Positions 1-64,000 of a stretch of DNA of 64,000 nt are shown here, one piece after another (the first letter of the stretch is position 1; the number at the start of each line of letters is the position of its first letter). The stretch lies in IMG/VR virus record IMGVR_UViG_3300021440_000014, positions 108,011-172,010 of that record. The stretch is one strand, 5' to 3'. The notes beneath the pieces were generated by a model. The model worked only from the letters and a program-made list of their open reading frames with translations, ran no database searches and was not told the DNA's origin. A program made the translations under genes and the position numbers. Origin of the DNA: a virus.

Positions 1-473
1 AAGGAATAGAGCAAAAACCATTCCAAGGTAAAATAGAATATGATTATTTATTATGGGTAGACTCAGATAATATCCCTACTTATTCTGCATTAATTTCTCT
101 CCTTAATAGAAATGTTGATATTTGCGCCGGAATCTATAAAATGCAAGATGGAAGGTTCGCCACTGTGAAGGAATGGGATACGTCAAGCCTTATTGAGAAC
201 GGAGAAATGAAATTTTGTCAAGACATAGATCTCAAAGATAAAACAGATTTAATAGAAGTAGCTTATACTGGCATGGGTTTCATGCTTGTCAAGTTTGGAG
301 TATTTGAAAAAATGCGCTATCCTTGGTTTCAGCCGCTAAACCTTGACGTAGGCCGGATTAAGGATTTTGCTACAGAAGATATTTATTTCTGCCAGAAAAT
401 ACAGTCTCTTGGTTTTAAGGTTTTTGTAGATCCCACCGTTAAAATAGGGCATGAAAAATGTTTTGTTATTTAG
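1..473 (+). CDS. GT2-type glycosyltransferase, C-terminal part
   Basis: The frame is already open at base 3 and ends at 471-473, so the N-terminus lies outside the window. Early residues read LLWVDSDN, a DxD-like nucleotide-sugar/metal site of GT-A enzymes. The C-terminal part has TEDIYFCQKIQSLGF, which resembles the acidic catalytic segment of family 2 enzymes. It probably transfers a sugar from an NDP-sugar; the acceptor cannot be told. Other glycosyltransferases lie at 22639 and 60456. Confidence 0.7.
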   Translation, partial: GIEQKPFQGKIEYDYLLWVDSDNIPTYSALISLLNRNVDICAGIYKMQDGRFATVKEWDTSSLIENGEMKFCQDIDLKDKTDLIEVAYTGMGFMLVKFGVFEKMRYPWFQPLNLDVGRIKDFATEDIYFCQKIQSLGFKVFVDPTVKIGHEKCFVI

Positions 474-724
474 AATACTCTGAATAATTTAAGAAGTATA
501 ATACAAATAGTAATAACGAAAACTATCTCAGCTATCGCACCAGCTATGTTGTTGGCATTTTTATTATTCATAATTTTTTTTTGTTTCAATGTATTAAATC
601 TTCTTTAAAAGAGGGAATAGTTTTAAACAGTTTATTATTTAAATGAAGTCATTATTTTCAAAAATTAAGAATAATTGAATTATAAAATTCCCATATAATA
701 CAATTATCTGTAAATATAAATGCT

Positions 725-1432
725 ATGAGCAGACCTTGGACAAATGAGGATTCAGAAAGTCTAAAAAAACTTTACGGAACAATGCCCCTTAAAGAATTAG
801 CTTCTATTTTAAATAGACATGGAACATATTTATGTATCAAAGCTAAAAAACTTGGCATCCAATCTAGTAAATCAAAACTAACAATGGAACAGCTATTTCT
901 TAAGAAAAGCAATCAAAGAAGATGTTATAAATGTAAACAAATAATGCCTTTCATAAATGAATTTTTTTACGCTTCTAAAAGATGCTGTCGTAAATGTGAA
1001 AGAAAAATAGCAATTATTAATTTTTACAACTTAAAAAATAATCCAACTCTTCCTAAAGTAATGATGTCAAGGTTATATGCAAGTAAGTCTCGGGCAAGAT
1101 CTAAAAAAATAGATTTTAATCTTGACATAAGCTATCTTCTTGTTTTATGGACAAAGCAAGAAGGAAAATGTTTTTATTCAAAACTTCCAATGAAAATAAA
1201 AATAGAATCTCGCTATGAAAACACTGAAGTTCTTTCTATTGATAGAATCGATCCTGACAAAGGATACATTAAAGGCAACATTGTTCTTTGCTGTGATGCA
1301 GTTAATACAATGAAGAATAATATGTCTTTGGATAAATTCAAGACTTTTATAAAAATAATTAACGAAAATTTTCAAGAAATGGCAAATAAGCCTTTAAGCA
1401 CAACTCATTTGCAAAATTCAGATCAAATCTAG
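725..1432 (+). CDS. Free-standing HNH homing endonuclease
   Basis: 235 aa. The N-terminal ~50 residues (WTNEDSESLKKLYG...) look like a Myb/SANT-type helix-turn-helix. A cysteine knuckle follows (CYKCK...CCRKC). The C-terminal half carries an HNH-type core (GKCFYSKLPM then LSIDRIDPDKGYIKGNIV), as in other phage HNH enzymes. It is encoded opposite to its neighbours and its 3' end overlaps the end of the RlaP-like gene by 74 bp, typical of a mobile endonuclease. TATAAATG just upstream may be a promoter element. Confidence 0.8.
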   Translation: MSRPWTNEDSESLKKLYGTMPLKELASILNRHGTYLCIKAKKLGIQSSKSKLTMEQLFLKKSNQRRCYKCKQIMPFINEFFYASKRCCRKCERKIAIINFYNLKNNPTLPKVMMSRLYASKSRARSKKIDFNLDISYLLVLWTKQEGKCFYSKLPMKIKIESRYENTEVLSIDRIDPDKGYIKGNIVLCCDAVNTMKNNMSLDKFKTFIKIINENFQEMANKPLSTTHLQNSDQI

Positions 1433-2084
1433 TAATAAATGCTTTTTTCTCGTAAGCTTTCTTAAGTTTTATTTCGAATTCGTTTATCATTTTTATTAAA
1501 TCTTCAATCTTAAAATCTTCAGGGGCAAACTTTATTGATCGAAGTAATGAATAAATGCTTCTATCTTTATTTTTAATATTTGTTGGGAAAATTCCATATT
1601 CAAAATAGAACTGCCCCGCCCAAGAAAGCCTTATTAATTGGGTCACGTTTTTGGGAGAAAATTGATATTTGAGTATTTGTTCATGCCTTTTACATCCTGT
1701 TTTACTTTTTCTTTCTCCAAAGGCCAGTCTTTTTTCTCCCTGCATATAACCAAGAAGACATTTAAATAATCTTTCTGAATCTATAAGTTTGTGTCTATTT
1801 AATTGAGTCTCTTTCCAGATTTCACTTATTTCAATCCAATCCTCATTAAAAAGCAATTCAAAACTTTGAGTATTGCCCTGCCTAAGAAGACTTAGGGTAT
1901 GCCTGAATTCAGTATAGAGTTGATCGTCGTCTTTATCTTGCTTTAAGGCATGTTCGTTCTTTCCTAAGCCGATGATATCGTTGATATTATCATTTAGGAA
2001 TACTCCACGGTAGTCTACGTCGCTTTCTGGGCCATCTAGTCCATACATTTTAGATCCTCCAAGACACTTACAGATAATTTTCAT
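1359..2084 (-). CDS. RlaP-like Pol-beta superfamily nucleotidyltransferase
   Basis: 241 aa. The N-terminus has GGSKMYGLDGPESDVDYRGV: the GS motif followed by the DxD metal-binding pair of the Pol-beta nucleotidyltransferase fold, arranged as in the RlaP family (RNA repair pathway DNA polymerase beta-like, PF10127). Family members are predicted to add nucleotides to damaged RNA ends; the substrate is unproven. The presence of an RNA ligase, a macro domain and a cyclic-phosphate domain elsewhere in the window fits such a role. Its 3' end is overlapped by the HNH gene. Confidence 0.7.
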   Translation of the reverse strand: MKIICKCLGGSKMYGLDGPESDVDYRGVFLNDNINDIIGLGKNEHALKQDKDDDQLYTEFRHTLSLLRQGNTQSFELLFNEDWIEISEIWKETQLNRHKLIDSERLFKCLLGYMQGEKRLAFGERKSKTGCKRHEQILKYQFSPKNVTQLIRLSWAGQFYFEYGIFPTNIKNKDRSIYSLLRSIKFAPEDFKIEDLIKMINEFEIKLKKAYEKKAFITRFDLNFANELCLKAYLPFLENFR

Positions 2085-2130
2085 ATTCTAAGCGATTAAG
2101 CTCTTTAATATCTTCTTCAGTAACTTTCAT
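2068..2130 (-). CDS. Possible 20-aa leader peptide
   Basis: A 20-codon frame (starting MKVTEEDIKELNRLEYEN) overlaps the start codon of the RlaP-like gene. TACTATAC lies directly upstream of its ATG, so it may be the true 5' end of a leaderless transcript with translational coupling to the next gene. Very short, so uncertain. Confidence 0.3.
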   Translation of the reverse strand: MKVTEEDIKELNRLEYENYL

Positions 2131-2161
2131 ACTTGTATAGTAACAGTTTTTTATTACTTGT

Positions 2162-2539
2162 CTACTCTTTGTTTTCTAACATTCCGCATGGGGAGCCGTC
2201 GATTTGCGTATATAAATCTAAAAATCTTTGACGACTAATCTCTTTAATGAAAGGGCCATCTGCAATAACAAAACTCGTATAGCCTGCGCTAATCACTTGA
2301 TACAGAGTGGAGCCATTTTTATCTTTTACATATTTCCCAATTGCCTCTTCCGGTAGCCAAGGGCGCAAACTCGGAGGAAGTTTCAAACGGTAAACTTGAT
2401 TAATATAAAAATTCGTTGTTATTTTTTTATACCAAGATTTCCCATTATCATCTGAAGCTTGAATATTTTCGATGCCATTTTCCATTGCATAACGATATAC
2501 CTCAATATTATCTAATTTTTGTTGTTCAGTCAATTTCAT
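2162..2539 (-). CDS. Hypothetical protein
   Basis: 125 aa, soluble, not recognised. First residues MKLTEQQKLDNIEVYRYAMENG form a predicted helix, followed by a beta-rich half. It is the last gene of a tight minus-strand run (4879 to 2162) of small genes that mostly abut or overlap by 4 bp, so it is probably co-transcribed with them. Confidence 0.6.
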   Translation of the reverse strand: MKLTEQQKLDNIEVYRYAMENGIENIQASDDNGKSWYKKITTNFYINQVYRLKLPPSLRPWLPEEAIGKYVKDKNGSTLYQVISAGYTSFVIADGPFIKEISRQRFLDLYTQIDGSPCGMLENKE

Positions 2540-2853
2540 ATTTTAATATTCTTTATTTTTGCCAAAGCAATTACCCGCTGTTGCCATGTGGCGTGAGAAG
2601 TAAGCCAGTCGTCATCTGTTCTGTTGTCAAGATAGTTTAAGTAATCGAGACGTTGGCCCATTGTTAACGTCTCCTCAATCAACCAACAAACGTGAAGAAG
2701 CTCTGTGTCACATACTCTTTTCGGTTGTATGGGATATCCACTTGGCATCCAGTATAAATGATATCCATTAGGAATTACTTTTTCCCTATAGATAAATTTC
2801 GGCAACATTTTCGCCAATGCCCGTTTTAATTGAGTGTCGGTGGGATTAGTCAT
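2536..2853 (-). CDS. Hypothetical protein, paralogue of the next gene
   Basis: 105 aa. It shares ALAKMLP near the start, CWLIE in the middle and SATWQQR.IALAKIKNI-type residues at the end with the 161-aa product at 2897-3382, so the two arose by duplication. No function recognised. It overlaps the following gene by 4 bp. Confidence 0.65.
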   Translation of the reverse strand: MTNPTDTQLKRALAKMLPKFIYREKVIPNGYHLYWMPSGYPIQPKRVCDTELLHVCWLIEETLTMGQRLDYLNYLDNRTDDDWLTSHATWQQRVIALAKIKNIKI

Positions 2854-2896
2854 AATAGATGCTTAATGCATGTTAGAATTGTCCAGATAATGTTTA

Positions 2897-3382
2897 CTAA
2901 AAGAGTTCCTGCGATAAAACCTTTGTTCCGTTCGTTAATATAATATCTATATTTTTAATTTTTGCAAGTGCAATCGTGCGTTGTTGCCAAGAGGCGTTAG
3001 TTAGCGCGAAATGGGTCATATACTTGCCCCCAAACTGACGAATTACATCCTCGTCAAGGGTTCGCACGTAATCTAATCTCTCTTCATCCCCTAAAATGCC
3101 CTCAATTAACCAACAAATGTAGGGAAGCTCACTATTCGTAACTTCTTTAGTATATGGAAATTTTTCTATTTTCCAAGACAAAAAATCAGAAACATCTTTA
3201 TTCCCTCCCCAATAAAGCTTGTCGGGTAACATCTTAGCTAGAGCTTGCTTAAGCTGCCCTTCCATATATGTAATATTTTGGAAATCACAATCTCCAGTTT
3301 GACAACAGCAATTAGAAAATCCTAGTTTTAGCAAACATCCTCCGATGCGTTGGCAAAATTGAGTTTCGGTTGGGGTGGTCAT
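2897..3382 (-). CDS. Hypothetical protein, paralogue of 2536-2853
   Basis: 161 aa. Longer member of the duplicated pair, with an extra N-terminal ~40 residues containing a cysteine-rich patch (NCCCQTGDCDF). The core is QALAKMLP, then ICWLIEG, then WQQRTIALAKIKNID. Both start MT.PT.TQ. Not recognised by function. Confidence 0.65.
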   Translation of the reverse strand: MTTPTETQFCQRIGGCLLKLGFSNCCCQTGDCDFQNITYMEGQLKQALAKMLPDKLYWGGNKDVSDFLSWKIEKFPYTKEVTNSELPYICWLIEGILGDEERLDYVRTLDEDVIRQFGGKYMTHFALTNASWQQRTIALAKIKNIDIILTNGTKVLSQELF

Positions 3383-3385
3383 AAA

Positions 3386-3646
3386 TTATTCTTGATCTTG
3401 CCACGTTCCGAATGAATAAAGGCTCTGGCAAATCTGATTATGGTTAAAAATTTGTTTCTTGTTTTCGCCGGTTTTAGCAATTATCTTCCCGCGCTCTTTC
3501 GTTTCTTCATTCCATTCCCAAACTATCGTCTCATTGTAAATGACCGGCGGAATAATTGCGGCGGATGATTCTCTTTCTATCGTAGAAACAAGGAACCATT
3601 TATCCTTGTATCGAACATAACTTTTGATTTGAGTTTCGTTATTCAT
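3386..3646 (-). CDS. Hypothetical protein
   Basis: 86 aa, mostly beta by eye, rich in W, K and E (VRYKDKWFLVSTIE... WEWNEETKERGK). Not recognised. Its stop is 3 nt from the next start, consistent with an operon. Confidence 0.55.
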   Translation of the reverse strand: MNNETQIKSYVRYKDKWFLVSTIERESSAAIIPPVIYNETIVWEWNEETKERGKIIAKTGENKKQIFNHNQICQSLYSFGTWQDQE

Positions 3647-3665
3647 ATCTCCACCCCATGTGTGG

Positions 3666-3899
3666 TCATAGTTCTATCTTGTTTGTTGCGCGGAGTTTTT
3701 CTAGTGCTTTATCTAATTCAGTTTTCTCTTGCTCACTTGGTCTTACCCAAGTTGCCGCCCTCGCAACTTCTATTAATTCAACGAGAGGGATTGCTTCCAG
3801 AATATAGTGGTTAATTGAAGTTGTCGCACCTTCATCGTGACTCCACTCTATTGCAGCTTTTTCTGCAAGCTCTTCTGCAATTTGTTGGGAGGATTTCAT
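3666..3899 (-). CDS. Hypothetical protein
   Basis: 77 aa, mainly helical (QQIAEELAEKAAIEWSHDEG, then EQEKTELDKALEKLRATN). Not recognised. Overlaps the preceding gene by 4 bp (ATGA). Confidence 0.55.
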   Translation of the reverse strand: MKSSQQIAEELAEKAAIEWSHDEGATTSINHYILEAIPLVELIEVARAATWVRPSEQEKTELDKALEKLRATNKIEL

Positions 3900-4138
3900 A
3901 GTTTTTTTATTTCGATTTCAGCTTCACTATTAGAAGTTTTATATCCATCTAGCTTATGATTTGATATACTATTTTTCTTGGCTCTATAGTCGTCAATGCA
4001 CCATTTATCACTATCCGTTAGCCAATGGTTATCTCGAATTAGAAGAACACCGCATCGACAACACTCAGCTATATCAAAGTGTCCGAGTTTTTCAATATTA
4101 ATAGGCTTATGAAGCCCAAGCCAGCATAAAATTTTCAT
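3896..4138 (-). CDS. Small zinc-binding phage protein, DUF1660-like
   Basis: 80 aa. Begins MKILCWLGLHKP and carries AECCRCGVLLI, the pattern of small phage proteins with a GLHK start and a CxxC knuckle (DUF1660 type). Function unknown. Part of the ATGA-coupled run. Confidence 0.5.
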   Translation of the reverse strand: MKILCWLGLHKPINIEKLGHFDIAECCRCGVLLIRDNHWLTDSDKWCIDDYRAKKNSISNHKLDGYKTSNSEAEIEIKKL

Positions 4139-4368
4139 ATTTCTTTAAAATTGTCTCGGGCGGTGAGGATTTTCTTACACATTAACTTGGCTCCATGTGG
4201 ATGCTGTAAAGAAAAATCGCTATGGATAGACTGCACATCCACCATTTCCCCCGCTCTTGTCATTCCCGCTTTGAAGGCGTCAAGTTGGATTGCTTTGATG
4301 TCACTAATAATTCCTTGTTTTGGAAATCCATCAAAGTGTTGATTTGCCCATTCTTCTGCTGTTTTCAT
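4135..4368 (-). CDS. Hypothetical protein
   Basis: 77 aa. KTAEEWANQHF followed by DAFKAGMTRAGEM is a pattern common in small phage proteins of unknown role. The region holds a metal-type HPHGAKLMCK segment. Overlaps both neighbours by 4 bp. Confidence 0.55.
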   Translation of the reverse strand: MKTAEEWANQHFDGFPKQGIISDIKAIQLDAFKAGMTRAGEMVDVQSIHSDFSLQHPHGAKLMCKKILTARDNFKEI

Positions 4369-4547
4369 GGCTTGATAAAGATAAAATTTTTTTCACCGTT
4401 TGTTGGATTGACTGTCCACTTGGCTACGCCTGCGGAGACACACTCTGCGCGATGGATTTTGATACCGCCCGTGCAGCCTCCAATTATTCCTATAACTAAT
4501 CCAATAATAAAAAATTCTACACTATTACTTATAGACAAAAGATTCAC
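4365..4547 (-). CDS. Small single-TM protein
   Basis: 60 aa. One membrane helix (FFIIGLVIGIIGG) near the N-terminus and a short tail containing HRAECVSAGVAKW. Not recognised. Coupled by overlap to both neighbours. Confidence 0.55.
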   Translation of the reverse strand: MNLLSISNSVEFFIIGLVIGIIGGCTGGIKIHRAECVSAGVAKWTVNPTNGEKNFIFIKP

Positions 4548-4879
4548 AACCCCTCTCCCTCTATAAATTCAATTTCTATTTCTTTGCGGGCTAGAATGTC
4601 ATTTTCCCCCTGAATTTGAGGCGTCATGGTTCCAATTACTGTATTCTCATAGATATTCACCCAATACTTAATTTTTCGCTTAACAGGAATATTTACAAGA
4701 TCAAACGGATCTTCGCCATGTTTATTTCTAAGTCCAGTTTCGGGCCATACACTAGCTAAACTCCAACCGCCCCAACTATTCTTAAAGGCGTAGGTAAGAA
4801 TCCCATTATCTACTCCAAGTATTTTGACATTTTCATTTCCGCTACGGGTTTTAACTGGTTTAGTATAGTCAAATTTCAT
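4544..4879 (-). CDS. Hypothetical protein, first gene of the 4879-2162 run
   Basis: 111 aa, with an SH3-like N-terminus by eye (NVKILGVDNGILTYAFKNSWGGWS). Not recognised. A promoter-like TTGATT-16-TAAAAT lies upstream with the ATG 9 nt after the -10, so this may be the start of the operon transcript. Confidence 0.55.
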   Translation of the reverse strand: MKFDYTKPVKTRSGNENVKILGVDNGILTYAFKNSWGGWSLASVWPETGLRNKHGEDPFDLVNIPVKRKIKYWVNIYENTVIGTMTPQIQGENDILARKEIEIEFIEGEGL

Positions 4880-4927
4880 ATTAAAATCATTTTATGTTAT
4901 TTTTTCAGAAAATCAAGTCTTAAAGTG

Positions 4928-5389
4928 CTAATTTCTTTTAGCGGGAGGAATTGAGTTATAGAGATCAATAGCTTTACAAGTCCCACAAAGAGGATCTTTT
5001 CCCGGCCCATGACAGCATTCTCCGTGTTTCGCGAGTGTGGCGCAAGCTTTTCTTAGTTTATCATTTTCAATCTCTAGGTCAATTAGTTTATTAATATAAA
5101 TTGTATTGTCGAATTCCGAATCCGGTTTACATACATAAACCAAATAAGGATCTGGTTTGTCTGAGGTTTTCATTGTCCCTACAGTTAAACCTTTAGACTC
5201 AAGAAATGTTAATTGTTTTTGAGCTTTTTGCAATTTATCTCGATAATGGTCGCGCTCTGCCTGCATTTGAACAACAATCTCTTTTTGATTGTTTCTCTCT
5301 TGCTCTATTTTGTGGGCGAAGTCTCTAGCTTCCTCAAGTGTTTCCCATTGCGCACAGGCTGCGTCTGATTCTGACGTATTTGAGTTCAT
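4928..5389 (-). CDS. Coiled-coil protein
   Basis: 153 aa. Residues ~15-60 are a heptad-type coiled coil (EEARDFAHKIEQERNNQKEIV...). The C-terminus has HGECCHGPGKDPLCGTC, a likely zinc site. Not recognised. It directly follows the RNA cluster 5404-6052 in the direction of transcription. Confidence 0.55.
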   Translation of the reverse strand: MNSNTSESDAACAQWETLEEARDFAHKIEQERNNQKEIVVQMQAERDHYRDKLQKAQKQLTFLESKGLTVGTMKTSDKPDPYLVYVCKPDSEFDNTIYINKLIDLEIENDKLRKACATLAKHGECCHGPGKDPLCGTCKAIDLYNSIPPAKRN

Positions 5390-5403
5390 AAATTAAAAAG
5401 TTG

Positions 5404-5518
5404 AGCACGGCAGGATTTTAACCTGCAAATCCCTTGTACAAGGAATATTTATTGGGTTTCTCAGTTGTATCTAATAGGGCAAATCCCTCCCTTGCTTTTT
5501 ACATTCCGCCACGCGCTC
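5404..5518 (-). ncRNA. Leu-like tRNA-like RNA with long insert (115 nt)
   Basis: Ends pair as a 7-bp acceptor (GAGCGCG with CGTGCTC). After it come TG and a D-arm GCG-GAATGTAAAAA-GC, and the 3' part ends in a T-arm GCAGG-TTAAAAT-CCTGC. About 65 nt lie between the D- and T-arms, including CCTTGTACAAGG, instead of a normal anticodon arm and variable loop. The elbow pair reads GT (D-loop) with TA (T-loop), i.e. T19-A56. No convincing anticodon. Confidence 0.5.
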
Positions 5519-5524
5519 ATAAAT

Positions 5525-5673
5525 TGGTGCCCCGCTAGGAATCGAACCTAGTTTCTTCGCAATACTACTTTACCGCATAGGACGTTACTAAAGCCACGTT
5601 CGCTTGTTCTCGTTCCCTGTAGCGTTTCGCCTTGGCTACAGCAAGAATCTCACTTGCAGACCAATCTCGGGGC
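5525..5673 (-). ncRNA. tRNA-like RNA with inserted domain (149 nt)
   Basis: 3' part is a canonical T-arm CTAGG-TTCGATT-CCTAG followed by GCGGGGC and ACCA. The 5' end GCCCCG pairs with it (6 bp, then an A.G mismatch). Between them lie a hairpin GCAAG-TGAGATT-CTTGC that resembles a second T-arm, a 7-bp hairpin CTGTAGC...GCTACAG, and a D-loop-like ATGCGGTAAAG. Too short for a tmRNA. No anticodon assigned. Confidence 0.45.
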
Positions 5674-5686
5674 TAAATTAAAGTTT

Positions 5687-5828
5687 TGGATACGGCAAGA
5701 TTTGATACTTGTAATTTATCTTGATAGGACTCGAACCTACAGTCCTTTTTCAATAGGAAGTCCTGTTTATACAGGTAGAGCGTCCCTACCACTCACAGCA
5801 AGATTGCGTCTACTTCCGCCACGTATCC
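5687..5828 (-). ncRNA. Nested tRNA-like RNA (tRNA inside a tRNA)
   Basis: Outer part: acceptor GGATACG/CGTATCC, D-arm GCG-GAAGTAGA-CGC, T-arm ending CTTGC with loop TATCAAAT. Inner part: ATCTTG pairs with CAAGAT and encloses a D-arm with GG (GAG-TGGTAGGGACG-CTC), a hairpin CCTG-TATAAA-CAGG and a canonical T-arm GTAGG-TTCGAGT-CCTAT. So a second tRNA-like body appears to sit inside the first. Anticodon unclear. Confidence 0.4.
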
Positions 5829-5840
5829 ATTAAAAGTGAA

Positions 5841-5923
5841 TTGACTGTAGTTGTCATTGAGTTCTTACATCCAGCATTATACTGGGCCACGCTCATATGT
5901 TTACATATTGCAACTACAGTCAA
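5841..5923 (-). ncRNA. Structured RNA closed by a perfect 13-bp stem
   Basis: TTGACTGTAGTTG at one end pairs perfectly with CAACTACAGTCAA at the other. Inside are hairpins ATATG-TAAA-CATAT and CCAG-TATAATG-CTGG. No T-arm, so not a normal tRNA. Lies in the RNA cluster between tRNA-like elements. Confidence 0.45.
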
Positions 5924-5930
5924 ATTGAAT

Positions 5931-6052
5931 TCCCCGCCGTGAGAGTCTGTCTTTCTTCGGTTTTAATGTGACAGTAACCGCTTCTATTGCTCTCTCACAC
6001 TTCTCTATCTTTAGACTCGTCTAAGTAGATTCTGCCAGCACAGGCACGGGGA
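5931..6052 (-). ncRNA. Structured RNA closed by TCCCCG/CGGGGA
   Basis: A 6-bp outer stem encloses a 7-bp stem GTGAGAG/CTCTCAC, an inner CGGTT...AACCG hairpin and the palindrome TTAGACGAGTCTAA. Not recognisable as a tRNA although it lies in a tRNA-like cluster. Confidence 0.4.
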
Positions 6053-6063
6053 AATATCAAAAA

Positions 6064-6462
6064 TCAATCAAATTCATCGTAAGCATTATCACGGCTATAA
6101 ACCGAAAAAGTCACCGTAGGACCAATTCCGAAAGACTCTTCAAGACTACTAAAAACAATCGTATCGTCGGCAACTTGAGTAGCCTGAATTTGAGAGCGAG
6201 CCTGATCGGGATTGACTACGCTGAAGATAATAATACCTCCTTTCGGAATACGCAAGTCTTTAACTTTGCTAACGCCATTAAAAATTAAAACCCTACCAAC
6301 AAGTTTTGGCGCGAAATCAGAAGTAGCCGCCTGAGCCTGCCTGTTTTGGAAATGTGCGATACGTCTATCCGCGCCATTCAATTGATTTACTAGGAAAAAG
6401 GAGCCAACAATGGCAATAGCCGAAGAAATAAGAGCCAAGTTAAGAGTATTTTTATTGTTCAT
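6064..6462 (-). CDS. N-terminally membrane-anchored protein
   Basis: 132 aa. Residues ~8-28 (LALISSAIAIVGSFFLVNQL) form one membrane segment or uncleaved signal, followed by an alanine/glutamine-rich linker and a ~90-residue beta-rich extracytoplasmic domain. Not recognised. It starts inside the end of the next gene (11-bp overlap). Confidence 0.55.
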   Translation of the reverse strand: MNNKNTLNLALISSAIAIVGSFFLVNQLNGADRRIAHFQNRQAQAATSDFAPKLVGRVLIFNGVSKVKDLRIPKGGIIIFSVVNPDQARSQIQATQVADDTIVFSSLEESFGIGPTVTFSVYSRDNAYDEFD

Positions 6463-6748
6463 TTTTAATTATATTTTCGTTAATTTTTATTGATTGAGGC
6501 ATTTCTTCTGGATTAGTAGGAGTTTTTCCCGTATCCAAGAACTGCTTCAATATCTCATTTATAACAGCTATTTGCTTTTTGTCAAGACACATTCTGAAAG
6601 CGGGCTTCCCCTGCATATCAATATTCACGCCAAGCCAGAGAACTTCCGTCTCTTGAACTTTATCGGCCTGAAAAGAGCACTCGGCATTATTAATGTCCCA
6701 GAAAACTCCTATTTTGGCACCATTATGATCTATAAATTGGATTTTCAT
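6452..6748 (-). CDS. Hypothetical protein
   Basis: 98 aa, soluble, beta-rich start (MKIQFIDHNGAKIGVFWDI) and helical end. Not recognised. Coupled to the gene upstream (4-bp overlap) and downstream (11-bp overlap). Confidence 0.55.
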   Translation of the reverse strand: MKIQFIDHNGAKIGVFWDINNAECSFQADKVQETEVLWLGVNIDMQGKPAFRMCLDKKQIAVINEILKQFLDTGKTPTNPEEMPQSIKINENIIKNEQ

Positions 6749-6990
6749 TTTATTTTAGTTAATGATACTTTAACATTATCTATGGAAGCTTTTGCTGCGA
6801 ACCACGGTGGACATCTATTAGAGTTAATAAAATCAAATACAATTGACTGAATAAAATGATTTTTGTATTTATGCAGTTTTAGCTCTGAAAATGTAATACA
6901 TAAATCATAATTCTCTACAGCTTCTACGCTCCATTTTTCTTCGTAAGAAAATTTAGAATCACTTACTTTGAATAAGAACTTCTCTTTCAT
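6745..6990 (-). CDS. Hypothetical protein
   Basis: 81 aa. DNRCPPW-type segment (NSNRCPPWFAAKAS) in the middle. Not recognised. Follows the 49-aa gene by 1 nt. Confidence 0.5.
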   Translation of the reverse strand: MKEKFLFKVSDSKFSYEEKWSVEAVENYDLCITFSELKLHKYKNHFIQSIVFDFINSNRCPPWFAAKASIDNVKVSLTKIK

Positions 6991-6991
6991 A

Positions 6992-7141
6992 TTAGCAGTC
7001 TATCCATCTTTTTTTATCGGAATCCTTCATCTGAACTTTAGCTTTTAAAAAATCTGCCTCAAGCGAAAATTCATCAAAATCGTCAGACATTGAATTATAT
7101 GCTTCCTGCGCTTCCTTTACGGTTTCCGCTTGAATTTCCAT
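6992..7141 (-). CDS. Small acidic helical protein (49 aa)
   Basis: Short frame MEIQAETVKEAQEAYNSM..., acidic and helical. Its stop lies 1 nt from the next ATG, so it fits the operon and fills an otherwise empty 190 bp. Not recognised. Confidence 0.5.
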   Translation of the reverse strand: MEIQAETVKEAQEAYNSMSDDFDEFSLEADFLKAKVQMKDSDKKRWIDC

Positions 7142-7180
7142 TACGGAAGTAAATACTATTCTAAATTTTCTTATACTAAC

Positions 7181-7648
7181 TTAATAAATTAAATATGACG
7201 GATTTTCCTTCCTGCATTTTAAAATTTCTAAAGGAGTTACTTCTCTTTCCGCGTAAAAATAGTTAGCTAAAAAGGTTCCTAAAACCACTTTCCTACTTTT
7301 ATGAAAAGTAAAAACGAATCCGCGCTTACGTTTCCAAAAATTATTAACAAATCCAGTTAAATTTTCCAAACCCATTTGACAAACCGCATCTTGATCCCAA
7401 AGCATTAATACCTCTTTTACTGGAGTAAGGCTTCTGCATTTTCCTTTCAAAATTACTTTTTTGGGGTTCTCGTCATAAAATGAAATAGCGTCTTTTAATT
7501 CTCTAAAGACAAATACTTTTGAATTTTCAAATTTGGGATAATTCTTTTTAAACAAAAAATAATTTTGCTTACATTCCTTTGGAATGTCTCCAGCACTAAT
7601 AAAATTATTATTATTTTTGGCCACCACTTTATAAACAGTATATCTCAT
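7181..7648 (-). CDS. Hypothetical protein
   Basis: 155 aa, basic and aromatic-rich, alternating strands and helices; no known motif seen. Follows the DUF6197-like gene by 4 nt. Confidence 0.55.
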   Translation of the reverse strand: MRYTVYKVVAKNNNNFISAGDIPKECKQNYFLFKKNYPKFENSKVFVFRELKDAISFYDENPKKVILKGKCRSLTPVKEVLMLWDQDAVCQMGLENLTGFVNNFWKRKRGFVFTFHKSRKVVLGTFLANYFYAEREVTPLEILKCRKENPSYLIY

Positions 7649-7652
7649 ATAT

Positions 7653-7928
7653 TTAAATATCTAATTTTTCGCAAAGAGCTTTTACTTCTTCAAAAGTTCT
7701 GTTTTCATCATCGTTCCACGATGCTATTTTGTCTCCAATGTAACTCTTAACTTTAATAATAACCCTCCTCCTACTGTCCTCATCGCTATAACATTTATTT
7801 ATGGCTCCAAAAAGGCACCAGCAAGAAGCATTATTGTCGTTTATAGATACCCATTTACCGTTCTTATCTCTTGCTGAAGTTTTTTGCGTCCACTTTTCTT
7901 TTGTTGAGAAAAACTCTTTGATTTTCAT
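7653..7928 (-). CDS. DUF6197-like protein
   Basis: 91 aa. The NASCWCLFGAINKCY segment matches the CWCxxGAI signature of DUF6197 proteins found in phages and actinobacteria; function unknown. The promoter TTGACA-16-TATCTT upstream places the ATG 6 nt after the -10, predicting a leaderless mRNA. Confidence 0.6.
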   Translation of the reverse strand: MKIKEFFSTKEKWTQKTSARDKNGKWVSINDNNASCWCLFGAINKCYSDEDSRRRVIIKVKSYIGDKIASWNDDENRTFEEVKALCEKLDI

Positions 7929-7934
7929 ATTTAG

Positions 7935-7962
7935 AAGATAAAGTATTTTTACTAAATGTCAA
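7935..7962 (-). promoter_or_regulatory. Sigma70-type promoter, leaderless start for 7928 gene
   Basis: Read on the minus strand: TTGACA (7962-7957), 16-nt spacer, TATCTT (7940-7935), then 6 nt and the ATG. With normal spacing the transcript would begin at or beside the start codon. Confidence 0.65.
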
Positions 7963-8195
7963 GGGTTTAAAAACCACAAAGCTTTTTTAAGCGGCTCCGT
8001 AACGCATTTAATTCCTTCTTTTCTTCCCTGTCCATAAACGTCTACAACGATTCTCGTTAGAATACTACATAGCCAAGGATAATGCTTCTCTGGGTAATCT
8101 TTTACAGTAAAAGAATGTCTTACTCCATCCACTTCCAGAACAATTCTTGGAAAATTTTCATCACTTTTGTCTATTTCTGCACATTTTATATTCAT
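7959..8195 (-). CDS. Hypothetical protein
   Basis: 78 aa from the ATG at 8195 (MNIKCAEIDKS); a further upstream ATG would lie inside the terminator hairpin and is rejected. Beta-rich (RIVLEVDGVRHSFTVKDYP). Not recognised. Confidence 0.55.
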   Translation of the reverse strand: MNIKCAEIDKSDENFPRIVLEVDGVRHSFTVKDYPEKHYPWLCSILTRIVVDVYGQGRKEGIKCVTEPLKKALWFLNP

Positions 8196-8236
8196 AAAAA
8201 AGATGACCCTAGCCGCTAACACGCGAATCTAGGGTC
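8196..8236 (-). terminator. Terminator after the 8240-8512 RNA cluster
   Basis: On the minus strand GACCCTAG and CTAGGGTC form an 8-bp stem with a 16-nt loop, followed by ATCTTTTTT. It ends the RNA transcript just before the ATG at 8195. Confidence 0.6.
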
Positions 8237-8277
8237 TTGTTTAATACAGGCTTTTAGCTTTATCGAACTAAGCCCAA

Positions 8278-8384
8278 TCGTCTCTTAATCTAATCCCAAC
8301 GTTTTACCGCTAAACTAGCGGGGCTAAAAATTGATATGGTGCCCCGCGCCGGATTTGAACCAGCGTATTTGGTTTAATTAACGA
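8278..8384 (-). ncRNA. Inside-out (circularly permuted) tRNA
   Basis: Read 5' to 3' on the minus strand, the 3' half comes first: CCAA, ATAC, T-arm GCTGG-TTCAAAT-CCGGC, acceptor GCGGGGC, ACCA. Twelve nt later comes the 5' half: GCCCCGC, TA, D-arm GTTT-AGCGGTA-AAAC, TTGGG. The two acceptor halves match perfectly (7 bp), TTGG pairs with CCAA, and the flanks extend this stem (ATTA/TAAT, ACGA/TCGT). D-loop GG matches the canonical T-loop. Anticodon not determinable; CCA is encoded. Confidence 0.55.
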
Positions 8385-8420
8385 CTCTCTTATTTCGACT
8401 TCTGTATTGGGTTTTTCAGC

Positions 8421-8512
8421 TTAGGGTAATAACTTGACATTCAATTTTAACTTGACTGCCTTAGAAACAGTTTTTAACCTTAACCTGAGTGGCGGTTTCC
8501 CGCCTACCCTAA
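8421..8512 (-). ncRNA. tRNA-like RNA with CTA (amber) anticodon loop
   Basis: Ends TTAGGGT and ACCCTAA pair (7 bp). The D-arm position is GGCGG-GAAA-CCGCC. An anticodon-like arm ACTGT-TTCTAAG-GCAGT gives T33, CTA, A37, which would read UAG. The expected T-arm is not clear; TCAA-GTTAAAA-TTGA and a 9-nt direct repeat GTCAAGTTA occupy its place. Possible suppressor tRNA or decoy. Confidence 0.4.
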
Positions 8513-8513
8513 A

Positions 8514-9272
8514 TTACTTGCCAAAAACGTAACCAATAAGAGATTCTCCAATCTTGCGATCCTTATCAGTTTCCACTTCATTGGCGCGACTACGAGCCTT
8601 ACGAACTGCTCGGCCCAAAATTTCAATCCGGTTAAGAATATCAGACTTTTGCGCTGGAGTCAACAATCCGCTCCATTCCTGTTCTTCAATTTCGCCAATT
8701 TCAACGTCCTTATCGACTAATTGAGTTTGCGCAGGATGCTCTACCGTAGGAGGATGAAGAACAATAACGACCTTCTCCTTCTTCGTGCGCTTCTTCTTAA
8801 CTGAACGCGCAACGAAATACCCCTTGCCGCGAGCTTCATCAGGTCGGAATCCCTTTGCCGGATCAAGGGTAGGTGCCGCAGCAACGAGCGTTGCAAGTTC
8901 CGTAACGCGCTTTTCAAGTTCGAGAAGAGTTGTAGCGGGAACACCTGTTACCAACGTAACTCCATCTTCCGTAACAATATCGGCCCGCGCAATTGTATTG
9001 GCTTCGGCGATTTGATAGGAGGAGTCAATTGCCTTGATAAGGAAGGGTTTGATTGCCTGAAGTTCCTTCTCTACCGTAGTCTGAATATCTGATTGACTTT
9101 CAGTGACAGAAGATCCTTCTCCTGAAGGAGTAAATGTAACTCGCTTTTCCTCAAAAAGATGTCGCTTGCTCTCGAATGATTTCGTCAGATCAGCGCGAAC
9201 TTTTGAAGCCTGCGTCTCAAGCCCGCCATTAACCGCGAGCAATTCATGTAGTTTTGTCTTGTTATTTGCCAT
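8514..9272 (-). CDS. DUF7873-like conserved protein
   Basis: 252 aa. Starts MANNKTKLHELLAVNGGLETQASK and has PATTLLELEKR, PTLDPAKGFRPD, RTKK and HPAQ segments in the order seen in a family of unknown function found in phages and actinobacteria (I recall it as DUF7873). The gene has clearly higher GC than its neighbours, suggesting transfer or strong codon selection. Promoter TTGACC-16-TAATAT upstream. Confidence 0.6.
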   Translation of the reverse strand: MANNKTKLHELLAVNGGLETQASKVRADLTKSFESKRHLFEEKRVTFTPSGEGSSVTESQSDIQTTVEKELQAIKPFLIKAIDSSYQIAEANTIARADIVTEDGVTLVTGVPATTLLELEKRVTELATLVAAAPTLDPAKGFRPDEARGKGYFVARSVKKKRTKKEKVVIVLHPPTVEHPAQTQLVDKDVEIGEIEEQEWSGLLTPAQKSDILNRIEILGRAVRKARSRANEVETDKDRKIGESLIGYVFGK

Positions 9273-9315
9273 ATTATTTATATATTACTTGTTTTTTAAA
9301 AATGGTCAATACAAA

Positions 9316-9342
9316 ATAAAAACCCCGGTTTTAAGCCGGGGT
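9316..9342 (-). terminator. Terminator after TAXI-type gene
   Basis: Minus strand: CCCCGG-CTTAAAA-CCGGGG stem-loop followed by TTTTTATTT, directly after the 9361 stop. Confidence 0.8.
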
Positions 9343-9360
9343 ATGATAAACTATTATTCT

Positions 9361-10287
9361 TTACTTAGCTGGAGTCTCGTTAAGCTCCAAGTATGGCCAC
9401 CTGCCCTTTTCCTCTTCGCTAACTTCGCTCCACTTTTTATGATTACCGGGAGTTTCCTTAATCTCGTCAAGCTTTGAGAAAAATTGCTTTCGGAAAGAGG
9501 ATAGCTGATCTACAATTTTCTTAGTCTTATAAGTCTTACTAACGAGTAGACATTGCGCGGAAACCGTGCTTACAGAGTTTGGACTCATTTTATTGTAAGT
9601 AATCGAAGTGGGTTTGTAAACCTGCTTCAAACGATCTACTACTCCGCTAGGGAAACTAAGCAGCTTATAGTCGCGACCAAGCTCTTCAAGATTAGGCAGT
9701 GGCGCGGCACCGACAAATACGGCAGCATCAATAACCCCGCTATTAAGCGCATTCATTACATCTGCACCCTTCTCAAATTGTGTCACGTCATAGCCAATTT
9801 GAGATTGAAGCCTAATAACCTGTGCTGTTACATAGCTTCCTCCTGCTGCACCGACCTTCATTCCTTGAAGAGAAGAAACGTCATTGATAACAATAGGCTT
9901 CGCGCCGAAACCACCAAATCCACCAACAGCCCTCTTTGAAGTGCTCAAAGCTAGAAAATGAACATCTTCGCTAAAAAGAGCCAAGAGAGTCTTAAATCGG
10001 CTAAGATCCTCTGTCTGACCTCGAAAGTAGATCACATCAGAATGCATGAAAGCTGCATAAACTCGATTATTTACCAAAAGATCCAAATTTTCAATAGCTC
10101 CGTGACTTGGAACTTCCTTGAATACAATTCCAGAATCCGTAGTGACTGCTGAAATCTGCTTCAAGAACTGCTGATAAGTTCCAGAGGAAGACCCTGCCGC
10201 TACAAGAAACTCAGTCTGAGCGTGTGTATTTGCGCCGATAAACAGCAATGTGATAAGTGCGATTATGTTTTTCATTTTGTTTTTCAT
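9361..10287 (-). CDS. TAXI-type TRAP solute-binding protein, secreted
   Basis: 308 aa with a clear signal peptide (KNIIALITLLFIGANTHAQ). The mature start reads FLVAAGSSSGTYQQFLKQIS, the signature of TAXI-type TRAP transporter substrate-binding proteins, and residues ~130-190 show MKVGAAGGSYVT...DAAVFVGAAP. Such proteins bind organic acids in the periplasm for TRAP transporters. No transporter genes are nearby, so it may feed a host transporter or serve another envelope role. Preceded by a 44-aa TM peptide. Confidence 0.75.
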   Translation of the reverse strand: MKNKMKNIIALITLLFIGANTHAQTEFLVAAGSSSGTYQQFLKQISAVTTDSGIVFKEVPSHGAIENLDLLVNNRVYAAFMHSDVIYFRGQTEDLSRFKTLLALFSEDVHFLALSTSKRAVGGFGGFGAKPIVINDVSSLQGMKVGAAGGSYVTAQVIRLQSQIGYDVTQFEKGADVMNALNSGVIDAAVFVGAAPLPNLEELGRDYKLLSFPSGVVDRLKQVYKPTSITYNKMSPNSVSTVSAQCLLVSKTYKTKKIVDQLSSFRKQFFSKLDEIKETPGNHKKWSEVSEEEKGRWPYLELNETPAK

Positions 10288-10290
10288 AGA

Positions 10291-10425
10291 TTATTGAATT
10301 TTAATGTTAAATTGGCTATTGTCTTGATATTGTTGAGTAGGCTGCTCTTGATCTCTGTTCATTATCAAAAACAAGATACCAAGAATTAGAATCAAAATTA
10401 ATGTAGCGATTACTCTAAATTTCAT
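10291..10425 (-). CDS. 44-aa single-TM peptide
   Basis: MKFRVIATLILILILGILFL then a polar Q-rich tail. Promoter TTGACT-16-GATACT lies just upstream with the ATG 6 nt later. Resembles the 38-aa TM peptide at 12214 in size, topology and position before an exported protein gene. Confidence 0.6.
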   Translation of the reverse strand: MKFRVIATLILILILGILFLIMNRDQEQPTQQYQDNSQFNIKIQ

Positions 10426-10503
10426 AGTCTCAGTATCGTGTATTTTTTAAAAAAGTCAAGAGGGCAAAATAAATTACTTGCCCCCTTTTGTTTTTTTTCA
10501 ATT

Positions 10504-11049
10504 TTAGAACGAAAGACCAATACCGACGTTATAGGTTAGCGGGCGATGACCTCTATCTCCAGTATAAATACTATAATTCAATCCAGCATAAATAAATGCA
10601 TTGTCAGAAGTATAAAACTGCAAGGAAGCCTCTGGTCCCGTTCGGAATAGCGGCGAAGAATGCAAGTCATACGAAATTCCGGCACTCCAACCAGTATTCA
10701 AATACAACTCCTTAAACAAATGAGTATTCCAGTCAGCGAACAAGTCTGTGGCACCCGAGAAACTCGGCTCCCAATAGACTCCTTGAGAGAGTCCAACCCA
10801 AACTTCCGGCCTAGACTCAAATGGATTACTAGACAAGGAAACATCCAGCCCTACGTTGTTTTTCCCGTTAATGTAACTTCCGCCGCCACCGAGAGTCAAT
10901 TCGTATCCCCCAAATTCCTTGGCACCAGAAGAATTCGTAGAAACGCATGTCGCACTAACAGTAGCATTAGTGTTCGTTGACGCAGACGCATTCAAATTAG
11001 CGAATGCAATCGCAACAGTGATGATTAATGTATTAATTGTATTTTTCAT
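10504..11049 (-). CDS. Outer-membrane beta-barrel-like protein
   Basis: 181 aa. Signal peptide (TLIITVAIAFANLNASAS), then alternating strands rich in G, Y and W (GGYELTLGGGGSYINGKNNVGLDVSLSS...). It ends NVGIGLSF, with the terminal aromatic residue expected of outer-membrane beta-barrels. Suggests a Gram-negative host whose surface the phage modifies. Promoter TTGACT-16-TAGGAT upstream. Family not identified. Confidence 0.6.
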   Translation of the reverse strand: MKNTINTLIITVAIAFANLNASASTNTNATVSATCVSTNSSGAKEFGGYELTLGGGGSYINGKNNVGLDVSLSSNPFESRPEVWVGLSQGVYWEPSFSGATDLFADWNTHLFKELYLNTGWSAGISYDLHSSPLFRTGPEASLQFYTSDNAFIYAGLNYSIYTGDRGHRPLTYNVGIGLSF

Positions 11050-11093
11050 AAGATCTCAATCCTATCATGTTTTTTAGAACAGTCAAACGAAAA

Positions 11094-11125
11094 TAAAAAA
11101 ACCGTTTCCCTTTTGGAGGAAACGG
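11094..11125 (-). terminator. Terminator after 11149 gene
   Basis: Minus strand CCGTTTCC-TCCAAAA-GGAAACGG followed by a T-run. Confidence 0.85.
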
Positions 11126-11148
11126 CTAGTCTACTATATTTTATATAT

Positions 11149-12210
11149 TTAATCGCTATTCATCGGCACCACACAGCTAAACATAATAAGCTTAACAATC
11201 GCCATTACGTTAGGTTTAGGCAGACTATTACCTACTAGATCCACCTTCACTTTCGACGCAAGAGTCACGCCATTTCTAATAACGTCTTGATATACCATCG
11301 TTCCGGTAAGTGAAGCTACGCTATTATCAACCTCAAAAAACGATGACTCGTCCGCCCGCTTTCCTCCTTGAAAAACTTCGTTGCCATTCGCCAATGGTTC
11401 GTTATAGCGCAAATCAAACTCGTATCTTCCTTGACCATCAGTAGCTCTCTTTGGGGACTCTATCCAACGAATAACACCTGATACGCGATCACTCTTAACT
11501 GTTCCTGAAACATCCGTAAACTGAACAGTGACATTATTCCAATACCAAGCACTCTTATCGTAGTCGTAGAACAGATCCCCGTTAACTGTAACTGGTTGAT
11601 AAATTTGAGCAGGACCAGCAGCGATGATATGCTGGCGAAACTCCATCTTATCGTATTTATTAAGAACAGTTATATCAGCTTTTCCGTTAATCATTCTCAC
11701 AATGGGGATAGCCTCCTTCTTTAGTTTGTCAAGCCAGTCAGAGGGACGATTCAATGGCTTGCCATTTGCGTTACCAGAGAACTTGCTTGTAAAGCCACCA
11801 CTTCTACCAATAGGTAGGACATCAACGCTAAGGTTATTGAAGTTATAAACCCCCTCTTGAGAGATAGGAACAGTTCCCAGCATCTTGCCAACCATTCTTA
11901 CATCTTGTGCGTTTCTTGGATTCACTACGCCAAGAGCCATATCATATTTGAGCTTACGGTTCTGAGTAACGCTCTTAGAGAATGTTCCCTCAACGATTTG
12001 AGGATAGTCGTAAATGTTACCAATAAATACAACGCTGTTATCAACATTAATGTTAAAATGATAAACGTCATTGGTTCCCTTTTTGTCTGGAAACTGTTTT
12101 GTAAGATAGGAGATATTGATATCTCCATTTACTTTAACCGGCGCATTTGATTGAGAGAATCCAATTTGAATGAACAAATTAAGGATAATAATTGCAATTA
12201 TGTTTTTCAT
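11149..12210 (-). CDS. Secreted protein of unknown function
   Basis: 353 aa with a signal peptide (IIAIIILNLFIQIGFSQS). The mature part is beta-rich with repeated patterns VNGDINISYLT and VTVNGDLFYDY, suggesting two related domains. Not recognised. Follows the 38-aa TM peptide by 3 nt, so likely co-expressed with it. Confidence 0.55.
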   Translation of the reverse strand: MKNIIAIIILNLFIQIGFSQSNAPVKVNGDINISYLTKQFPDKKGTNDVYHFNINVDNSVVFIGNIYDYPQIVEGTFSKSVTQNRKLKYDMALGVVNPRNAQDVRMVGKMLGTVPISQEGVYNFNNLSVDVLPIGRSGGFTSKFSGNANGKPLNRPSDWLDKLKKEAIPIVRMINGKADITVLNKYDKMEFRQHIIAAGPAQIYQPVTVNGDLFYDYDKSAWYWNNVTVQFTDVSGTVKSDRVSGVIRWIESPKRATDGQGRYEFDLRYNEPLANGNEVFQGGKRADESSFFEVDNSVASLTGTMVYQDVIRNGVTLASKVKVDLVGNSLPKPNVMAIVKLIMFSCVVPMNSD

Positions 12211-12213
12211 ATT

Positions 12214-12330
12214 TTATTGATTTTCTTCGATTTGATCTACGGAAACTTCTTCGCTTTTATTGCTAGTAAGGATAAACAATCCAAAAAGAATCACAACAAT
12301 AATCACTAAAGATATTACTTTGTATTTCAT
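12214..12330 (-). CDS. 38-aa single-TM peptide
   Basis: MKYKVISLVIIVVILFGLFILT and an acidic tail. Chosen start is the ATG at 12330; a longer upstream frame would run antisense-like through the previous gene end and is unlikely. Similar to the 44-aa peptide at 10291. Confidence 0.6.
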   Translation of the reverse strand: MKYKVISLVIIVVILFGLFILTSNKSEEVSVDQIEENQ

Positions 12331-12334
12331 TTGA

Positions 12335-13072
12335 TTACAGGGACAAGGGTTTAAGAGAGCCGTCTTCGCTTGATTCCTTTTTCGAGATTTTAACCTCTTC
12401 CTTTTCGTCCGCTGGGGCGTTAAGGAGCGATGTTTCAAGCTCAGAGAATGCGCGATTCATCCCGTCCTGAATAGAGAGCAACGCGACATCGTTCATGATC
12501 TTCGTCTGGAATTCCTGACCAAGATCAAATAGCTCCTGAGCCTTGGCGAAAGACTTTGCAATCTCCCATTCCTGTCTTTTTTCTTCAATAGTCTGCTCAA
12601 AAATTTCCAACTCCTTTTTGGCACGTTTATAGGCGGCACTTCGGACATCAATCAATTGCTGAAGCTTGACAAGCTTTGGCTCGAAATGGCTAGGCTTTCC
12701 GGGGAACTTCTCCTTAAAGGTAGTAACCTGACCATGAACGTTCTGCAACACAACATACGTATCGCGAATATTAGTCTCTCTCGCAGCTAATTCCTCCTTA
12801 CGACGCTTCCATTCCGTTTCAAGTGTCTCAATAGGGTTTGCGGCAGCTTCGGCTTTCAGTGCTTTAATTCTCCAATTGCCGATCTTTACGGCGACCAATG
12901 GAGCAAATTGAATTGCTGCAAAAGCAATCACAAATGCTACAATAAGCCCAACCAAGCCTTTAATAGCAATGAAGACGAATGGGGCGACAACGAAGCCAAT
13001 TACTGAAAAAATCAGCAGCTTCACCAATGTTTCTGTTCTTTGTTTCTTTTGTTCAATAGATATAGTTTTCAT
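12335..13072 (-). CDS. Two-TM protein with long coiled coil
   Basis: 245 aa. Two adjacent membrane segments at ~20-75, then ~120 residues of charged coiled coil (ETLETEWKRRKEELAARET...), then a C-terminal acidic tail. Architecture resembles membrane-anchored scaffold proteins; function unknown. Promoter TTGACT-17-TAACAT upstream. Confidence 0.6.
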   Translation of the reverse strand: MKTISIEQKKQRTETLVKLLIFSVIGFVVAPFVFIAIKGLVGLIVAFVIAFAAIQFAPLVAVKIGNWRIKALKAEAAANPIETLETEWKRRKEELAARETNIRDTYVVLQNVHGQVTTFKEKFPGKPSHFEPKLVKLQQLIDVRSAAYKRAKKELEIFEQTIEEKRQEWEIAKSFAKAQELFDLGQEFQTKIMNDVALLSIQDGMNRAFSELETSLLNAPADEKEEVKISKKESSEDGSLKPLSL

Positions 13073-13120
13073 ATTTTTATCAGTTGCTATGTTATTTTAT
13101 TTTTTTGTTTTAGTCAATGT

Positions 13121-14116
13121 TTAATTTTCAATAGCAAAAGGCTCAGACAATATTTTAAAGCTCATTCTGCCACCTAAAACCTCGCTTTGTTGTTCTTTAC
13201 AAGGTCTGCATACTATACCCTCTGCGCTGACGCCCTTTAAATATTCTTGCTCGTTAGCCATATTAATAAGCTGCTCTAAGCTGAAATTAAATTTTCCTGC
13301 CCAAACTACAGGGACAAATGGTAAATTATTTTCAACACAAAATTCCATGAAAACATCAAAATCCGCATATTTACGATGCTTTATGCTAAAAAAGTTAAAC
13401 AATGCAAGACTTATTTTTTCGGCTTTCATTGGGTTCTTTTGGATTCCCGGTCCATAGACTTCACCTTGCACAGCATAGTCTCCGGGGAATTTAGCTCTAA
13501 AAGCTCTCAAAGCTTCTTCTATTTTATATTCTCTAGCAACTTTCCAAAAACCATTCCCCTCTTCTTCTTTTAATTCTAAATTTCTGGAGCAAACTCCGAA
13601 TTTTTCGTCTTTAAGATAGAAGGTTCCGCTACTTCCATCCATTTTTAATGTAATACAAGATTCCTTGCCTTGGAGTTCTTTTATTACATCTGGATAGGTT
13701 CTACCATTCAATTCGTCTGTCCTCTTTAAAAAAGATGGGAAACTACCTTCTACTTTTCCGGCTAATTGTGCGGGAACCGGCTTTTCATATTTCTGAATAC
13801 CAGTTTGCTCCGTAACGTCCATTCCTTCGACAATACTATCTTTGTCCAAGAGAATATTGATAGGTAACGCAAGTCCTTCGGAATACTGCCCCTTAAGGCG
13901 AATGGTTTTTAATCTAAAATTCTTATTTCTAAGAAATTCATATTCTGGTTTTTGTGGCAAAATAGTATCGGAATAGTGATAAACACATAAATCGTTTTCC
14001 TGAAACTCATTTTTCTTGACGACTACCTTATAACCAAGGATATCCGCAACCAAAATGTTATCTGCCCCTTCAATAGGGGAAAGCTTTTTTATTCTTTCTA
14101 TACTAGCTAATTTCAT
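13121..14116 (-). CDS. ATP-dependent RNA ligase (Rnl5/DraRnl-like)
   Basis: 331 aa. N-terminal ~100 residues (SIERIKKLSPIEGADNI...GYKVVVKKNEF) form the OB-like module of Rnl5-type RNA ligases. Nucleotidyltransferase motifs follow: motif I LKMDGSSG (lysine that takes AMP), CSRNLEL, VQGEVYGPG (III), EGIVCRP (IV) and FKIL (V). Such enzymes seal breaks with 3'-OH/5'-P RNA ends. With the RlaP-like, DHH, macro and cyclic-phosphate proteins it suggests RNA repair or maturation of the odd tRNAs. Confidence 0.85.
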   Translation of the reverse strand: MKLASIERIKKLSPIEGADNILVADILGYKVVVKKNEFQENDLCVYHYSDTILPQKPEYEFLRNKNFRLKTIRLKGQYSEGLALPINILLDKDSIVEGMDVTEQTGIQKYEKPVPAQLAGKVEGSFPSFLKRTDELNGRTYPDVIKELQGKESCITLKMDGSSGTFYLKDEKFGVCSRNLELKEEEGNGFWKVAREYKIEEALRAFRAKFPGDYAVQGEVYGPGIQKNPMKAEKISLALFNFFSIKHRKYADFDVFMEFCVENNLPFVPVVWAGKFNFSLEQLINMANEQEYLKGVSAEGIVCRPCKEQQSEVLGGRMSFKILSEPFAIEN

Positions 14117-14160
14117 ATATTATAATTATCGTTTTGATTAGTGAAATGTCAATTTAAAAT

Positions 14161-14880
14161 CTATTTTAATTGAAAATATGCATACCCTACATTTTCATAT
14201 TCTTCAAATTTTAATAGCCTATGACTTGTGAACTTATCCCTAATCCAACTTAGATTTACAATAGGTTTATGATATTCTATAACTATATACTTACATTTAC
14301 TTAAAAAATATGCTTCTAGAGGATCTGATAAAAGATCATACTCTGCCCCTTCTATATCTATTTTCAAAAGATCGCATGGTGTTGACATGAAAGTTGCCCA
14401 TGCATCGGAGATTCTAATTTTTTCTTCTCCTAATTCCGAGCCGTAAACTATTTTAGACTCTGGAGAATGACTGTTTTCTATAAATTTACCTCCGCTATAT
14501 CCAACTAAACCTTTTAAAACATATACATTATCGGTGGCAGAATTAAGCTTTAAATTTGATAGACACTTTTTTATAGCCGTATCGCTTGCGTCTACAGCCA
14601 TTCCTGAAATTTTATTCTTAATGTTATTACAAAGCCATAATAAAAATAAACCTTTATTACATCCTACGTCATATACATAATTAAAATCCCATTTAAGAAT
14701 TATATCTGAATAGCCTAATCCATTCTTAATTCCATCTTTATTTGATTTCCAATCTTCTAAATCATAATTAAGATATTTTATTTTACCATAACTATTCAAT
14801 TTAGGATATGTAAAACAATATTTGTTTATTTTCTTTACAATTTTTTTGTACAAGGAAGTTTTTTTGAATTTATTAATCAT
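14161..14880 (-). CDS. FkbM-family methyltransferase
   Basis: 239 aa. VYDVGCNKGLFLLWL is the SAM-binding glycine motif; DLLKIDIEGAEYDLL is the hallmark of FkbM methyltransferases. They O-methylate sugars or peptides. Overlaps the radical SAM gene by 4 bp, so both probably act on the same product. Confidence 0.85.
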   Translation of the reverse strand: MINKFKKTSLYKKIVKKINKYCFTYPKLNSYGKIKYLNYDLEDWKSNKDGIKNGLGYSDIILKWDFNYVYDVGCNKGLFLLWLCNNIKNKISGMAVDASDTAIKKCLSNLKLNSATDNVYVLKGLVGYSGGKFIENSHSPESKIVYGSELGEEKIRISDAWATFMSTPCDLLKIDIEGAEYDLLSDPLEAYFLSKCKYIVIEYHKPIVNLSWIRDKFTSHRLLKFEEYENVGYAYFQLK

Positions 14881-15689
14881 TTTGCTCCTGTGCAGTTTTT
14901 ACATATCGAATAAGGTGTGCCGCCATTCCTAAGCTCTTTTCTAGCCTTTTTCCATTTTTTATTCCCTCTCCAAATATCTAATATAGGCTCATGGATAACA
15001 TTTCCTTCTATGTTTTCATGTTTGTAATCGCAGCAGCAAATAGATATATCTCCGTTAATTCGTATCGGTAAAACTCTTTTTGGGCTATTACAGTATCCAA
15101 GCTTAGGATTATTAACTGCTACTACTCCAGCAATGTTCATTAATTCCTTCTTATCTATCTTTGAATAAGTGAAAATATATGGATATTTATCACAAATAAG
15201 CTTTATTCTTTCTTCCCATCCCGGTTTAAGCGGTGGATGCTGAGTAATAGCAACCCTTTCAACTCCAGATTTTACCAATCTGTCAGCCAGTTCCATCGTC
15301 AAAAGATCTCCATTCGTAAAAATAATAGGCATTGACTTCGGAAGTTCTCTTTTTGTTTTTTCAATAAAAAAACATATCTCTGGATTAAGAAGAGGCTCGT
15401 TTAAATAGTGATATCCAACTGGACCAGCCCAATTGATTTGTTTTAGTCTACTGATTATTATATTAAAAATACCAATACTTATAAATTCTGGTTTTATCGG
15501 CGCAACGCTATTTGGGCAGTAATAGCAAGCCCTATTACATTGCGTGGAAGTCTCTATCCAGATAGCTTGAGGAAAGCGAAAATCTCGATATTTTATAAAA
15601 TTATATACTGAAATATATAGTAATTTTAATTTAAAAATTAGACTAAAGTGATTGAATCTCCTTAAGAAAGAGAGAGCTATATTTCTCAT
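14877..15689 (-). CDS. Radical SAM/SPASM protein
   Basis: 270 aa. TQCNRACYYCPNS gives the CxxxCxxC cluster of radical SAM enzymes. C-terminal ICCCDYKH and ICKNCTGAK fit a SPASM extension with auxiliary Fe-S clusters. Substrate unknown. Coupled to the FkbM methyltransferase; a second radical SAM gene is at 54776. Confidence 0.8.
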   Translation of the reverse strand: MRNIALSFLRRFNHFSLIFKLKLLYISVYNFIKYRDFRFPQAIWIETSTQCNRACYYCPNSVAPIKPEFISIGIFNIIISRLKQINWAGPVGYHYLNEPLLNPEICFFIEKTKRELPKSMPIIFTNGDLLTMELADRLVKSGVERVAITQHPPLKPGWEERIKLICDKYPYIFTYSKIDKKELMNIAGVVAVNNPKLGYCNSPKRVLPIRINGDISICCCDYKHENIEGNVIHEPILDIWRGNKKWKKARKELRNGGTPYSICKNCTGAK

Positions 15690-15693
15690 TTTA

Positions 15694-15879
15694 TTAAACA
15701 GATGATTTGTCCTCTAAATCTGCCTTCAAAAACGCAACAGCGTAAATTAAAGGTATAAATATATAAAATTTATCTGTTTTGGCCATTAAATAAAAAGAAA
15801 ATGAACAAAATAAAATATCATATAAATTAATAGTTTTTCTGGCTAAAAAATTGTTTACTTTTGTCAAAACTGTTTTCAT
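15694..15879 (-). CDS. Small two-TM protein
   Basis: 61 aa with two hydrophobic segments (IYDILFCSFSFYLMA and FYIFIPLIYAVAFL). Not recognised. TATAAT lies 8 nt before the ATG, so it likely begins the leaderless 15879-14161 transcript. Confidence 0.5.
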   Translation of the reverse strand: MKTVLTKVNNFLARKTINLYDILFCSFSFYLMAKTDKFYIFIPLIYAVAFLKADLEDKSSV

Positions 15880-15912
15880 ATATTCATATTATATCCTTTT
15901 TATAAAAAGACA

Positions 15913-15946
15913 ATAAAAAAACCCAGAAATCTTTCGACTTCTGGGC
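15913..15946 (-). terminator. Terminator after holin-like gene
   Basis: Minus strand CCCAGAAGTCGAAAGATTTCTGGG is a hairpin followed by TTTTTTTATT. Confidence 0.85.
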
Positions 15947-15966
15947 TTGGCTATAGACTCCGCAAA

Positions 15967-16191
15967 TTACTTAGGTTGTTCTTCTTTTTCGCCGAACCTC
16001 TGGACAGTTTTACCGGCAACAGCCACGCCAAACATGGTTATAACACTTTCTGGCACGGGCTGCAAAGCTAGAGACTTAACTGATAGATAAATCCAAGGAA
16101 CAAGAATACCAAAAGCCCAAGCTATTAAAATTAACCTAGAACTACTTAGTCCACCGCTATTATCTTGAAAGAATTCTAATAATTTATTCAT
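15967..16191 (-). CDS. Holin-like membrane protein
   Basis: 74 aa from the ATG at 16191. MNKLLEFFQDNSGGLSSSRL precedes two hydrophobic segments, then PESVITMFGVAVAGKTVQRFGE, a pattern common in small phage holin-like proteins. The role as holin is inferred only. Confidence 0.55.
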   Translation of the reverse strand: MNKLLEFFQDNSGGLSSSRLILIAWAFGILVPWIYLSVKSLALQPVPESVITMFGVAVAGKTVQRFGEKEEQPK

Positions 16192-16258
16192 ATTATGATT
16201 TACACATAATATGGGCATTTTTTACCACTTTCTATCTTTTGAAGATAGATGTCAGCCA

Positions 16259-17098
16259 TTAGCCTAGTTTATTAATGATATCCATATAATCGCAGTCAAA
16301 TAGTATTAAAAACCCGCTTTGATGAATGAATTTTACTCCGTCTAAATTTTTACATACATTAAAATCAATTAATGGGTTTTTTCTGGTAAGTCTATATTTA
16401 CCATCTATTCTAGTATTTAAAGCTAAAGTAATATCAACTCCGTTTTTCTTTTCAAACTCAGAAGCGGGAATTGAATGTGTAGCCTCTACTTTTAAAGAAG
16501 TATAATCTGCAATAGTTAATCCATTCGTCAATTTAATAATTTTAGCCTTTTCATCTACTTCTTCTTTGTAAATTAAATATTCTTGATAGGAGTCTACTAT
16601 AAAATCACCAATTGATGTCATTATACTCCCCAAATTGCTGGTTCTTTCTACTTCTGTGTATCCAGAGAATATATCTATCATTGCTTTTTCCACGGGAGAA
16701 AATACAAAAGGAATAGATTCGTTTGGGCATTTTAAAAAATTAGCTAATTTTTCAGGACCGCAATGATCGTAAATTTCAGTAGCCTTAATCCAAGGAGTAG
16801 CATTATAATTTCTCATTCCTAGATAATCCAATAAAAGAGTAAAGGCACATTGTTCCCCTCCTTTAATTTGATGGTGATCAAAATTAAGAAGATCCTCAGA
16901 ATGTATTTTGCCAAAATCGCAAATTATACAATTTGGATCATTAAGCTCTTCGTCTGTCGGCCAAGTCTTTCTTTGAATCTTATCAACATTTGACAATGAT
17001 AAAATCAAACAAGCACAAAGGAAATCATCTAAATGAGCATACCCGTCATGAACTATAGCCTTGGTTACTCGATCTAAATTTGGAATTAATTTTTTCAT
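16259..17098 (-). CDS. MYG1-like DHH-family phosphoesterase
   Basis: 279 aa. IVHDGYAHLDDFLCACLIL matches the N-terminal metal site of MYG1/UPF0160 proteins and NFDHHQIKGGEQCAF supplies the DHH motif. MYG1 proteins are RNA-active 3'-5' exonucleases related to RecJ and exopolyphosphatase. Position inside the RNA ligase / nucleotidyltransferase / macro cluster supports an RNA role. Confidence 0.75.
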   Translation of the reverse strand: MKKLIPNLDRVTKAIVHDGYAHLDDFLCACLILSLSNVDKIQRKTWPTDEELNDPNCIICDFGKIHSEDLLNFDHHQIKGGEQCAFTLLLDYLGMRNYNATPWIKATEIYDHCGPEKLANFLKCPNESIPFVFSPVEKAMIDIFSGYTEVERTSNLGSIMTSIGDFIVDSYQEYLIYKEEVDEKAKIIKLTNGLTIADYTSLKVEATHSIPASEFEKKNGVDITLALNTRIDGKYRLTRKNPLIDFNVCKNLDGVKFIHQSGFLILFDCDYMDIINKLG

Positions 17099-17102
17099 AT
17101 TT

Positions 17103-17246
17103 TTAATTGCAATTTATATTATTACAAATACCCCTACCCCTAGAAGTATAATTAAGGCGACCGTTGCATTTATAACAAAATCCAAAGAAAGCCCAAATTT
17201 TTCTCTTGTAGTAAATTCTTTTATATTCTAATTTTTGCCAGTTCAC
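17103..17246 (-). CDS. Small zinc-ribbon-like protein (47 aa, GTG start)
   Basis: Starts with GTG 4 nt after the upstream stop (MNWQKLEYKR). CYKCN and CNNINC give two cysteine pairs about 20 residues apart. Short but fills a 150-bp gap in the operon. Not recognised. Confidence 0.4.
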   Translation of the reverse strand: MNWQKLEYKRIYYKRKIWAFFGFCYKCNGRLNYTSRGRGICNNINCN

Positions 17247-17250
17247 AAGC

Positions 17251-17889
17251 TTAATCTATATATTTGTTAGAGTTTTCGGACACTTTTTCTGGATCTATTC
17301 CTAGCAAAAATTGAGTTAAACAACCATTGCAAGCGTAGTAACCTTGATTCGCGTATTTAAACATTCTTCTAAGGCTTGCGACCGGATAAGTAATTTTATT
17401 GACAACTATTCTTTTGTTAGCAATATCCCATAGCGCGAAATCTGAACAGTAAAATTCCTCGCCATCTGTTGCTAGTTGACAAAGTGTAAAATCGAAAGAA
17501 TCCAGCAGCGATTCAACTTTATCGTAATATTGAATACTTATTAATTGATAAATAATACCTTCATAAAGGATACTTCCATCTTCCGCTAAAATATCAACAA
17601 CGAGTTTAAGATTGAACTCATTTTTAGTTTCTGACTTTATCTTAATATTCTTATCAGATTTAATTCCTACATAAAATTCATCGAACTTCTCTTTAGATCT
17701 GAAGAAAAAATCAAAATCTGAATCCATTTTAGCACCAGTAATCATACGTCTGAGTGCTCCTCCCGCTAACCAACCATATTCTTTAATTTCTGGAGTATAA
17801 GCCGTCATTACATCATTAAACAGATTAAATCCTTTTGTAGCTGTATTTACCCTTGTTTGTATAAAATTGCCTAATTTAAATGTTTGCAT
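17251..17889 (-). CDS. Class II (CCA/poly(A)-type) nucleotidyltransferase
   Basis: 212 aa. WLAGGALRRMITGAKMDSDFDFFF has the GGxxR and DxD order of the CCA-adding/poly(A) polymerase head domain. The usual C-terminal RNA-binding body is short. It may tail or repair RNA 3' ends. Notably at least two window tRNAs (Met 29187, Lys-CTT) lack encoded CCA. Confidence 0.7.
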   Translation of the reverse strand: MQTFKLGNFIQTRVNTATKGFNLFNDVMTAYTPEIKEYGWLAGGALRRMITGAKMDSDFDFFFRSKEKFDEFYVGIKSDKNIKIKSETKNEFNLKLVVDILAEDGSILYEGIIYQLISIQYYDKVESLLDSFDFTLCQLATDGEEFYCSDFALWDIANKRIVVNKITYPVASLRRMFKYANQGYYACNGCLTQFLLGIDPEKVSENSNKYID

Positions 17890-17893
17890 AATT

Positions 17894-18064
17894 TTATCTT
17901 TTGATTTCGAAATCTTTGTTACAAATAGAGCATTTTATCACGTATTTTCCTCCGTATTCAACCTGAATGGGAGTATGGTGTCTGCAATGCCTCGACTTAC
18001 AGTAAGCCTCGCTTACACCTGTAACATCGCATAAAAATTTTAAAAAATTCCAAATAATATTCAT
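17894..18064 (-). CDS. Small zinc-binding protein (56 aa)
   Basis: CKSRHCRHH and CSICNK form a likely zinc knuckle. Begins 3 nt after the macro-domain stop and ends just before the nucleotidyltransferase, so it belongs to the same operon. Not recognised. Confidence 0.5.
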   Translation of the reverse strand: MNIIWNFLKFLCDVTGVSEAYCKSRHCRHHTPIQVEYGGKYVIKCSICNKDFEIKR

Positions 18065-18066
18065 GA

Positions 18067-18558
18067 TTAGCTTAAGTCCTGTTCTCTGGCGCAGATTAAA
18101 ACTCGAATTCCTGAATTTTCAAAAACCTCTTGAATCATCGTATTAACGATATTCCAGTTTCCTCCCGCCAAACCACATTGAAATTTATAAGGAATACCTA
18201 GCGTTTTACATCCATTAAATTTTACGCCAAAACTATTCCGAACGGCCTCAAGGACTCTGTATGTCGCTTCATAATTACAGGCGCGAATGTCAGTTCGCGG
18301 CTCAAACTGACAGTAACCATTTACCACATATTTGATTTTACATGGAGAATAGTTTGGCTTGGTTATTCTGGCAAAAGAATAAGTTCCTAATTTCTTTCTG
18401 TCGCCTGATTTAGTCGCTTCATCGGCAATAATCGCTTCTGGCAAAAGCTTCCTTATCTGCCCCGCAATGCCAGAATACATTGCATTGCAGCAATTAGCTC
18501 CATGAAGCAAGACATCTATATTCTGCTCAAAAATATCACCCGTAATAAGTTTTATCAT
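18067..18558 (-). CDS. Macro-domain protein (ADP-ribose binding/hydrolase)
   Basis: 163 aa. MIKLITGDIFEQNIDVLLHGANCCNAMYSGIA matches the start of macro domains of the Poa1/ADP-ribose-1''-phosphate phosphatase type, with the substrate-loop asparagine and GIA. TLGIPYKFQCGLAGGNW supplies the second loop. In tRNA splicing this class removes Appr>p products, so its place beside RNA ligase and cyclic-phosphate genes is suggestive. A strong terminator lies just before its ATG. Confidence 0.8.
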   Translation of the reverse strand: MIKLITGDIFEQNIDVLLHGANCCNAMYSGIAGQIRKLLPEAIIADEATKSGDRKKLGTYSFARITKPNYSPCKIKYVVNGYCQFEPRTDIRACNYEATYRVLEAVRNSFGVKFNGCKTLGIPYKFQCGLAGGNWNIVNTMIQEVFENSGIRVLICAREQDLS

Positions 18559-18590
18559 AAAAAAATCGTAGTATTTTTATCTACTACGAT
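18557..18590 (-). terminator. Terminator between HNH and macro-domain genes
   Basis: Minus strand ATCGTAGTA-GATAAAAA-TACTACGAT (9 bp) then TTTTTTT ending at the macro-domain ATG. It ends the HNH transcript; how the macro gene is started is unclear because the hairpin abuts its start codon. Confidence 0.8.
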
Positions 18591-18615
18591 TATGTTACTC
18601 TTTCTTTTTCCAAAA

Positions 18616-19242
18616 TCAAGCCTTTTTAGTATAAATAAACGGAGTCCAATCTTTGTGCCTTATTTCTTCTGGAATAAAGCACAAAACAGGAGACGGCTCT
18701 TTTGGTTGCTTAATCAAATTAAGGCCGACTTCATGATTAAACTTGTCGCCTTTTTTTGAATTAATGTTTTTGTCAGCGAGAACAACGTTAGTCCAAGTAT
18801 CTTTTCCCCCCTTCGATTTAGGGACCACATGATCCAAGTTGCCCGTTGACTTTGTTAGTTTTTTACCAGTATATTGGCAGACTCCTCCGTCTCTCTCCCA
18901 AATTGCCTGAGCGGTAAATCTCTTCACCTTCTTAGGCACTTTGCTAAAGTTAACGGCAATTAAAACCGTAGGAACTCTAATAGTTCTTTTTGAGGTATTA
19001 ATAGACAAGTCCCCTTCGCGCACTGGAAGGTCTATCCACTTATCAAAAGTCAAAGGCTCGGCAAAAACAAGCTCATTTGGATCTTCTTTAGAAAACTCAA
19101 TATTCAATGCGAGCATTGGCGGTGAGCCTTCCTCTCCGCTACCACCACACATTGCTATCAATGCGTCTTTGACAGACTTTTGGCCGATTGCCTCCCAATG
19201 AGAGTTAAGCACCAAAACTATTTTGGCGTCAATTATGTTCAT
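18616..19242 (-). CDS. HNH endonuclease
   Basis: 208 aa. C-terminal GVCQYTGKKLTKSTGNLDHVVPKSKGGKDTWTNVVLADKNINSKKGDK is a textbook HNH domain (split here: CQYTGKK, NLDHVVPKSKGG, NVVLADKNINSKKG). Sits between the cREC gene (7 bp away) and a terminator, as an apparent mobile insertion in the RNA-repair operon. Confidence 0.85.
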   Translation of the reverse strand: MNIIDAKIVLVLNSHWEAIGQKSVKDALIAMCGGSGEEGSPPMLALNIEFSKEDPNELVFAEPLTFDKWIDLPVREGDLSINTSKRTIRVPTVLIAVNFSKVPKKVKRFTAQAIWERDGGVCQYTGKKLTKSTGNLDHVVPKSKGGKDTWTNVVLADKNINSKKGDKFNHEVGLNLIKQPKEPSPVLCFIPEEIRHKDWTPFIYTKKA

Positions 19243-19249
19243 TCTTCTT

Positions 19250-19627
19250 TTATACTACATTTTTAAAAGAAGTCAATAATTTCTCAATATTATACTTGCC
19301 TATTACGTTCATGCTATGAACATGGCATTCTGGAAGTTTAAATTTATTTTCCTTGCAAAATTCAATTAAAAATTCTGCGCAATGATATCCGGTTTCTTTA
19401 TCTATCTTAGAGTAGTCAAAACCTTTAAAGGAACTATTAGCATATATCTCATAGTGAGACGGAGTTAAATCATGATCAAATGAAACTATGCTCGGCAGTC
19501 CCGCCTTCTTTATTGTTTTTTTGAAGTCTTCATAATTTCTAACAATTACCCAATCAACTGGAGGAAGATCTAGCCATTTAACGTCGCTCGGTTTTCTTAC
19601 GTCGTCTAAAAATAGATTGTATTTCAT
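19250..19627 (-). CDS. Cyclic-phosphate processing receiver-domain (cREC) protein
   Basis: 125 aa. LFLDDVRKPSDV, VRNYEDFKK, VSFDHDL, TGYHCAEFLIEFC and CHVHSMNVIGKYNI follow the order of the cyclic-phosphate processing receiver family (PF20274), predicted to act on 2',3'-cyclic phosphates of cleaved RNA. Shares the operon with RNA ligase, macro and nucleotidyltransferase genes. Start overlaps the upstream stop (ATGA). Confidence 0.75.
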   Translation of the reverse strand: MKYNLFLDDVRKPSDVKWLDLPPVDWVIVRNYEDFKKTIKKAGLPSIVSFDHDLTPSHYEIYANSSFKGFDYSKIDKETGYHCAEFLIEFCKENKFKLPECHVHSMNVIGKYNIEKLLTSFKNVV

Positions 19628-19797
19628 TTTTTCTTTAGCGTCTTTTTGCCCTTACAGGCTGGGCATTCAGTTTTTTCGGCTACGATGAATCCGGTTCCGT
19701 TGCAATAAGAACATTTTTCGCTCCAATTTATTTCAGAGTAGTTATCTCTAAAATTCTTTGAGAAATTATTTCTGGGCCTAGAACCTTTTCCATTCAT
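19624..19797 (-). CDS. DnaJ-type zinc-finger mini-protein (57 aa)
   Basis: CSYCNGTGFIVAEKTECPACKGKK is half of a DnaJ-like CxxCxGxG zinc module; the rest is a basic, arginine-rich N-terminus that could bind RNA. Overlaps the cREC start by 4 bp. Confidence 0.6.
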   Translation of the reverse strand: MNGKGSRPRNNFSKNFRDNYSEINWSEKCSYCNGTGFIVAEKTECPACKGKKTLKKK

Positions 19798-19799
19798 AA

Positions 19800-20624
19800 T
19801 TAAACAACAGATCTACCGGATTCTTTCCAAGAAGAGTCTGAATCTACCTCATTGTTTCTATCTATTGCAGATTTTATTATGTATGATTTCATGGAAACTT
19901 GCTCCATTTGATTCAACATAGAACTCATATCCTTTGGGAAGCATGTTCCGCCAAAACCAAATTTTCCTTTATTACCCGGAACTTTCGTATGGCTCGCCCC
20001 TATTCGGCTATCTTTGACTACAGCTTCAATTACTGAGTTATAATTAAGATACGTCTTTTGACAGAATTCATAAATTTCATTAAAAAATGAAACTTTTGTG
20101 GCTAAAAAGCAGTTTCTTGTTAGTTTTACAAGTTCGGCCTCAGAAGAAGTAAGAAAAGAGATTAGATTACTATCTATCTTGGACGCATCAAAAGCTAAAT
20201 TAATAAGTTGTTTTATCTCCTTTTCGTCTTTCTCATTTTTAGCCCCAATAATCCAATTTTGAGTATTTTTGAAGTCATTTTTCCAATTAGCTTCCGTAAG
20301 GAACTCAGGGAAAAAAGATACGTTTTTGCTGCTACAGAAACCTACAGGAACAGTAGATCTTACAAAGACAGAGCCTTTATAATTTAGCGACTTTAATGCC
20401 TCTATCGCATTAGAAACAATATCAACATGGCATTTTCCATCGCTTGACATTGGAGTCGGCAAACAAATGAAAACCACTTCGCATTCAAGTAGATCCAAAA
20501 GTGATGAAACCCCTTTTGAGCACTTTTCTTTATTTCTATCATAAATTAATACCTCTACGCTAGGACATTCAAATAATGCTGTCGCTCCACCCACAAAGCC
20601 ATTTCCCACGATTCCTATTTTCAT
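19800..20624 (-). CDS. UDP-glucose/GDP-mannose 6-dehydrogenase family
   Basis: 274 aa. GIVGNGFVGGATA is the NAD-binding Rossmann motif, VFICLPTPM follows, and FGFGGTCFPKD contains the catalytic cysteine. Shorter than cellular enzymes (~430 aa): the C-terminal UDP-binding domain is missing. Would oxidise a nucleotide sugar, matching the glycosyltransferases nearby. Confidence 0.8.
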   Translation of the reverse strand: MKIGIVGNGFVGGATALFECPSVEVLIYDRNKEKCSKGVSSLLDLLECEVVFICLPTPMSSDGKCHVDIVSNAIEALKSLNYKGSVFVRSTVPVGFCSSKNVSFFPEFLTEANWKNDFKNTQNWIIGAKNEKDEKEIKQLINLAFDASKIDSNLISFLTSSEAELVKLTRNCFLATKVSFFNEIYEFCQKTYLNYNSVIEAVVKDSRIGASHTKVPGNKGKFGFGGTCFPKDMSSMLNQMEQVSMKSYIIKSAIDRNNEVDSDSSWKESGRSVV

Positions 20625-20632
20625 TATATATT

Positions 20633-20660
20633 ATTATATTGAATCCTTATGGAAAATCAA
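20633..20660 (-). promoter_or_regulatory. Sigma70-type promoter, leaderless start for 20624 gene
   Basis: Minus strand TTGATT, 16-nt spacer, TATAAT, then 8 nt to the ATG. Confidence 0.65.
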
Positions 20661-20666
20661 GTTTTT

Positions 20667-21932
20667 TCAAGGACTATTTACTAAAATAGTATTGCTACTG
20701 TCTGACTCAAGAGAATTTAATGCTTTTATTTTAATGTAATAAAAAGTCTCTTCTGGATTAAAAACGCTAAAAGCTGCATTTTGCCACGGATACTTTAAAA
20801 AAGATACAGAAGTAAACTTTGCGTAAGTTTTATTACTTGCATAGAGTGTCGCACCATCTATTTCGCTAATAGGTATGACATTATTCGATATTGAGTTTAA
20901 TACGAATGATATGGAAATAGGCTGTGGCGGGAGCGGAATTGGCATAGTTAATGTAGCGGCTACTATGTCAGCGTAATCGCTAAAATTACCATTTACATCT
21001 TTAGCTCTTACTTTGTAATAGTAAAAAGTATTAGCAAGAAGAGAGGGATCGGTATAGTCTGAGTTAGCCGTAAAAGCTAATACAGAATAAGATAGTCCAT
21101 TATTCACGCTTCTGCTTATCTCGTAGCCAGCAACACCTTCATTATCTGTGCTATTATCCCATTTTAAACTTACTGAGTTAGTCGTTGATGAAATAACAAA
21201 GTTAACAGGCAAAGTAGGTGGGACCGTCTCTGGAGCCACTAATGGAGTAGAATAGTCTGACGTTATCTTGGCTGAAGTTATAACTTCATCATAGACTCTC
21301 ATTTCATCTATAAAACCTTTAAAAAACCCATAGGGACCGGCACCATCATCACCAATTAAAAATGGATTAGGCTTACTTACAAAAGATGTCGCCACGGCTA
21401 CTGTTTTAGCAAGAGTAGAATTAACATAGAACCTTACATTGGAGCCATCATGAGTAACAGTTAAATGTGTCCAAGCTGCTGTCGTTATTTTTGGCCCATT
21501 ACAGATGAAAGCAGAGGAAGAATTGGCTATGTAAAATACTATCCCTCCTGAATAATGAATCACAGCGTATTGATACCAAGGATACGCACCCGTTGTATTA
21601 AAAGCCTTAGAGATTATAGTTCTTCCATTACTCGAAGAATCGTCTGGTTTAAGCCACGCAGAAAATGTAAATTTTTCTGTGCTTGAGATATCCAATGAGG
21701 AACTATTTGGAATGCTTAAAGAAGAGGTTCCATTAAAATAAATGGCATTGCCGAACTTTCCGCTACTCCATACTGTTGAACCAGTTTTTAGAGTAGCATC
21801 ATTTTTGAATGGTGAAACATCTTTGGCTATAAGCCCAGAATTTTCATTAAAACTTAATCCTAAAACAAGCCCAGCTTTTGAGCTAAAAACGCAAAATACA
21901 CATACAAATAAAATTAATAACATCTTTTTCAT
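20667..21932 (-). CDS. Secreted LamG + fibronectin III surface protein
   Basis: 421 aa from the ATG at 21932. Signal peptide MLLILFVCVFCVFSSKAG. Residues ~20-210 are a LamG/concanavalin-like fold (LSFNENSGLIAKDVS...FTFSAWLKP...WTHLTVTHDG...FIDEMRVYD). Residues ~225-320 are an FN3 domain (LKWDNSTDNEGVAGYEISR...YYYKVRAKD). A beta-rich tail follows. Likely exported and carbohydrate-binding; could be a host-surface factor rather than a virion part. Confidence 0.75.
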   Translation of the reverse strand: MKKMLLILFVCVFCVFSSKAGLVLGLSFNENSGLIAKDVSPFKNDATLKTGSTVWSSGKFGNAIYFNGTSSLSIPNSSSLDISSTEKFTFSAWLKPDDSSSNGRTIISKAFNTTGAYPWYQYAVIHYSGGIVFYIANSSSAFICNGPKITTAAWTHLTVTHDGSNVRFYVNSTLAKTVAVATSFVSKPNPFLIGDDGAGPYGFFKGFIDEMRVYDEVITSAKITSDYSTPLVAPETVPPTLPVNFVISSTTNSVSLKWDNSTDNEGVAGYEISRSVNNGLSYSVLAFTANSDYTDPSLLANTFYYYKVRAKDVNGNFSDYADIVAATLTMPIPLPPQPISISFVLNSISNNVIPISEIDGATLYASNKTYAKFTSVSFLKYPWQNAAFSVFNPEETFYYIKIKALNSLESDSSNTILVNSP

Positions 21933-21967
21933 ATCAGTATTTACACGGAAGAATAATTTGGGAGACA

Positions 21968-22005
21968 CGAAAAGACCCAAGTTTTTTAAGGGACTCTTGG
22001 GTCTT
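21968..22005 (-). terminator. Terminator of small RNA 22118-21968
   Basis: Minus strand AAGACCCAAG...CTTGGGTCTT, a 10-bp stem followed by TTCG; ends the RNA that starts at the 22124-22152 promoter. Confidence 0.7.
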
Positions 22006-22118
22006 TCTGAGGAATTTCGCTTCCTCCGCTAGTCAGTAACACATCAGTTAATTCAATAACCTACTCGGTTGTCTAACAAAGAGTTTTTGTTGAACTCTAT
22101 TTAATAGATAATGTCCCT
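21968..22118 (-). ncRNA. Small RNA gene with own promoter and terminator
   Basis: About 150 nt between a strong promoter and a 10-bp terminator stem with no good frame. Contains hairpins AGAGTT-CAACAAA-AACTCT and GAGGAA-GCGAAA-TTCCTC. Sits upstream of the LamG gene, so it could also be a long 5' leader that is attenuated. Confidence 0.55.
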
Positions 22119-22123
22119 AAAAT

Positions 22124-22152
22124 AATATACACTATATCTTTCTAACTTTCAA
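22124..22152 (-). promoter_or_regulatory. Strong promoter of small RNA
   Basis: Minus strand TTGAAA, exactly 17 nt, TATATT. It overlaps the 3' end of the nuclease-like gene. Confidence 0.7.
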
Positions 22153-22635
22153 GAACTTTTCAATAGGTATCAAATCTTTGATCTCTACATTAAAACAATC
22201 TGCCTTAAATCTCCAGCCTAATCTTGACTTTGAATCAACTTCACCCTCTTTGCAAAACCTAGCTTTTTGAAAGAATAATTTCCTAGAAATTGCGCCTAAA
22301 ATCCAAGCCTTCTTCATTTCGTCATGGACTCTTACAAAGACGTAATAATCACAGTCCTGCTTTGCGTTTGCGGCTGAAACAGAACATTCATATTCTTTCT
22401 TTGGGGGACTTGAGCAACTTTTCGTTTTTATCTCTAATTTTGTATCATTCTTTACTAGATCAAAGTCAAAGCTGTGGATTTTTTTAGCTTTTAAATAGTC
22501 TGAAACAATAATTTCACCAATCATTCCATAGACGTTGCCTTTCCCTCTCAAAATAGAGTTGCGCAATGGACGAATTTTCTTGGCTTGTAACTGCGCTTTT
22601 CTTTTTACAGAATAAGGAACGTCTACTTCTATCAT
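22132..22635 (-). CDS. PD-(D/E)xK nuclease-like protein
   Basis: 167 aa. A conserved-looking GMIGEIIVSDYL glutamate is followed by FDFDLVKNDTKLEIKTK, fitting the D...ExK core of the restriction-endonuclease-like fold. Resembles small phage holliday-junction or restriction-like nucleases but no family can be named. Follows the glycosyltransferase by 3 nt. Confidence 0.55.
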   Translation of the reverse strand: MIEVDVPYSVKRKAQLQAKKIRPLRNSILRGKGNVYGMIGEIIVSDYLKAKKIHSFDFDLVKNDTKLEIKTKSCSSPPKKEYECSVSAANAKQDCDYYVFVRVHDEMKKAWILGAISRKLFFQKARFCKEGEVDSKSRLGWRFKADCFNVEIKDLIPIEKFLKVRKI

Positions 22636-22638
22636 ATA

Positions 22639-23667
22639 TTATGAACGTATGCCATTATACAGTAGATCTTTCCAAATAGTCAAACTTTTTTCGTTGTATT
22701 TCTTTAAATTTATTTCATTTAAATACTGAAGATTAATATTATCACCGTAATAAGCAGTCTCTAGTTTAGCTATTATATCCTTGGATGAGGTAGGATGAGC
22801 TTGAAACCAAGAATGTATCCATTCGATTTCCTTTGAGCCGACAAGGGGAATGCCATGATTAACGAAATCAGCGGCAACAATATTAAACGTCTCAGTAAAA
22901 GAGCACTGCATTCCTATATCCATCCCTGCCACTACGTTAAGAAATTCAGGATGATTCATCCATTCGTGTTCTACTAGCTTATGATCCGTATCTTTAAATA
23001 AATTCCTTAAGTTTTTCAAAATCGATTCTCCTTGATTTTCGAATCTTGAAGAATTTATATGAAATTTTAACTTCTTATGAATTTTTTCTGCAAATAAGAT
23101 AGCTGAAACAGCCTGCTCAAGCTGATTTTTCAAAGGTCTTAATGCGCCAAAACACGCTATATTTACAAAGCCCTTTTCTTTGAAACTTATAGGTTTTTCT
23201 GCTTTTTTAGCATTATAAACGTTTGGAGTATAATATACTTCAGATTTTATAAGATTATTTAGCTCCCAATTCAAAAGCTTACTATTGCAGGATATATGAA
23301 AATTCTTATTCTCTTTGGATATTTTATCGTATTCTTTTATCCATTCAAGCGCAACTCCTTCGTGCGCCAAAAATGGAGTATTACTATGTATCCTTACAAA
23401 CCATTGGACTTTTTCATATCTAGATATGTCAAGTAACTCTCTAATCTTATCTGGAGTTACCCAAATAGCTTCTAGGAATACATGGGTAGGCTTGTAGTCA
23501 TAGACTTCCTTATCTATAGAGTTTCCATCAACTACCTCTACTATCTTAGACTCTACTCTAATCTTATTGAATGCCCTTACTAAAAAATCGCATGAATTGA
23601 CTAATCCATAACTTATTCCGTAATTTACTCTTTTCCTGATTAAAAACAATACTTTTGGTTTATCCAT
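22639..23667 (-). CDS. GT-B (family 4-like) glycosyltransferase
   Basis: 342 aa. C-terminal half has NIACFGALRPLKNQLEQA and SFTETFNIVAADFVNHGIPLVGS, the donor-binding ExFxxVxxE-like region of GT4 enzymes; N-terminal half is a Rossmann-like acceptor domain. Likely modifies a glycan; acts with the dehydrogenase at 19800 and GT genes at 1 and 60456. Confidence 0.75.
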   Translation of the reverse strand: MDKPKVLFLIRKRVNYGISYGLVNSCDFLVRAFNKIRVESKIVEVVDGNSIDKEVYDYKPTHVFLEAIWVTPDKIRELLDISRYEKVQWFVRIHSNTPFLAHEGVALEWIKEYDKISKENKNFHISCNSKLLNWELNNLIKSEVYYTPNVYNAKKAEKPISFKEKGFVNIACFGALRPLKNQLEQAVSAILFAEKIHKKLKFHINSSRFENQGESILKNLRNLFKDTDHKLVEHEWMNHPEFLNVVAGMDIGMQCSFTETFNIVAADFVNHGIPLVGSKEIEWIHSWFQAHPTSSKDIIAKLETAYYGDNINLQYLNEINLKKYNEKSLTIWKDLLYNGIRS

Positions 23668-23672
23668 AAACT

Positions 23673-23900
23673 TTAAAAATAATTAGTGCCAGTAAACATC
23701 TGCGCGGGCAGATATCCAGATCTTATAATAGACGTAGCTTTTTTAGCTAGAAGTCTTTGGTTTGCGAACTTAGAGCCGGAAATTTTCCACTGCCCCGTGT
23801 AAGTATATCCCTCTAATTCAAACTTATCCAAATCCAAACCTGAAGTAGGAAGTTGGTTGAGTCTTACTGCGTAATCTGAAACATTACCTGAGATATACAT
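23673..23900 (-). CDS. Hypothetical protein
   Basis: 75 aa, Y- and G-rich (YTYTGQWKISGSKFANQRLL). Could be a small structural protein. A strong terminator lies immediately upstream, so it has its own promoter. Confidence 0.5.
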   Translation of the reverse strand: MYISGNVSDYAVRLNQLPTSGLDLDKFELEGYTYTGQWKISGSKFANQRLLAKKATSIIRSGYLPAQMFTGTNYF

Positions 23901-23924
23901 AATCTAACTTATTTTACACGGATA

Positions 23925-23959
23925 AACAAAAAAACCCCAAGGTTTTTAGCCTTGAGGTT
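23925..23959 (-). terminator. Terminator after HNH gene
   Basis: Minus strand AACCTCAAGG-CTAAAAA-CCTTGGGGTT then TTTTTTTG. Confidence 0.85.
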
Positions 23960-23965
23960 ATTATT

Positions 23966-24550
23966 TTAAACTGTGCAAATTATTTTATCATGCTGCAAAA
24001 ATGAAAGTGTTAATTCTCTCATTGGTTTAAAAAACTCCATCATTTGATCCCGAGAAAAACCATTTTTAGCGTAATTGACAGAAAGGCAAACGAATTCTAC
24101 GTTACCTTCTATATATCCTTTATTAGCATCTATTCTGTCTAAACTCGCTTTGATAGGATTACCTTTTATATGATGCCCTTGGGTGTTTTTAGGTATCTCC
24201 ATCTTCTTATAGGTATAAGGACATATACCTTTTTGAGCTTCCCAAACTTTTTTTAAATAATCTACAGTTAGATTTGTCGGTCCATAGTTTCTAATTCTTT
24301 CTTTTGAGTTTGCTTTATTGACATAATACCGAAAAGAACTAAATTCGTCCTGCCTATTATTTGCTTTTAAATATTTAACATTTCCAGAGTTAGGATGTTC
24401 TTTATTCCTTTTAGTTGCGACACAACTCCTAGAACACGCAATGCTGTATTTATTTTTTTGGCCACGCTTATACTCTTTTAAAAGTCTATTAAAAATTTTC
24501 CCGCAAGTTTCGCATTTAAGCTCCACAAATTGTTTAGCGTTTTTTCTCAT
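23966..24550 (-). CDS. HNH homing endonuclease next to tmRNA
   Basis: 194 aa from the ATG at 24550 (MRKNAKQFVELKC). N-terminal zinc finger CETCGKIF...CSRSC, then an HNH core (GICPYTYKKM, HHIKGNPIKASLDRIDANKG, NVEFVCLSVNYAKNG), similar to the enzyme at 725. TGTAAT lies 9 nt before the ATG, so it is expressed separately. It starts 40 nt after the tmRNA 3' end. Confidence 0.85.
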   Translation of the reverse strand: MRKNAKQFVELKCETCGKIFNRLLKEYKRGQKNKYSIACSRSCVATKRNKEHPNSGNVKYLKANNRQDEFSSFRYYVNKANSKERIRNYGPTNLTVDYLKKVWEAQKGICPYTYKKMEIPKNTQGHHIKGNPIKASLDRIDANKGYIEGNVEFVCLSVNYAKNGFSRDQMMEFFKPMRELTLSFLQHDKIICTV

Positions 24551-24570
24551 ACTTGAGATTACACTAAAAC

Positions 24571-24602
24571 GGTGGAAGTGAGAAGAAATTGGTGGAAGTG
24601 AG
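24571..24602. repeat. 12-bp direct repeat of the tmRNA 3' end
   Basis: GGTGGAAGTGAG occurs at 24571-24582 and again at 24591-24602; the second copy is the 3' acceptor end of the tmRNA. It looks like a target duplication at the tmRNA/HNH junction. Confidence 0.7.
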
Positions 24603-25028
24603 GGAAGTCGAATCCCTGTCTCTAACAATCAACTACTTACGTTTACATGCTTATATCAGTTTAATTTTCTGTAACAAAAACTGATCAAATTTTATTACAG
24701 AGTTTACTATTTAGCCTTTAGTTAAGAAACAAGTAACTTACTTGCTAAAAGTCCTGAAAATTCGCAACTTGACCTATCAGGAGTCAATCGAGTTGCGGGT
24801 AACAGCGATTAGGCTGCTACGGCTTGGTTAAAATCAACTGCTTCAACATTTCCCAAATATGAATCTGGGTTATTGAAGATCTCTTCGGCTTGCGCCAAGA
24901 GAGCATTGATTTCTGCATCATTTTCGTCAGCATTTATTTTTTGATTACATATTTATAGACGCCAAGCAATCTTCGTCTGCATGTAGTATTAATAGACCAA
25001 TTTTTAGATCGATACCATTTACACTCCC
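24590..25028 (-). ncRNA. ssrA: tmRNA (transfer-messenger RNA)
   Basis: 5' GGGAGTG pairs with 3' CACTTCC (7 bp), and the end reads A-CCA. The 5' part has the tmRNA D-loop-like TGGTATCGATC; the 3' part has T-arm AGGGA-TTCGACT-TCCCT. Between are a PK1-like stem (AGACG/CGTCT), a tag frame at 24931-24809 and a 7-bp stem CGCAACT/AGTTGCG. The tag starts ADENDAEINALLAQ and ends NQAVAA, a protease-degron-like end, with UAA stop. The 40-codon tag is far longer than the ~10 of most tmRNAs. Total 439 nt. It would tag and rescue stalled ribosomes with SmpB (not in window). Confidence 0.93.
24809..24931 (-). CDS. tmRNA-encoded tag peptide frame (40 codons + stop)
   Basis: Resume codon GCT at 24931 after ATAAAT; reads ADENDAEINALL near the start and AVDFNQAVAA at the end, then TAA. 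The start resembles ANDENYALAA-type tags and the end AVAA resembles ClpXP-recognised tails. It is not initiated by itself but read by trans-translation. Confidence 0.85.
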   Translation of the reverse strand, partial: ADENDAEINALLAQAEEIFNNPDSYLGNVEAVDFNQAVAA

Positions 25029-25038
25029 AAAATTTAAA

Positions 25039-25262
25039 TAGCGCGGCAGGATTTAATACCTGCAAGAGACTGTAAGATAATGGGGTATAACCGCCAACCC
25101 ATCTACCATGAGAGAACCGTTACTACGCTGTATATTTATATACTGACCGGCTTGGAGTCGCGTAACTGGCCTATCATTCCACTCCTTATGGGAGTAGCCA
25201 GTTTTGTTCTTCGTCTCAATGTCTCATACGTATCGCATTGCGTCTTATTCCGCCACGCGCTA
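25039..25262 (-). ncRNA. tRNA-like RNA with ~150-nt internal domain (224 nt)
   Basis: Outer acceptor TAGCGCG/CGCGCTA, TG, D-arm GCG-GAATAAGA-CGC, and T-arm GCAGG-TATTAAAT-CCTGC. D-loop TA with T-loop AT would give two Watson-Crick elbow pairs. The interior holds AACTGGC...GCCAGTT, ACTCC-CATAA-GGAGT, GTATA-TAAA-TATAC and ATGGG...CCCAT hairpins. No anticodon found. Lies just upstream of the tmRNA and may share its transcript. Confidence 0.45.
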
Positions 25263-25275
25263 TAGGGCAACGGTT

Positions 25276-25494
25276 TTAATCGCCGCCTCCACCACTGGCA
25301 TTAGCCAGAAACTCTTTTCTTACAAACAATTCAAAACATTTTTCATTACAGAAATTTTTATAAATTTTTATATATTGAGATTCTCGACAGCATTCACAGA
25401 ATTTACCTTTTGTATATACTAAAGATACTGAAGTCTCTTCAAGGTTTGTGGTGCAATCGTTTTTGCATCCATCACATTTAACTATTTTAAACAT
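25276..25494 (-). CDS. Small zinc-finger protein
   Basis: 72 aa from the ATG at 25494 (MFKIVKCDGCKNDC). Cysteine groups CDGCKNDC, CECCRE and CNEKC form likely treble-clef zinc sites. Preceded by the 17-bp leader repeat shared with 26679. Confidence 0.55.
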   Translation of the reverse strand: MFKIVKCDGCKNDCTTNLEETSVSLVYTKGKFCECCRESQYIKIYKNFCNEKCFELFVRKEFLANASGGGGD

Positions 25495-25503
25495 ATTTAA
25501 AAT

Positions 25504-25520
25504 ATCCCGAATTCTAACGC
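25504..25520 (-). repeat. 17-bp leader repeat, copy 1
   Basis: Minus strand GCGTTAGAATTCGGGAT, identical at 26707-26691. Both copies sit 10-12 nt upstream of a start codon in this orientation, so it may be a shared promoter or mRNA leader signal. Confidence 0.5.
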
Positions 25521-25525
25521 CCGCC

Positions 25526-25819
25526 TCAATCAATCAACCTATTCCTTAATCGAAGGATAGGATGATAAAACCTTACCATAATTACATAAATAAAACAAGT
25601 AAGAAAACATGCTATTAAATACTTTAAATCTTCTAAAACTTTCTTCAAACTGTCTCTATTAACCTGCTCTCTCTCAAAACAGCAAAAATTCTTGATTTGA
25701 ATATTATACCATACGTTATTTTTCCTAACGTGTATCGTTTCGTGATCCTTTCTTAGGAAAGGGAAATCATAAACTTCATACCATTCATTCCAGTATTTAT
25801 TATATCCTTTTAATTTCAT
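25526..25819 (-). CDS. Membrane-anchored hypothetical protein
   Basis: 97 aa with one strong membrane segment near the C-terminus (YLIACFLTCFIYVIMV). Not recognised. Confidence 0.5.
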   Translation of the reverse strand: MKLKGYNKYWNEWYEVYDFPFLRKDHETIHVRKNNVWYNIQIKNFCCFEREQVNRDSLKKVLEDLKYLIACFLTCFIYVIMVRFYHPILRLRNRLID

Positions 25820-25893
25820 TATTAGTTAAATTTTTAAAAACCCCGAGATTAACTACAGGGTCAACTACATCCTCCATTGGAGGATAAGATAAA

Positions 25894-26052
25894 TTATTTC
25901 TTATAAACTTTTAAATAAAATTCATTTGGATGTTTTTCTTTATAACAATTAAAGCATAAAGGGTAAAAATATTCATCATTTTTACATAAATTAGAATCAC
26001 ACTCAAAACATCTATCGCTAATCAATCTAATTAATTTTAGAAAAAACATCAT
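25894..26052 (-). CDS. Small zinc-binding protein
   Basis: About 52 aa from one of two adjacent ATGs at 26052/26049 that overlap the upstream stop. CFECDSNLC and CFNCYKEKH form a zinc-knuckle pair. Not recognised. Confidence 0.45.
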   Translation of the reverse strand: MMFFLKLIRLISDRCFECDSNLCKNDEYFYPLCFNCYKEKHPNEFYLKVYKK

Positions 26053-26396
26053 AATTTTTTTACTGAATAATAATCCCAAGCACTTAATCCAGAATCGCTA
26101 ATATATACCTTTTCAAAATCATTATATTTATAATAAGAATAAGTATTTTTCTTTAGATAGTTCATTTTTTCCGGCATAACCCTAACATATCTTTTCCTAT
26201 TAGAAAGAGATACTTTTAAACCCATTAAAATTAAATTTTTCCAACTATCAGTACTTAATATGTTATTTAAATGATGCTCGGATTTGACTTCTTCTAGATC
26301 CTCTATTCCTAACATTAACCTTTTAGGTTGGCGACTTAGAGGATTTCTCCTATGGAATTCGTCTATTTTAGATGTTATTTTATCTAATATTTTCAT
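26049..26396 (-). CDS. Hypothetical protein, paralogue of 26401
   Basis: 115 aa from the ATG at 26396 (MKILDKITSKIDEF). Shares FNST/RRNP...RLMLGIEDLE and KVSLSNRKRYVRVM with the following gene's RLIIGCEDFS and TVSRRKRYIRII. A tandem duplication; function unknown. Confidence 0.6.
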   Translation of the reverse strand: MKILDKITSKIDEFHRRNPLSRQPKRLMLGIEDLEEVKSEHHLNNILSTDSWKNLILMGLKVSLSNRKRYVRVMPEKMNYLKKNTYSYYKYNDFEKVYISDSGLSAWDYYSVKKL

Positions 26397-26400
26397 GCTA

Positions 26401-26679
26401 TTAAGAGGCAATATATTTTTTACTAAATTTATGATATTTAGTATTTTTTGATATAATCCTAATATACCTTTTTCTTCTACTGACTGTAATTTCTAATCCA
26501 AGAAAAATTATTTTACCATTAAAATGCTCCCTCAAAGAGGAGCCTCCATTATCTAATTCTAGTTTTAGATCTGAAAAATCTTCGCATCCTATAATTAATC
26601 TTTCTGCTTTTATGCAACGCCAAGGCTTAGTCGAATTAAATTTATGAATTCTTTTTGTAATTTCAGATCTTATATTCAT
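26401..26679 (-). CDS. Hypothetical protein, paralogue of 26049
   Basis: 92 aa, the shorter member of the tandem pair (RLIIGCEDFSDL, FLGLEITVSRRKRYIRII). Start preceded by TATAAAA and by the 17-bp leader repeat. Confidence 0.6.
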   Translation of the reverse strand: MNIRSEITKRIHKFNSTKPWRCIKAERLIIGCEDFSDLKLELDNGGSSLREHFNGKIIFLGLEITVSRRKRYIRIISKNTKYHKFSKKYIAS

Positions 26680-26690
26680 TTTTATATTAA

Positions 26691-26808
26691 ATCCCGAATT
26701 CTAACGCATCGGGCGGCGTTATTAGAGTCACCCCATCCTCTAACAGGCTACTTACAGGTTTACTTTCCTCTGCACATAGCTTAACGCTACTAAGCGTTGA
26801 GGTAAAAT
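26691..26808 (-). promoter_or_regulatory. Structured leader with repeat and GGGGTGA hairpin
   Basis: 118 bp without a gene. Holds the 17-bp repeat (26691-26707), a hairpin TTAGAG-GATGGGGTGA-CTCTAA at 26722-26743 and AACGCT-TAGT-AGCGTT near 26785-26800. The GATGGGGTGA loop recurs at 27056-27078 on a different stem. Confidence 0.4.
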
Positions 26809-27045
26809 TTATAATATTGAAAAACTTTTACCTATTAGGTAATCGACTGTTCTAAACCAAGCTTTTTTAGACAGTAAAGATTTTTTACCTTCGCAATACT
26901 CTAGCAAATGTAAAGGCACTAACTTCGGTTTACTACCATTTATTTCGTCTTTAAAAATTACAACAGTTTGAACTCTTTCAAATCCTAAAGACGGAACATC
27001 AAGTATGTCTCCTTCTTTTAGTTTTTCTATGTAATAATTTTCCAT
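26809..27045 (-). CDS. Hypothetical protein
   Basis: 78 aa from the ATG at 27045 (MENYYIEKLKEGDILDV). SH3-like start by eye. Not recognised. Its start is 11 nt from the 27056-27078 hairpin. Confidence 0.5.
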   Translation of the reverse strand: MENYYIEKLKEGDILDVPSLGFERVQTVVIFKDEINGSKPKLVPLHLLEYCEGKKSLLSKKAWFRTVDYLIGKSFSIL

Positions 27046-27055
27046 AAAATATAAT

Positions 27056-27078
27056 AGCCAAGTCACCCCACCTTGGCT
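27056..27078 (-). promoter_or_regulatory. Hairpin with conserved GTGGGGTGA loop
   Basis: AGCCAAG-GTGGGGTGA-CTTGGCT, directly upstream of the 27045 ATG. The loop matches the one at 26722-26743 while all stem bases differ, suggesting a conserved RNA motif. Confidence 0.45.
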
Positions 27079-27163
27079 TGGATACTTTTGCGCTAGGTTT
27101 TATAATGAACTCCATTTAAGGAATTCGGCTGGACGTATCTTTACCTAAAACCGAAAGGGGAAA

Positions 27164-27355
27164 TTAAAACGCTTTACTGTATTTTCCTAATACATCTTTA
27201 TCTTCTGCATTTGGCGCAGCTAAAAAATCCGCCAAATCTCTCAAAAATTCTATCAACTCTTGATTATTTTCTGGAACCTTTTCTACTGAGAGGCCCATCA
27301 TCATTTTACCATCTACAGTAAGTTCTATTCTTTTCGCATTTAATATTTTGTCCAT
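27164..27355 (-). CDS. Hypothetical protein
   Basis: 63 aa, helical C-terminus (NQELIEFLRDLADFLAAP). Not recognised. Follows the DUF4326 gene by 2 nt. Confidence 0.5.
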   Translation of the reverse strand: MDKILNAKRIELTVDGKMMMGLSVEKVPENNQELIEFLRDLADFLAAPNAEDKDVLGKYSKAF

Positions 27356-27357
27356 AA

Positions 27358-27636
27358 TTAATTTTCATCCAACCACGCTTTAACTACTTCTAAATGACAA
27401 GGCAAAGGAGAGCAGAAACAACCTAGTTTCTTACCTTTATAAGTTTTAAGCAGGCTGATAAAATCTGCGTCTCTCAAGAGAAAATAAAACCATTCTCTAT
27501 ATCTCTCGATAACTTCTTCTCTTGTTCCGTCTCTGCCTATTACGTAGGGATTTCCTAGTATAGAGCCGCGCCCGCCATACTTATCGCAAGACTCATTCCT
27601 AACATTAACTACTTTAGTTATTTCCTCTGTGTCCAT
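27358..27636 (-). CDS. DUF4326-family protein
   Basis: 92 aa from ATG 27636. VVNVRNESCDKYGGRGSILGNPYVI, REEVIERYREWF and LGCFCSPLPCHLEVVKAWL are the DUF4326 signature with its CxCxPxxCH site. Function unknown; common in phages. Overlaps the Nudix gene end. Confidence 0.8.
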   Translation of the reverse strand: MDTEEITKVVNVRNESCDKYGGRGSILGNPYVIGRDGTREEVIERYREWFYFLLRDADFISLLKTYKGKKLGCFCSPLPCHLEVVKAWLDEN

Positions 27637-28039
27637 AATTTTCAAGATAATATCTCACAGAAGGCATAAGTTTTAGTTTTAATGCTTCTTCTTTAGTAAA
27701 GAGTTTCCAGTCTGATTGTTTATCTGGCTCCCTATTTTCGACATTAGAATAATGATATTTATTATACTTCATTTCAAATATAAAACTTTTAATTTTTTTA
27801 TCTTCGAATATGAAACAGTCAATAAAATTAAACTTTGCTCCCCACGGCTCCATTCCGCTTTCTTCCATTACCTCTCTAAAAGCCGCCTCAGATGGAATTT
27901 CTCCTTTTTCCATTTTCCCACCGGGATCTTGCCAATATCCTTTAAACGGGTCGCCTTCCTCAATTCTCTCAGAGAGAAGGACTAGATCATCAAACCACAT
28001 TATACAATGGACGACCTTTTTGTAATCGTTAGGATTCAT
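27614..28039 (-). CDS. Nudix hydrolase
   Basis: 141 aa. The Nudix box GGKMEKGEIPSEAAFREVMEESG fits Gx5Ex7REUxEExGU (split: GGKMEKGE, REVMEESG). It would hydrolyse a nucleoside-diphosphate derivative; substrate unknown. Flanked by overlapping genes on both sides. Confidence 0.85.
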   Translation of the reverse strand: MNPNDYKKVVHCIMWFDDLVLLSERIEEGDPFKGYWQDPGGKMEKGEIPSEAAFREVMEESGMEPWGAKFNFIDCFIFEDKKIKSFIFEMKYNKYHYSNVENREPDKQSDWKLFTKEEALKLKLMPSVRYYLENYGHRGNN

Positions 28040-28533
28040 TTTTGTTTAAAATTTTGCTTAATAAAATTGTCAAGAATCTTGTCTGAAATTTTCTGATATG
28101 TATTCTTCACCAAATCAAATACTAATTCTACAAAATCATGAGAGAAATTCCACAGCAAACTATATGGCCAAAAAATTATCCATCCTGTTATCTCAGATTT
28201 AATCCTTCCGGGTTCGAATAAGTATCTTACTTCATTTAACTCGTCTAGATTTTTAATTCTATGCTTGGTTATTTCTTGTTTTACCCACGCTCTCCAACGC
28301 CAAATTGACCAAACGACACCAATGATAAAGTAAAGAAATCCAAATATCAGATAATTCTTAATGTAAGTGGGCTTAAAATATTCCAAATTCGAAAGTAATA
28401 AGACAAACCCCACTACTGACGGGAAAAGGAAATATTGTTTTTCTGCGGCGAAAAATGCTAAAATGCTAAAAAGCAAAAATAACAACCAAAAACTAAACGA
28501 CCATAATTCAAATAATCCAAAAATGTAACTCAT
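28036..28533 (-). CDS. Multi-TM membrane protein
   Basis: 165 aa with three hydrophobic segments in the first 85 residues and another near 120-130; charged C-terminus. Not recognised. Confidence 0.55.
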   Translation of the reverse strand: MSYIFGLFELWSFSFWLLFLLFSILAFFAAEKQYFLFPSVVGFVLLLSNLEYFKPTYIKNYLIFGFLYFIIGVVWSIWRWRAWVKQEITKHRIKNLDELNEVRYLFEPGRIKSEITGWIIFWPYSLLWNFSHDFVELVFDLVKNTYQKISDKILDNFIKQNFKQK

Positions 28534-28535
28534 AT

Positions 28536-29177
28536 TTAAGATGATACTCTCTTTTTAAGATTTGTCAAACTCTCTCTCTTTCCTGTATTTTTTAGGACGG
28601 TCAAATATCCGACTTGCTGCAAGGAATTTAAGTATCCCACATATTCTAAATAACCATACATACTCCAAAACAATGCCGAAGCTTTCTTTGCGTAAGATAC
28701 TTGATCTTTAGGTTCTCCAAGTCTATAAAAACACAAATACTTCTGACTTTCTGGCAGAAGAAAATTTAATACAAATGATGCGTCTTTCTCGCACATTTTT
28801 TTATAAAATTCTGTCATTTCGTCGTAAAATTTTCTATCTACTTCAGAGCATCCTTTAAGACGCTCTTCTTTTATTTCGTCGGGCTGTATTTTTTGCGCGG
28901 CTGAATCTAAATCTTCTTGCTGCTTTTCTGTTAGTTTTTCTTTCATGGTTGTTCTTGTTACGTTTATTTGTAAATCAGCTAATTTAATTTGACTATTTCC
29001 TTCAGAGTTAAATAAGTAAGCATAACTGCAAATCTCTGAAAGGGCGTCTATAGTACAATGAGCACAAACAAAGTCATGCTCCTTAAAACCCATCTTACTC
29101 CATAACTCATCAGATGTCCATAAGAATATATTGGCTCCGCGCTCTTCCCCACATTTTTTACAATGAAAATTATCCAT
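28536..29177 (-). CDS. Hypothetical protein with N-terminal zinc finger
   Basis: 213 aa from the ATG at 29177. HCKKCGEE and CAHC form a zinc site in the first 35 residues, the rest is helical with an acidic middle. Begins just after tRNA-Met, so probably read from the same transcript. Confidence 0.5.
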   Translation of the reverse strand: MDNFHCKKCGEERGANIFLWTSDELWSKMGFKEHDFVCAHCTIDALSEICSYAYLFNSEGNSQIKLADLQINVTRTTMKEKLTEKQQEDLDSAAQKIQPDEIKEERLKGCSEVDRKFYDEMTEFYKKMCEKDASFVLNFLLPESQKYLCFYRLGEPKDQVSYAKKASALFWSMYGYLEYVGYLNSLQQVGYLTVLKNTGKRESLTNLKKRVSS

Positions 29178-29186
29178 AAAAATTAG

Positions 29187-29258
29187 TGCCTCCAATCAGA
29201 CTCGCACTGATATATTACGACTTATGAGATCGTCCCATTAACATTATGGTATAGAGGC
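29187..29258 (-). tRNA. tRNA-Met (CAT)
   Basis: Acceptor GCCTCTA/TGGAGGC, D-arm CCAT-AATGTTA-ATGG, anticodon arm ACGAT-CTCATAA-GTCGT, T-arm ATCAG-TGCGAGT-CTGAT. CCA is not encoded. The D-loop has one G only and T55 is G; 19-56 stays G-C. Confidence 0.85.
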
Positions 29259-29266
29259 TTCTATAA

Positions 29267-29845
29267 TCAATTTGGGTTAGTATGATGATCGTTTAATTCC
29301 GGTATAGAGCAATTAATAGGTTTAGCATCCATAATTGTCTTTATTTCCTCAAAAGAGTAAGGCTCGAAACTGTTTCCATCGACACCAACATCTAAAATTT
29401 TACCTAAAACCTTACCTTCCTTGCGGACTCCCGCCATTCCATAGTGGCTGTGTCCGCACAAGCACCATGCGGAATGATGTTTTTTGTTCCATGTAACTTG
29501 AGCATAATGGTTTAAAGTTATGTCTTGATCGTTAATTTTAATCTCATGATATCCTTTATGGGCTGAATAAAACTTATGACGATTCCTCCAAGTCAATTTA
29601 TCATGATTGCCTGAGACTAAAACAATCAAACCGTTCAGTCTTTGAAAGAACATGTCAAACTCCATATCGTTTCTTCCAAAGACAAAATCCCCCAAAAAAT
29701 ATGCTAAATCTTGTTTACCTACTTTTTTATTCCATCTTTCTATAATTGCTTCATTCATTTCTACAACATTCTTGAAGGGACGGTTAGAATAGCGCAAAAT
29801 GTTACTATGATTAAAATGGAAATCCGAACTGAAAAACACTTTCAT
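29267..29845 (-). CDS. Calcineurin-like metallophosphoesterase
   Basis: 192 aa. SDFHFNH, LGDFVFG, SGNHDK and CGHSHYG are the ordered metal-binding motifs of this superfamily. Size matches small phage and bacterial phosphoesterases (MPP type). Substrate unknown; could act on RNA-end phosphates. Confidence 0.85.
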   Translation of the reverse strand: MKVFFSSDFHFNHSNILRYSNRPFKNVVEMNEAIIERWNKKVGKQDLAYFLGDFVFGRNDMEFDMFFQRLNGLIVLVSGNHDKLTWRNRHKFYSAHKGYHEIKINDQDITLNHYAQVTWNKKHHSAWCLCGHSHYGMAGVRKEGKVLGKILDVGVDGNSFEPYSFEEIKTIMDAKPINCSIPELNDHHTNPN

Positions 29846-29891
29846 ATATATAATTCCATCTTAACATATTTTTATTTTCTGTCAAAGAAAA

Positions 29892-29984
29892 TCAAGATAC
29901 TTTCAATTTATACGGTATTTTATTCCTCCGCTCTATTTTTATGTCTTCACGACTCGCTATGACAGACGTTTTTATAGCGGGCAT
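29892..29984 (-). CDS. Possible 30-aa basic peptide
   Basis: MPAIKTSVIASREDIKIE..., ending KLKVS, preceded by AGGGAG 5 nt before the ATG, one of few Shine-Dalgarno-like sites here. Very short, so tentative. Confidence 0.25.
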   Translation of the reverse strand: MPAIKTSVIASREDIKIERRNKIPYKLKVS

Positions 29985-30083
29985 CGCCGCTCCCTTTTAT
30001 CAGGTTTTGTTCGCCTTATTTGGCTTCATGTGTTAATTATGTTATTGCTGCTGTAAGTATCTTACTCTTAATTACACTAAAAC

Positions 30084-30182
30084 TAGAAGCTGATTTACAG
30101 TTTACTCTGGGCACTTTTTGTGTGATTACCGTCACGATGAAGCCGGATTACCGGCGTTTATTTTTTTTGCTGTAAGCTTCTA
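30084..30182 (-). ncRNA. Structured RNA with 13-bp base stem
   Basis: TAGAAGC and TTACAG at the 5' side pair with CTGTAA and GCTTCTA at the 3' side, interrupted by a 4-nt bulge. The interior has GCCGG-TAAT-CCGGC. Just downstream of tRNA-Cys. Unassigned small RNA. Confidence 0.4.
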
Positions 30183-30188
30183 AAAATC

Positions 30189-30263
30189 TGGAAGCACGTA
30201 TCAGAATTGCACTGATCTATTCGATTTTGCAGATCGACGCCTAATCTACTCGGCCAACGCGCT
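30189..30263 (-). tRNA. tRNA-Cys (GCA)
   Basis: Acceptor AGCGCGT/ACGTGCT, T73 (typical of tRNA-Cys), CCA encoded. D-arm GCC-GAGTAGATTA-GGC, anticodon arm TCGAT-CTGCAAA-ATCGA, T-arm ATCAG-TGCAATT-CTGAT. Elbow AG/GC instead of GG/TC. Confidence 0.9.
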
Positions 30264-30451
30264 ATTAAATTGGTGACTAATAAATCATTATAGCTGCTAC
30301 CACACCCCAATATTAAAGTGTTTTTGCCTTATTTAAAGTGTCCTACACTCACTATAACTTACTTAAGTTGGTATCCCTTGACGGTTTTGCGCCGTCGTCT
30401 CGGACTTGAGAGGCCCGCGATTTACTATTAATCTAAAGGGACATTAAAATG
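30264..30451 (-). other. RNA-rich spacer, unresolved
   Basis: About 190 bp without a frame. Hairpins GACGG-CGCAAAA-CCGTC, AACTT-AAGT-AAGTT and GGTG...CACC are visible but no tRNA could be folded with confidence. Confidence 0.35.
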
Positions 30452-30805
30452 TCAATTTTCCCAAAATTTGTTTTCGTAATTTTCCATCTCTTTTCTCCAA
30501 TTCTGTTCGATTATAGCCATTTTATCGTCTAACTCTTTATTTCTTTTAACTATAATTTCAGGAGTTAGAGTTTTTGCGAATTTTACTGTTTCATTAAAAT
30601 CTAAACTTAGATAAGGATGCATTGCATCACTAAGTCTAGGATCTCCTGTAAAGAAAATTCCACTTCTAAAGAGTGCCCATTTGTCTTTCTCTTTGAATTT
30701 ATACTCTATACAGTAATATTTTGCATTGTAATGACTTACTCTTACTCTAAATTTATCTTGTATATTCTCTGGCTTTGCTTTGAATTTTTTAAAAAATTTG
30801 AACAT
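30452..30805 (-). CDS. Hypothetical protein
   Basis: 117 aa, basic N-terminus then a mixed fold (RVRVSHYNAKYYCIEYKFKEK). Not recognised. Starts directly downstream of tRNA-His. Confidence 0.5.
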   Translation of the reverse strand: MFKFFKKFKAKPENIQDKFRVRVSHYNAKYYCIEYKFKEKDKWALFRSGIFFTGDPRLSDAMHPYLSLDFNETVKFAKTLTPEIIVKRNKELDDKMAIIEQNWRKEMENYENKFWEN

Positions 30806-30808
30806 AAA

Positions 30809-30883
30809 TGGTCAGGTGGGTCGGTTACGCTCCGACTCAATTTCATTCACAGTGAAAGAGGCTACTATTACATCACGCACTTG
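30809..30883 (-). tRNA. tRNA-His (GTG), weak acceptor
   Basis: Anticodon arm TTTCA-CTGTGAA-TGAAA, T-arm GTCGG-AGCGTAA-CCGAC, CCA encoded. The acceptor CAAGTGC/CCACCTG has only five pairs and the D-stem is unclear. Elbow AG/GC. Confidence 0.7.
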
Positions 30884-30886
30884 TTT

Positions 30887-31261
30887 TTAATTATAAAACT
30901 CTACTTCAACCCCAAGCTTCTTAAAATTGTTCTTAATGGCTTTTTCTTTTTGTTCATCTGAGGTATTCTCGTTATCATTAATTTCCATTAAACGATTTGC
31001 AATTTTCGAATTTCCATTTAGACTGCACAGTTCAGGAAGCATATAAGCTTCGTTCTCTTTAACTAGGTCCGAAGGCTCGTATTTATTTTCAATATATTTT
31101 TTATTAATTCCTCGCGCCAATGAGTAAAACCCAAGGCAGCATTTCATACCTTTGCAGTCCAACAGTTCCGCTTCATAGCTAAAATCAGTATGCTTACCTT
31201 TTTGGAAGCGCATCCACTCTTTACGGTTAATTCTAAATTTCTTAATTGGAGATTTTTTCAT
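30887..31261 (-). CDS. Hypothetical protein
   Basis: 124 aa from the ATG at 31261 (MKKSPIKKFRINRKEW). Contains CKGMKCCLGFYSLARG, a pattern frequent in phage proteins of unknown role. A good promoter lies 7 nt upstream. Confidence 0.55.
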   Translation of the reverse strand: MKKSPIKKFRINRKEWMRFQKGKHTDFSYEAELLDCKGMKCCLGFYSLARGINKKYIENKYEPSDLVKENEAYMLPELCSLNGNSKIANRLMEINDNENTSDEQKEKAIKNNFKKLGVEVEFYN

Positions 31262-31268
31262 ATAGTAG

Positions 31269-31296
31269 AGATTAACACATTTTTGAAGAATGTCAA
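31269..31296 (-). promoter_or_regulatory. Sigma70-type promoter, leaderless start for 31261 gene
   Basis: Minus strand TTGACA, 16-nt spacer, TAATCT, then 7 nt to the ATG. Confidence 0.65.
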
Positions 31297-31550
31297 TTCG
31301 ATTCTCTATAGGGCGCAAACTGTAATTTGTTAGATTCAAATTTTAAATAATTAGAGTATTTTGAAATACCCAAATCAACAGTAACAGAATTAAAAGTATT
31401 GGCAGTTTCTTTACTTTCTAAAACTTCCATTCTTTTTTCCATTTCCCTAATTAAAGCCTTATTTATCCAATTCATTTCTATTAAAATGTAGGTAGAAGAA
31501 GCAAAAACTAATAAAGCCATTAAACTTAATGAAGTTTCGTATTTTATCAT
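31293..31550 (-). CDS. Small TM protein with coiled coil
   Basis: 85 aa: one membrane helix (LSLMALLVFASSTYILIEM) then a short coiled coil (LIREMEKRMEVLESKE). Not recognised. Confidence 0.5.
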   Translation of the reverse strand: MIKYETSLSLMALLVFASSTYILIEMNWINKALIREMEKRMEVLESKETANTFNSVTVDLGISKYSNYLKFESNKLQFAPYRESN

Positions 31551-31584
31551 ATTGACATTATCTATATTTTATCCATAAAGTCAA

Positions 31585-31612
31585 TAAAAAACGGCAGATT
31601 TCTCTGCCGTTC
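31585..31612 (-). terminator. Terminator after 31635 gene
   Basis: Minus strand ACGGCAGA-GAAA-TCTGCCGT then TTTTTT; a GNRA loop stem. Confidence 0.85.
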
Positions 31613-31634
31613 GCTAATATAATTGAATTTGCTA

Positions 31635-32303
31635 TTATCTAAATTTATAATCTACATTAATCGCAATATAATTATTTTTGCCTGTTACGTTTTGCGGCGT
31701 ATTGTAATTAATAAATGGAGAATCACTATATCCAGTATAAGAAATAAATCTCATTCTTGGCGAAGCGGCAGTGTTTAAATGAGAGCCGGAATGTAGAATT
31801 TTAGTTCCTATCTCGAAAAAGAGAGAATCTCCATCATTCGCCATTCCTGTTCCTACAATCCCATTAAAGTATTGTAGTCTATAGCCCTGAGAATCATATT
31901 TTGAAAAATGAGAGGTATCACTCTGATCGCCAGAATACAAAACTTTTCTTAAATTTCCGCTCTGGTCGCAAACTTTAATAACTAAAGAATTACAGTGCCC
32001 GCTATTTATACCTGTTGGGCCTTTTGGAATGAAATATCCAGTAAAAATACCAGAATTCAAAAATTGAGAGCCGCTAAATACTTTATTGTATTTAAATACT
32101 GATGCAATTATCCTTTTATTAATGTCCTGCCCTGTATTTACAGGATGAAAAATTAACCTCTCAACTCCCGTTGTCGTCGATGGACTTGAATAGCAATCGT
32201 ATTTTAAGTTTGCTCCACCTGTGTAATACCAAAAGCTGTTTGGCGCAGAATAATTTTCATTTCCGCTTATTAGATTTTCGGAAAAATATATTTTAGTGCT
32301 CAT
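31635..32303 (-). CDS. Possible virion structural protein
   Basis: 222 aa, beta-rich with many S, G, Y and N (FWYYTGGANLKYDCYSSPS...), no signal peptide. Compositionally like tail or fibre proteins and it has its own terminator. Not recognised by family. Confidence 0.45.
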   Translation of the reverse strand: MSTKIYFSENLISGNENYSAPNSFWYYTGGANLKYDCYSSPSTTTGVERLIFHPVNTGQDINKRIIASVFKYNKVFSGSQFLNSGIFTGYFIPKGPTGINSGHCNSLVIKVCDQSGNLRKVLYSGDQSDTSHFSKYDSQGYRLQYFNGIVGTGMANDGDSLFFEIGTKILHSGSHLNTAASPRMRFISYTGYSDSPFINYNTPQNVTGKNNYIAINVDYKFR

Positions 32304-32349
32304 ATCACTAATTAATACACTAACTCTTGAGTTTTATTCGTTTTTTTAA

Positions 32350-32424
32350 TGGCAGGCATGAAAGGACTTGCACCTTTTTATAATCGCTTCAGAGGCGATC
32401 CGATAACTATTCTCGCACATGCCA
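32350..32424 (-). tRNA. tRNA-Gln (CTG)
   Basis: Acceptor TGGCATG/CATGCCT with T1.T72 mismatch, G73 as in Gln, CCA encoded. D-arm CGA-GAATAGTTA-TCG, anticodon arm ATCGC-CTCTGAA-GCGAT, T-arm AAAGG-TGCAAGT-CCTTT. Elbow AG/GC. Confidence 0.88.
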
Positions 32425-32425
32425 A

Positions 32426-32677
32426 TCAAAAATTCTTCAAATAAGGTTTAATATGTTTTGGTGTTTTCTGGTTTATTAATTTAGGATTCGTTTCCAAAAT
32501 TAACTTTTGCCCACTTTTAGTTTTCTTGAGCTTTTTAAGAATTACTTCTGCTGTTAAATCGCACCCATCAATATGGATTTTACTTCCCTTTCTGTCGCTC
32601 GGATCTAATAACTGCATTGTTCGGGCGGCTCTATACAATTGATTCATCGCCCAATTTAGTAATTCTTCGTCATTCAT
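32426..32677 (-). CDS. Hypothetical protein
   Basis: 83 aa. NDEELLNWAMNQLYRAARTMQ is helical; KIHIDGCDLTAEVIL follows. Not recognised. Ends 2 nt after tRNA-Gln begins. Confidence 0.5.
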   Translation of the reverse strand: MNDEELLNWAMNQLYRAARTMQLLDPSDRKGSKIHIDGCDLTAEVILKKLKKTKSGQKLILETNPKLINQKTPKHIKPYLKNF

Positions 32678-32694
32678 AATTCACCTCAATATAT

Positions 32695-32895
32695 TTAACA
32701 CCAATCCGTTTTCCCTGTCAGCATATCCTTTAGTCTTTTCGCTGACTCTGCCGCGTCTTCTCTGGTTGGAATCCTTAGTCCAGCAAAGATACTTCCCTCT
32801 GGAAATGGCGTTAATCCTTCGTAAGGATTTTCTTCTGGAATATGAATCGGCTCCTTAGTAACCGAATCAATAAGTATTGTCTTATGTGTTTTCAT
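32695..32895 (-). CDS. Hypothetical protein
   Basis: 66 aa, proline-rich centre (EENPYEGLTPFPEGSIF). Not recognised. Overlaps the upstream gene. Confidence 0.5.
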   Translation of the reverse strand: MKTHKTILIDSVTKEPIHIPEENPYEGLTPFPEGSIFAGLRIPTREDAAESAKRLKDMLTGKTDWC

Positions 32896-33124
32896 TTTTA
32901 CTCTCTATTTTAACGCATTCGTATTTGTCTGTTAGTAAGCTAGTTATATTTGAAATTAACTCTGAGCGAACAACCCATTCATCAATTTCAATTCCGCTAG
33001 GTGGGTTTTTTATAAAGTCTGCCTCAACAATCTGCGCAGCCTCAATAACAGAATCCGCCAAGATTCTATAATTCATTCTCTCTATCTTGCTTATATCTTT
33101 AGAACATATTTTATCTGTTTCCAC
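32882..33124 (-). CDS. Hypothetical protein
   Basis: 80 aa, mainly helical, NYRILADSVIEAAQIVEADF. Not recognised. Confidence 0.5.
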   Translation of the reverse strand: METDKICSKDISKIERMNYRILADSVIEAAQIVEADFIKNPPSGIEIDEWVVRSELISNITSLLTDKYECVKIESKNENT

Positions 33125-33169
33125 GATATATAACCCAAAACTTTTGCTATATTTATATTCTTTCGTAAA

Positions 33170-33658
33170 TCAAATACTATAATCTTCTCCTTTAAATTGG
33201 TAATCTTTAATAAACTCAACCACTGAAGGTTCCAGTTCTACTCTATGACATATAGGATAAGAATACTCTATATTATGAGATTTTACCCCATTGAATACTA
33301 ATTTTTTTCCCTTGTCATTAGTTTTCATGTATCTATAGATTTCGTTTATCCATCTTTTACATCTTTCGACTTTATCAGAAGAATTCGCAAACTGAATCCA
33401 ATTTTCCCCATGATTTACTCCATAACCCTCGGAAAGGCATTCAAACACTCCTTGTAAATACGCGATTTTCTTTTCAATCGTATCGAAAAACTCTTCTTTG
33501 AGTTTACCAGTTATACGTCCTGCCGTAAATCCTTCTCGGCCCGGTGGACTCCAATTAAATATATCGTAGTAATCTGGCTTTTCTTTACTGTTATCATGGA
33601 AAGGAGTATCGTAAAAATCTCCCGCCTGAGCCGCTGATTTGATTGCTTTGACATTCAT
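33170..33658 (-). CDS. Hypothetical protein
   Basis: 162 aa, KKIAYLQGVFECLSEGYG and a charged C-terminus. Not recognised. Confidence 0.5.
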   Translation of the reverse strand: MNVKAIKSAAQAGDFYDTPFHDNSKEKPDYYDIFNWSPPGREGFTAGRITGKLKEEFFDTIEKKIAYLQGVFECLSEGYGVNHGENWIQFANSSDKVERCKRWINEIYRYMKTNDKGKKLVFNGVKSHNIEYSYPICHRVELEPSVVEFIKDYQFKGEDYSI

Positions 33659-33677
33659 AAATTAGAAACACCCAACC

Positions 33678-33857
33678 TTAATCACGTTTAATAAGGTAGT
33701 CAGTCATTTCTGCTTCGGTGGTGCGGCTGTTAGAGTCCCGTCCGGGGTAGTTGTTAAACTTAGTCTTCATTCTAAATATATCATATTGAAGAAAGCCAAT
33801 TATTAGCCACATTATGATTAATAAAATTACTAATACTTTAAATTTTAGATCTTTCAT
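33678..33857 (-). CDS. Small single-TM protein (59 aa)
   Basis: KVLVILLIIMWLIIGFLQYD is a membrane helix; the soluble tail reads YPGRDSNSRTTEAEMTDYL. It fills the stretch between two other small genes, and the hairpins seen in this DNA are therefore coding. Confidence 0.55.
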   Translation of the reverse strand: MKDLKFKVLVILLIIMWLIIGFLQYDIFRMKTKFNNYPGRDSNSRTTEAEMTDYLIKRD

Positions 33858-33903
33858 GTTAAATTAATTACCAAACATTCGTCGCCGCATATTTTCTATA
33901 TTG

Positions 33904-34119
33904 TTATTCAAGCGGTTGCGGTTTCTCGCATTCTTGTCCACCCTCAACAGGGGATTGTTTGGTAAAATTACTTTTTATTGCCTCCTCCCAAAAACAACAA
34001 TAAAATTTATTTAAATCCTTTTTAAAAGGATCTCTATGGTTAATTATTCCCATGTCACATGCGTTTGTTCCGTTTTTGAAATAAACCCTAAACTTGCAAT
34101 TAGTGCAATTCTTGTCCAT
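33904..34119 (-). CDS. Small zinc-binding protein
   Basis: 71 aa. CTNCKFRVYFKNGTNACDMG then CCFWEEA: four cysteines fit a zinc site. Leaderless promoter upstream. Confidence 0.55.
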   Translation of the reverse strand: MDKNCTNCKFRVYFKNGTNACDMGIINHRDPFKKDLNKFYCCFWEEAIKSNFTKQSPVEGGQECEKPQPLE

Positions 34120-34125
34120 TAATTT

Positions 34126-34153
34126 AATATAGATTATATTTTATATATGTCAA
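34126..34153 (-). promoter_or_regulatory. Sigma70-type promoter, leaderless start for 34119 gene
   Basis: Minus strand TTGACA, 16 nt, TATATT, then 6 nt to the ATG. Confidence 0.7.
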
Positions 34154-34160
34154 GTTAAAT

Positions 34161-34241
34161 TGGCCCCGGCGATAGGATTTTCACCTACATTTTCAGATAA
34201 TTACGATTAAAACCTTCAAAGGGTTCCTCGTCTACACCGGA
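34161..34241 (-). tRNA. tRNA-Gln (TTG), D-loop relocated
   Basis: Acceptor TCCGGTG/CGCCGGG, G73 and CCA. Directly after TA comes a stem ACGA that pairs with TCGT located after the anticodon arm GAACC-CTTTGAA-GGTTT. The 14-nt linker AATTATCTGAAAAT then leads to T-arm GTAGG-TGAAAAT-CCTAT. No D-arm in the usual place. The linker AT and T-loop GA match the altered elbow code. Confidence 0.7.
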
Positions 34242-34310
34242 TTTGATCATTCGCCCTGCTCACACACGTAAACTTACAAACTGGCAATACAGCTTAGGGC
34301 TACTAAAATG
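34242..34310 (-). other. Spacer with GCCCT/AGGGC stem
   Basis: A 5-bp stem GCCCT...AGGGC encloses 46 nt with GTAA-GT-TTAC. No tRNA could be folded. Confidence 0.3.
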
Positions 34311-34382
34311 TGGGTTAGTTCGGTACTGCCCCGAACTCTCTCAGCTTAAGAGGCTGGACTTCGCTTTCAAAGTTTCTAACCC
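34311..34382 (-). tRNA. tRNA-Lys (CTT)
   Basis: Acceptor GGGTTAG/CTAACCC, D-arm ACTT-TGAAAGCG-AAGT, anticodon arm CAGC-CTCTTAA-GCTG, T-arm TTCGG-GGCAGTA-CCGAA. CCA not encoded. Elbow AG/GC. Confidence 0.85.
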
Positions 34383-34460
34383 ATGAAAAAATTAGTGAGA
34401 GGAATTGAAAAATCAAGATGCTATTCCGCCCCCTCTCAGGGATTTTTATTAACTGTAGGC
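34383..34460 (-). other. Hairpin TGAGAGG/CCTCTCA with T-run
   Basis: A perfect 7-bp stem with a 33-nt interior containing GCGGAATAGCA, followed by CTAATTTTTT. Could be a terminator or a tRNA remnant. Confidence 0.4.
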
Positions 34461-34470
34461 GTCTTTAAAG

Positions 34471-34551
34471 TGGTGGGCAAGGAGGGATTTGAACCCTCAT
34501 TTTATTCCAATTATGCACCCATCGCTTAGAAGGCGCGGCCATTACAAGCCC
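34471..34551 (-). tRNA. tRNA-Arg (TCT), D-loop relocated
   Basis: Acceptor GGGCTTG/CTTGCCC (two T.T mismatches), A73, CCA. Anticodon loop CTTCTAA on a short CGC/GCG stem follows TAATGGC; ATG..C pairs with G.GCAT after the arm. Then AATTGGAATAAAAT and a canonical T-arm GAGGG-TTCAAAT-CCCTC. GG in the linker matches T-loop TC. Confidence 0.65.
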
Positions 34552-34568
34552 AAAATTATGTAACTCAT

Positions 34569-34598
34569 TTACTATGTCTTCTTTTTCTAAAATGTCAA
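34569..34598 (-). promoter_or_regulatory. Promoter for tRNA-Arg (TCT)
   Basis: Minus strand TTGACA, 18 nt, TAGTAA, lying between the 34603-34624 terminator and the tRNA. Confidence 0.5.
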
Positions 34599-34602
34599 AT
34601 TC

Positions 34603-34624
34603 TAAAAACTAGAACCAATTCTAG
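34603..34624 (-). terminator. Terminator upstream of tRNA-Arg (TCT)
   Basis: Minus strand CTAGAA-TTGG-TTCTAG then TTTTTAG. Confidence 0.8.
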
Positions 34625-34833
34625 GTCAGCCCTGCGCTATGGGTGCCTTGTATTGCAATACCGCTTAGTTCCCCATAGACTACTTATTAAAAAATAAGTA
34701 ATACGGGCATTCCGCCCGCCATCGGATTCTCGCACCGACCCAATCGATTTTCAACCATAATTTTCAGTCTTTCGGCTTTCGCTTCCTGATCCGTTGTGGT
34801 CTGGTCTACTCCTTTTTTGATTCTAGTTAAAAT
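34625..34833 (-). other. Structured RNA region, unresolved
   Basis: 209 bp without a gene. Contains CTATGGG...CCCATAG with GTATTGCAATAC inside, TACTTATT-TTTT-AATAAGTA, CGGGC-GGAAT-GCCCG and a T-arm-like TCGG-TGCGAGAAT-CCGA that precedes it. The last two could be another inside-out tRNA but the fold is incomplete. Confidence 0.35.
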
Positions 34834-34909
34834 TGGTGCTGCCGAAAGGAATCTCACCTTCAGTCTTCTCCTTCGTAGGGAGTGGCTTTAATAATTTAGC
34901 TACGACAGC
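34834..34909 (-). tRNA. tRNA-Arg (ACG)
   Basis: Acceptor GCTGTCG/CGGCAGC, A73, CCA. D-arm GCT-AAATTATTAA-AGC, anticodon arm CTCC-CTACGAA-GGAG, T-arm GAAGG-TGAGATT-CCTTT. Elbow AT/GA (T19-A56). Confidence 0.85.
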
Positions 34910-35043
34910 ATTAAATAGTTTTCTGAGGATTTCACAAGGCGATATCCAACGGGGTTCTACCGTCTTTTAAGCTCGCTCAGTTCCCCTTTTTCCTGCGGTA
35001 ATTAAGGAGTCTATCTCATTCCACTAGGTTAACCGAAATTTTA
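34910..35043 (-). other. Spacer with GGGG...CCCC stem, unresolved
   Basis: 134 bp without a frame. GGGG(AACT...AGAA)CCCC and short hairpins visible; no tRNA identified. Confidence 0.3.
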
Positions 35044-35247
35044 TTATTGACTTATCATCCAATCTGGTATTGAATCTTCATTTGTCATTAGCCAAGCAAA
35101 ATCCTCTTCAAAAGAGTATAGGTAATTTTGATTTAATGTCCTGTGCTTGGCTCTAAAAACTGTTCTTCCTTTATGTAAAAACGGCTTACCTCTAAACTCA
35201 AGACAGAGGAACCTTTGTTTTATTTCCTCTGAGATGTTATTGTTCAT
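35044..35247 (-). CDS. Hypothetical protein
   Basis: 67 aa from the ATG at 35247 (MNNNISEEIKQRF). Basic; not recognised. Starts 11 nt downstream of tRNA-Arg (CCT). Confidence 0.5.
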   Translation of the reverse strand: MNNNISEEIKQRFLCLEFRGKPFLHKGRTVFRAKHRTLNQNYLYSFEEDFAWLMTNEDSIPDWMISQ

Positions 35248-35257
35248 AAATTTAAAT

Positions 35258-35337
35258 TGGTGCATCTGATAGGATTTGAACCTACATTATTCCAATTATA
35301 CGCTAAACTCTTTAGGAAAGAGTGCTATTACAGATGC
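35258..35337 (-). tRNA. tRNA-Arg (CCT), D-loop relocated
   Basis: Perfect acceptor GCATCTG/CAGATGC, A73, CCA. TAATAGC is followed at once by anticodon arm ACTCT-TTCCTAA-AGAGT; ATAGC pairs with GC(G)TAT on the 3' side. Then AATTGGAATAAT and canonical T-arm GTAGG-TTCAAAT-CCTAT. Clearest example of the moved D-loop: GG sits 3' of the anticodon arm. Confidence 0.75.
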
Positions 35338-35341
35338 ATTT

Positions 35342-35418
35342 TGGTTCGGGATACACAGCCTTTCACTGTTGCACAACGTAGTCATGAGCTACGGCGTCTA
35401 TACTTGCGCCAATCCCAA
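35342..35418 (-). tRNA. tRNA-Met or Ile2 (CAT)
   Basis: Acceptor TTGGGAT/ATCCCGA, A73, CCA. D-arm GCG-CAAGTATAGA-CGC, anticodon arm CGTAG-CTCATGA-CTACG, T-arm ACAG-TGAAAGG-CTGT. Elbow AT/GA. Initiator, elongator or Ile cannot be told apart by sequence alone. Confidence 0.8.
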
Positions 35419-35419
35419 A

Positions 35420-35731
35420 TTATTTTAAACTATTATGCAAAGATTTTTCTACCCATTTAGGAGAAGCATCTAATACGTCTTGTATTTCGCTTTTCACTAA
35501 GAGTTCATCTTTTATATCCTCGCTCCACATTTTGATAGTTAGATTAACTAAACTTTTGCCCCATATAGCCCTTTGAACTGTTATAGGATCTTTGCAGGTA
35601 ACTTCTTTTACTACAGACCTACCGTAAGTATCATAAAGATAATAACATTCTTTTGGATCAAGTCCATTAGAATCTAACTTAAAGTAACACATGCATAGAT
35701 AATGTCTTACTTCTTTCTCTGTATATTTCAT
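35420..35731 (-). CDS. Hypothetical protein, possibly longer
   Basis: 103 aa from the first ATG. The same frame continues upstream with coherent protein-like sequence (KYDTAKRNIKIPKEFSQKF) but lacks a standard start; a nearby ATG after AGGAG is one base out of frame. Either a rare start, an indel or an mRNA read through from tRNA-Tyr. Confidence 0.5.
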   Translation of the reverse strand: MKYTEKEVRHYLCMCYFKLDSNGLDPKECYYLYDTYGRSVVKEVTCKDPITVQRAIWGKSLVNLTIKMWSEDIKDELLVKSEIQDVLDASPKWVEKSLHNSLK

Positions 35732-35842
35732 TAAATAGTTCCACTCTTCTTCAAATTTTTGAGAGAACTCTTTTGGTATTTTTATATTGCGTTTAGCTGT
35801 GTCATATTTTCTTACTCCTGTTTTTTTTTGTTTTTACTAAAT

Positions 35843-35930
35843 TGGTGGTGCCGGTTGGATCTGCCCCAACTATTCCATAAGAATTACGAGATTTACAGTC
35901 TCGCGCCTGATCTAATTTGGCTTCGTCACC
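35843..35930 (-). tRNA. tRNA-Tyr (GTA)
   Basis: Class II. Acceptor GGTGACG/CGGCACC (one A.G), D-arm GCC-AAATTAGATCA-GGC, anticodon arm CGAGA-CTGTAAA-TCTCG, variable arm ATTC-TTAT-GAAT, T-arm GTTGG-GGCAGAT-CCAAC, A73, CCA. Elbow AG/GC. Confidence 0.88.
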
Positions 35931-35943
35931 TTAAAATAAATTC

Positions 35944-36000
35944 GAACAAGAAACCCCTCTGATGTCCATAGGCGTAATGTCACATACTCATTTCTTGTTC
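35944..36000 (-). ncRNA. 57-nt RNA closed by 10-bp stem
   Basis: GAACAAGAAA pairs perfectly with TTTCTTGTTC. Lies back to back with the next element, both between tRNA-Tyr and a small gene. Confidence 0.4.
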
Positions 36001-36002
36001 TC

Positions 36003-36060
36003 AACACTTAACTTCTCCATTCTTACTCCCGCCACTTCAGTTTGGCCCTATTTAAGTGTT
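36003..36060 (-). ncRNA. 58-nt RNA closed by 9-bp stem
   Basis: AACACTTAA pairs perfectly with TTAAGTGTT; 40-nt interior rich in G and A. Ends at the stop codon of the 36061 gene. Confidence 0.4.
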
Positions 36061-36255
36061 TTAAATTACTTGGAAATCTAAATGCATTTTAAAGGATACT
36101 TTTAGTTCCGTAGGTATCCAACCATCTAATACTTTAATTTGAGATAAAGAATACGTTGTATAAAAAACTTCTCCATAAGTTAGAAAAGATTTGTCTTCCA
36201 CTATTTTTCCTGTTAAAGTTTTGAATTTATTGTCTTTTTTTAGAGTATACCACAT
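36061..36255 (-). CDS. Hypothetical protein
   Basis: 64 aa from the ATG at 36255 (MWYTLKKDNKF); an earlier ATG would lie inside tRNA-Thr. Not recognised. Confidence 0.5.
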   Translation of the reverse strand: MWYTLKKDNKFKTLTGKIVEDKSFLTYGEVFYTTYSLSQIKVLDGWIPTELKVSFKMHLDFQVI

Positions 36256-36265
36256 ATTTTTAAAA

Positions 36266-36333
36266 TGGAGCCACACACGATATCGCAATCGTCACGCCTT
36301 ATTACGAGTAAGGACTAGGTGCTTACGTGCGGC
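36266..36333 (-). tRNA. tRNA-Thr (CGT), reduced D-arm
   Basis: Acceptor GCCGCAC/GTGTGGC, T73, CCA. Anticodon arm CCTTA-CTCGTAA-TAAGG, T-arm ACGAT-TGCGAT-ATCGT with a 6-nt loop. Only 13 nt (GTAAGCACCTAGT) stand for the D-arm. Confidence 0.7.
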
Positions 36334-36335
36334 AG

Positions 36336-36396
36336 AAGAGGATCTGAAAATTAATTCAGTTTACAATGATTGGACCCATGTTTTCTTGACCTCTTT
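36336..36396 (-). ncRNA. Small hairpin RNA AAGAGG/CCTCTT
   Basis: A 6-bp closing stem with an inner CTGAA-TTAATT-TTCAG hairpin, between two tRNAs. No tRNA features. Confidence 0.3.
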
Positions 36397-36399
36397 AAA

Positions 36400-36475
36400 T
36401 GGCGAGCTATGAGGGAGTCCCACCCTCTTAATTTCCGCAGACAACGGAATGATTCCAGTCTTCATCTTATAGCCC
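36400..36475 (-). tRNA. tRNA-Asp (GTC)
   Basis: Acceptor GGGCTAT/ATAGCTC, G73 typical for Asp, CCA. D-arm GAT-GAAGACTGGA-ATC, anticodon arm TTCCG-TTGTCTG-CGGAA, T-arm GAGGG-TGGGACT-CCCTC. T-loop GG pairs with D-loop AC (C19-G56). Confidence 0.85.
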
Positions 36476-36493
36476 ATAAATTTTATTACTTAA

Positions 36494-36700
36494 CTAACTA
36501 ATCTCAAGTGTTTTAAAGTCATAAAAACAAAATGTAACGTCTTTAACCTCATCAATAGACGTTAGATGATGATAAAACCTTTTATCTGATTCTTTTGATT
36601 TTTCTCTTACATAATTTAGATGAAAGACCTTTCCGCATACGGTATATATTTCCGTAACTAAATCTTCTCTCCATATTATGTTTTTAACTTCATACTTCAT
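36494..36700 (-). CDS. Hypothetical protein
   Basis: 68 aa, mixed alpha/beta, no motif. Not recognised. Confidence 0.45.
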   Translation of the reverse strand: MKYEVKNIIWREDLVTEIYTVCGKVFHLNYVREKSKESDKRFYHHLTSIDEVKDVTFCFYDFKTLEIS

Positions 36701-36781
36701 ACATATTAGATTATCTAATCGCTTTTTGCCTCACGTTATTGTTAACGTCTATATCCATTCGCGTTTTGGATTCGATGTAAA

Positions 36782-37087
36782 TTATTCTTTATCTAAAATA
36801 AAACTCTCTTCTTCGTTTTTACCAACAAACTCAATACAATCATTCAGTAATTCAATTAGTTGCTCTTTCTTAAGCTTTAATGTAACCCATCCATTCAAAT
36901 GTTTTGTATCTATGGCTAATACTGTTATTTTACAGCCGTCTTGCTCTTCGAAATCTAATAAAGCCGCCGTTACGAATCCAGATAAACCAAAGCTTTTAGA
37001 ATTTTTATTAAATAATAAACCCATTCCTCTCAATTGCTCGAAGCTCTCAAAAGAGTTGATTATATCTGATATTTTCTTTTTTTTCAT
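36782..37087 (-). CDS. Hypothetical protein
   Basis: 101 aa. KITVLAIDTKHLNGWVTLKLKKEQLIELL at the C-terminal half suggests a small alpha/beta fold. Not recognised. Confidence 0.5.
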   Translation of the reverse strand: MKKKKISDIINSFESFEQLRGMGLLFNKNSKSFGLSGFVTAALLDFEEQDGCKITVLAIDTKHLNGWVTLKLKKEQLIELLNDCIEFVGKNEEESFILDKE

Positions 37088-37130
37088 GTAAAAGATTACT
37101 ACATTTTTTTAAAAAAATCAAGAGGATTTC

Positions 37131-37360
37131 ACACGTAGTTCCTAATTCAGCGTCCGGTTACGCTCCGAATCTTCTGAGCCGCGCCAGCTTGCTTCTATCA
37201 CAACCCGCTAGTTAGTCTATCTCTCATTTCTAGAAATATTCCTGCGCTGTTTTTACGCCGACAGGTAGCGGCTTGGGATCACTTCTACCAAGCTCATGGA
37301 CTTCATGAATATTACATTGTCCACTTTTTCAACCGATTTCACGGTTAAGATTTTTAAATT
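37131..37360 (-). other. RNA-rich region, partly tRNA-like
   Basis: A T-arm TTCGG-AGCGTAA-CCGGA of the AG/GC class lies at about 37150-37170 but its tRNA body could not be completed. Further hairpins: GCTTGG...CCAAGC, CCTG...CAGG, ATTTCTAGAAAT. Confidence 0.35.
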
Positions 37361-37364
37361 CTAT

Positions 37365-37423
37365 TAGACAGATGGACCTCGAACCCATTTCGACACATAT
37401 CGAACAGCCAGCCTTGCTGTCTA
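37365..37423 (-). ncRNA. 59-nt mini tRNA-like RNA
   Basis: Perfect acceptor TAGACAG/CTGTCTA and a canonical T-arm ATGGG-TTCGAGG-TCCAT, but only 28 nt replace the D-arm and anticodon arm: CAAGGCTGGCTG and hairpin TTCGA-TATGTG-TCGAA. No standard 7-nt anticodon loop. Confidence 0.5.
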
Positions 37424-37426
37424 AAA

Positions 37427-37486
37427 TTAATTTGCTCCTCAGTGCTTGCTTTTGCACGTTGCCGCTTTTGACTTGGAGCATTTAGC
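37427..37486 (-). other. Hairpin TGCTCC/GGAGCA
   Basis: 6-bp stem with inner GTGC...GCAC; between mini tRNA-like RNA and tRNA-Ser. Confidence 0.3.
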
Positions 37487-37490
37487 TAAA

Positions 37491-37577
37491 TGGCGGATAA
37501 GTTAGGTGCTGCCCCCAATTCCCGTAGGAACGATGAGTTTTCAAGACTCTCACGAAAGCTGTTTCGTTTACTTATCC
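37491..37577 (-). tRNA. tRNA-Ser (TGA)
   Basis: Acceptor GGATAAG/CTTATCC, G73, CCA. D-arm CGAAA-CAGC-TTTCG, anticodon arm GAGT-CTTGAAA-ACTC, variable arm TTCC-TAC-GGAA, T-arm TTGGG-GGCAGCA-CCTAA. The 5' end overlaps the HNH gene stop by 10 bp. Elbow AG/GC. Confidence 0.85.
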
Positions 37578-38332
37578 TTTAAAATTTTATATCTTTTTTG
37601 CCAAAAGCCGGGATAAAACCATTTTATACCAAGACTTTTTAAATGCTTTCTTAATCCTGTATGGCTACAACCTAATTCATCCTTTATTTTTTCCAAGGAT
37701 TTTTCTTGAACCATTTTTTCTAAAATTTCCTTATCTGGCCAATTAATAATCTTTTGAATTTTACGAGTCTCTATCCCTTCGGCTATTAATCTTTTCATAA
37801 CTCCAGAAGGAGAACATCCAACAATTTTCGCAATTTGTATGGTAGATTTCTTTTGTATTAAATATAAATCTTTAAGATCAAATTTAGACCAATCGTATTT
37901 GCCTTTCAAACTCAAAGCGCAAAACGTAGAACAAGTTTTATTCCAAAAAGGTTTTTCTTTATTACAAATAGGACAATTATTTATCATTGACTTAGATTTA
38001 TCAATTAATTCTATCCTTTTGTAGTCTACAAAAGATTCATTAAATCTACTTATGGAATCTGGAATAATTCTTAAATTATCGTGGACTTCTCTATGACAAT
38101 TAGAACATAATAATACGCATTTTCTTAATTCTATTACTAAATCTTGCCAATTTTTAGGGTTTGCTCTTATAGAACCAAAGCTAAACTCTTTTTCGCTGGG
38201 ATCTAAATGATGTAGTTCTAATGCGTTATTACATTTATTATAATCACAAGTTCCGCATTTACCGCCAAATGCATCTATTATTCTTTGTTTGCTTCTTTTA
38301 CGCCAATTTTTAACATCTTCCGCTCTGCTCAT
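37568..38332 (-). CDS. HNH endonuclease overlapping tRNA-Ser
   Basis: 254 aa. N-terminal HNH: GKCGTCDYNKCNNALELHHLDP, LCSNCHREVH (zinc-bound). A CPICNKEKPFWNKTCSTFC finger follows, then two helix-turn-helix repeats (IQIAKIVGCSPSGVMKRLI; KIKDELGCSHTGLRKHLKSL). Its last codons K-D-K and stop lie in the acceptor of tRNA-Ser. Confidence 0.85.
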   Translation of the reverse strand: MSRAEDVKNWRKRSKQRIIDAFGGKCGTCDYNKCNNALELHHLDPSEKEFSFGSIRANPKNWQDLVIELRKCVLLCSNCHREVHDNLRIIPDSISRFNESFVDYKRIELIDKSKSMINNCPICNKEKPFWNKTCSTFCALSLKGKYDWSKFDLKDLYLIQKKSTIQIAKIVGCSPSGVMKRLIAEGIETRKIQKIINWPDKEILEKMVQEKSLEKIKDELGCSHTGLRKHLKSLGIKWFYPGFWQKRYKILKDK

Positions 38333-38368
38333 ACTTTATGTTACACTTATCATGTAACATATAGAAAT

Positions 38369-38444
38369 TGGCTGCTAGAACTGGATTCAAACCAGTATCG
38401 ACGATCTTAACAGGATCGGGAATTATCAATTATTCGATCTAGCA
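38369..38444 (-). tRNA. tRNA-Asn (GTT)
   Basis: Acceptor TGCTAGA/TCTAGCA, G73, CCA. D-arm GAAT-AATTGATA-ATTC, anticodon arm CGATC-CTGTTAA-GATCG, T-arm ACTGG-TTTGAAT-CCAGT. Elbow GA/TT, i.e. A19-T56 instead of G-C. Confidence 0.9.
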
Positions 38445-38451
38445 TTTAAAT

Positions 38452-38531
38452 TGGTGCAAGTGGTGGGTAACGCTCCCACACGAATAGTCTGGTTAAAAGC
38501 CAGTTGGACGTACTTTGGTACCTTCACTTGC
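38452..38531 (-). tRNA. tRNA-Lys (TTT)
   Basis: Acceptor GCAAGTG/CACTTGC, A73, CCA. D-arm GTAC-CAAA-GTAC region, anticodon arm CTGG-CTTTTAA-CCAG, T-arm GTGGG-AGCGTTA-CCCAC. Elbow AG/GC. Confidence 0.85.
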
Positions 38532-38540
38532 ATAAATAAC

Positions 38541-38595
38541 ATGAATGTTTTGAAGTCCGTCTAAACTTCGTCGGACGGGACACATTATCATTCAC
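38541..38595 (-). ncRNA. Small RNA with possible pseudoknot
   Basis: GTGAATG/CATTCAT closes it; inside GTCCG pairs with CGGAC while GAAG in the loop can pair with the following CTTC, an H-type pseudoknot. Between tRNA-Lys and tRNA-Ile. Confidence 0.4.
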
Positions 38596-38600
38596 TAAAA

Positions 38601-38674
38601 TGGTAGCCTATGCCGGTAACGCTCCGACGAAGCAATCTTATCAGGATTGTATTATACTTTTTAATTAATAGGCT
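38601..38674 (-). tRNA. tRNA-Ile (GAT)
   Basis: Acceptor AGCCTAT/ATAGGCT, A73, CCA. D-arm ATT-AAAAAGTAT-AAT, anticodon arm CAATC-CTGATAA-GATTG, T-arm GTCGG-AGCGTTA-CCGGC. Elbow AG/GC. Confidence 0.9.
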
Positions 38675-38685
38675 ATAAAAATTAA

Positions 38686-38786
38686 TTGAGCACTAAAGCG
38701 AATACCCAAAAGGTCTAACTTTAGAATATTCAATTGGAGAGACTCGTCCTTCATTAGCCGCCGCCTTCGATGGGCACGTTGCTCAA
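38686..38786 (-). ncRNA. 101-nt RNA closed by TTGAGCA/TGCTCAA
   Basis: 7-bp closing stem and inner CTAAAG...CTTTAG stem with 20-nt loop. No recognisable anticodon arm. Between tRNA-Ile and tRNA-Leu. Confidence 0.4.
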
Positions 38787-38788
38787 AT

Positions 38789-38874
38789 TGGTAGCCGTAA
38801 AAGGACTTGCACCTTCAAGTATTAGAAGATTTTAAGTCTCCCGGTTCTTCGTTTCCCTTTCAATACATACGGCC
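38789..38874 (-). tRNA. tRNA-Leu (TAA), unusual variable helix
   Basis: Acceptor GGCCGTA/TACGGCT, A73, CCA. Anticodon arm GGAGA-CTTAAAA-TCTTC, T-arm GAAGG-TGCAAGT-CCTTT. No class II variable arm; instead GTAT after the acceptor can pair with ATAC in the variable region. Elbow AG/GC. Confidence 0.8.
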
Positions 38875-38875
38875 A

Positions 38876-39082
38876 TTAAAGATCTAAAAGTTTCAAAGCT
38901 TTAAGAAGTAACTTACTTCCCTTTTTCTTTTTCTCTCTATCAGTCAGACTTTCTTTTAGTTTCGACTTAGGAAGATATTCGTCTCCAGCCCAATTATAAA
39001 TTTTTGCCTTTTCCCAATTTGTAGCTTCTTCTTTTAATATTTCTATAACAATCTTTTTTATTTTAACTTCTAGTTGGTTCAT
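38876..39082 (-). CDS. Hypothetical basic protein
   Basis: 68 aa, lysine-rich, helical; LTDREKKKKGSKLLLKALKLL. Not recognised. Inserted between tRNA-Leu genes. Confidence 0.45.
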   Translation of the reverse strand: MNQLEVKIKKIVIEILKEEATNWEKAKIYNWAGDEYLPKSKLKESLTDREKKKKGSKLLLKALKLLDL

Positions 39083-39086
39083 AAAA

Positions 39087-39170
39087 TGGTCGCCATGACA
39101 GGAATCGCACCTGCAAAACTTCAGTTTTTGAAACTGGATGCTGTCCTATTCGCAATTAAGTCACATGGCG
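39087..39170 (-). tRNA. tRNA-Leu (CAA), unusual variable helix
   Basis: Acceptor CGCCATG/CATGGCG, A73, CCA. D-arm TGC-GAATAGGACA-GCA preceded by an extra ACTTAAT; ACTT can pair with AAGT in the variable region. Anticodon arm CAGT-TTCAAAA-ACTG, T-arm GCAGG-TGCGATT-CCTGT. Confidence 0.82.
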
Positions 39171-39177
39171 TTTTAAA

Positions 39178-39252
39178 TGGTAGGGTTAGCCGGATCTGCC
39201 CCGCGCCTCTATAGGATGAAAGCCTATTATGCTTCTACTGCACCATAACCCC
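39178..39252 (-). tRNA. tRNA-Glu (TTC)
   Basis: Acceptor GGGGTTA/TAACCCT, A73, CCA. D-arm GTGC-AGTAGAA-GCAT, anticodon arm ATAGG-CTTTCAT-CCTAT, T-arm with one bulged G and loop GGCAGAT. Elbow AG/GC. Confidence 0.87.
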
Positions 39253-39259
39253 TGAAAAA

Positions 39260-39380
39260 CTAGATACATTTTTTTGCTTGTCGGACGTTTTGCCACTAAA
39301 CTACCCACGTCAATGACGTGGACACGAATCGAACGTGCGCTTTCCGATTGGATTTGCTTTTTGTCTGCTGGATGTATCTA
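39260..39380 (-). ncRNA. Inside-out tRNA in a TAGATAC hairpin (copy a)
   Basis: Outer stem TAGATACAT/ATGTATCTA. Inside, in 5'-3' order: TCCAA, TCGGA, AAGC, T-arm GCACG-TTCGATT-CGTGT, CCACGTC, ATT, GACGTGG, D-arm GTTT-AGTGGCA-AAAC, G, TCCGA. So 3' half precedes 5' half and the acceptor ends are joined by an ATT triloop. TCCGA/TCGGA makes a perfect anticodon stem and TCCAA would supply a TCC (Gly) anticodon. GG matches the canonical T-loop. Confidence 0.55.
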
Positions 39381-39384
39381 AAAA

Positions 39385-39459
39385 TGGTAGCCCGTGAAGG
39401 AATCGCACCCTCTCTTCTTCCTTGTAAGGGAAGCTCGCTCCTGTTACAATCAACGGGCT
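39385..39459 (-). tRNA. tRNA-Val (TAC)
   Basis: Acceptor AGCCCGT/ACGGGCT, A73, CCA. Anticodon arm CTTCC-CTTACAA-GGAAG, T-arm GAGGG-TGCGATT-CCTTC. D-arm weak (ATTG...CGAG) with AG. Elbow AG/GC. Confidence 0.88.
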
Positions 39460-39464
39460 ATAAA

Positions 39465-39539
39465 TGGTCAGCACGAAAGGTAACGCTCCTTCTTGAACTT
39501 GATCCCAAATCAAGTGCCTCACTTTTAGGCTACGTGCTG
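39465..39539 (-). tRNA. tRNA-Pro (TGG)
   Basis: Acceptor CAGCACG/CGTGCTG, A73, CCA. D-arm GCCT-AAAAGTG-AGGC, anticodon arm CTTGA-TTTGGGA-TCAAG with G37, T-arm GAAGG-AGCGTTA-CCTTT. Elbow AG/GC. Confidence 0.92.
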
Positions 39540-39684
39540 TATAAAGTTTCAGGTCTTTCCTTGTGTCAATCATCATCGGGTTGGTTTCCAACTTACGGAG
39601 CGATTTGCCGCTAGATGTTCTAAATTATTAGAGTATGCAGCGATTATGCTATCATACCCTTCTAAGAGTTTTTATTACTCAAGA
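39540..39684 (-). other. Spacer with hairpins, no gene
   Basis: 145 bp. GTTGG-AAA-CCAAC, AGCG-GCAAAT-CGCT and GGGTATG...CATACTC hairpins are visible; no tRNA could be folded. Confidence 0.3.
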
Positions 39685-39756
39685 TGGTGGACCTGTCGGA
39701 TACTGCCTCCGAACGAAAATCTTGCAAGGATTCCCTTATGCCTTCATAACAAGCCC
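39685..39756 (-). tRNA. tRNA-Ala (TGC)
   Basis: Acceptor GGGCTTG/CAGGTCC (two wobbles), A73, CCA. D-arm ATG-AAGG-CAT, anticodon arm GAATC-CTTGCAA-GATTT, T-arm TCGGA-GGCAGTA-TCCGA. Elbow AG/GC. Confidence 0.87.
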
Positions 39757-39761
39757 ATAAA

Positions 39762-39974
39762 TTACTTATAACTATTTCCCAACTTCTCCCTCCAATTTTC
39801 ATTATAATTTTGATGCGCTTCACATTGAGCTTTTGCTTGCTCTAAAGTGATAGCTGGCTGTTTTTTGACAGCCTCCATTGTATCAATTAACCATTTAGGA
39901 GGAGGAGGAATCCTATTCATTAACTCTTTAAATCTTCTAAGATGTTTTCTTTTTCTTTTTTCGAAATTGATCAT
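39762..39974 (-). CDS. Hypothetical basic protein
   Basis: 70 aa, basic helix (EKRKRKHLRRFKELMNRI) then PPPPKW. Not recognised. Confidence 0.45.
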   Translation of the reverse strand: MINFEKRKRKHLRRFKELMNRIPPPPKWLIDTMEAVKKQPAITLEQAKAQCEAHQNYNENWREKLGNSYK

Positions 39975-40170
39975 AAATTGTGGACTGGAAGGATACCCTA
40001 AATCCTTATTCTAGGCTTCGTAGGATTACTACGTCCTCGCTTTGGTGCAGCCCCATAAAAATTCGTTGGATTTCACTTTCGATGGCTCAATTGATTTCGC
40101 GTTACTCCCGCGCACCATCTGCGTTCCCTGTAGCTCTCAGGTCTATCAACAAGAACAAAACCTACTTCGT
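39975..40170 (-). other. RNA-rich region, partly tRNA-like
   Basis: Contains a T-arm AGGAT-TTAGGGT-ATCCT (T55 A56) and upstream CGTAG-TAATC-CTACG with GT, matching the GT/TA elbow class, but the acceptor is imperfect (GGGCTG/CAGTCC). Also CGCG-GGAGTAA-CGCG and GATGG...CCATC stems. Confidence 0.35.
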
Positions 40171-40240
40171 CAACAAATTGGATTTGCGCCAACTTCCTCG
40201 GCGTTTGCCGATGCTTTACTACATAAGCTATTTATGTTGC
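40171..40240 (-). ncRNA. tRNA-like RNA with tetraloop instead of anticodon
   Basis: D-arm GCTT-ATGTAGTA-AAGC and T-arm GTTGG-CGCAAAT-CCAAT carry the AG/GC elbow, but the anticodon stem TCGGC/GCCGA is capped by AAAC only. Acceptor is short (CAACA/TGTTG). Could be a decoy that keeps the elbow but cannot decode. Confidence 0.45.
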
Positions 40241-40263
40241 CTTCTGTTTTTATTCTCTAAAAT

Positions 40264-40331
40264 TGGTGGACCTTATCGCCGCCCTTGCGTCCGAATTTCA
40301 CGGAGTCTCCCCGAAGGAAGTCCTTATTAAA
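40264..40331 (-). ncRNA. tRNA-like RNA with UUCG hairpin
   Basis: GGACTT pairs with AAGGTCC and the end is ACCA. Inside: CTTCC-TTCG-GGGAG, TCCG-TGAAATT-CGGA and CGC-AAGGGCG-GCG. No normal D- or T-arm. Confidence 0.35.
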
Positions 40332-40422
40332 TGGCGGAAGCATAGAGAATTGCACTCCAACCGGCTTTTGACCGGACAATTTTAGCAAAATTGCGTAACA
40401 ATCTAATATTTACCTTACTTCC
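40332..40422 (-). tRNA. tRNA-Ser (GCT)
   Basis: Class II. Acceptor GGAAGTA/TGCTTCC, G73, CCA. D-arm GTAA-ATATTAGATTG-TTAC, anticodon arm CAATT-TTGCTAA-AATTG, variable arm CCGG-TCAAAAG-CCGG, T-arm TGGAG-TGCAATT-CTCTA. Elbow AG/GC. Confidence 0.92.
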
Positions 40423-40432
40423 AATTAAATAA

Positions 40433-40519
40433 TGGAGCCAACGACAGGTATCGCGCCTGCATACACCTTTCGGTTCTCGCTTTACAAAAGCGGTGAATTA
40501 CTTGTCTATCCACGTTGGC
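40433..40519 (-). tRNA. tRNA-Thr (TGT) with long variable arm
   Basis: Acceptor GCCAACG/CGTTGGC, T73, CCA. Anticodon arm CGCT-TTTGTAA-AGCG, variable hairpin ACC-GAAA-GGT (unusual for Thr), T-arm GCAGG-CGCGATA-CCTGT. Elbow AG/GC. Confidence 0.85.
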
Positions 40520-40526
40520 ATCAAAT

Positions 40527-40608
40527 TGGTGCTCCAACCCCGACTTGCACAGGGACGCTTTCGCACGAAGTTCTAAGCTTCGCATGTCTTCTATTTCATC
40601 ATTGGAGC
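40527..40608 (-). tRNA. tRNA-Leu (TAG)
   Basis: Acceptor GCTCCAA/TTGGAGC, A73, CCA. D-arm ATG-AAATAGAAGA-CAT, anticodon arm CGAAG-CTTAGAA-CTTCG, variable hairpin with GAAA loop, T-arm CCCTG-TGCAAGT-CGGGG. Elbow AG/GC. Confidence 0.9.
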
Positions 40609-40615
40609 TAAAAAT

Positions 40616-40688
40616 TGGTTGCGGTCGCGAGAATTAAACTCGTCCTTAAGCTTATGAAACTTACGTGCAATCATTACACTTCCCCGCA
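40616..40688 (-). tRNA. tRNA-Met or Ile2 (CAT), weak acceptor
   Basis: D-arm GTG-TAATGATTG-CAC, anticodon arm TAAGT-TTCATAA-GCTTA, T-arm CGAG-TTTAATT-CTCG, CCA. Acceptor TGCGG pairs with CCGCA, the last two pairs fail. Elbow GA/TT. Confidence 0.75.
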
Positions 40689-40702
40689 TTTTAAAATTAA
40701 AG

Positions 40703-40766
40703 CTAGATAGTTGGGATTTTCAATTCCCTATTTTGTGAAAATAAATTTTATACTGCACCTATCTAA
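40703..40766 (-). repeat. TAGATAC hairpin family, copy b
   Basis: Minus strand TAGATAG ... CTATCTA closing a ~50-nt loop that starts GTGCAGTAT; inner TATTTT-CAC-AAAATA hairpin and GGGA...TCCC. Confidence 0.6.
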
Positions 40767-40777
40767 ACTATGAAAAC

Positions 40778-40837
40778 CTAGATCCATTTTTTGTCATTTG
40801 AATAATGAGTTTTTTAATTTTTGCTGTTCGGATCTAT
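40778..40837 (-). repeat. TAGATAC hairpin family, copy c
   Basis: Minus strand TAGATCC ... GGATCTA; interior begins GAACAGCAAAAA. Stem bases covary with the other copies. Confidence 0.6.
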
Positions 40838-40841
40838 AAAA

Positions 40842-40916
40842 TGGCCCGACAAGTTGGTAACGCTCCAACCTCCACTGTTCTTCAGACAGTTGCTAATCTA
40901 TCTCAGCTATTGGCGG
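40842..40916 (-). tRNA. tRNA-Phe (GAA)
   Basis: Acceptor CCGCCAA/TTGTCGG (one C.T), G73, CCA. D-arm GCT-GAGATAGATT-AGC, anticodon arm ACTGT-CTGAAGA-ACAGT, T-arm GTTGG-AGCGTTA-CCAAC. Elbow AG/GC. Confidence 0.88.
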
Positions 40917-40920
40917 AAAA

Positions 40921-40995
40921 TGGAGCACACGGAGGATTTTGAAACCTCGACGTTCACGTTGGAAGCGTGACATTCTGCCTCTGAATTACGTGTGC
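40921..40995 (-). tRNA. tRNA-Gly (TCC)
   Basis: Acceptor GCACACG/CGTGTGC, T73, CCA. D-arm ATTC-AGAGGCA-GAAT, anticodon arm TCACG-CTTCCAA-CGTGA, T-arm GAGG-(T)TTCAAAA-CCTC. One of the few with canonical GG/TC. Confidence 0.9.
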
Positions 40996-41004
40996 TTAAA
41001 TTGA

Positions 41005-41056
41005 CTAGATACGCTTTTTTCCATAAACAAGGATTTTGACTGCTGCACGTATCTAA
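41005..41056 (-). repeat. TAGATAC hairpin family, copy d
   Basis: Minus strand TAGATACG ... CGTATCTA (8 bp); interior begins TGCAGCAGTC. Confidence 0.6.
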
Positions 41057-41065
41057 AAACTTTTC

Positions 41066-41434
41066 TTAAATATTTTTTGGCGTTCTGTGTGATAGTGTAA
41101 AAAAAGCTTTTCTCACCAAGCCTTCCCTTACTTCTACTTCACAAGTTCCAATAAACTCATAAGATTTATAACCTGATTGCGAAGATCCGTCAATATCTAA
41201 AAACGTCCCTTTCGCATAAATTTTTGTTAAACCTGTTTTTTTAGGATTTACAGTTACATTATAATTTGAACCATCAAAATTTGACGATAGTATTTCTATT
41301 ACTTCTTCGTCTTCTACTGTCCAAATGGCATTCTCATTTTCATTAATGAAAACTATATCGTTTTCGGCTGTCATGAATTTTACTTGCAAAACTGCCGTTT
41401 CATCCTTGGCGATTGTAAACTTTTGAATATCCAT
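41066..41434 (-). CDS. Ig-like (BIG2-type) protein
   Basis: 122 aa. NAIWTVEDEEVIEIL, VNPKKTGLTKIYAKG and FIGTCEVEV resemble bacterial Ig-like group 2 domains of phage surface or tail decoration proteins. No signal peptide. Sits alone among tRNA genes. Confidence 0.5.
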   Translation of the reverse strand: MDIQKFTIAKDETAVLQVKFMTAENDIVFINENENAIWTVEDEEVIEILSSNFDGSNYNVTVNPKKTGLTKIYAKGTFLDIDGSSQSGYKSYEFIGTCEVEVREGLVRKAFFTLSHRTPKNI

Positions 41435-41457
41435 GTAATATATTACACTTTAAATAA

Positions 41458-41517
41458 CTAGATACTTATTTTTCCTTTAACAGAGGAGTTTTTTTATTTT
41501 TTGCTGTTCGTATCTAA
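41458..41517 (-). repeat. TAGATAC hairpin family, copy e
   Basis: Minus strand TAGATAC ... GTATCTA; interior begins GAACAGCAAAAAA, nearly as in copy c. Confidence 0.6.
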
Positions 41518-41519
41518 AA

Positions 41520-41596
41520 TGGCACGGCGAACGAGAGTCGAACTCGTCTATTGCTGGTTTGGAATCAGTTGCTTCACTCTACTTAGCTATCGCCGT
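41520..41596 (-). tRNA. tRNA-Trp (CCA)
   Basis: Acceptor ACGGCGA/TCGCCGT, G73, CCA. D-arm GCT-AAGTAGAGTGA-AGC, anticodon loop TTCCAAA on CTG/CAG, T-arm ACGAG-TTCGACT-CTCGT. T-loop is canonical but the D-loop lacks GG: an exception to the elbow rule. Confidence 0.85.
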
Positions 41597-41603
41597 ATAA
41601 AAT

Positions 41604-41678
41604 TGGAGCGGGTAGCGGAATTTGCGTCCGCTTTGAAAAATTGGCAATTTCTCGTAATACTACATATACCATACCCGC
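41604..41678 (-). tRNA. tRNA-Gly (GCC)
   Basis: Acceptor GCGGGTA/TACCCGC, T73, CCA. D-arm GTA-TATGTAGTAT-TAC, anticodon arm AGAAA-TTGCCAA-TTTTT, T-arm GCGGA-CGCAAAT-TCCGC. Elbow AG/GC. First tRNA of the main array after its promoter. Confidence 0.9.
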
Positions 41679-41874
41679 ATAAAATCAAATAAATTAAATG
41701 GAGATAAAAACCTCAACATCTATCCTTATGGATTAGGGTTTTTTAACCTTCGTTGGTAGCATTCTTATTCCTAAGATTACCGGCGTCTCCGCTTCCCTAC
41801 GGCTCGCCTCTACGGTTTTGATAACGCTCAAAATTTCTAAAAGCAAAATTTAAACTCGTTCTTACTACTCTTCC
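41679..41874 (-). other. 5' leader of the tRNA array, structured
   Basis: About 195 bp without a gene between the array promoter and tRNA-Gly. Contains GGCG...CGCC and a terminator-like AACC...ATCC-ATAA-GGAT...GGTTTTT near 41703-41745. Confidence 0.35.
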
Positions 41875-41902
41875 ATCTTACCAAGTTTTTCGTTTTTGTC
41901 AA
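41875..41902 (-). promoter_or_regulatory. Promoter of the main tRNA array
   Basis: Minus strand TTGACA, 16 nt, TAAGAT, just downstream of the small-RNA terminator and upstream of tRNA-Gly (GCC). Confidence 0.65.
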
Positions 41903-41919
41903 CTCTCTATTTTTCCAAC

Positions 41920-41950
41920 AAAAAACCGCCCTTCTTTTCAGAAAAGGCGG
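41920..41950 (-). terminator. Terminator of small RNA 42055-41920
   Basis: Minus strand CCGCCTTTTC...GGGCGG then TTTTTTG. Confidence 0.85.
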
Positions 41951-42055
41951 TTAATTCCCCACGAATTTCCCACCCTCCCTAGCAAAAATCTCCATTTGTC
42001 GCTTGGAGGCGACTTGCTTTAACGGACGGTTCTGAAACCCAATATCTCATATCTC
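41920..42055 (-). ncRNA. Small RNA gene with H-type pseudoknot
   Basis: About 135 nt between a consensus promoter and a strong terminator. Contains GGTT-TCAG-AACC and, at 42013-41990, GTCGC-CTCCAA-GCGAC whose loop CTCCA can pair with TGGAG three nt downstream: an H-type pseudoknot. A 23-codon frame (MRYWVSEP...) overlaps it but is probably fortuitous. Function unknown; could be riboregulatory. Confidence 0.6.
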
Positions 42056-42061
42056 TAATAG

Positions 42062-42090
42062 AATATACACTCTATTTTAAAAAATGTCAA
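42062..42090 (-). promoter_or_regulatory. Consensus promoter of the pseudoknot small RNA
   Basis: Minus strand TTGACA, exactly 17 nt, TATATT: one of the best sigma70-type promoters in the window. Confidence 0.8.
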
Positions 42091-42141
42091 ATATTTTTAA
42101 AACTTTCTTCTAAATTCGCTCTACCTTTATCAAGATATAGC

Positions 42142-42168
42142 AAAAAGGGGCAGTTTTTAGCTGCCTCC
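42142..42168 (-). terminator. Terminator after VWA gene
   Basis: Minus strand GGCAG-CTAAAAA-CTGCC then CCTTTTTG. Confidence 0.85.
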
Positions 42169-42193
42169 CGTTAATTATTTATTGTTTTCTAGA

Positions 42194-43195
42194 TTATTTC
42201 ATTAAAATAAACTTTGTTCCAGCGATAAGCTTTCTATTCGTTGACGTAGACTGTAGAAAGATATCATATTTATTGTTTGTGGCGGGATCTACTTGAACTT
42301 CATGATCTGGTAATCCAAGCAATTGTCTTGCTTCCGCGCCCGCATAAACCTTGCCATTAAGTTTGTCCTGTAAGCAAACCTGCTTATATCCTTGAACCTT
42401 TTCTTTCTTTGTCAATTGATAGAATCCGCTTCCAATTCTATAGGTTTCTTTTGGATTCCAGCTTTCAACGAAATCCTTGATAGGCTTGTCCTTATGAACA
42501 GAGTAAACACTATAATCGCTAGGATTAAGCTCTACAAGAGTAGATTTAACCGTGCTACTATTTAACGCCGCTGTATCAAGTTGGAAAAGATTTTTCGTAG
42601 ATCTTAATCCTTTTGATCTAGAAGTCATAAAAGTGGACGTAACCGTATTTATTTTTTTGCTTGCCTCTTCCAGACCTCTAGAAGAAGTCTCCCAAATTTG
42701 AATGTTTCCAACTGGAAAACCAAATTTTTTACATTCGTGAACTCCATTTTGGTTTGGAACTAAAACAGCCACAGTGTAGTTCTCTGGAAGTGAATTAATC
42801 GTCTCTTTCAGCTTTTTAGCTAAATGGCTATTGATGTTATTCTCTCCATCGGTTTGAACTATAATTAAATTGCTATGATCTCCATATAATTCGGGATTCT
42901 TTTTAAGATCCTCTATAGACTTATAGACTGCATCAATTAATGCAGTCATCCCCCTTGGCTCATAGTGATCTTTTATACTAGGCAGTCTGCATACATCTTG
43001 ATCGTATAACAAACACTTTACTGAATCAGAGAAAACGTAAATAGAAACTCTTGTTTCTTGATCTAATTCTATAGATCTTTGCTTAAGGTGTTCTATTTGT
43101 CTGTCAAATGCTAAAATAGTTTCTTTTTTAAAAATCGACATAGAAGAACTTGCATCTAACACGAAAGAGATATGGTTTATATATTTTTGTATCAT
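42194..43195 (-). CDS. VWA-domain protein
   Basis: 333 aa. FVLDASSSMSIFK is the DxSxS MIDAS motif; PRGMTALIDA supplies the threonine and IIVQTDGENN the aspartate. The C-terminal ~130 residues are a separate domain (RIGSGFYQLTKKEKVQGYK...). Metal-dependent protein binding is likely. Pairs with the DUF2828 gene at 44227, itself ending in a VWA-like half. Confidence 0.8.
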   Translation of the reverse strand: MIQKYINHISFVLDASSSMSIFKKETILAFDRQIEHLKQRSIELDQETRVSIYVFSDSVKCLLYDQDVCRLPSIKDHYEPRGMTALIDAVYKSIEDLKKNPELYGDHSNLIIVQTDGENNINSHLAKKLKETINSLPENYTVAVLVPNQNGVHECKKFGFPVGNIQIWETSSRGLEEASKKINTVTSTFMTSRSKGLRSTKNLFQLDTAALNSSTVKSTLVELNPSDYSVYSVHKDKPIKDFVESWNPKETYRIGSGFYQLTKKEKVQGYKQVCLQDKLNGKVYAGAEARQLLGLPDHEVQVDPATNNKYDIFLQSTSTNRKLIAGTKFILMK

Positions 43196-43277
43196 ATATA
43201 TATAATATAATCTGTTCTTTTTGAAAAATCAAGCAAATATCGTCAATCCTTCTAATTATGTGTAATATAATATTGAA

Positions 43278-44237
43278 ATGAAAAAAGAAAAAATATGTAA
43301 AAAATGCAATAATAATTTTATTATTAATTTCAAAATAAATGACAAAAATATATGTCTCTCTAACCGAAGTTTTTGCTTATTATGTAAACCTAAAAGACAA
43401 AAAATATCGAAAGATGCTATAGAAAATATAATAAAAGAATATAATTTAATTGGAGCAGAAGAATGCCAAAAGAAATTTAAAATATCAAAAAATCAAATTA
43501 CATATATTGCTTCTAAATATAAATTAAAATTAAATCCAAAAACTCATAGTAAAATAAAATCTAAAAGTAAAATAGAGATAGATCCTTTTAAATACAAAGT
43601 TAATCATCTTTCATTCAGTAATATAAATAATTCAATATGCGCTTATATATTAGGGCTAATTTGGACAGATGGACATATTAATTCAAGAAATAACTCGATT
43701 ATATTTTCAACCACATATCCTGATTCCGAATATTTTTCTAAAGAATTCTTAAAAACAGGTTCATGGAACATTTATAGATATAAGTCTAATAAAAATCACA
43801 AAGATAAAATATCAATAATAACTACTAATAAATTCCTAAAAGAAACATTAGTATCTTTGGGTTTTTTAGAAAAAATAAAAGGGTTAGAAAAAGTTTATGA
43901 ACATATACCAGAAAATCTAAAACATTATTTTATTCGGGGGCTAATAGATGGAGACGGATGCTTTTATGTTAATAAAAAGAAATCGATTTATCGTTTTTCT
44001 CTATGCTCCTGTTTAAATCAAAACTGGAACTGCATACAAAAACTACTAGATTCACTTAGCATAAAGTATAAAATAGAAAACTCTACTACAAAAAATGGAT
44101 CTTATAGCAAAATACATATTAGTGGCATACCTAATGTAAAAAAATTTGGCGACTTCGTTTATAGAAATCGCCAAGATGACTTTATTGGATTAGATCGTAA
44201 ATATAAAAAATATTTAGAAGTTCAATTTAAAACCTAA
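43278..44237 (+). CDS. LAGLIDADG homing endonuclease
   Basis: 319 aa. N-terminal zinc finger CKKCNNNF...CLLCK, a helix-turn-helix (GAEECQKKFKISKNQITYIA), then two LAGLIDADG helices, YILGLIWTDGHI and FIRGLIDGDGCF. Single chain, so monomeric. TATAAT lies 6 nt before the ATG. It runs against its neighbours and overlaps the 3' end of the DUF2828 gene by 11 bp. Confidence 0.88.
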   Translation: MKKEKICKKCNNNFIINFKINDKNICLSNRSFCLLCKPKRQKISKDAIENIIKEYNLIGAEECQKKFKISKNQITYIASKYKLKLNPKTHSKIKSKSKIEIDPFKYKVNHLSFSNINNSICAYILGLIWTDGHINSRNNSIIFSTTYPDSEYFSKEFLKTGSWNIYRYKSNKNHKDKISIITTNKFLKETLVSLGFLEKIKGLEKVYEHIPENLKHYFIRGLIDGDGCFYVNKKKSIYRFSLCSCLNQNWNCIQKLLDSLSIKYKIENSTTKNGSYSKIHISGIPNVKKFGDFVYRNRQDDFIGLDRKYKKYLEVQFKT

Positions 44238-45807
44238 CATTCGCATATCTCTCCGAAGAAAGGATCTTAACCATTTCGTCGTAAGGATTCGTGATTTTTC
44301 CGCCAAGAATGAACTTTATAGTGCTTGGCGAACTTCCGCTGACAAGCATCACTCCGTCCTCATTCATCTTAGCAGGACTATTATCTTCTCTCGCGTTAAG
44401 ATTCCAGAAGATTATTTCTGGCATTTTATACTTCGCGGCCTTATATTTAGACTTAATAACCTCAAGGTTAGTAAGCTTATTAGACTTGCAAGCTGTATTG
44501 AATTCCATGTCAGAAAAGACAATAAGCTTCTTAGGCATATCGGACTGCTTCACTTTTCTTGCTTTGGCGGACTCAAGAATTAACTCAAATGCCGCTTGCA
44601 AATTAGTGCTTCCACCCCAAGATGCTTTTCTGATATTATTAATCTTTTCGTATACTGTGCTTCCGTTAACAGTCTGCAATTTAGGACTCTCTTCAAAGGT
44701 TATAAACCAATTTTTGAATGGACCGTTATTTCTTTCTGAAACGTAAAGACCCAATCCAATTGAAGAATACATAGGAGGAACACTTGCTCCACCGCTTAAC
44801 ATCGAGCTTGACACGTCAATCAATGGAATCATTGAACACTCACTTCCCTCAAAGAAATCAGGCAAATTATTCCACATAACATCAACTGATGAAGTTGCAT
44901 CTCCACTTAGAACGCTTCTAACTATGTCGTAAGGATAAAGTCCAGAAGTATTGATTTTAACTTCTCCCTTAGCCGCCTTATCTAAGAAGGCTGCATATCT
45001 CTCGTTGTCATTACGAGCAAAAGCCTTTCTATAAAGAAAACCGGCTCTGGAAGGAATCTTATCGTAACTAATAGAACTCCAGTCCTTTTTGCACATGGCC
45101 TGCTCTACAAGAGAAATTTTCTTTCTGAGAAAAGACAAAATCCTACGATAGTTTCTCTCTGAAAGACTCATGAAAGAGGCAAACTTTAGCCCCATCTTTC
45201 GGCTCTCAAGCGAAGAGGCATTGGTCGAAGGCATCCATTTGGCAATAAGCGATGGATTCTCACTGCTGAGATCCGCGTGAAGCTTGTTGTTGATAAATGT
45301 CATCATCTGCTTCTCACACTGCGTTCCAACTAACTCAAAGAGATCGTCAGTTCTTCCATAAAAAAGAATATTCTCAAAGTTGGCTGTAACCACATTAGGA
45401 TAGTTGGAGGCAAGCCATCTTAGGCAAGTTCTAAATGTCTTTCTTTCGCCTTGCCCGCCACGTATATCTCTAATATAAAAAAGAGCCTTCATAGCAAGGT
45501 CGCTATTTTCGAACAATGCCTTTTTAAAGGCGTCCACAACTACGGCTTCAGTTTGAGATCTAAACGCTCCAGCCTTGGAAAAGAAATCCAAGACCTTATC
45601 TCCAGTAGACTTGTTAGTAAGTGCTCCATTAGCAGTAAAAACCTTAGCCTTGGAAGTATCCTCTAAAACCATCGCTTTGAGCAATGGATTAATATTACTA
45701 GAAGGTAGTGCGTTGGCTTTGAAAGAAGCTTGGCTTACGCTCTTTGAGTCTGAAACCTTCTTCTTCGCCTTTGGTAGCTTATTTAACTGTTCGTTAATGT
45801 TTTTCAT
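44227..45807 (-). CDS. DUF2828/TROVE-like protein (Ro60-related)
   Basis: 526 aa. Residues ~85-300 are HEAT-like helices with FYIRDIRGGQGERKTFRTCLRWLA, NILFYGRTDDLF and WMPSTNASS, the DUF2828 signature related to TROVE/Ro60. Residues ~320-500 are a VWA-like domain (MIPLIDVSSSMLSG, SWGGSTNLQAAFE, IVFSDMEF). Ro proteins bind misfolded small RNAs and Y RNAs, so in a genome rich in odd tRNA-like RNAs an RNA-chaperone role is plausible. Confidence 0.8.
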   Translation of the reverse strand: MKNINEQLNKLPKAKKKVSDSKSVSQASFKANALPSSNINPLLKAMVLEDTSKAKVFTANGALTNKSTGDKVLDFFSKAGAFRSQTEAVVVDAFKKALFENSDLAMKALFYIRDIRGGQGERKTFRTCLRWLASNYPNVVTANFENILFYGRTDDLFELVGTQCEKQMMTFINNKLHADLSSENPSLIAKWMPSTNASSLESRKMGLKFASFMSLSERNYRRILSFLRKKISLVEQAMCKKDWSSISYDKIPSRAGFLYRKAFARNDNERYAAFLDKAAKGEVKINTSGLYPYDIVRSVLSGDATSSVDVMWNNLPDFFEGSECSMIPLIDVSSSMLSGGASVPPMYSSIGLGLYVSERNNGPFKNWFITFEESPKLQTVNGSTVYEKINNIRKASWGGSTNLQAAFELILESAKARKVKQSDMPKKLIVFSDMEFNTACKSNKLTNLEVIKSKYKAAKYKMPEIIFWNLNAREDNSPAKMNEDGVMLVSGSSPSTIKFILGGKITNPYDEMVKILSSERYANVRF

Positions 45808-45841
45808 AGTATTAATATGTTAGTATATTTTTTATGATTTG

Positions 45842-46150
45842 TCAAATTTTTTCTAGAATTTTCATTTCTTTAGCCAAATACCACATACCCCCCTGATACT
45901 TTGGTTTCTGCAAACTTTCAAAATTCCTTATCTTAACCTTATACCAATGTCTGTCTCTTTCTGACAAATGCGGGGCTACAGGACTTTTTACTGTATGCCA
46001 CCCATTTCTTACCTTGAACCCTTCGGTTGGATGTTTCTTGGATTTTATCCATTTATTTTTAGTTAATTTAGCTTTTCTATTAATAAAAATAGAACCTAAA
46101 GTTCCATCTTTTCTTTCTCTAAAAAGTTTATAAACTATTTTAGTTTTCAT
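45842..46150 (-). CDS. Conserved phage hypothetical protein
   Basis: 102 aa. KLFRERKDGTLGSIFINRKAK, TEGFKVRNGWHTVKSPVAPHL and YQGGMWYLAKEM are a pattern I recall from many phage and prophage hypotheticals; role unknown. Confidence 0.6.
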   Translation of the reverse strand: MKTKIVYKLFRERKDGTLGSIFINRKAKLTKNKWIKSKKHPTEGFKVRNGWHTVKSPVAPHLSERDRHWYKVKIRNFESLQKPKYQGGMWYLAKEMKILEKI

Positions 46151-46201
46151 CTTCTATAAATAAATCTGGAATTTTATTTTTACTTAAAATAGATCTAGTA
46201 A

Positions 46202-46588
46202 TTATTCTATTTCTAGTTTTCCATTTTCAATTTTAATTCTGATACTCTCAGAATACCCGCCAAATATATTTTCATAAAAATCTAAAACGTCAAAATCTTC
46301 GAATAATTTAACTAATCCTTCTCTGGCTTCTTTTATCTCTTTAGATACATTTTTCTCGTATCCAGAAAATTCACCTTCATCACCATATTCGACTACTAGA
46401 TCATCGTAATACAAACCGAAATACGTTGCGTCTCCATCATTGAACTCATGATTATTTATATTAATTCTTACTGAATTTATAATAGAGTTAGACTTTAGAT
46501 ACTCTTTTAAAGTTTCTCTAAACTTAGACTCCATCTCCTTGAGAAGGGAGTTGATTTCTTTCTGCAATTGTAGTATTTTTTCTTTCAT
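46202..46588 (-). CDS. Hypothetical protein
   Basis: 128 aa, N-terminal helix (EKILQLQKEINSLLKEME), then an acidic, beta-rich part. Not recognised. Confidence 0.5.
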   Translation of the reverse strand: MKEKILQLQKEINSLLKEMESKFRETLKEYLKSNSIINSVRININNHEFNDGDATYFGLYYDDLVVEYGDEGEFSGYEKNVSKEIKEAREGLVKLFEDFDVLDFYENIFGGYSESIRIKIENGKLEIE

Positions 46589-46591
46589 AAA

Positions 46592-47071
46592 TTAATCTAG
46601 TTTTACGTCTCTAACAAATCTAAGTTCGTCTAAATTAGGTTTTCCGATGAATCCGACAGAAGATCCATCAACTGTGACATTTTCTGTGTTAAACTTAGAC
46701 TTTCTTTTTTCTTCTATTTTCTTATAAGAATTTGGAATTCCGGTCCTTCCATTACTCATCCACTCTTGATATTCCATTCCTTCTAAATAGTCTTGAGGAG
46801 TGGGTATAAATTTATTGCCGAAATCTTCTAATACGTGCTGCTCGCCAATATCGCGAACTGAGACTTTTATGCCATCGCTATTAGTAATAGTATCGCCAAA
46901 AACTTGGGCACACAAAAAAATCCCAAAAGAAGAATGCAAAATTGCGCGATGCCTATTATCTGGAACAAATGCTTTCGTTTGATCGAACCATTGGTGGATT
47001 TTAAGATAGTCTTCTGGCTTTCCCTTGAATCTTTTGGCTGAACTTACTGCATGAATATGAGGTTTTGACAT
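46592..47071 (-). CDS. DUF6915-like protein
   Basis: 159 aa. HIHAVSSAKRFKGKPEDYLKIHQWFDQTKA, DNRHRAILHSSFGIFLCAQVFG, SVRDIGEQHVLEDFG and IPTPQDYLEG follow a family I recall as DUF6915. Multiple conserved histidines suggest a metal site. Function unknown. Confidence 0.65.
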   Translation of the reverse strand: MSKPHIHAVSSAKRFKGKPEDYLKIHQWFDQTKAFVPDNRHRAILHSSFGIFLCAQVFGDTITNSDGIKVSVRDIGEQHVLEDFGNKFIPTPQDYLEGMEYQEWMSNGRTGIPNSYKKIEEKRKSKFNTENVTVDGSSVGFIGKPNLDELRFVRDVKLD

Positions 47072-47078
47072 AAATTAA

Positions 47079-47645
47079 TTAAAAAGGAAGTTCTTCTCCA
47101 CTAGAAAACTCGTCGATTTTTATAACATTTTCAGAATTTATTTTAACAAAACTGTAAACGTCTTTAAATCTTATAGTGAGAATTATTTTTGTTTTTTCGT
47201 TTAGTAGAACTGGAGGCTCCGCGTCTTCTCCTGAATAATAATAACCGTTATCTCTTTTGCCTATTTTATGATATTTTTTATCTGACACTGTTCCTTCGAT
47301 ATTCAGTAAATTTGGAGAATCTTCTTCGAAGATTTGGCGAATATTTCCTCCCCACTTTTTCTTTTTCAATATATGAAAAGCAAGGGCGTCTTTTATTTCT
47401 TCTTTAGTTTCTTCTATCCTTCCAGTATCTCTAAAATCAAAATGAAGCAATTTTCCTTCTTCTGGGGTTTCCCGCGTCGCCCCCAAAATAAAGCTATAAA
47501 TTTCTGCATCTATTCCATTAAGAAACTCATCTTTAACTATTTGCTTATTAAGCGGGTAGCCACACCTGACGAATATCTTAGGTATAACAATTTTTACTTT
47601 GTCACCAACCCTAATGACATCTTTTTTATTTTTTCTTGTTCTCAT
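47079..47645 (-). CDS. Hypothetical protein
   Basis: 188 aa from the ATG at 47645 (MRTRKNKKDVIRVGDKVKI), which is an SH3-like start. Ends DEFSSGEELPF, an acidic/hydrophobic tail reminiscent of SSB-type tails. Not recognised. Confidence 0.5.
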   Translation of the reverse strand: MRTRKNKKDVIRVGDKVKIVIPKIFVRCGYPLNKQIVKDEFLNGIDAEIYSFILGATRETPEEGKLLHFDFRDTGRIEETKEEIKDALAFHILKKKKWGGNIRQIFEEDSPNLLNIEGTVSDKKYHKIGKRDNGYYYSGEDAEPPVLLNEKTKIILTIRFKDVYSFVKINSENVIKIDEFSSGEELPF

Positions 47646-47817
47646 AGTTTTCAATTTCCATACTGAACCACAACGGTAAAAGCCCAAGACCGAATATATA
47701 CCAATAAAAAGCTTCCAGATATGAAATATGATAATTAACTATATCACTTTTTGAATTTAAGTAAATCCAAATAAATCTATATAATGAAAAAAGCACTAAA
47801 AATCTTATTCTATACAT
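47626..47817 (-). CDS. Small TM protein
   Basis: 63 aa, hydrophobic start (IRFLVLFSLYRFIWIYL) and a second segment (YWYIFGLGLLPLWF). Overlaps both neighbours. Not recognised. Confidence 0.5.
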   Translation of the reverse strand: MYRIRFLVLFSLYRFIWIYLNSKSDIVNYHISYLEAFYWYIFGLGLLPLWFSMEIENYENKKK

Positions 47818-48118
47818 GATTTTCAGTAATTCCGTATTTATGCTCTATATTTTTTAAAGCGTCTTTCAGACGTTCCCAATTAGTTGTTCTAGTAAGAAAA
47901 GTAGCCCGCTGTTCTATATCTGTTTTCAGAAGGCTCACTGAATTTAATAATCGTATTAAATCAGAATTATTTTTAATATTTTCCAAAACTATATCATTTA
48001 TTATTTCTTCAGTGAATTTAATTAATTTTAAATTAAGAGTATTTTCGCAAGAAAGATTGTAGCTATAACATATATCCATTGTTTGTTTTTTAACTAAATT
48101 TTCTAGTCGTTTTGTCAT
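47810..48118 (-). CDS. Hypothetical helical protein
   Basis: 102 aa, all helical. Promoter TTGACA-16-TAATAT upstream with a 33-nt leader. Not recognised. Confidence 0.5.
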   Translation of the reverse strand: MTKRLENLVKKQTMDICYSYNLSCENTLNLKLIKFTEEIINDIVLENIKNNSDLIRLLNSVSLLKTDIEQRATFLTRTTNWERLKDALKNIEHKYGITENHV

Positions 48119-48138
48119 ATTTTGTGTAAATTATTTTA

Positions 48139-48227
48139 GCGTATAGTAGAGATATTAACATTTTTTTCGCCTTTGTCAAGGTAGAACCTTGTATTTGGAA
48201 TCCCTCCGACTATACGCGCAAGGGCGA
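48139..48227. ncRNA. Structured intergenic element between divergent genes
   Basis: GCGTATAGT pairs with ACTATACGC about 60 nt on; TCGCCTTTG in between can pair with CAAGGGCGA just after, a pseudoknot order; CAAGG-TAGAA-CCTTG is a third hairpin. It carries the promoters of both flanking genes. Resembles a tRNA acceptor in spacing but has no T-arm. Confidence 0.35.
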
Positions 48228-48240
48228 TTTTTTATTTATT

Positions 48241-48870
48241 ATGAAACAAAATTGGACCAAAGAGCATTTGGAATTTTTAATAAAAAATTTCCCGGCAAAC
48301 GGAACTAAATATTGCTCTAAATTTTTGCCATTCACTAACAGAGAGATCAGCATTAAAGCGGATCAGATGAAGATAAAAAGAATAAAAATTTGTAGAAATG
48401 ATCCTCATGGATATAAAACCTGTGAAAAATGCTATAAAACACTAGCGTATAATTTTTATAAAAAAGCAAAATACGGGATATATGGTTTATGTAATATTTG
48501 CAAACCTTGCTTTAATAAACACGAACAAAACAGAAAAAGAACTGATTTAAACTATTCTATCTTAAGTAGATTGCGAAGGAGACAAGGCAAGTTCTTAAGG
48601 AGACTTAAATTAATTAGAAAATCATCTTCTTTAAAATATTTGGGATGCTCAAAAGAGCGTTTTATGGAATATTTTCAATCTAAATTCAGAGAAAAAATGA
48701 GTTGGGAAGAGTATTTTAAAGGAAATATACATTTAGATCATATTAGACCATTAATTTCCTTCGATTTAACCAAAGAAAAAGACAGGAAAGAAGCTTTTCA
48801 TTATACTAATCTTCAACCTTTATGGGCTAAAGAAAACCTAGCTAAAAGCGATAAATATTATAACCAATAA
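48241..48870 (+). CDS. HNH homing endonuclease
   Basis: 209 aa. N-terminal helix-turn-helix (WTKEHLEFLIKNFP...), zinc pair CEKCYK/CNICKPC, and HNH core IHLDHIRPLISFDL...NLQPLWAKENLAKSDK. Similar layout to the 725 gene. Overlaps the methyltransferase 3' end by 13 bp. Confidence 0.85.
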   Translation: MKQNWTKEHLEFLIKNFPANGTKYCSKFLPFTNREISIKADQMKIKRIKICRNDPHGYKTCEKCYKTLAYNFYKKAKYGIYGLCNICKPCFNKHEQNRKRTDLNYSILSRLRRRQGKFLRRLKLIRKSSSLKYLGCSKERFMEYFQSKFREKMSWEEYFKGNIHLDHIRPLISFDLTKEKDRKEAFHYTNLQPLWAKENLAKSDKYYNQ

Positions 48871-49448
48871 ATTCCCGTATGCTCACTACCCCAATACATC
48901 CAACAATATTCAGTAGAATCACTACTTCCAGAAGTAATTTTGCCATTACAATTCGGGCAACATTTAGGTTTAGGTAATTCAATTGGTATTAATTGCTTAA
49001 ATCCGCAGTGTTTTTTATTCTGGCATTTAATAGATCTAACAAAATTAGGTCTTTCGCTTAATATAAATAAAGCATTAGGCGGATTTTTGCGCCACCATTC
49101 TCGACGCTCTTGAGAGCCTAAGAAATTTAAACGCACAAGCATATAGACTTCCTCCGATAAATCCAAAGCATGAGTTATAAAAGCTTTAGCAATAGAAAAT
49201 GGAGGATTTGTCAAAATCACATCTCTTTTAGTTTTATCTTTTAAAAAATCGTAGCCATAGCTTAAATCGTTTCCATTTGACTTTAACCCATATTCATTCA
49301 TTCTTTTAACTAATCTTAGATCCCCGCACGCAGGTTCCCATATTTCTTTTCCTTTTGGAAGATACGGAAGTAATGGATTAAAAGACTTTAACGGCGTAAA
49401 GTACGCATCTTGACTTATTTTAGTTGTTCCTCGTCCTGTTGATGACAT
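48858..49448 (-). CDS. Adenine-specific DNA methyltransferase
   Basis: 196 aa. DAYFTPLKSF and EIWEPACGDLRLV (SAM motif I region) and VILTNPPFSIA (catalytic NPPF, motif IV) are typical of beta-class N6-adenine enzymes of phages. C-terminal zinc finger KCCPNCNGK. May protect phage DNA from restriction. Confidence 0.8.
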   Translation of the reverse strand: MSSTGRGTTKISQDAYFTPLKSFNPLLPYLPKGKEIWEPACGDLRLVKRMNEYGLKSNGNDLSYGYDFLKDKTKRDVILTNPPFSIAKAFITHALDLSEEVYMLVRLNFLGSQERREWWRKNPPNALFILSERPNFVRSIKCQNKKHCGFKQLIPIELPKPKCCPNCNGKITSGSSDSTEYCWMYWGSEHTGIYWL

Positions 49449-49813
49449 ATATTATAGATATTACCAACTATTTTTAAAGAGTCAATTCTAAAATTTAAAT
49501 CATTCGCAGCAAACGATCTTCCTCTATCAAAATAAAAAATTCCCTCCGCAAAGAAAACCTCTCCCCTATCCGTTTCTATTCCATTTTCGCCTGAATCGAA
49601 TTGATATTCTACAATATCTCCCTCATATATTTCATTACCGTTCTTATCATTTATACTTGTATACTGTTGTAAAACATAATTATCTCTTAATTTTACTCCC
49701 GTTTCATAGTATAGATTTCCAAAATTATCAGTTTGAAGCCAATACATATTGGCGCATGGTTTATAATGGGTCTTAAACTGTTTGTCCCAAATCCTAAATT
49801 TAATTTTTCTCAT
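49415..49813 (-). CDS. YopX-family protein
   Basis: 132 aa. RKIKFRIWDKQFK, QQYTSINDKNGNEIYEGDIVEY and RIDSLKIVGNIY are the YopX signature. Common in phages and prophages; function unknown. Confidence 0.85.
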   Translation of the reverse strand: MRKIKFRIWDKQFKTHYKPCANMYWLQTDNFGNLYYETGVKLRDNYVLQQYTSINDKNGNEIYEGDIVEYQFDSGENGIETDRGEVFFAEGIFYFDRGRSFAANDLNFRIDSLKIVGNIYNICHQQDEEQLK

Positions 49814-50084
49814 TGTTTTCTTGCCTAATCGCTTCAGCTAATAAAACCAATGCATTTCTTACTTTTAGACTCTTGCCGCCTCCAAAATAACTTCTAAACC
49901 GAAGAGGCTTGGATTCGTCTATGGATATATAAACATCTCCCATTACATCTATAGAAATGTATAAATTACCGTCATCTTCTCCATCAGTATCGTCATGTTG
50001 AATAGACAAGCATTGATTTGCATTTAAATTTTCGGGCCAAAATGCGCTATTTAATACTTTGTCAATATCTTTTTGTTTTATCAT
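49800..50084 (-). CDS. Hypothetical protein
   Basis: 94 aa from the ATG at 50084 (MIKQKDIDKVLNSAF), which starts 2 nt after the upstream stop. Acidic, beta-rich. Not recognised. Confidence 0.5.
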   Translation of the reverse strand: MIKQKDIDKVLNSAFWPENLNANQCLSIQHDDTDGEDDGNLYISIDVMGDVYISIDESKPLRFRSYFGGGKSLKVRNALVLLAEAIRQENNEKN

Positions 50085-50085
50085 C

Positions 50086-50292
50086 TTACTGTTTTCTCCT
50101 AATTCTTTCCAGAAATCTAGAATACCATTTTCCATCTCTAGTTCCACCGGGGTATAGGATATTATTTCTACAAGTGCGACACATTAGAACACCAGAATGT
50201 CTAGGATCAGAGCTAGTCATTAATCTTATCATGAATTTTTCCGAGAAAATCCTACCGCATTTGGTGCATTCAGTCTTTTTTGCGAATATCAT
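50086..50292 (-). CDS. Small zinc-finger protein
   Basis: 68 aa from ATG 50292 (MIFAKKTECTKCGRIF). CTKCG and CRTC make a zinc site, basic C-terminus (RFLERIRRKQ). Nucleic-acid binding is likely but inferred. Confidence 0.5.
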   Translation of the reverse strand: MIFAKKTECTKCGRIFSEKFMIRLMTSSDPRHSGVLMCRTCRNNILYPGGTRDGKWYSRFLERIRRKQ

Positions 50293-50530
50293 ATTTAATT
50301 TTCTTTTCAAAAATTAATTCATCGAAAGTATTGTCTTCTTTGCTTTTAAATACTGAAATAGTTAACGCTTTTGCGCCAAGCCTAAGCGAAACAGCTACCT
50401 CGTTCCCTTCGTCTATTAAATCTAATATGTTTTTATCCTCACTCTGCTCAAAATCATTGTCAAGACTCCATCCCGGCAATTTTTCGATTTTTAACTTATC
50501 GTAGCCCCTAATTTTAATTACTTTTTTCAT
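50270..50530 (-). CDS. Hypothetical protein
   Basis: 86 aa, mixed fold, not recognised. Overlaps the helicase gene end by 17 bp. Confidence 0.5.
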   Translation of the reverse strand: MKKVIKIRGYDKLKIEKLPGWSLDNDFEQSEDKNILDLIDEGNEVAVSLRLGAKALTISVFKSKEDNTFDELIFEKKIKYDIRKKD

Positions 50531-51812
50531 AAAAATTCAAACATTCTTTATTAACAATAATTTTATCTTTAGAGAATGGTTTAACGGAAAGACTCTCTAA
50601 ATTTCTTACTCTAGACAACGCTACGTATACCTGACCAGTAGCGAAAGCTTCATTCAAATCAAGCTCGACTCTGTCTAACGTAGATCCCTGACATTTATGA
50701 ACAGTAGAGGCCCATGCTAATTTCAAAGGAATTTGTTCTCTAGTAGCTATTTTTTTATAGAATGTTTTCTTGTCAAAACCTATCGCTTGCTCCTTTATGC
50801 TCCACTCATCTATTTCTACAATAGCTTTTCCAGCCGAAAATTTTACTTCAACTCCTGCCGTGCAAAAAGATTCTACTTTACCTATCGAACCATTAACTAA
50901 CCCCCTATCTAAGTCTATATTCTTTAAAAGCATTACTTGGGCACCCTTTTTCAGTTCTAAAATCTTTGGCGCGGGACAATTCCTATCAAAAAACTTTATA
51001 TGATGTTCACTGCCATTGTCAATCGAGTGAAAATGCCTTGACTCTTCTTTAATTTTCAAAAGCTCTTGCTTGTTAAATGTATCAACGTCAACATTTTTGC
51101 AATAAATTTTTATAGGTTGAATTCCGTCGTTTGGGAATTTCGCGTCTACCCTAGACTGTAATACAGATAGAGAATCTGTCTTTCCGAGTCTTATATCGTT
51201 TAGCATTCTCGCGAAATCGGAACTGTTATCTTGCCTCATTACGGTTTTAAGAACAACGTTCTTAATTTTGGCATTCTTCCATGAAGAGGACTCAAAACAA
51301 AAACCTTTCTGATTGACAGTTTTGAAAACTGGAGGAAGCTGCAAGAAATCTCCAACAAAAATCATTTGCATCCCGCCGAATGGAGACATGTCGAATCGAA
51401 AATACTGCAACACTTCATTTAGTTTGTCTAAGAAATCGGCGGATAGCATAGATATTTCATCTATAATAAGGATTTTTGAATCTCTTATCCTTGCCCGAGC
51501 CTTCTTATTTCTATTAACGGAATTATTGATTATTGAATCTACGCTTTCATCTGCAAGACCCATTCCAGCCCAAGAATGGATAGTTAAACCGTCTACGTTA
51601 AGCGCGGCTACTCCCGTAGAAGCGGCGATTCCATAAGGAATTCCTTCTTGGTTTAAAAAGTCCTTCAATATTTTAGTGCAAAAACTTTTACCGCTCCCTG
51701 CCTCTCCAGTAAGAAATATATTATTACCAGCAGCTACTTCTTTAAAGAAAGCCATTTGCTCTTTATTTAAAGAGCTTGAAAGGCTGCTCTTTTCAAAATT
51801 TTTATAATTCAT
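50514..51812 (-). CDS. SF1B DNA helicase (Dda/Pif1-like)
   Basis: 432 aa. Walker A FLTGEAGSGKSF, motif Ia ASTGVAALNVDG, Walker B LIIDEISML, FVGDFLQLPP (III) and WASTVHKCQGSTLDRVELDL (V) in the order of RecD/Pif1 family helicases. Length and lack of accessory domains resemble T4 Dda. Acts in replication or recombination. Overlaps the zinc gene by 4 bp. Confidence 0.9.
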   Translation of the reverse strand: MNYKNFEKSSLSSSLNKEQMAFFKEVAAGNNIFLTGEAGSGKSFCTKILKDFLNQEGIPYGIAASTGVAALNVDGLTIHSWAGMGLADESVDSIINNSVNRNKKARARIRDSKILIIDEISMLSADFLDKLNEVLQYFRFDMSPFGGMQMIFVGDFLQLPPVFKTVNQKGFCFESSSWKNAKIKNVVLKTVMRQDNSSDFARMLNDIRLGKTDSLSVLQSRVDAKFPNDGIQPIKIYCKNVDVDTFNKQELLKIKEESRHFHSIDNGSEHHIKFFDRNCPAPKILELKKGAQVMLLKNIDLDRGLVNGSIGKVESFCTAGVEVKFSAGKAIVEIDEWSIKEQAIGFDKKTFYKKIATREQIPLKLAWASTVHKCQGSTLDRVELDLNEAFATGQVYVALSRVRNLESLSVKPFSKDKIIVNKECLNFYEKSN

Positions 51813-51997
51813 TTATATTGACCTAATGATATTTTTCTTTTAATTGTAGAATCCCAAAGTTCGGTGCAAAAATCTTTAGTTCTTGTAGAGAACGTTTCAA
51901 TATCGCAACACTTCAAGTAAAAATACTTGATCCTTTGATTTCCGTCAATCATTCTTCTAAAGAATTTAGGTTTTTTACCACAAATGCATTTTTCCAT
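51809..51997 (-). CDS. Small zinc-binding protein
   Basis: 62 aa: CICGKKPKFFRR and CCDIETF. Matches small phage restriction-alleviation-like zinc proteins in pattern; uncertain. Precedes the helicase by overlap. Confidence 0.5.
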   Translation of the reverse strand: MEKCICGKKPKFFRRMIDGNQRIKYFYLKCCDIETFSTRTKDFCTELWDSTIKRKISLGQYK

Positions 51998-52000
51998 ATT

Positions 52001-52990
52001 TTATCTATTTTTAGGCGGCAATGAATTTCTTTTTACCTCAAAAAGACCAGTTCCAATTACTTCTGTTAATGTATTCCCTCCAGAATATGACACAAAGCTC
52101 CTAATTCCACCATTTAAATCGTCTACAAGCTTTTTTAATGGAACTAAATTAGTTTTAGGAGATAAAATCTTACCTTCGCTAGTTTTTCCTGCTTGCTTAA
52201 TTATCTCTAACTGTTTTTCGCTTGCCCCGCCCCAATAGGAGCCATCTCCAGATATATTTGTTTCTGCTTCCTCGGCTTGACTAAAATATCCACCAATTAT
52301 TACGTATTTAGCTCCAGCGGCAAAAGCTTTACAGGCATAAGCTGGTTTACTTATTCCTCCATCTGCCGCCGTAGATACGTGTGGTGTATCCCAAATAGAG
52401 CACTCCATTATTTCTGTTATATTCCCACGATTAACTCCTGTCATATCAGAGGTTGAACATGGAGAACCGCCACCTATTCCTACTCTTACTATCAATTCTC
52501 TACTTATACATGGGAATGTCCTATAAATGTTTTTATAACCCCATTCATCATGAACGTTCCCAACGTAAAACCTATCTAAAGTCCCTTCTTTCATATAGGA
52601 CGCCAATGTTACTAAATTCAAATAACCATTAGCTATATCTAATCCCATGTTATTAACTTTATTTTTTCTGAAAAATTCATAATCTTGTTTAAAATCTTTT
52701 ACTCCAAGCGATACGCAACAAAACTGATTCTTATTCGCAGCGTTTTTATAAAAACTCCTGAATCTATCTAACTGCCATTCTCTTCCCAAGAACCTTGGTA
52801 GGAATACTGATATTCCAAGTCTAGCCGCTTCTATCACAAATTTTTCACCAACTACAGCCTGCATTGGAGAGGCTATTATTCTCCAGCTTTCATTTGGAAT
52901 ATCATTTCTAGATATAAAATAATCATGCTTCTTCGCAATGATATTCACATCATTGTAGTATAAGCTCTCTTTATTGGTAAATGTTGCCAT
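52001..52990 (-). CDS. IMPDH/GMP reductase family enzyme
   Basis: 329 aa. VRVGIGGGSPCSTSDMTGV is the IMPDH/GMPR loop with catalytic cysteine; AADGGISKPAYACKAFAAGAKYVIIGGYF is the phosphate-binding part. No CBS insert, so closer to GMP reductase. Would interconvert guanine and inosine nucleotides for phage DNA synthesis. Confidence 0.8.
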   Translation of the reverse strand: MATFTNKESLYYNDVNIIAKKHDYFISRNDIPNESWRIIASPMQAVVGEKFVIEAARLGISVFLPRFLGREWQLDRFRSFYKNAANKNQFCCVSLGVKDFKQDYEFFRKNKVNNMGLDIANGYLNLVTLASYMKEGTLDRFYVGNVHDEWGYKNIYRTFPCISRELIVRVGIGGGSPCSTSDMTGVNRGNITEIMECSIWDTPHVSTAADGGISKPAYACKAFAAGAKYVIIGGYFSQAEEAETNISGDGSYWGGASEKQLEIIKQAGKTSEGKILSPKTNLVPLKKLVDDLNGGIRSFVSYSGGNTLTEVIGTGLFEVKRNSLPPKNR

Positions 52991-52991
52991 G

Positions 52992-54113
52992 TTATTTTTT
53001 TATGCAATTATTAATGTCTACTCTCGCAAAATTAGGAACACCTAATCCAGTTAGGTCATTATAAAGGAAAGTTACCTCTTTTCCTATCCATTTCTTTTTA
53101 TCACGCAAAAATTCAACAGCTTGCTCATATTCGCCCTTGAAAGTAGCGTTAAACTCCTTATCTTTCCATTTAAGTCTGATTACTTTTCCTGTGCCAGCCC
53201 AATTTCCATCTCCCTCTAATATATCTAAAATAATACCTTCTGAGTCAAACTCAGGTTTGACTTTAAGTAAGTATTTAGATCTTTTATTTTCGTATGGTTT
53301 TTTAAGAATACGAATCATCGCTCCTTCGTGACCTTCTTCAAGGAAAGACTTGTAAAGTTTTTCGAACTCTTCTTGAGAGTTAACGTTAAAAGTTGGGACT
53401 TTCTCTACTACCCCATCTCCATACGTAGGGCCAAAAATAGAGTCTATGGCATATTTCCTTCCAAGATAATCAACTGACATGTCCTCAATTATCCCATCGT
53501 AAATGTAAAATCTTACTTTTTCTCTACTTTTCTTTAAATCTTCTTCAGTAATATTAACTGTTTTCCTAACTATACTCATCAGTTCATTTAACTGTGATCT
53601 TAATTTAAAATTAAAAAGTTCCCCATCTAAAATAGATTTCGGACGTGCTTTAAAAAATGGCTGGAAATACTCTTCTATATGAGGAACAGATAAGTATCTT
53701 TCTCCTTTTCTAGTAAAAATACCCTCTTTTCTTACAATGGCTCGGCTACCATTGTATTTTATTTGAACTGCGACTCCATCACTCCAATCTATTTTATCCT
53801 TGTAGTCATTAAAATTTTTAGCGAGCATCGGCTCAAAGTAAGTCTCATTATCTATTTCGTTAACACTTTCAAAATACCCTGTTTTTATCTTCTTATCCCA
53901 ATGCGCCTTAGCTTCTAAAACAGCTTGTTGTTCTGCCGTTGTTTCATTTTTCTTACCTACATTTTTGGGCTTACATACAGTATATTCACTTATCACCTTC
54001 TCTCCATTAATAAGACCAGAAATGGTCCTATACGAGTTCCCTTGGACTTCAATTTTCCATTCCCTAACCTTACCTTTACTATCTCTTGAGTATAATCTGT
54101 TATATATATTCAT
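52992..54113 (-). CDS. ATP-dependent DNA ligase with WGR-like N-terminus
   Basis: 373 aa. First ~100 residues (YSRDSKGKVREWKIEVQGNSY) resemble a WGR-type module. Motif I QIKYNGSRAIV, SILDGELF (III), EGAMIRIL (IV) and YLLKVKP (V) follow, then an OB domain. Seals nicks in DNA during replication and repair. Confidence 0.85.
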   Translation of the reverse strand: MNIYNRLYSRDSKGKVREWKIEVQGNSYRTISGLINGEKVISEYTVCKPKNVGKKNETTAEQQAVLEAKAHWDKKIKTGYFESVNEIDNETYFEPMLAKNFNDYKDKIDWSDGVAVQIKYNGSRAIVRKEGIFTRKGERYLSVPHIEEYFQPFFKARPKSILDGELFNFKLRSQLNELMSIVRKTVNITEEDLKKSREKVRFYIYDGIIEDMSVDYLGRKYAIDSIFGPTYGDGVVEKVPTFNVNSQEEFEKLYKSFLEEGHEGAMIRILKKPYENKRSKYLLKVKPEFDSEGIILDILEGDGNWAGTGKVIRLKWKDKEFNATFKGEYEQAVEFLRDKKKWIGKEVTFLYNDLTGLGVPNFARVDINNCIKK

Positions 54114-54181
54114 TTTTTTATTTTATAAAAAACTCTTATTGCGTATACGCCTATTAAAGCTAGTAATAATACTTTTTGCAT
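54110..54181 (-). CDS. Possible 23-aa TM peptide
   Basis: MQKVLLLALIGVYAIRVF then a basic tail. Stop overlaps the ligase ATG. Too short for certainty. Confidence 0.3.
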   Translation of the reverse strand: MQKVLLLALIGVYAIRVFYKIKK

Positions 54182-54186
54182 AAAAA

Positions 54187-54591
54187 TTAAACATTCGGCC
54201 AAATATATTCAATTTTTGGCAACTCTTCCCAATTAAATTGACTATAATGCTGTAGATTTTTAAAAAGAAGTGCTGCTCTATGAGAGCTATGAAAATTTTC
54301 ATCACCTACAAAAGATGGTTTGCCAGTATCTTCAAATTGCTCAAGATATTTTTGAAATGTTAAAAAATGGTGAGGATATTCTCTGCCACGTCTTTTTAGC
54401 TCTTCAAGACCTTCTAAAGAATATTTGGCAAGAGAATGCTTGTGTTTAGCCCACATTTTAGAAACAGGGTGATTTGGCCACCCGCCTCTTATTAAAGTCA
54501 GGCATTCTCTATAAATTTGATTGCCTAACCGTTTATTGTCGAGAACTGATACTGATTTTTTATAATCAGCAAAAGGGAGGAATACTTGCAT
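54187..54591 (-). CDS. Pyrimidine-dimer glycosylase/MSMEG_6728-like
   Basis: 134 aa. QVFLPFADYKKSVSVLDNKRLGNQ, GWPNHPVSKMW, FHSSHRAALL and YIWP match the MSMEG_6728/T4 DenV-related family of small predicted DNA glycosylases. Lies in a repair/ligase neighbourhood. Confidence 0.7.
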   Translation of the reverse strand: MQVFLPFADYKKSVSVLDNKRLGNQIYRECLTLIRGGWPNHPVSKMWAKHKHSLAKYSLEGLEELKRRGREYPHHFLTFQKYLEQFEDTGKPSFVGDENFHSSHRAALLFKNLQHYSQFNWEELPKIEYIWPNV

Positions 54592-54593
54592 AA

Positions 54594-54770
54594 TTATCTT
54601 GTTTTAATAATGTCAAACAAACTTACTTCATGTAGGATATTTTCCTCTTTAACCATTACGGTATATTCGTCCTTAACGCTAACTACTTCTCCGACCCATT
54701 CGTCATTGCCTTCTTTGACTATGACTGTTTTATTTATCAATTTATTTAATACTTCCAGTTTACTAGACAT
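54594..54770 (-). CDS. Small hypothetical protein (58 aa)
   Basis: MSSKLEVLNKLINK then a compact beta-rich part (VIVKEGNDEWVGEVVSV), possibly SH3/Sm-like. Adjacent to the radical SAM stop, so in the operon. Confidence 0.55.
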   Translation of the reverse strand: MSSKLEVLNKLINKTVIVKEGNDEWVGEVVSVKDEYTVMVKEENILHEVSLFDIIKTR

Positions 54771-54775
54771 GTTAT

Positions 54776-55771
54776 TTATATGTTTATTTTACTATTTGGA
54801 TTATAGAATGAACAATTCTGGCACGTTTTTGGCCTTTTGCCAAGCTTAAAATCGTTTATTAATTTTCTTCTATTTAGCTCTATATCTTTCCATTCGTCGC
54901 TTAAACTGCCAATAACTAAATCATCGTTATCAGTCTCAATAAACCTGCACCCACACGCCCTTATTTTCCCATCAAATAATACAGCTACAGAAGAAAGCCC
55001 GAGACAAGGAGTTTTAAGCGATGATAATACGGGCTTCATTTTCATATCTTTTGGAAGATTTTTAATAGTTCCTCCCCAATTATCAAAATTAGCAGTAAAA
55101 TTAAAAGATACGTTTTTATTTAAATTTGGTTTGATGAAATCTTGAAAAAACTTAGATTTTATGATTTTTGAAGGTGATATTTTGTTCCTAAATCTCAAAT
55201 GAACATGTAATTTATTACTTTTTTTATTTAGAAGCTCGGCTAATCCGTGTTTTAATAAATCACAATAATCTACTCCATATACCTCTTTATAATCTTCATT
55301 ATCGAACGAAGGCAAAGATATGAATATCTGATCGAGTTTTGAATCTATTATATTCTGGAAATATTTATAAAGAAGAATTCCATTTGTAGTTAAAACTACA
55401 TTTAAATTTAAATCTTTGCTTAATCCTATCTTTTCAAAAAGATTCATGTCTATCAACGGATCTCCAACCGTAGGAGTTAAATCTATTGTTTTAAGATCTT
55501 TGCAATTCCATAAAACTTTTGCCAATGCCTTTTTAAAGGTTTCATATTTCATTACTCCCTTTTTCATTTTAGAAATTGGGTAGGCGCAAAAAATGCAGGA
55601 AGCGTTACATATATTAGCGACTTGAAAACTTGCTATATTTGGACTATTTTCATTCGTGTTTGGAAAAAAATTTTTAATAAAAACCAGCAATGGCCACGTC
55701 TGTCTAACTATTATCTGAAATAAATCAGCGGTAAATGGCAGAAAGCAAAAAATTTTATTTATTAGTTTCAT
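54776..55771 (-). CDS. Radical SAM/SPASM protein
   Basis: 331 aa. VANICNASCIFCAYP gives CxxxCxxC; C-terminal ACGCRF and TCQNCSFY fit SPASM clusters. Related in layout to 14877. Substrate unknown. Overlaps the membrane-protein gene by 17 bp. Confidence 0.8.
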   Translation of the reverse strand: MKLINKIFCFLPFTADLFQIIVRQTWPLLVFIKNFFPNTNENSPNIASFQVANICNASCIFCAYPISKMKKGVMKYETFKKALAKVLWNCKDLKTIDLTPTVGDPLIDMNLFEKIGLSKDLNLNVVLTTNGILLYKYFQNIIDSKLDQIFISLPSFDNEDYKEVYGVDYCDLLKHGLAELLNKKSNKLHVHLRFRNKISPSKIIKSKFFQDFIKPNLNKNVSFNFTANFDNWGGTIKNLPKDMKMKPVLSSLKTPCLGLSSVAVLFDGKIRACGCRFIETDNDDLVIGSLSDEWKDIELNRRKLINDFKLGKRPKTCQNCSFYNPNSKINI

Positions 55772-56123
55772 TTATAGAAATAAATGAGCAGTAGCTCACG
55801 GAGCAATTGCTCGAATTAAAAATAGTCCCGTAGCTTCCATAAGGGATAATAAAAACACAGTTACTTACTGCCATCCCTCCTTTATCTAAAATTAATGGAC
55901 CTACAAATACTCTTTTTTCTTTTACGGCAGAATAAAAATTACGAATATAGTCTTTACCCATTTCTTGAAAATACTCAATATTATTTAACTTAGATTGTAA
56001 ATTATTTAAATATTCATCTTTTTTACTTAGCATTACTGCTGTGAATAAAAGAATGAAAAATATTGCTATATTAGCAAAAATCATTGAGTTAACGTAAAAG
56101 TCTTTATTTTCTTCAGCTTTCAT
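55755..56123 (-). CDS. Membrane-anchored hypothetical protein
   Basis: 122 aa, one TM helix (IFANIAIFFILLFTAVML), short coiled coil, then a beta-rich C-terminus with repeats like VSNCVF/VSYCSF. Could be a single-pass export substrate of the radical SAM enzyme. Not recognised. Confidence 0.5.
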   Translation of the reverse strand: MKAEENKDFYVNSMIFANIAIFFILLFTAVMLSKKDEYLNNLQSKLNNIEYFQEMGKDYIRNFYSAVKEKRVFVGPLILDKGGMAVSNCVFIIPYGSYGTIFNSSNCSVSYCSFISINETNK

Positions 56124-56124
56124 T

Positions 56125-57063
56125 TTACTTCTTCTTTACTCTGCTATCTCTCAAGTTTTCGTCTTTAAAGAACTTACGATACTGCTTAAATCCTCTGAAG
56201 TTGCCAATATATTCGCTAGAATCCATAGCCTGAGCGACATGTTCAGTTGGACTAAGGTGCCTTGGAATTGAGCCAAATAATCTATCGCATAATTTGATGT
56301 CGGCTTCATAATCGTCTTTACCTTCGTAGTTTAAATATGAAACGCGGGCGCAACGAGCAATTGCTATTTTCGTCTTTAGTTCATCAATAAATCTAAGCGT
56401 ATCTCGTGATAATTCGTGTGCCGCTCCTTCTGTAATATTTTCCCACGCCTCCGTATTAATTAATCTATCTACGTTTATTTTATCTCCAAAAGGAATGTGC
56501 CACTCGCCTGCTTTCAATTCTTTTGGAGTTGATTTATTATATTCTTCAAGCATCAATTTAGCTAAGGCTTGGAATTCCGGTTGCGCGTCTTCATGAGCAC
56601 GAAGAGCAAAAAAATTCTCGAAATCTGTACCAGAAAGGATAATTCTAATGTTAAACCAAGGCTCAAGAATACGATTACAGATTTGCTTGTGTAAACCTAT
56701 TACATTCAACTTTAAAACTCTTTCAATTGCTATATCTCTAGACTTTAACCAAGACCTCCTACAATACTCTTTAGGAGAAATTAAGCTACCATCATCTACC
56801 AATACTGCTGGTTCGTTACTAAGTTCTTCTTTGGCTTGCATTCCACTTTGGTTCTTCCCCCACCAAACAGGCATTGCAGGATTATCAATAACCTGCTGAA
56901 TCATTTTCTCAATAGGTATTGCGCGGGAACTAGCAGCATTTTTAGAGAACATCCTATGCGTCATTACCTCCGCATGAATAAATCTTGGGTATTCTAATAA
57001 AAATGTTGTCAATCGACATCCTACAGGATTGATAGAATCTTGAATTATTTCTGCTTTTATCAT
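56125..57063 (-). CDS. thyX: Flavin-dependent thymidylate synthase ThyX
   Basis: 312 aa. MTHRMFSKNAASSRAIP corresponds to the RHRxxS-type ThyX motif (first residue T instead of R). ALRAHEDAQPEFQALAKLML and CARVSYLNYEG are further ThyX segments. Makes dTMP from dUMP with FAD, NADPH and methylene-THF. Works with dUTPase and RNR here. Confidence 0.88.
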   Translation of the reverse strand: MIKAEIIQDSINPVGCRLTTFLLEYPRFIHAEVMTHRMFSKNAASSRAIPIEKMIQQVIDNPAMPVWWGKNQSGMQAKEELSNEPAVLVDDGSLISPKEYCRRSWLKSRDIAIERVLKLNVIGLHKQICNRILEPWFNIRIILSGTDFENFFALRAHEDAQPEFQALAKLMLEEYNKSTPKELKAGEWHIPFGDKINVDRLINTEAWENITEGAAHELSRDTLRFIDELKTKIAIARCARVSYLNYEGKDDYEADIKLCDRLFGSIPRHLSPTEHVAQAMDSSEYIGNFRGFKQYRKFFKDENLRDSRVKKK

Positions 57064-57070
57064 ATTTTTA

Positions 57071-57223
57071 TTAGTTTTTCTTGAAAGGATTTAATATAAA
57101 GATTATTAAAAATATTAGCCCAATAATAAAAAGTAAATTTGTAAAATTACCTATTATCACAAATTTAATTGTAAATAATAGATAAACTAAAATTCCGAGC
57201 AAAACTAGAAGTGCTACGTTCAT
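57071..57223 (-). CDS. Small two-TM protein (50 aa)
   Basis: VALLVLLGILVYLLF and LLFIIGLIFLIIFIL are two membrane helices. Fills the gap between thyX and the dUTPase. Confidence 0.55.
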   Translation of the reverse strand: MNVALLVLLGILVYLLFTIKFVIIGNFTNLLFIIGLIFLIIFILNPFKKN

Positions 57224-57226
57224 ATT

Positions 57227-57715
57227 TTATCTTCCGGTGCTTCCAAAGCCGCCCTCTTTTCTTTCCGTATCAGAAAGCTCACCCTCTTCAAATTCCGCTT
57301 CGTGGCATTCCTCGAAAACTATTTGAGCAATTTTGTCTCCTGCTTTAATTTTAAAACCCTCTTTTCTCGGAAAACAAGAAGCCATAGGATGTCCTATTAT
57401 CGAGTTTGTTTGTGGTGGCTCAGTTAAATTAATTAATATTACTCCTACTTCTCCTCTATACGTCGCGTCTACCACTCCAGCTAGAACGTCTATGCCTGCT
57501 TTGAGCGCAGAACCGCTCCTTGGAGCTATTCTTCCGTAATAACCTTCAGGAATCTCTATTTTTAATCCTATTTTATTACATAGCCTCTGCATGGGAAAAA
57601 TCTCAGCATCTTCAACTGCATATAAATCATATCCAGCATCACCTTTTCTCTTTGTAGGAATCTTGGCTAAAGGATGAATCAGCTTATACTTTATCTTAAT
57701 CTTATGGGTATCCAT
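57227..57715 (-). CDS. dut: dUTP diphosphatase (dUTPase)
   Basis: 162 aa. GDAGYDLYA (motif 1), APRSGSALKAGI (2), VVDATYRGEV (3), RKEGGFGSTGR (5). Trimeric dUTPase that keeps dUTP low and makes dUMP for ThyX. Complete length. Confidence 0.92.
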   Translation of the reverse strand: MDTHKIKIKYKLIHPLAKIPTKRKGDAGYDLYAVEDAEIFPMQRLCNKIGLKIEIPEGYYGRIAPRSGSALKAGIDVLAGVVDATYRGEVGVILINLTEPPQTNSIIGHPMASCFPRKEGFKIKAGDKIAQIVFEECHEAEFEEGELSDTERKEGGFGSTGR

Positions 57716-57819
57716 ATATAATATATCTTATCTTCTTATGTTCTCACATTTTTAGAAAAAATACAAGTTTTTAAAAAAATAATTTGAAAAATTCAAACTT
57801 TCAGTTTACTATACTGAAA

Positions 57820-58266
57820 ATGACTATAGTTAACGCAAATCAAAAACTCTTTGAATATTTGAAGACGAACGATTCTGTTTATCTATCAAATACCAAGAAA
57901 AAGGATGATTTTTTAAAAATAGTCACTTTATCGGACTCAGAAGAGAGGGACCGTGTTGCTCTGCTTTTATCCTTAAGAGGGTTTGAGGAGAGAGGCATTC
58001 TAAAGAAAAGCGACAATGAAGAACTTTGGATTTTGGTTAAACCTCTGGAATCGTATGAACAGCAAATTACGCTAGACTATGATTCTGTCGCTTCTATTTC
58101 TGGGATTATTAATAAATTCTGTGAGTCTAATGCTAATAAAACAGATGTTTGTGATATACTCGACATTAGGCAAAAAGATATTAAAAATTTAATTTTAATT
58201 ACTTTGCATTTTATCGATAGGGTAAATTCACAAAAACCAGATCAAAATTCTGTAGACGAAGAATAA
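57820..58266 (+). CDS. Hypothetical helical protein, first plus-strand gene
   Basis: 148 aa from the ATG at 57820; a TTG 36 nt upstream is in frame but lies in the promoter (TTGAAA, TATACT 4 nt before ATG). All helical, with a winged-helix-like middle. Not recognised. Confidence 0.55.
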   Translation: MTIVNANQKLFEYLKTNDSVYLSNTKKKDDFLKIVTLSDSEERDRVALLLSLRGFEERGILKKSDNEELWILVKPLESYEQQITLDYDSVASISGIINKFCESNANKTDVCDILDIRQKDIKNLILITLHFIDRVNSQKPDQNSVDEE

Positions 58267-58736
58267 ACATAGCTCCCGTTGAGCAAAGGTGTGCCACACG
58301 CCCCGGATCATTAGGTTGAAGTGGTAGTAAAGCTGCTATAAAAAAAATTAAGCGGGCAACGCGCCGAGAGATGCGACCCGGAAACGATATGCTCTTGCAG
58401 TAAAAAGACCCTCTTTTCGAAGAGGAAATACATACGAAGGCATTATATCGGAGAGTAGTTATGGGCTAAATACGATTTTCAGGGGTGGAAACTACCTTAC
58501 ACCCGTTAAGTATTTAGGGGGAGAGACACTCCATGTTCCTATTGGAAGAGATAACGCAGTGGAGCTTGCGATAACCTTTTTGGGTTTTTCTTTTTGAAAA
58601 AACTGAAAGGGAAATCTCTCATTTCATTCGAGTTTTAGTCGAAGCCATTTGGAAGTCATACAAATAAATGAAGTTTACTGAAGTATGAATTATGTCTATA
58701 TATGTTGTTAGCGGAATTTATTGAAGTTTACAATAT
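58267..58736 (+). ncRNA. Large structured noncoding RNA candidate (~470 nt)
   Basis: No frame. On the plus strand many stems: GTGT-GCC-ACAC, CGGG...CCCG around CGC...GCG, CCTCTT-TTCG-AAGAGG, TAAATAC...GTATTTA around GGGTG...CACCC, GGAG-AGACA-CTCC, and AACC-TTTTT-GGGTT followed by T-runs. High density of GNRA/UUCG-like loops. I cannot assign it to tmRNA, RNase P RNA or a group I/II intron; large phage RNAs such as GOLLD or ROOL are one possibility. Confidence 0.45.
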
Positions 58737-58754
58737 GTGTTTATTAAGTATAAT
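58727..58754 (+). promoter_or_regulatory. Promoter, leaderless start for dNMP kinase
   Basis: TTTACA, 16 nt, TATAAT, then 6 nt to the ATG at 58761. Confidence 0.65.
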
Positions 58755-58760
58755 TTATAT

Positions 58761-59417
58761 ATGATCATTAGTAATTTAGATAGTTTGATAGGTATTACAG
58801 GTGTAGCTACATGTGGTAAAGATACGTTTTATAGATTATTTAGTAGAAGAGTTTATGAATTATGTAATTGTAAAACACAAAGGTTTGCTTTAGCTGATGA
58901 ATTAAAAGAAGAAGTTAGAGATTTTTTAATTAAAGATTATGGAGTAGATATTCTTAATTGTAGCCCAGAACAGAAAGAATCAGTTAGACCTTATTTGGTA
59001 TTTTATGGAAATTTTAAAAGATTTCAGTCAAATGGAAGTCTTTGGTGGGAGAAGGTTAAAAAGAAAATGGAGAGTCAACCGTTCGATCCTTCTTTATTAA
59101 CATTAATTACTGATATCAGATATTCCCAATACCAAAAAGATGATTTATATTTCATAATGTCTAATAGTGGATATTTAATTCATATTTCTAGACTAGATAA
59201 AAATAACAATATAGTTCCTCCCGCCAACATAAATGAAAAGACCTACGATCCTATAATGCGCAAAAATGCAAATATTTGCATAAAATGGCCAACTACTTCA
59301 GATGAATCTATCCTTCTTGAGTATGTTGATAAAGTTATAGATGATTATATCATTTTTAGAGGTTATAATAATATTTCCACCTATATAAAAAGAAAAATTA
59401 GAAATGTTAATGTCTAA
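58761..59417 (+). CDS. Deoxynucleoside monophosphate kinase
   Basis: 218 aa from the ATG at 58761. LIGITGVATCGKDTFYRLF has the P-loop GxxxxGKDT of phage dNMP kinases (T4 gp1-like). LITDIRYSQYQ follows as the base-binding region. Makes dNDPs for phage DNA. An 8-codon longer start is possible but lies in the promoter. Confidence 0.8.
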   Translation: MIISNLDSLIGITGVATCGKDTFYRLFSRRVYELCNCKTQRFALADELKEEVRDFLIKDYGVDILNCSPEQKESVRPYLVFYGNFKRFQSNGSLWWEKVKKKMESQPFDPSLLTLITDIRYSQYQKDDLYFIMSNSGYLIHISRLDKNNNIVPPANINEKTYDPIMRKNANICIKWPTTSDESILLEYVDKVIDDYIIFRGYNNISTYIKRKIRNVNV

Positions 59418-59435
59418 TTACTATAATCTATATTA

Positions 59436-60017
59436 ATGGAAAAATTAACAGATCTAGAGCTAATCGAGAAAGTCAAAGTAGACAATGATAGCGACAGTTT
59501 TGTAGAGCTATCTAGGAGGCATACCCCTCTTTGTAAGAATATCTATAATAGATATCAATCTTCTATTACTTCGTCAGGGCTTTGTTTTGAAGATGTTAAA
59601 GATGAAAAAGATAATGTAATATACAAAGCTTTAATGAGTTATCAGCCTGATAAAAATGTTAAATTCTCAACTTGGCTGGGTAATTCAGTTAAATATCACT
59701 GTCTTAATAGCATAAATTCCAATGGCAGAACCATTGCTATGGAAGAAAAAGATTTAGTAAAAGTATCTGATAGCCAAGATCTTGTAAAGGCTAATGAGAA
59801 CATAGAAATAGAGCAAAAAGAATACGTTTATAATATCTTGAACCAACTTTCTGATGAACGAATTAGAAAGATTTTTATGCTTAGATTTTTCTCAAATTCA
59901 CCTAAAAAGAAATCTTGGAGCAAAATAGGAGAAGAGATTGGCGTTAGCACTCAAACTGCTCTAAACCTTTACAGAAAAGGACTTAAAATTCTGAAAATAA
60001 AAGTTAAAAATAGTTGA
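59436..60017 (+). CDS. Sigma-70 family RNA polymerase sigma factor
   Basis: 193 aa. Region 2 (FSTWLGNSVKYHCLN at ~80-95) and region 4 (WSKIGEEIGVSTQTALNLYRKGLKILK) helix-turn-helix flank a short linker. No region 1 or 3, like phage late sigma factors. TATAAT lies 8 nt before its ATG. Probably redirects host RNA polymerase to late genes. Confidence 0.85.
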   Translation: MEKLTDLELIEKVKVDNDSDSFVELSRRHTPLCKNIYNRYQSSITSSGLCFEDVKDEKDNVIYKALMSYQPDKNVKFSTWLGNSVKYHCLNSINSNGRTIAMEEKDLVKVSDSQDLVKANENIEIEQKEYVYNILNQLSDERIRKIFMLRFFSNSPKKKSWSKIGEEIGVSTQTALNLYRKGLKILKIKVKNS

Positions 60018-60043
60018 CATTTTTCTAAAAACAATATAAGATT
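60015..60043 (+). promoter_or_regulatory. Promoter for the 60055 gene
   Basis: TTGACA, 17 nt, TAAGAT; ATG 11 nt later. A TATAAATA string (late-promoter-like) overlaps the start codon. Confidence 0.65.
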
Positions 60044-60054
60044 ATCATATAAAT

Positions 60055-60366
60055 ATGAGCGAATTCAATAATAAACTAATTGGTGGCCTTTATATCAAAA
60101 AAAGTAAAAAGGGAACCACATACCTTGGTGGTAAAATAAACGATGTCCCTGTTTTGATTTTTAAGACTAAAAACAAGAAAACAGACAAAAGCCCAGATTA
60201 TACAGTTTACGAATCTGCACCGCAGCAAGGACAGGAACAGCAGCCAGCACCTAGGACCGCACAGCCACAGAAAAGAACCGCTCCATCCCCGCAAAGAAAG
60301 CCTACTAATCCAGCAGTAGTTGATGATTTTGAAGAACCGACAGCTCCAGACGGTGATGTTTGGTAA
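60055..60366 (+). CDS. Possible ssDNA-binding or accessory protein with acidic tail
   Basis: 103 aa. N-terminal ~50 residues (LIGGLYIKKSKKGTTYLGGKI...VLIFKTKNKK) form a small beta domain; a P/Q-rich linker and an acidic tail DDFEEPTAPDGDVW follow, as in SSB-like proteins. Identity not certain. Confidence 0.5.
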   Translation: MSEFNNKLIGGLYIKKSKKGTTYLGGKINDVPVLIFKTKNKKTDKSPDYTVYESAPQQGQEQQPAPRTAQPQKRTAPSPQRKPTNPAVVDDFEEPTAPDGDVW

Positions 60367-60395
60367 TCTCTCGTACTAAACACGTAACTTCAAAT

Positions 60396-60430
60396 AAAGG
60401 GCAACGAAAGTTGCTCTTTTTTTTTTATAA
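60396..60430 (+). terminator. Terminator after the 60055 gene
   Basis: GGGCAAC-GAAA-GTTGCTC then a run of ten T. Confidence 0.9.
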
Positions 60431-60455
60431 TTTTTATTTATAGCTTATAATAGAT

Positions 60456-61541
60456 ATGAATTATACATTAAATGTTCCGATTAATAGTGTTTCTTTTGGA
60501 CAATGCTCCTTTGCGATATTAAGAGAATTTTATAAAAAAAACATACAACCATGTATTTTCCCAATAGGCCAAGTAGATGGTTCTTCTCAAAAAATAGATC
60601 CTGATTTCGGTAATTGGATAAATAGCTGCATAAACAAATCAATGTCGATTCACAATCGAAGAAACCCCACGTTTAAATTATGGCATATAAATGGATCTTT
60701 GGAGTCTTTAGGGGAAAAACAAACTCTATTTACGTTTTATGAACTAGATAATCCTACTGAACAGGAAGTTAATATTTTGAATAACCAAGATAAGGTTATA
60801 GTATCTTCAGATTACTCTAAAAGAATTTTCGAAGAAAATGGAGTTAAAAATGTTAATTATATTCCATTAGGTTTTGACTCATATAATTTTAATAAAAAAG
60901 AAAAAAAATATTTTAATGATAATAGAGTTGTTTTTAATGTATTGGGCAAATATGAACCAGTTAGAAAAAGACATGAAAAAGTTATAAAATCTTGGATAAA
61001 AAAATACGGCAACAATCCTGAATTTTTTCTGCAATGTGCAATTTATAATCCATTTTTCTCCCAGCAAGAGAACGAAGAGATAGTAAGAAATTTACTCGAA
61101 AATAAAAATTATTTTAATGTTCAGTTTTTGGGTTTTATGCCTCAAAATGAACTTTACAATGATTTCCTTAATTCTGGATCTATAGTAATAGATATGGGCA
61201 CAGAGGGTTGGTCATTGGGCAGCTTCCATTCTGTTGCTATTGGAAAACACGCCGTTCTATTAGATTGCGCTGGAATTAAAGGATGGGCAACGAATGATAA
61301 TAGCGTATTGGTTAAACCGTTTTCAAAAATCCCGGCTTATGACGGAAAATTTTTCTTCCAAGGTTCTCCGTTTAATCAAGGTAATGTATTTGATTTTAAA
61401 GAAGAAGAATTTTTATCAAGCTGCGATAAATGCATTAATCTTTTCAGGAAAAATCCAGTAAATTTAAAAGGACTTGAATTGCAAGAAAAATTTACATTTA
61501 CCAAAACAGTTGATTCAATACTAAATTTAATGAATAATTAA
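60456..61541 (+). CDS. GT4-type glycosyltransferase
   Basis: 361 aa. Two-domain GT-B: VSSDYSKRIFEENGVKNVNYIPLGF mid-protein and the donor half with VFNVLGKYEPVRKRHEK, QFLGFMPQNEL and GTEGWSLGSFHSVAIGKHAVLL. TATAAT sits 4 nt before the ATG. Likely transfers a sugar to a phage or host glycan. Confidence 0.78.
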   Translation: MNYTLNVPINSVSFGQCSFAILREFYKKNIQPCIFPIGQVDGSSQKIDPDFGNWINSCINKSMSIHNRRNPTFKLWHINGSLESLGEKQTLFTFYELDNPTEQEVNILNNQDKVIVSSDYSKRIFEENGVKNVNYIPLGFDSYNFNKKEKKYFNDNRVVFNVLGKYEPVRKRHEKVIKSWIKKYGNNPEFFLQCAIYNPFFSQQENEEIVRNLLENKNYFNVQFLGFMPQNELYNDFLNSGSIVIDMGTEGWSLGSFHSVAIGKHAVLLDCAGIKGWATNDNSVLVKPFSKIPAYDGKFFFQGSPFNQGNVFDFKEEEFLSSCDKCINLFRKNPVNLKGLELQEKFTFTKTVDSILNLMNN

Positions 61542-61549
61542 TTCTAATT

Positions 61550-61906
61550 ATGCCAATCTATTCTTACAGAAATCCTAAAACTGGAAAAATTGTAGACGTA
61601 ATCCAGACGATGAAAGAAAATCATGTCTATTCTGAGAATGGAGTAGAATTTGAAAGAGTTTTTTCATCTCCAAACGCTTCTATAGATACTAAAATAAATC
61701 CATTTTCTTCAAAAGATTTTTCAGCTAAATTGGCTAATAAAAAAGAAACTATTGGCTCTATGTGGGATAGAAGCAAAGAGCTATCCGAGAAGAGAACCCA
61801 AAAGGAAGGTCTTGATACCGTAAAGGAAAAATATTACGAAAATTACTCAAAAAGAAGAAGAGGTAAGAAACATCAAGATAAAATTAATACAACATACACC
61901 ATATAA
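61550..61906 (+). CDS. FmdB-like phage protein without zinc cysteines
   Basis: 118 aa. Starts MPIYSYRNPKTGKIVDVIQTMKENHVY, the opening of FmdB-type small zinc-ribbon regulators, but the cysteine pairs are absent. Basic C-terminus. Follows the glycosyltransferase by 8 nt. Confidence 0.6.
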   Translation: MPIYSYRNPKTGKIVDVIQTMKENHVYSENGVEFERVFSSPNASIDTKINPFSSKDFSAKLANKKETIGSMWDRSKELSEKRTQKEGLDTVKEKYYENYSKRRRGKKHQDKINTTYTI

Positions 61907-61932
61907 AAGTTTTATTTTTGTAAAACTTTTCT
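61907..61932 (+). terminator. Weak terminator before nrdB
   Basis: AAAAGTTTTA...TAAAACTTTT, AT-only stem followed by CTATTATGTTTTTTG. Confidence 0.4.
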
Positions 61933-61945
61933 ATTATGTTTTTTG

Positions 61946-61974
61946 TTGAAAAAGATTCAAAACTGCTGTAAACT
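61946..61974 (+). promoter_or_regulatory. Promoter of nrdB-nrdA
   Basis: TTGAAA, exactly 17 nt, TAAACT; ATG of nrdB 18 nt after the -10, longer than most here. Confidence 0.7.
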
Positions 61975-61992
61975 CTATTTGCATAGACGTTT

Positions 61993-62970
61993 ATGAGAAA
62001 AAAGTTATTTGACGAGCAGATTGCTAGAAAGCCTGATTTATACCCTTGGACTGAACAATTTATGAGGGCGATGTGGGAGGGCCACTGGACTGATAAGGAA
62101 TTTAACTTTCAAAGCGATATTCAGGACTTCAAAGTAAAACTTTCCCCTGAGCAAAAGGAAATAATAGTAAGAACTCTATCTGCAATAGGGCAGATAGAAA
62201 TAGCCGTTAAAACATTCTGGGCTAAATTAGGAGATAACCTTCCCCATCCATCTCTTAGAGACTTAGGATATGTTATGGCTAACGTCGAGGTAATCCATAA
62301 TAATGCCTACGAGAGACTTTTAAAGGTTCTTGGCCTAGAGAACGTGTTTGAGGAAAATCTTAAACTCGAATGGATTCAGGGGAGAGTAAACTATTTAAGA
62401 AAATATACTCACAAATACTATAGCGATAGCCATAAACAATTTATTTATGCTATTATTCTATTTACTCTGTTTGTTGAGAACGTTTCATTATTTAGTCAAT
62501 TCTATGTAATCAATTGGTTTGGAAGAAAAAACCTGCTCAAAGACACTAATCAACAGACTAATTATACCCTAAAAGAAGAGACAATTCATGCTTTGGTTGG
62601 TATAAAGATAATAAACGTCCTCAAAGAGGAGTATCCAGAACTTTTTGATGCAGAGCTAGAAGAGAAAATTCTCTCAGAGGCAAAGAATGCGTTTGACTGC
62701 GAATCTAAGATTATCGATTGGATGGTCAATGGAATAGACGAACCTAGTTTATCTGCGGATTTACTTAAAGAATTCGTAAAGAAACGAATTAATGACTCTT
62801 TATCACAAATAGGTTATAAGAAAATATTTGAAATAGACGAAGAAAAAATCGCTAAAACAAAATGGTTTGAAGAAGAAATTCATGGGAATGGAATGACAGA
62901 TTTCTTTTATAGCAGACCTACAGAGTATTCTAAAAAGGATAAAAGTTTTACTGGCGAAGATTTATTTTAA
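61993..62970 (+). CDS. nrdB: Class I ribonucleotide reductase small subunit
   Basis: 325 aa. ANVEVIHNNAYERLL has the E..H pair and the tyrosine at +7, as at the radical site of NrdB; LKEETIHALVGIKI supplies the second E..H. Length matches short R2 proteins. Makes the radical for ribonucleotide reduction together with nrdA 13 nt downstream. Confidence 0.9.
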   Translation: MRKKLFDEQIARKPDLYPWTEQFMRAMWEGHWTDKEFNFQSDIQDFKVKLSPEQKEIIVRTLSAIGQIEIAVKTFWAKLGDNLPHPSLRDLGYVMANVEVIHNNAYERLLKVLGLENVFEENLKLEWIQGRVNYLRKYTHKYYSDSHKQFIYAIILFTLFVENVSLFSQFYVINWFGRKNLLKDTNQQTNYTLKEETIHALVGIKIINVLKEEYPELFDAELEEKILSEAKNAFDCESKIIDWMVNGIDEPSLSADLLKEFVKKRINDSLSQIGYKKIFEIDEEKIAKTKWFEEEIHGNGMTDFFYSRPTEYSKKDKSFTGEDLF

Positions 62971-62983
62971 TAAATAAGATATT

Positions 62984-64000
62984 ATGGCGAAAAATTTAGA
63001 TTACTATTGGTTAAATGAAGATTCTAGAACGTTTTTAAGCAGGGGATATTTATCCGAAAATCAAACTCCAGAACAAAGAATAAGAGAAATAGCTGATAAG
63101 GCTGAATCTTATTTAGGAATTAAGGGTTTTGCTGACAAATTTGAGTATTATTGCTCAAAGGGTTACTACAGTTTATCCACTCCTGTATGGGTCAACTATG
63201 GAAATAATAGAGGACTTCCCGTTAGCTGTTTTAACAGTTTCGTGTCCGATAGCATGGAATCAATACTTGAAAAAGTTTCAGAAATAGGGACTCAGACAAA
63301 GATGGGAGGCGGAACGTCAGCTTATTTTGGAGCTTTAAGACATAGGGGAACAAAAATTTCGGTAGGAGGAGAATCAAGTGGTCCAGTTCATTTCATGGAA
63401 ATTTTTGATAAAGTTGCAAGTGTTATTTCCCAAGGTTCAGCTAGAAGAGGAACTCTTGCCGCTTACCTTCCCGTGGAGCACCCTGATATAAAAGAATTTT
63501 TAGCTATAAGAACAGACGGTCATCCAATCCAAAATCTAAATATTGGAGTATGTATTACTAACGAATGGATGAATAGCATGATTAGCGGAGACTCTGCTAA
63601 AAGAGATATTTGGGCAAAAATTATAAAGAAAAGATTTGAAACTGGATATCCTTATGTATTTTTTACGGATAACGTAAATGATAACAAGCCTCAAGTTTAC
63701 AAAGACAAGGGATATAAAATACATAGTTCAAATGTGTGTTCCGAGATAATGCTTCCATCTTCGGATAAGGAGTCTTTTGTATGCGTTTTATCTTCTATTA
63801 ATTTACTGCATTGGGATGAAATAAAAGATACAGATGCCATCGAGACACTTACTTATTTCTTGGATACAGTAAATGAAGAGTTTGTTAGGAAAACAAAAGG
63901 AATGAAGTTTATGGAAGCCCCACATGAATTTGCCAAAAATCATAGAGCTTTGGGAGTTGGAATTCTTGGATGGCATTCATTTTTGCAAAGTAAAATGATA
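62984..64000 (+). CDS. nrdA: Class I ribonucleotide reductase large subunit, partial
   Basis: At least 339 aa, open at the window end. ATG at 62984. LPVSCFNSFVSDS holds the first redox cysteine, KMGGGTSAYFGALR, ISVGGESSGPVHFM and SSNVCSEIMLP (NxCxE active site) follow. The N-terminal ATP cone seems absent, so overall allosteric control may be missing. Confidence 0.93.
   Translation, partial: MAKNLDYYWLNEDSRTFLSRGYLSENQTPEQRIREIADKAESYLGIKGFADKFEYYCSKGYYSLSTPVWVNYGNNRGLPVSCFNSFVSDSMESILEKVSEIGTQTKMGGGTSAYFGALRHRGTKISVGGESSGPVHFMEIFDKVASVISQGSARRGTLAAYLPVEHPDIKEFLAIRTDGHPIQNLNIGVCITNEWMNSMISGDSAKRDIWAKIIKKRFETGYPYVFFTDNVNDNKPQVYKDKGYKIHSSNVCSEIMLPSSDKESFVCVLSSINLLHWDEIKDTDAIETLTYFLDTVNEEFVRKTKGMKFMEAPHEFAKNHRALGVGILGWHSFLQSKMI

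What the first reader, a model, noticed from the sequence alone, without database searches (positions are those of the whole stretch)
34161..35337. Three tRNAs with the D-loop moved to the 3' side of the anticodon arm
In Gln-TTG (34161-34241), Arg-TCT (34471-34551) and Arg-CCT (35258-35337) the anticodon arm begins only 7-8 nt after the acceptor. The strand before it (ACGA, ATG..C, ATAGC) pairs with a strand just after it (TCGT, G.GCAT, GC-G-TAT), so D-stem and anticodon stem form one extended helix. The D-loop-like segment (AATTGGAATAAT in both Arg; AATTATC in Gln) then precedes the T-arm. The GG or AT in that segment matches the T-loop (TC or GA) by the same elbow code as in the other tRNAs. 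Topologically the order acceptor, D, anticodon, T has become acceptor, D5', anticodon, D3', D-loop, T. I know of no described tRNA like this.
Basis: partly seen in the sequence, partly recalled or inferred. Interest (0 to 1): 0.93.

Follow-up and report, generated by a model that had tools for sequence, protein, structure and literature searches.

The report
Phage tRNAs with a relocated D-loop
Some phages, including cultured phages of E. coli, Pseudomonas and Vibrio, carry genuine-looking tRNAs (mostly for arginine) in which one standard part, the D-loop, sits on the other side of the anticodon arm, so the classic cloverleaf is re-wired; the same structure recurs in dozens of tRNA genes with matching mutations in paired bases.

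Summary
Confirmed. On the minus strand of a 172-kb phage contig, tRNA-Arg(CCT), tRNA-Arg(TCT) and tRNA-Gln(TTG) have the anticodon arm 7-8 nt after the acceptor; the D-loop lies between anticodon arm and T-arm. Database scans gave 78 distinct tRNAs with this order (71 Arg, 4 Ile, 2 Met, 1 Gln) plus a class II-like Tyr group. The relocated D-stem covaries strongly (92% of cells paired in register, 22-38% when slid; 0 of 50,000 shuffles reach the observed score). The ArgRS determinant A20 is kept in 71/71 Arg members (30/30 in the unbiased subset) and in 0/7 others. Elbow pairs 18-55/19-56 and Levitt pair 15-48 are kept. ARAGORN misses those tested; in the cultured phages examined (PA11, Boevelstad, ManiMatter_Bas94, Vibrio D375) they are unannotated. 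No description was found in the open-access literature held here. Most likely they are working elongator tRNAs with a new chain topology. Why phages use it is inferred only, perhaps evasion of tRNA-cutting defences. No RNA was measured.

The parts
35258..35337 (-). tRNA-Arg(CCT) with displaced D-loop; acceptor GCATCTG/CAGATGC, encoded ACCA end
   Evidence: Rfam RF00005 34.5 bits
35307..35323 (-). Arg(CCT) anticodon arm ACTCT-TTCCTAA-AGAGT, only 7 nt after the acceptor
35324..35330 (-). Arg(CCT) T8-A9 and D-stem 5' strand (TAATAGC)
35298..35306 (-). Arg(CCT) junction and D-stem 3' strand TTA-GC-G-TAT (one-base bulge)
35286..35297 (-). Arg(CCT) displaced D-loop AATTGGAATAAT (A14 A15 .. G18 G19 A20)
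34471..34551 (-). tRNA-Arg(TCT) with displaced D-loop; acceptor GGGCTTG/CTTGCCC with two T-T mismatches; 3-bp anticodon stem also seen in relatives
   Evidence: Rfam 26.8 bits, below gathering
34521..34537 (-). Arg(TCT) anticodon arm CGCGC-CTTCTAA-GCGAT
34499..34512 (-). Arg(TCT) displaced D-loop and linker AATTGGAATAAAAT
34161..34241 (-). tRNA-Gln(TTG) with displaced D-loop; encoded GCCA end; found by neither ARAGORN nor Rfam
   Evidence: 60.8 bits, E=1e-11 with model R1
34210..34226 (-). Gln(TTG) anticodon arm GAACC-CTTTGAA-GGTTT
34227..34234 (-). Gln(TTG) T8-A9 and D-stem 5' strand TAGACGAG; TAG can also pair with CTG of 34189-34202
   Evidence: by analogy
34189..34202 (-). Gln(TTG) displaced D-loop AATTAT, basal-helix strand CTG and linker AAAAT

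Best explanation
These are working elongator tRNAs with a rearranged chain order. The 5' strand runs acceptor, U8-A9, (basal helix), D-stem 5' strand, anticodon arm; the chain then returns through the D-stem 3' strand, the D-loop and the T-arm. D-stem and anticodon stem form one extended arm. The D-loop, now a bulge on its 3' side or the connector to the T-arm, still docks on the T-loop through 18-55 and 19-56 and pairs 15 with 48, which should keep an L-shape and present A20 to arginyl-tRNA synthetase. Shown by sequence comparison: arm order, covarying helices, elbow and Levitt pairing, A20 retention. Inferred: expression, charging and use on the ribosome (AGA, AGG and CAA codons here). Also inferred, and weaker: the topology is kept because it escapes host factors, such as tRNA-cutting defence nucleases, that read the normal D-arm, anticodon arm or variable loop.
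For: 78 distinct tRNAs share the order; D-stem 133/144 cells paired in register versus 22-38% slid by 1-3; 17 distinct strand combinations give 46/51 pairs versus 28.1 (sd 2.8) shuffled, 0 of 50,000 reaching it. On 25 gap-free members the structure is 96.3% paired, covariation score 0.804 versus 0.209 shuffled; RNAalifold finds it unprompted, 21 of 25 pairs compensated. R10-Y48 is G-C 13, A-U 11, C-G 1. A20: 71/71 Arg, 0/7 others; subset not found through its own D-loop 30/30 versus 0/7, Fisher p=1e-7. Canonical Arg tRNAs of the same loci have A20 in 100/101, other tRNAs 13%; A20 is the main determinant for E. coli ArgRS (PMC9976931). Position 15 with the base before the T-stem: A-T 73, G-C 3, other 2. 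The elbow code holds in about 89-98% of 1290 ordinary tRNAs and is followed here in three states. In loci up to L149 none holds the same anticodon in both forms; in L071, 26 ARAGORN tRNAs include no Arg and the displaced one supplies it. AGA+AGG are 74% of Arg codons in the window's larger ORFs.
Against: No expression, charging or structure data exist. Single-sequence folding recovers the whole structure in only 22 of 78, against 175 of 300 ordinary tRNAs by a similar test. The window's Arg(TCT) has a weak acceptor and anticodon stem, and the same genome has an ordinary tRNA-Arg(TCT) elsewhere (G000:C1:88677-88750). Part of the sample was found with patterns that contain the D-loop, so conservation of that motif there is by construction.
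Confidence: 0.82

Rival explanations
1. They are tRNA-shaped decoys or regulatory RNAs (sponges for a tRNA nuclease or for ArgRS) that are not used in translation.
For: Phage tRNAs can counter tRNA-cutting defences (PMC11555353, PMC13096335); the own genome has an ordinary Arg(TCT) as well.
Against: Anticodon, U33, purine 37, CCA encoded in most members, A20 and elbow code are all kept, and anticodons match codon demand. A pure decoy would not need synthetase identity and decoding features at once. Not excluded.
Confidence: 0.1
2. They are decaying pseudogenes or deletion products of ordinary tRNAs.
For: The window's Arg(TCT) has acceptor mismatches and few anticodon-stem pairs.
Against: Compensatory changes in all helices and recurrence in phages of different hosts, including the weak Arg(TCT) anticodon stem.
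Confidence: 0.03
3. D-armless tRNAs with an extended anticodon stem and a long variable segment; the D-loop-like motif in that segment is coincidence and does not dock on the T-loop.
For: The secondary structure alone can be described this way; D-armless mitochondrial tRNAs exist (PMC7609411).
Against: The motif AA..GGA, three matched elbow states, A20 restricted to Arg, and 15-48 covariation (A-T/G-C) all sit in the displaced segment.
Confidence: 0.04
4. The topology is real and functional but a neutral architectural variant, with no link to escape from host factors. (Shares the structure of the best explanation and differs only in the reason; its confidence is about the reason.)
For: Nothing here shows selection by a nuclease; in several loci the other tRNAs are canonical (L071, L168).
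Against: It recurs in diverse phages, and in the cellular genomes scanned with two patterns the hits kept were a prophage or metagenome-bin contigs, which suggests a phage-specific benefit.
Confidence: 0.35

Closest known systems
Canonical cloverleaf tRNA-Arg (A20-type, bacterial)
   Same: 7-bp acceptor, CCA, T-arm, 7-nt anticodon loop, A20, 18-55/19-56, 15-48
   Different: No D hairpin between positions 8 and 26; D-loop lies 3' of the anticodon arm; D-stem encloses the anticodon arm; often an extra basal helix 8-11/47-50
D-armless metazoan mitochondrial tRNA-Ser
   Same: Short connector between acceptor and anticodon arm
   Different: Those lose the D-arm elements; here they are kept on the other side, with a covarying D-stem and identity base
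tRNA-Sec, tRNA-Pyl and mitochondrial tRNA-Ser(UCN) with altered stem lengths
   Same: Non-standard core or longer stems
   Different: Arm order is the normal one in all of them (review PMC7609411)
Circularly permuted tRNA genes (algae, archaea)
   Same: Rearranged order of tRNA segments
   Different: In those the gene is permuted and the mature RNA is normal (PMC3978253, listed; details from own knowledge); here the ends lie at the acceptor and the mature RNA itself has the new order
Phage tRNAs that resist defence nucleases (T5, mycobacteriophages)
   Same: Phage-encoded, structurally divergent tRNAs
   Different: Known cases change anticodon-loop or variable-loop bases or dosage (PMC10264068, PMC11555353, PMC13096335), not the topology

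Membership tests
Transfer RNA (general) | 7-bp acceptor stem plus discriminator and CCA end | tested here: met
   Helix 1 is 98.3% paired in 25 members; CCA encoded in the window's three, not encoded in some relatives such as L152 and L160
Transfer RNA (general) | 7-nt anticodon loop with U33 and purine 37 on a 5-bp stem | tested here: met
   U33 and R37 were required by the scan; stem pairs 90-100% for 28-31, 65% for 27-43
Transfer RNA (general) | T-arm with 7-nt loop docking on the D-loop (18-55, 19-56) | tested here: met
   Dinucleotide code followed in all 78 parsed members, three states; general code; docking itself not measured
Canonical cloverleaf tRNA | D hairpin (10-25) between acceptor and anticodon arm | tested here: not met
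   Only 7-8 nt there in all members
Canonical cloverleaf tRNA | Variable region of 4-5 nt or a class II hairpin | tested here: not met
   18-32 nt holding D-stem 3' strand and D-loop
tRNA-Arg | A20 in the D-loop with C35 and U/G36 | tested here: met
   71/71 A20; 30/30 unbiased
tRNA-Arg | Aminoacylation by ArgRS | not testable with these tools
   needs biochemistry
D-armless mitochondrial-type tRNA | Loss of D-stem and D-loop elements | tested here: not met
   Both kept, displaced
Circularly permuted tRNA gene | 3' half encoded upstream of the 5' half | tested here: not met
   Acceptor strands are at the two ends in the normal order

The most novel reading that the evidence does not exclude
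A second natural solution to the tRNA fold: the same L-shape, elbow and identity code reached by a different chain topology, in class I (Arg, Ile, Met, Gln) and class II-like (Tyr) versions, used by phages to carry tRNAs that host tRNA-targeting immunity does not recognise.
Probability: 0.4. Interest if true: 0.97.

Novelty: new variant of a known kind. Interest (0 to 1): 0.92.

Why it matters
The order acceptor, D-arm, anticodon arm, T-arm is treated as universal in annotation tools, structure models and origin theories of tRNA. A covarying natural family with another order shows that elbow, L-shape and synthetase identity can be separated from the cloverleaf. It also means that tRNA finders miss a class of phage tRNAs, including in cultured phages of E. 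coli and Pseudomonas where the idea can be tested directly.

Tried and rejected
Pseudogene decay was rejected by covariation. A chance match was rejected by shuffles and by the independent model. A normal D-arm is not possible in 7-8 nt. Single-sequence minimum-energy folding was tried as a test and is uninformative (22/78 displaced, 175/300 canonical). A MAFFT alignment of all subtypes (A1) puts the 7- and 8-nt connectors out of register, so counts were made on a gap-free subset (A2) and by script. In genome contigs the TGGC-type pattern found nothing; a looser pattern found 15 stretches, most of which are not displaced tRNAs by the scan; one is a prophage in Limoniibacter endophyticus (L178: terminase, tape measure) and the others kept (L168, L171, L177) are metagenome bins. 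A first parse of the D-loop in the script mis-set five members and was corrected. Cas12a3 was considered as a selective agent, but the paper describes contacts to T-arm and CCA tail, so it would not explain a D-loop change.

Full report
WHAT IS THERE. The window is positions 108011-172010 of a 172-kb IMG/VR virus record. It looks like a tailed-phage genome, with ligase, PIF1-like helicase, tail-associated and vWA proteins and a tmRNA. Between about 29,000 and 42,000 the minus strand carries a dense array of divergent tRNA genes. ARAGORN finds 10, and an arm-by-arm scan finds 23 at a score of at least 34, while three shuffled windows never exceed 32.5. Among them, Arg(CCT) 35337->35258 and Gln(TTG) 34241->34161 have 7-8 nt between acceptor and anticodon arm and 21 nt between anticodon arm and T-arm. 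Arg(TCT) 34551->34471 has the same order (7 and 22 nt) but weaker stems.

RELATIVES. A pattern for the unusual T-loop AGCGTTA of other tRNAs in the array, which says nothing about the displaced class, fetched 119 stretches from viral contigs. Those loci held displaced Arg tRNAs in many contigs, and a Tyr group. Patterns containing the displaced D-loop added more, and blastn of single tRNAs against cultured phages added named hosts. Displaced tRNAs occur in Pseudomonas phages PA11, TC6, IME180 and vB_PaeM_Ty (Paundecimvirus) and Boevelstad, in Maribacter phage Panino, in Vibrio phages D375 and 1.101.O, and in the E. coli phage ManiMatter_Bas94. None is annotated as a tRNA in those records, and ARAGORN finds none of the displaced genes in the loci tested. 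A prophage of Limoniibacter endophyticus has one.

STRUCTURE. In total 78 distinct displaced tRNAs were parsed: Arg 71 (TCT 40, CCT 11, ACG 10, TCG 8, GCG 2), Ile 4, Met 2, Gln 1. Two layouts occur. In one (30 members, including both Arg tRNAs here) the D-stem is TGGC/GY-G-CA or a variant, with a one-base bulge. In the other the D-stem is three pairs, with 17 different strand combinations such as CGA/TCG, CCC/GGG, CAG/CTG, CAC/GTG, CTC/GAG, ACC/GGT and TCC/GGA. In register 133 of 144 cells pair; slid by one to three bases, 22-38% pair. Re-dealing the 3' strands among the distinct combinations never reached the observed 46 of 51 in 50,000 trials. On 25 equal-length members the whole structure is 96.3% paired with a covariation score of 0.804 against 0.209 for shuffles. 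RNAalifold, given no structure, returned the same arms plus a basal helix joining columns 8-11 to 47-50, with pair 10-48 as G-C 13, A-U 11 and C-G 1, and pair 11-47 as C-G 20, U-G 4, A-U 1. Gln here fits it with TAG/CTG (read from the sequence). The D-loop is thus an 8-nt bulge of a roughly 12-bp arm in this layout. A Tyr(GTA) group has a 6-bp D-stem with seven different sequences that all pair, and lies within a class II-like variable stem.

TERTIARY CODE AND IDENTITY. In 1290 ordinary tRNAs of the same loci the T-loop bases 55-56 predict D-loop 18-19: TC with GG 98%, GC with AG 98%, TT with GA 89%, TA with GT 95%, GA with AT 90%, GG with AC 89%. The displaced loops follow this in three states: TC/GG, GC/AG (L033, L045) and GA/AT (window Gln). 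Position 15 and the base before the T-stem are A-T 73, G-C 3, other 2. A20, the main determinant for E. coli ArgRS (PMC9976931), is present in 100 of 101 ordinary Arg tRNAs and 13% of the others. It is present in all 71 displaced Arg and absent in all 7 displaced non-Arg. In the 37 members not found through their own D-loop it is 30 of 30 against 0 of 7, p=1e-7. The Gln loop is two bases shorter, so its position 20 is not strictly defined.

MODEL CHECK. A covariance model from the 25 members, none from this window, gives the window's three 60.8, 44.2 and 43.0 bits as the only strong hits in the window. Ordinary tRNAs mostly score below about 36, though a few unexamined hits (L026 at 40.6, L125 at 41.6) overlap the low end.

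HOW IT PROBABLY WORKS. The acceptor/T stack and CCA are normal, so processing by RNase P and CCA enzyme and EF-Tu binding are expected (inference from established tRNA biology). The extended arm has about as many stacked layers as D-stem, core and anticodon stem have in a normal tRNA, so the anticodon-to-CCA distance can be preserved (inference; no 3D model was made). A20 and C35 would let ArgRS charge the Arg members. They would serve AGA and AGG, 74% of Arg codons in the window's larger open reading frames, and Gln(TTG) would serve CAA. In the loci up to L149 none carries the same anticodon in both normal and displaced form, and in L071 a nearly complete ordinary set lacks Arg except for the displaced gene. 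This genome is an exception at whole-genome level: an ordinary Arg(TCT) lies at 88677-88750.

WHY. Host defences cut tRNAs at the anticodon or variable loop, and phages answer with altered or extra tRNAs (PMC10264068, PMC11555353, PMC13096335). [quoted passage not shown] This is suggestive only; nothing here tests it.

LIMITS. No RNA was measured. Literature was limited to open-access PMC without preprints. The D-loop motif, T8-A9 and parts of the basal-helix 3' strand were fixed in some search steps, so their invariance there is by construction. D-stem sequence, anticodon, position 10 and acceptors were not fixed. Single-sequence folding does not discriminate.

Noticed in passing
window 29000-42000 minus strand and loci L011-L149: An elbow code: D-loop bases 18-19 and T-loop bases 55-56 covary across 1290 phage tRNAs in six states (GG/TC, AG/GC, GA/TT, GT/TA, AT/GA, AC/GG), so many phage tRNAs abandon G18G19/TPsiC.
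   Followed up: partly
window 29000-42000 minus strand: The divergent array covers nearly every amino acid (all but possibly His by the scans), while a second cluster at G000:C1:88552-90384 holds ordinary Met, Arg(TCT), Leu and Lys tRNAs: two structurally different tRNA sets in one phage.
   Followed up: partly
loci L029, L033, L039, L053, L060, L067, L068, L083: A class II-like tRNA-Tyr(GTA) with the same displacement: 6-bp covarying D-stem around the anticodon arm, D-loop (AAGT or TGGT) inside a variable-arm stem, elbow code AG/GC or GG/TC.
   Followed up: partly
window 39260-39380 minus strand: Looks like a circularly permuted tRNA: T-arm GCACGTTCGATTCGTGT, then CCACGTC-ATT-GACGTGG (3' and 5' acceptor strands joined by 3 nt), then a D-arm, all inside a hairpin TAGATACAT..ATGTATCTA.
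   Followed up: no
window minus strand about 41520-41460, 41060-41000, 40835-40770, 40763-40700, 30190-30080: Repeated hairpin-flanked elements between tRNAs: TTTAGATAC(N)2CAGCA ... GTATCTAG, with compensating stem changes (TAGATCC/GGATCTA, TAGATAG/CTATCTA, TAGAAGCT/AGCTTCTA); no Rfam family at gathering threshold.
   Followed up: no
window 44227-45807 and 42194-43195 minus strand: DUF2828/DUF7788 vWA RNA-binding protein (phrog_850, annotated Ro-like in mycobacteriophages) next to the tRNA array; 42194-43195 is another vWA protein with best match in Mycobacterium phage Phabba.
   Followed up: partly
L178:176-252: A displaced tRNA-Arg(TCT) with D-stem CGG/CCG in a prophage of the isolate Limoniibacter endophyticus KCTC 42097, beside terminase and tape measure genes.
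   Followed up: partly

What the first reader, a model, noticed from the sequence alone, without database searches (positions are those of the whole stretch)
58267..58736. Large structured noncoding RNA before the plus-strand genes
About 470 bp without coding, dense in stems and stable loops, with GC above the surrounding genes. It is not a tRNA, tmRNA, RNase P RNA or intron that I can recognise. Large phage RNAs (GOLLD, ROOL) are known near tRNAs, and this could be one or a new class.
Basis: partly seen in the sequence, partly recalled or inferred. Interest (0 to 1): 0.7.

Follow-up and report, generated by a model that had tools for sequence, protein, structure and literature searches.

The report
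Phage RNA gene in swappable slot
Between two genes of an uncultivated phage lies a roughly 330-base stretch that probably makes an RNA of no known family; related phages carry other, clearly structured RNAs at the same place, so the site looks like a docking point for interchangeable viral RNAs of unknown job.

Summary
The stretch is non-coding. Only the first ~330 nt (58267-~58600) are GC-rich (45% against 34.5%); the rest is an AT-rich promoter region for the next gene. Its folding energy is not better than shuffled sequence, and no Rfam family matches. No relative of the sequence was found, so its own structure is unproven. Synteny gives the real support. In a clade of uncultivated phages with the order dut(-) | p160-kin-sigma-gt, the p160-kin gap is either at most 41 nt or at least 379 nt, and the long gaps hold non-coding RNAs. 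One type (alpha, 12 records, ~370 nt) is a proven structured RNA: every base-pair cell is kept, with compensatory changes in 14 of 16 pairs. It has its own TTGACA/T-N17-TAnnnT promoter and can also sit behind dut. Two further types (beta, gamma) sit at the same site. None is in Rfam. The window's RNA fits the site, size and GC profile but matches none of them. Best reading: a stand-alone phage RNA gene, a fourth type at an exchangeable RNA site, acting in trans in early infection (function inferred). It is not GOLLD or ROOL.

The parts
58267..58600 (+). Putative structured non-coding RNA ('delta' type); ends approximate
   Evidence: Non-coding, GC 45% against 34.5%, same site and size as RNA genes of relatives; no Rfam match
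58288..58302 (+). Hairpin GGTGTG-CCA-CACGCC
   Evidence: Pair probability about 0.7; no covariation available
58321..58339 (+). Hairpin of 8 pairs
   Evidence: Pair probability 0.8-0.93
58385..58450 (+). Long hairpin CGATATGC...GCATTATATCG with an inner UUCG-loop stem (58410-58425)
   Evidence: Pair probability 0.5-0.99
58466..58517 (+). Hairpin CTAAATAC...GTATTTAG with inner GGGTG/CACCC
   Evidence: Pair probability about 0.8
58575..58611 (+). U-rich hairpin with T-runs, possible 3' end or weak terminator
   Evidence: Pair probability about 0.95; not picked by the terminator scan
58674..58754 (+). AT-rich promoter region of the next gene, two similar promoter-like units; best TTTACA-16-TATAAT at 58727-58754
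57820..58266 (+). p160: conserved gene of unknown function left of the RNA
   Evidence: Homologues in relatives; no Pfam or PHROG match
58761..59417 (+). kin: deoxynucleoside monophosphate kinase right of the RNA
   Evidence: phrog_139, E 1.4e-10
59436..60017 (+). RNA polymerase sigma factor of the syntenic block
   Evidence: phrog_351, Sigma70_r2
57227..57715 (-). dUTPase; the alternative site of the alpha RNA in relatives is behind this gene
   Evidence: phrog_135

Best explanation
The stretch 58267-~58600 is the gene of a stand-alone structured RNA of about 330 nt. It occupies a site (after p160, alternatively after the divergent dUTPase gene) at which phages of this clade carry one of several different structured RNAs. 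It is most likely made early in infection, either from its own promoter or cut from the p160 transcript, and acts in trans by folding and binding a host or phage protein or ribonucleoprotein. The exchange of RNA types at one site suggests selection for variety, as in host-specific takeover or counter-defence factors. Shown: the non-coding GC-rich stretch, the conserved site, covarying structure and own promoters in the relatives' RNAs. Inferred: that the window's own stretch is transcribed and folded. Pure inference: action in trans, early timing, target.
For: Conserved gene order dut(-)|p160-kin-sig-gt in relatives. Among 33 loci with p160 and kin on one strand, 22 have a gap of at most 41 nt, 7 have 379-488 nt and 4 have more with an extra gene; none lies between. 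The window has 494 nt. The long gaps are non-coding and mostly GC-rich first, AT-rich last, like the window. Type alpha: strong covariation (192 of 192 cells paired, 14 of 16 pairs changed on both sides, no shuffle reaches it; slid controls 38-59%). Four members used in neither alignment nor model were found by the model, all behind dut. Promoters TTGAC(A/T)-N17 just upstream of most alpha, beta and gamma RNAs.
Against: The window sequence has no detectable homologue, so no covariation can be tested on it. Its fold is no more stable than shuffles. No clear promoter of its own: best TCGACA-17-AAAAAT, inside p160. No transcript data.
Confidence: 0.62

Rival explanations
1. Cis-acting RNA: a long leader that regulates kin and the sigma factor, or a 3' UTR that protects p160 mRNA.
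For: Lies directly between p160 and kin on the same strand; no clear promoter of its own in the window.
Against: kin has a strong promoter ending 6 nt before its ATG (TTTACA-16-TATAAT), so its transcript would carry no RNA leader. The alpha RNA of relatives has its own promoter and also sits behind dut on the other strand, without kin.
Confidence: 0.15
2. Not an RNA gene: a decayed or foreign piece of DNA, or a DNA element such as a replication origin, at a site that tolerates inserts.
For: Singleton sequence, ordinary folding energy. The GC-skew minimum of the whole 172 kb record lies about 370 bases to the left.
Against: Same site, length and GC profile as RNA genes in relatives. The skew turn coincides with the change of gene strand between dut and p160, which explains it without an origin.
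Confidence: 0.17
3. A very diverged member of the alpha RNA family rather than a separate type.
For: Same site and similar size.
Against: At the same protein distance (gt 50-60% identity) alpha members still score 248-338 bits against the alpha profile, while the window slot gives no hit. The alpha covariance model gives at best 7.8 bits there, with most of the model skipped.
Confidence: 0.05
4. A GOLLD or ROOL RNA.
For: Phage-borne, large, non-coding.
Against: No Rfam match at E up to 10 with permissive filters; ~330 nt against more than 800 nt for many GOLLD RNAs (PMC12286853); not near a tRNA island.
Confidence: 0.01

Closest known systems
ROOL RNA (phage/prophage, unknown function)
   Same: Large structured phage-encoded RNA with unknown role
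   Different: No sequence/structure match; shorter; not beside a tRNA island; alternative RNAs occupy the site in relatives
GOLLD RNA (phage/prophage, unknown function)
   Same: Phage-encoded, unknown role, own gene
   Different: Many members exceed 800 nt and lie near tRNA islands (PMC12286853); no match here
Alpha RNA of this clade (described here; L267, L268, L299, L302, L315, L323, L326-L328, L345, L357, L358)
   Same: Same gene neighbourhood, similar size and GC profile
   Different: No sequence or covariance-model match to the window; alpha has clear promoters and proven helices

Membership tests
   No match at E up to 10 in the window with filters; best 7.8 bits, mostly skipped model, with filters off; none in the whole record
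   p160-RNA-kin order, 494 nt gap
   Best site TCGACA-17-AAAAAT about 80 nt upstream, inside p160
GOLLD (Rfam) | Match to the Rfam model | tested here: not met
ROOL (Rfam) | Match to the Rfam model | tested here: not met
GOLLD / ROOL | Often near tRNA islands | tested here: not met
   Nearest tRNA about 17 kb away
GOLLD / ROOL | Multimeric RNA-only cage | not testable with these tools
   Needs cryo-EM
tRNA / tmRNA / RNase P / group I or II intron | Match to the Rfam models | tested here: not met
   the tmRNA at 24590-25028 shows that models work in this genome
Structured RNA in general | Compensatory base changes in homologues | tested here: inconclusive
   No homologue of the window sequence found; met for alpha at the same site

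The most novel reading that the evidence does not exclude
The dut/p160/kin region of this phage clade is a dedicated RNA exchange site at which unrelated, promoter-driven structured RNAs of 300-450 nt replace each other, an RNA counterpart of the variable defence/counter-defence islands of phages; the window carries a fourth, so far unique type.
Probability: 0.4. Interest if true: 0.78.

Novelty: new variant of a known kind. Interest (0 to 1): 0.5.

Why it matters
Few large phage RNAs are known, and the functions of GOLLD and ROOL are unresolved. A clade in which a proven new RNA family and at least two further types trade places at one site gives many natural variants, clear gene borders and promoters, and so a practical route to function by comparing phages with, without and with different RNAs.

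Tried and rejected
Searches for homologues of the window RNA by blastn in phages and plasmids, by exact 15-16-mers in IMG/VR (hits were chance or, for GGAGAGTAGTTATGGG, start sites of genes), by BLAST of 50 related records and by single-sequence covariance models in about 90 related records: nothing. tRNA-like reading of the RNA: no T-arm found by eye. SD+mini-ORF GGAGAGTAGTTATGGGCTAA at 58450: similar motifs occur about 20 times in the window, so not meaningful. Structure prediction of p160: too poor to use (pLDDT 40). Ro/TROVE-like protein as partner: present in the window's record and in two records without an alpha hit, in none of the alpha records tested, so no association. Paper searches gave no report of these RNAs (only three searches).

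Full report
Observation. The window is the right end of a 172,010-base virus record. Between p160 (stop at 58266) and the kinase gene (likely start ATG 58761) no coding frame exists on the + strand before 58702, and the minus-strand frames are at most 40 aa. GC is 45% over 58280-58579 against a window mean of 34.5%; only 2% of stretches reach this, and to the right of 13 kb nearly all the others are tRNA or tmRNA regions. From about 58620 the GC falls to 20-30% and the stretch holds promoter-like sites of the kinase gene, the best TTTACA-16-TATAAT ending 6 nt before its ATG. So the RNA-like part is about 330 nt, not 470.

Structure of the window sequence alone. Several local hairpins are predicted with high probability, but the total energy is not lower than that of dinucleotide shuffles (z -0.98; -0.85 and -1.14; -0.14). 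The tmRNA of this genome gives -6.4 in the same test. The test is weak: the gamma-type RNAs described below score near zero although they show compensatory changes (for example CCAGAC/GTCTGG against CCAATC/GATTGG, visible). No Rfam family matches, with curated thresholds or, above chance level, at E up to 10 on the region alone.

Relatives. Direct searches for the sequence found nothing. An alignment of the neighbouring glycosyltransferase-like protein brought in 80 loci of a large clade of uncultivated phages; the protein has no match among phage records with tblastn. They share the order dut(-) | p160-kin-sigma-p103-gt-p118 with the window. In 33 loci with p160 and kin on one strand the gap is at most 41 nt (or the genes overlap) in 22, 379-488 nt in 7, and longer with an extra gene in 4; nothing lies between (some loci are near-duplicates). 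The window has 494 nt. The long gaps are non-coding, mostly GC-rich in their first three quarters and AT-rich at the end, as in the window.

Alpha RNAs. Eight of these gaps align with each other. The consensus structure has 26 pairs with changes on both sides. In the core, 16 pairs keep pairing in 99% of cells, with double changes in 13 pairs; none of 500 shuffles reaches these values, except 2 for the number of pair types, and sliding the partner drops pairing to 40-58%. A covariance model then found four further members used in neither alignment nor model; with them pairing is 100% of 192 cells and 14 of 16 pairs have double changes. The alignment was fitted to the model, the one was not. 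These four sit behind dut on the opposite strand. Most alpha RNAs have TTGAC(A/T)-N17-TAnnnT directly upstream; L299 and L323 are weaker. Alpha is therefore a separate RNA gene, not a leader of kin. It was not found in a further 50 related records. Rfam does not know it.

Other types at the same site. Beta (L283, L336, L340) and gamma (L303/L304, L329/L331) are other conserved sequences between p160 or dut and kin or sigma, also with TTGAC(A/T)-N17 promoters (the -10 of L304 is weak) and without Rfam matches above chance. Beta rests on three sequences and gamma on two distinct ones, so their structures are less well supported than alpha's. At the same protein distance (gt 50-60% identity) alpha members score 248-338 bits against the alpha profile, but beta, gamma and the window slot give no meaningful score. 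The alpha model finds nothing in the window. The window RNA ('delta') is thus a fourth type or an extremely diverged one.

Interpretation. The site argument makes an RNA gene the best reading of the window stretch. Its transcription, exact ends and structure are not shown. Action in trans and early timing are inferred from alpha's own promoter, its independence of kin and the neighbouring nucleotide-metabolism and sigma genes. The idea that variety is selected rests only on the exchange of types. Negative searches have limits: the collection may leave out records very near the window's genome, the metagenome collection could not be scanned, and single-sequence covariance models are insensitive.

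Known families. GOLLD and ROOL are phage-borne, often near tRNA islands, and many GOLLD RNAs exceed 800 nt (PMC12286853, read). The window RNA fails the model tests, is shorter, and lies about 17 kb from the nearest tRNA.

Noticed in passing
window 5390-6063 (-): Three or more tRNA-like RNAs with large insertions that ARAGORN does not call, e.g. GGATACG...TAGGTTCGAGTCCTA-[extra hairpin]-CCGTATCCA (5824-5690) and a ~150 nt GCCCCG...CTAGGTTCGATTCCTAGCGGGGCACCA (5676-5524); further GC-rich gaps at 24.6-42 kb may hold more.
   Followed up: partly
window 44227-45807 (-): Ro/TROVE-like RNA-binding protein (phrog_850, DUF7788 + DUF2828, weak VWA); also in records of L271 and L272 but in no alpha-RNA record tested.
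   Followed up: partly
window, all genes: Almost no Shine-Dalgarno sequences (10 scattered hits over 102 ORFs), and TATAAT-like hexamers enriched 0-10 nt before ATG, suggesting leaderless or SD-free mRNAs.
   Followed up: partly
window 57894: Minimum of cumulative GC skew of the whole 172 kb record, at the divergent dut/p160 start; may mark an origin or just the change of gene strand.
   Followed up: no
L305:15220-15685, L316:13130-13498 and 9 similar loci; L275:2275-2677 and 4 similar; L282:14528-14900: Further recurrent GC-rich non-coding clusters in the clade without Rfam match in the members scanned (in L282 next to a tmRNA), possibly more new RNAs.
   Followed up: partly
L271:4886-5268, L272:4369-4861: Non-coding GC-rich stretches behind dut that match neither alpha nor each other, possibly further RNA types at the alternative site.
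   Followed up: no
window 58450-58469: SD-like GGAG, 7 nt, then ATG GGC TAA mini-ORF inside the RNA; similar motifs are frequent in the window, probably chance.
   Followed up: yes
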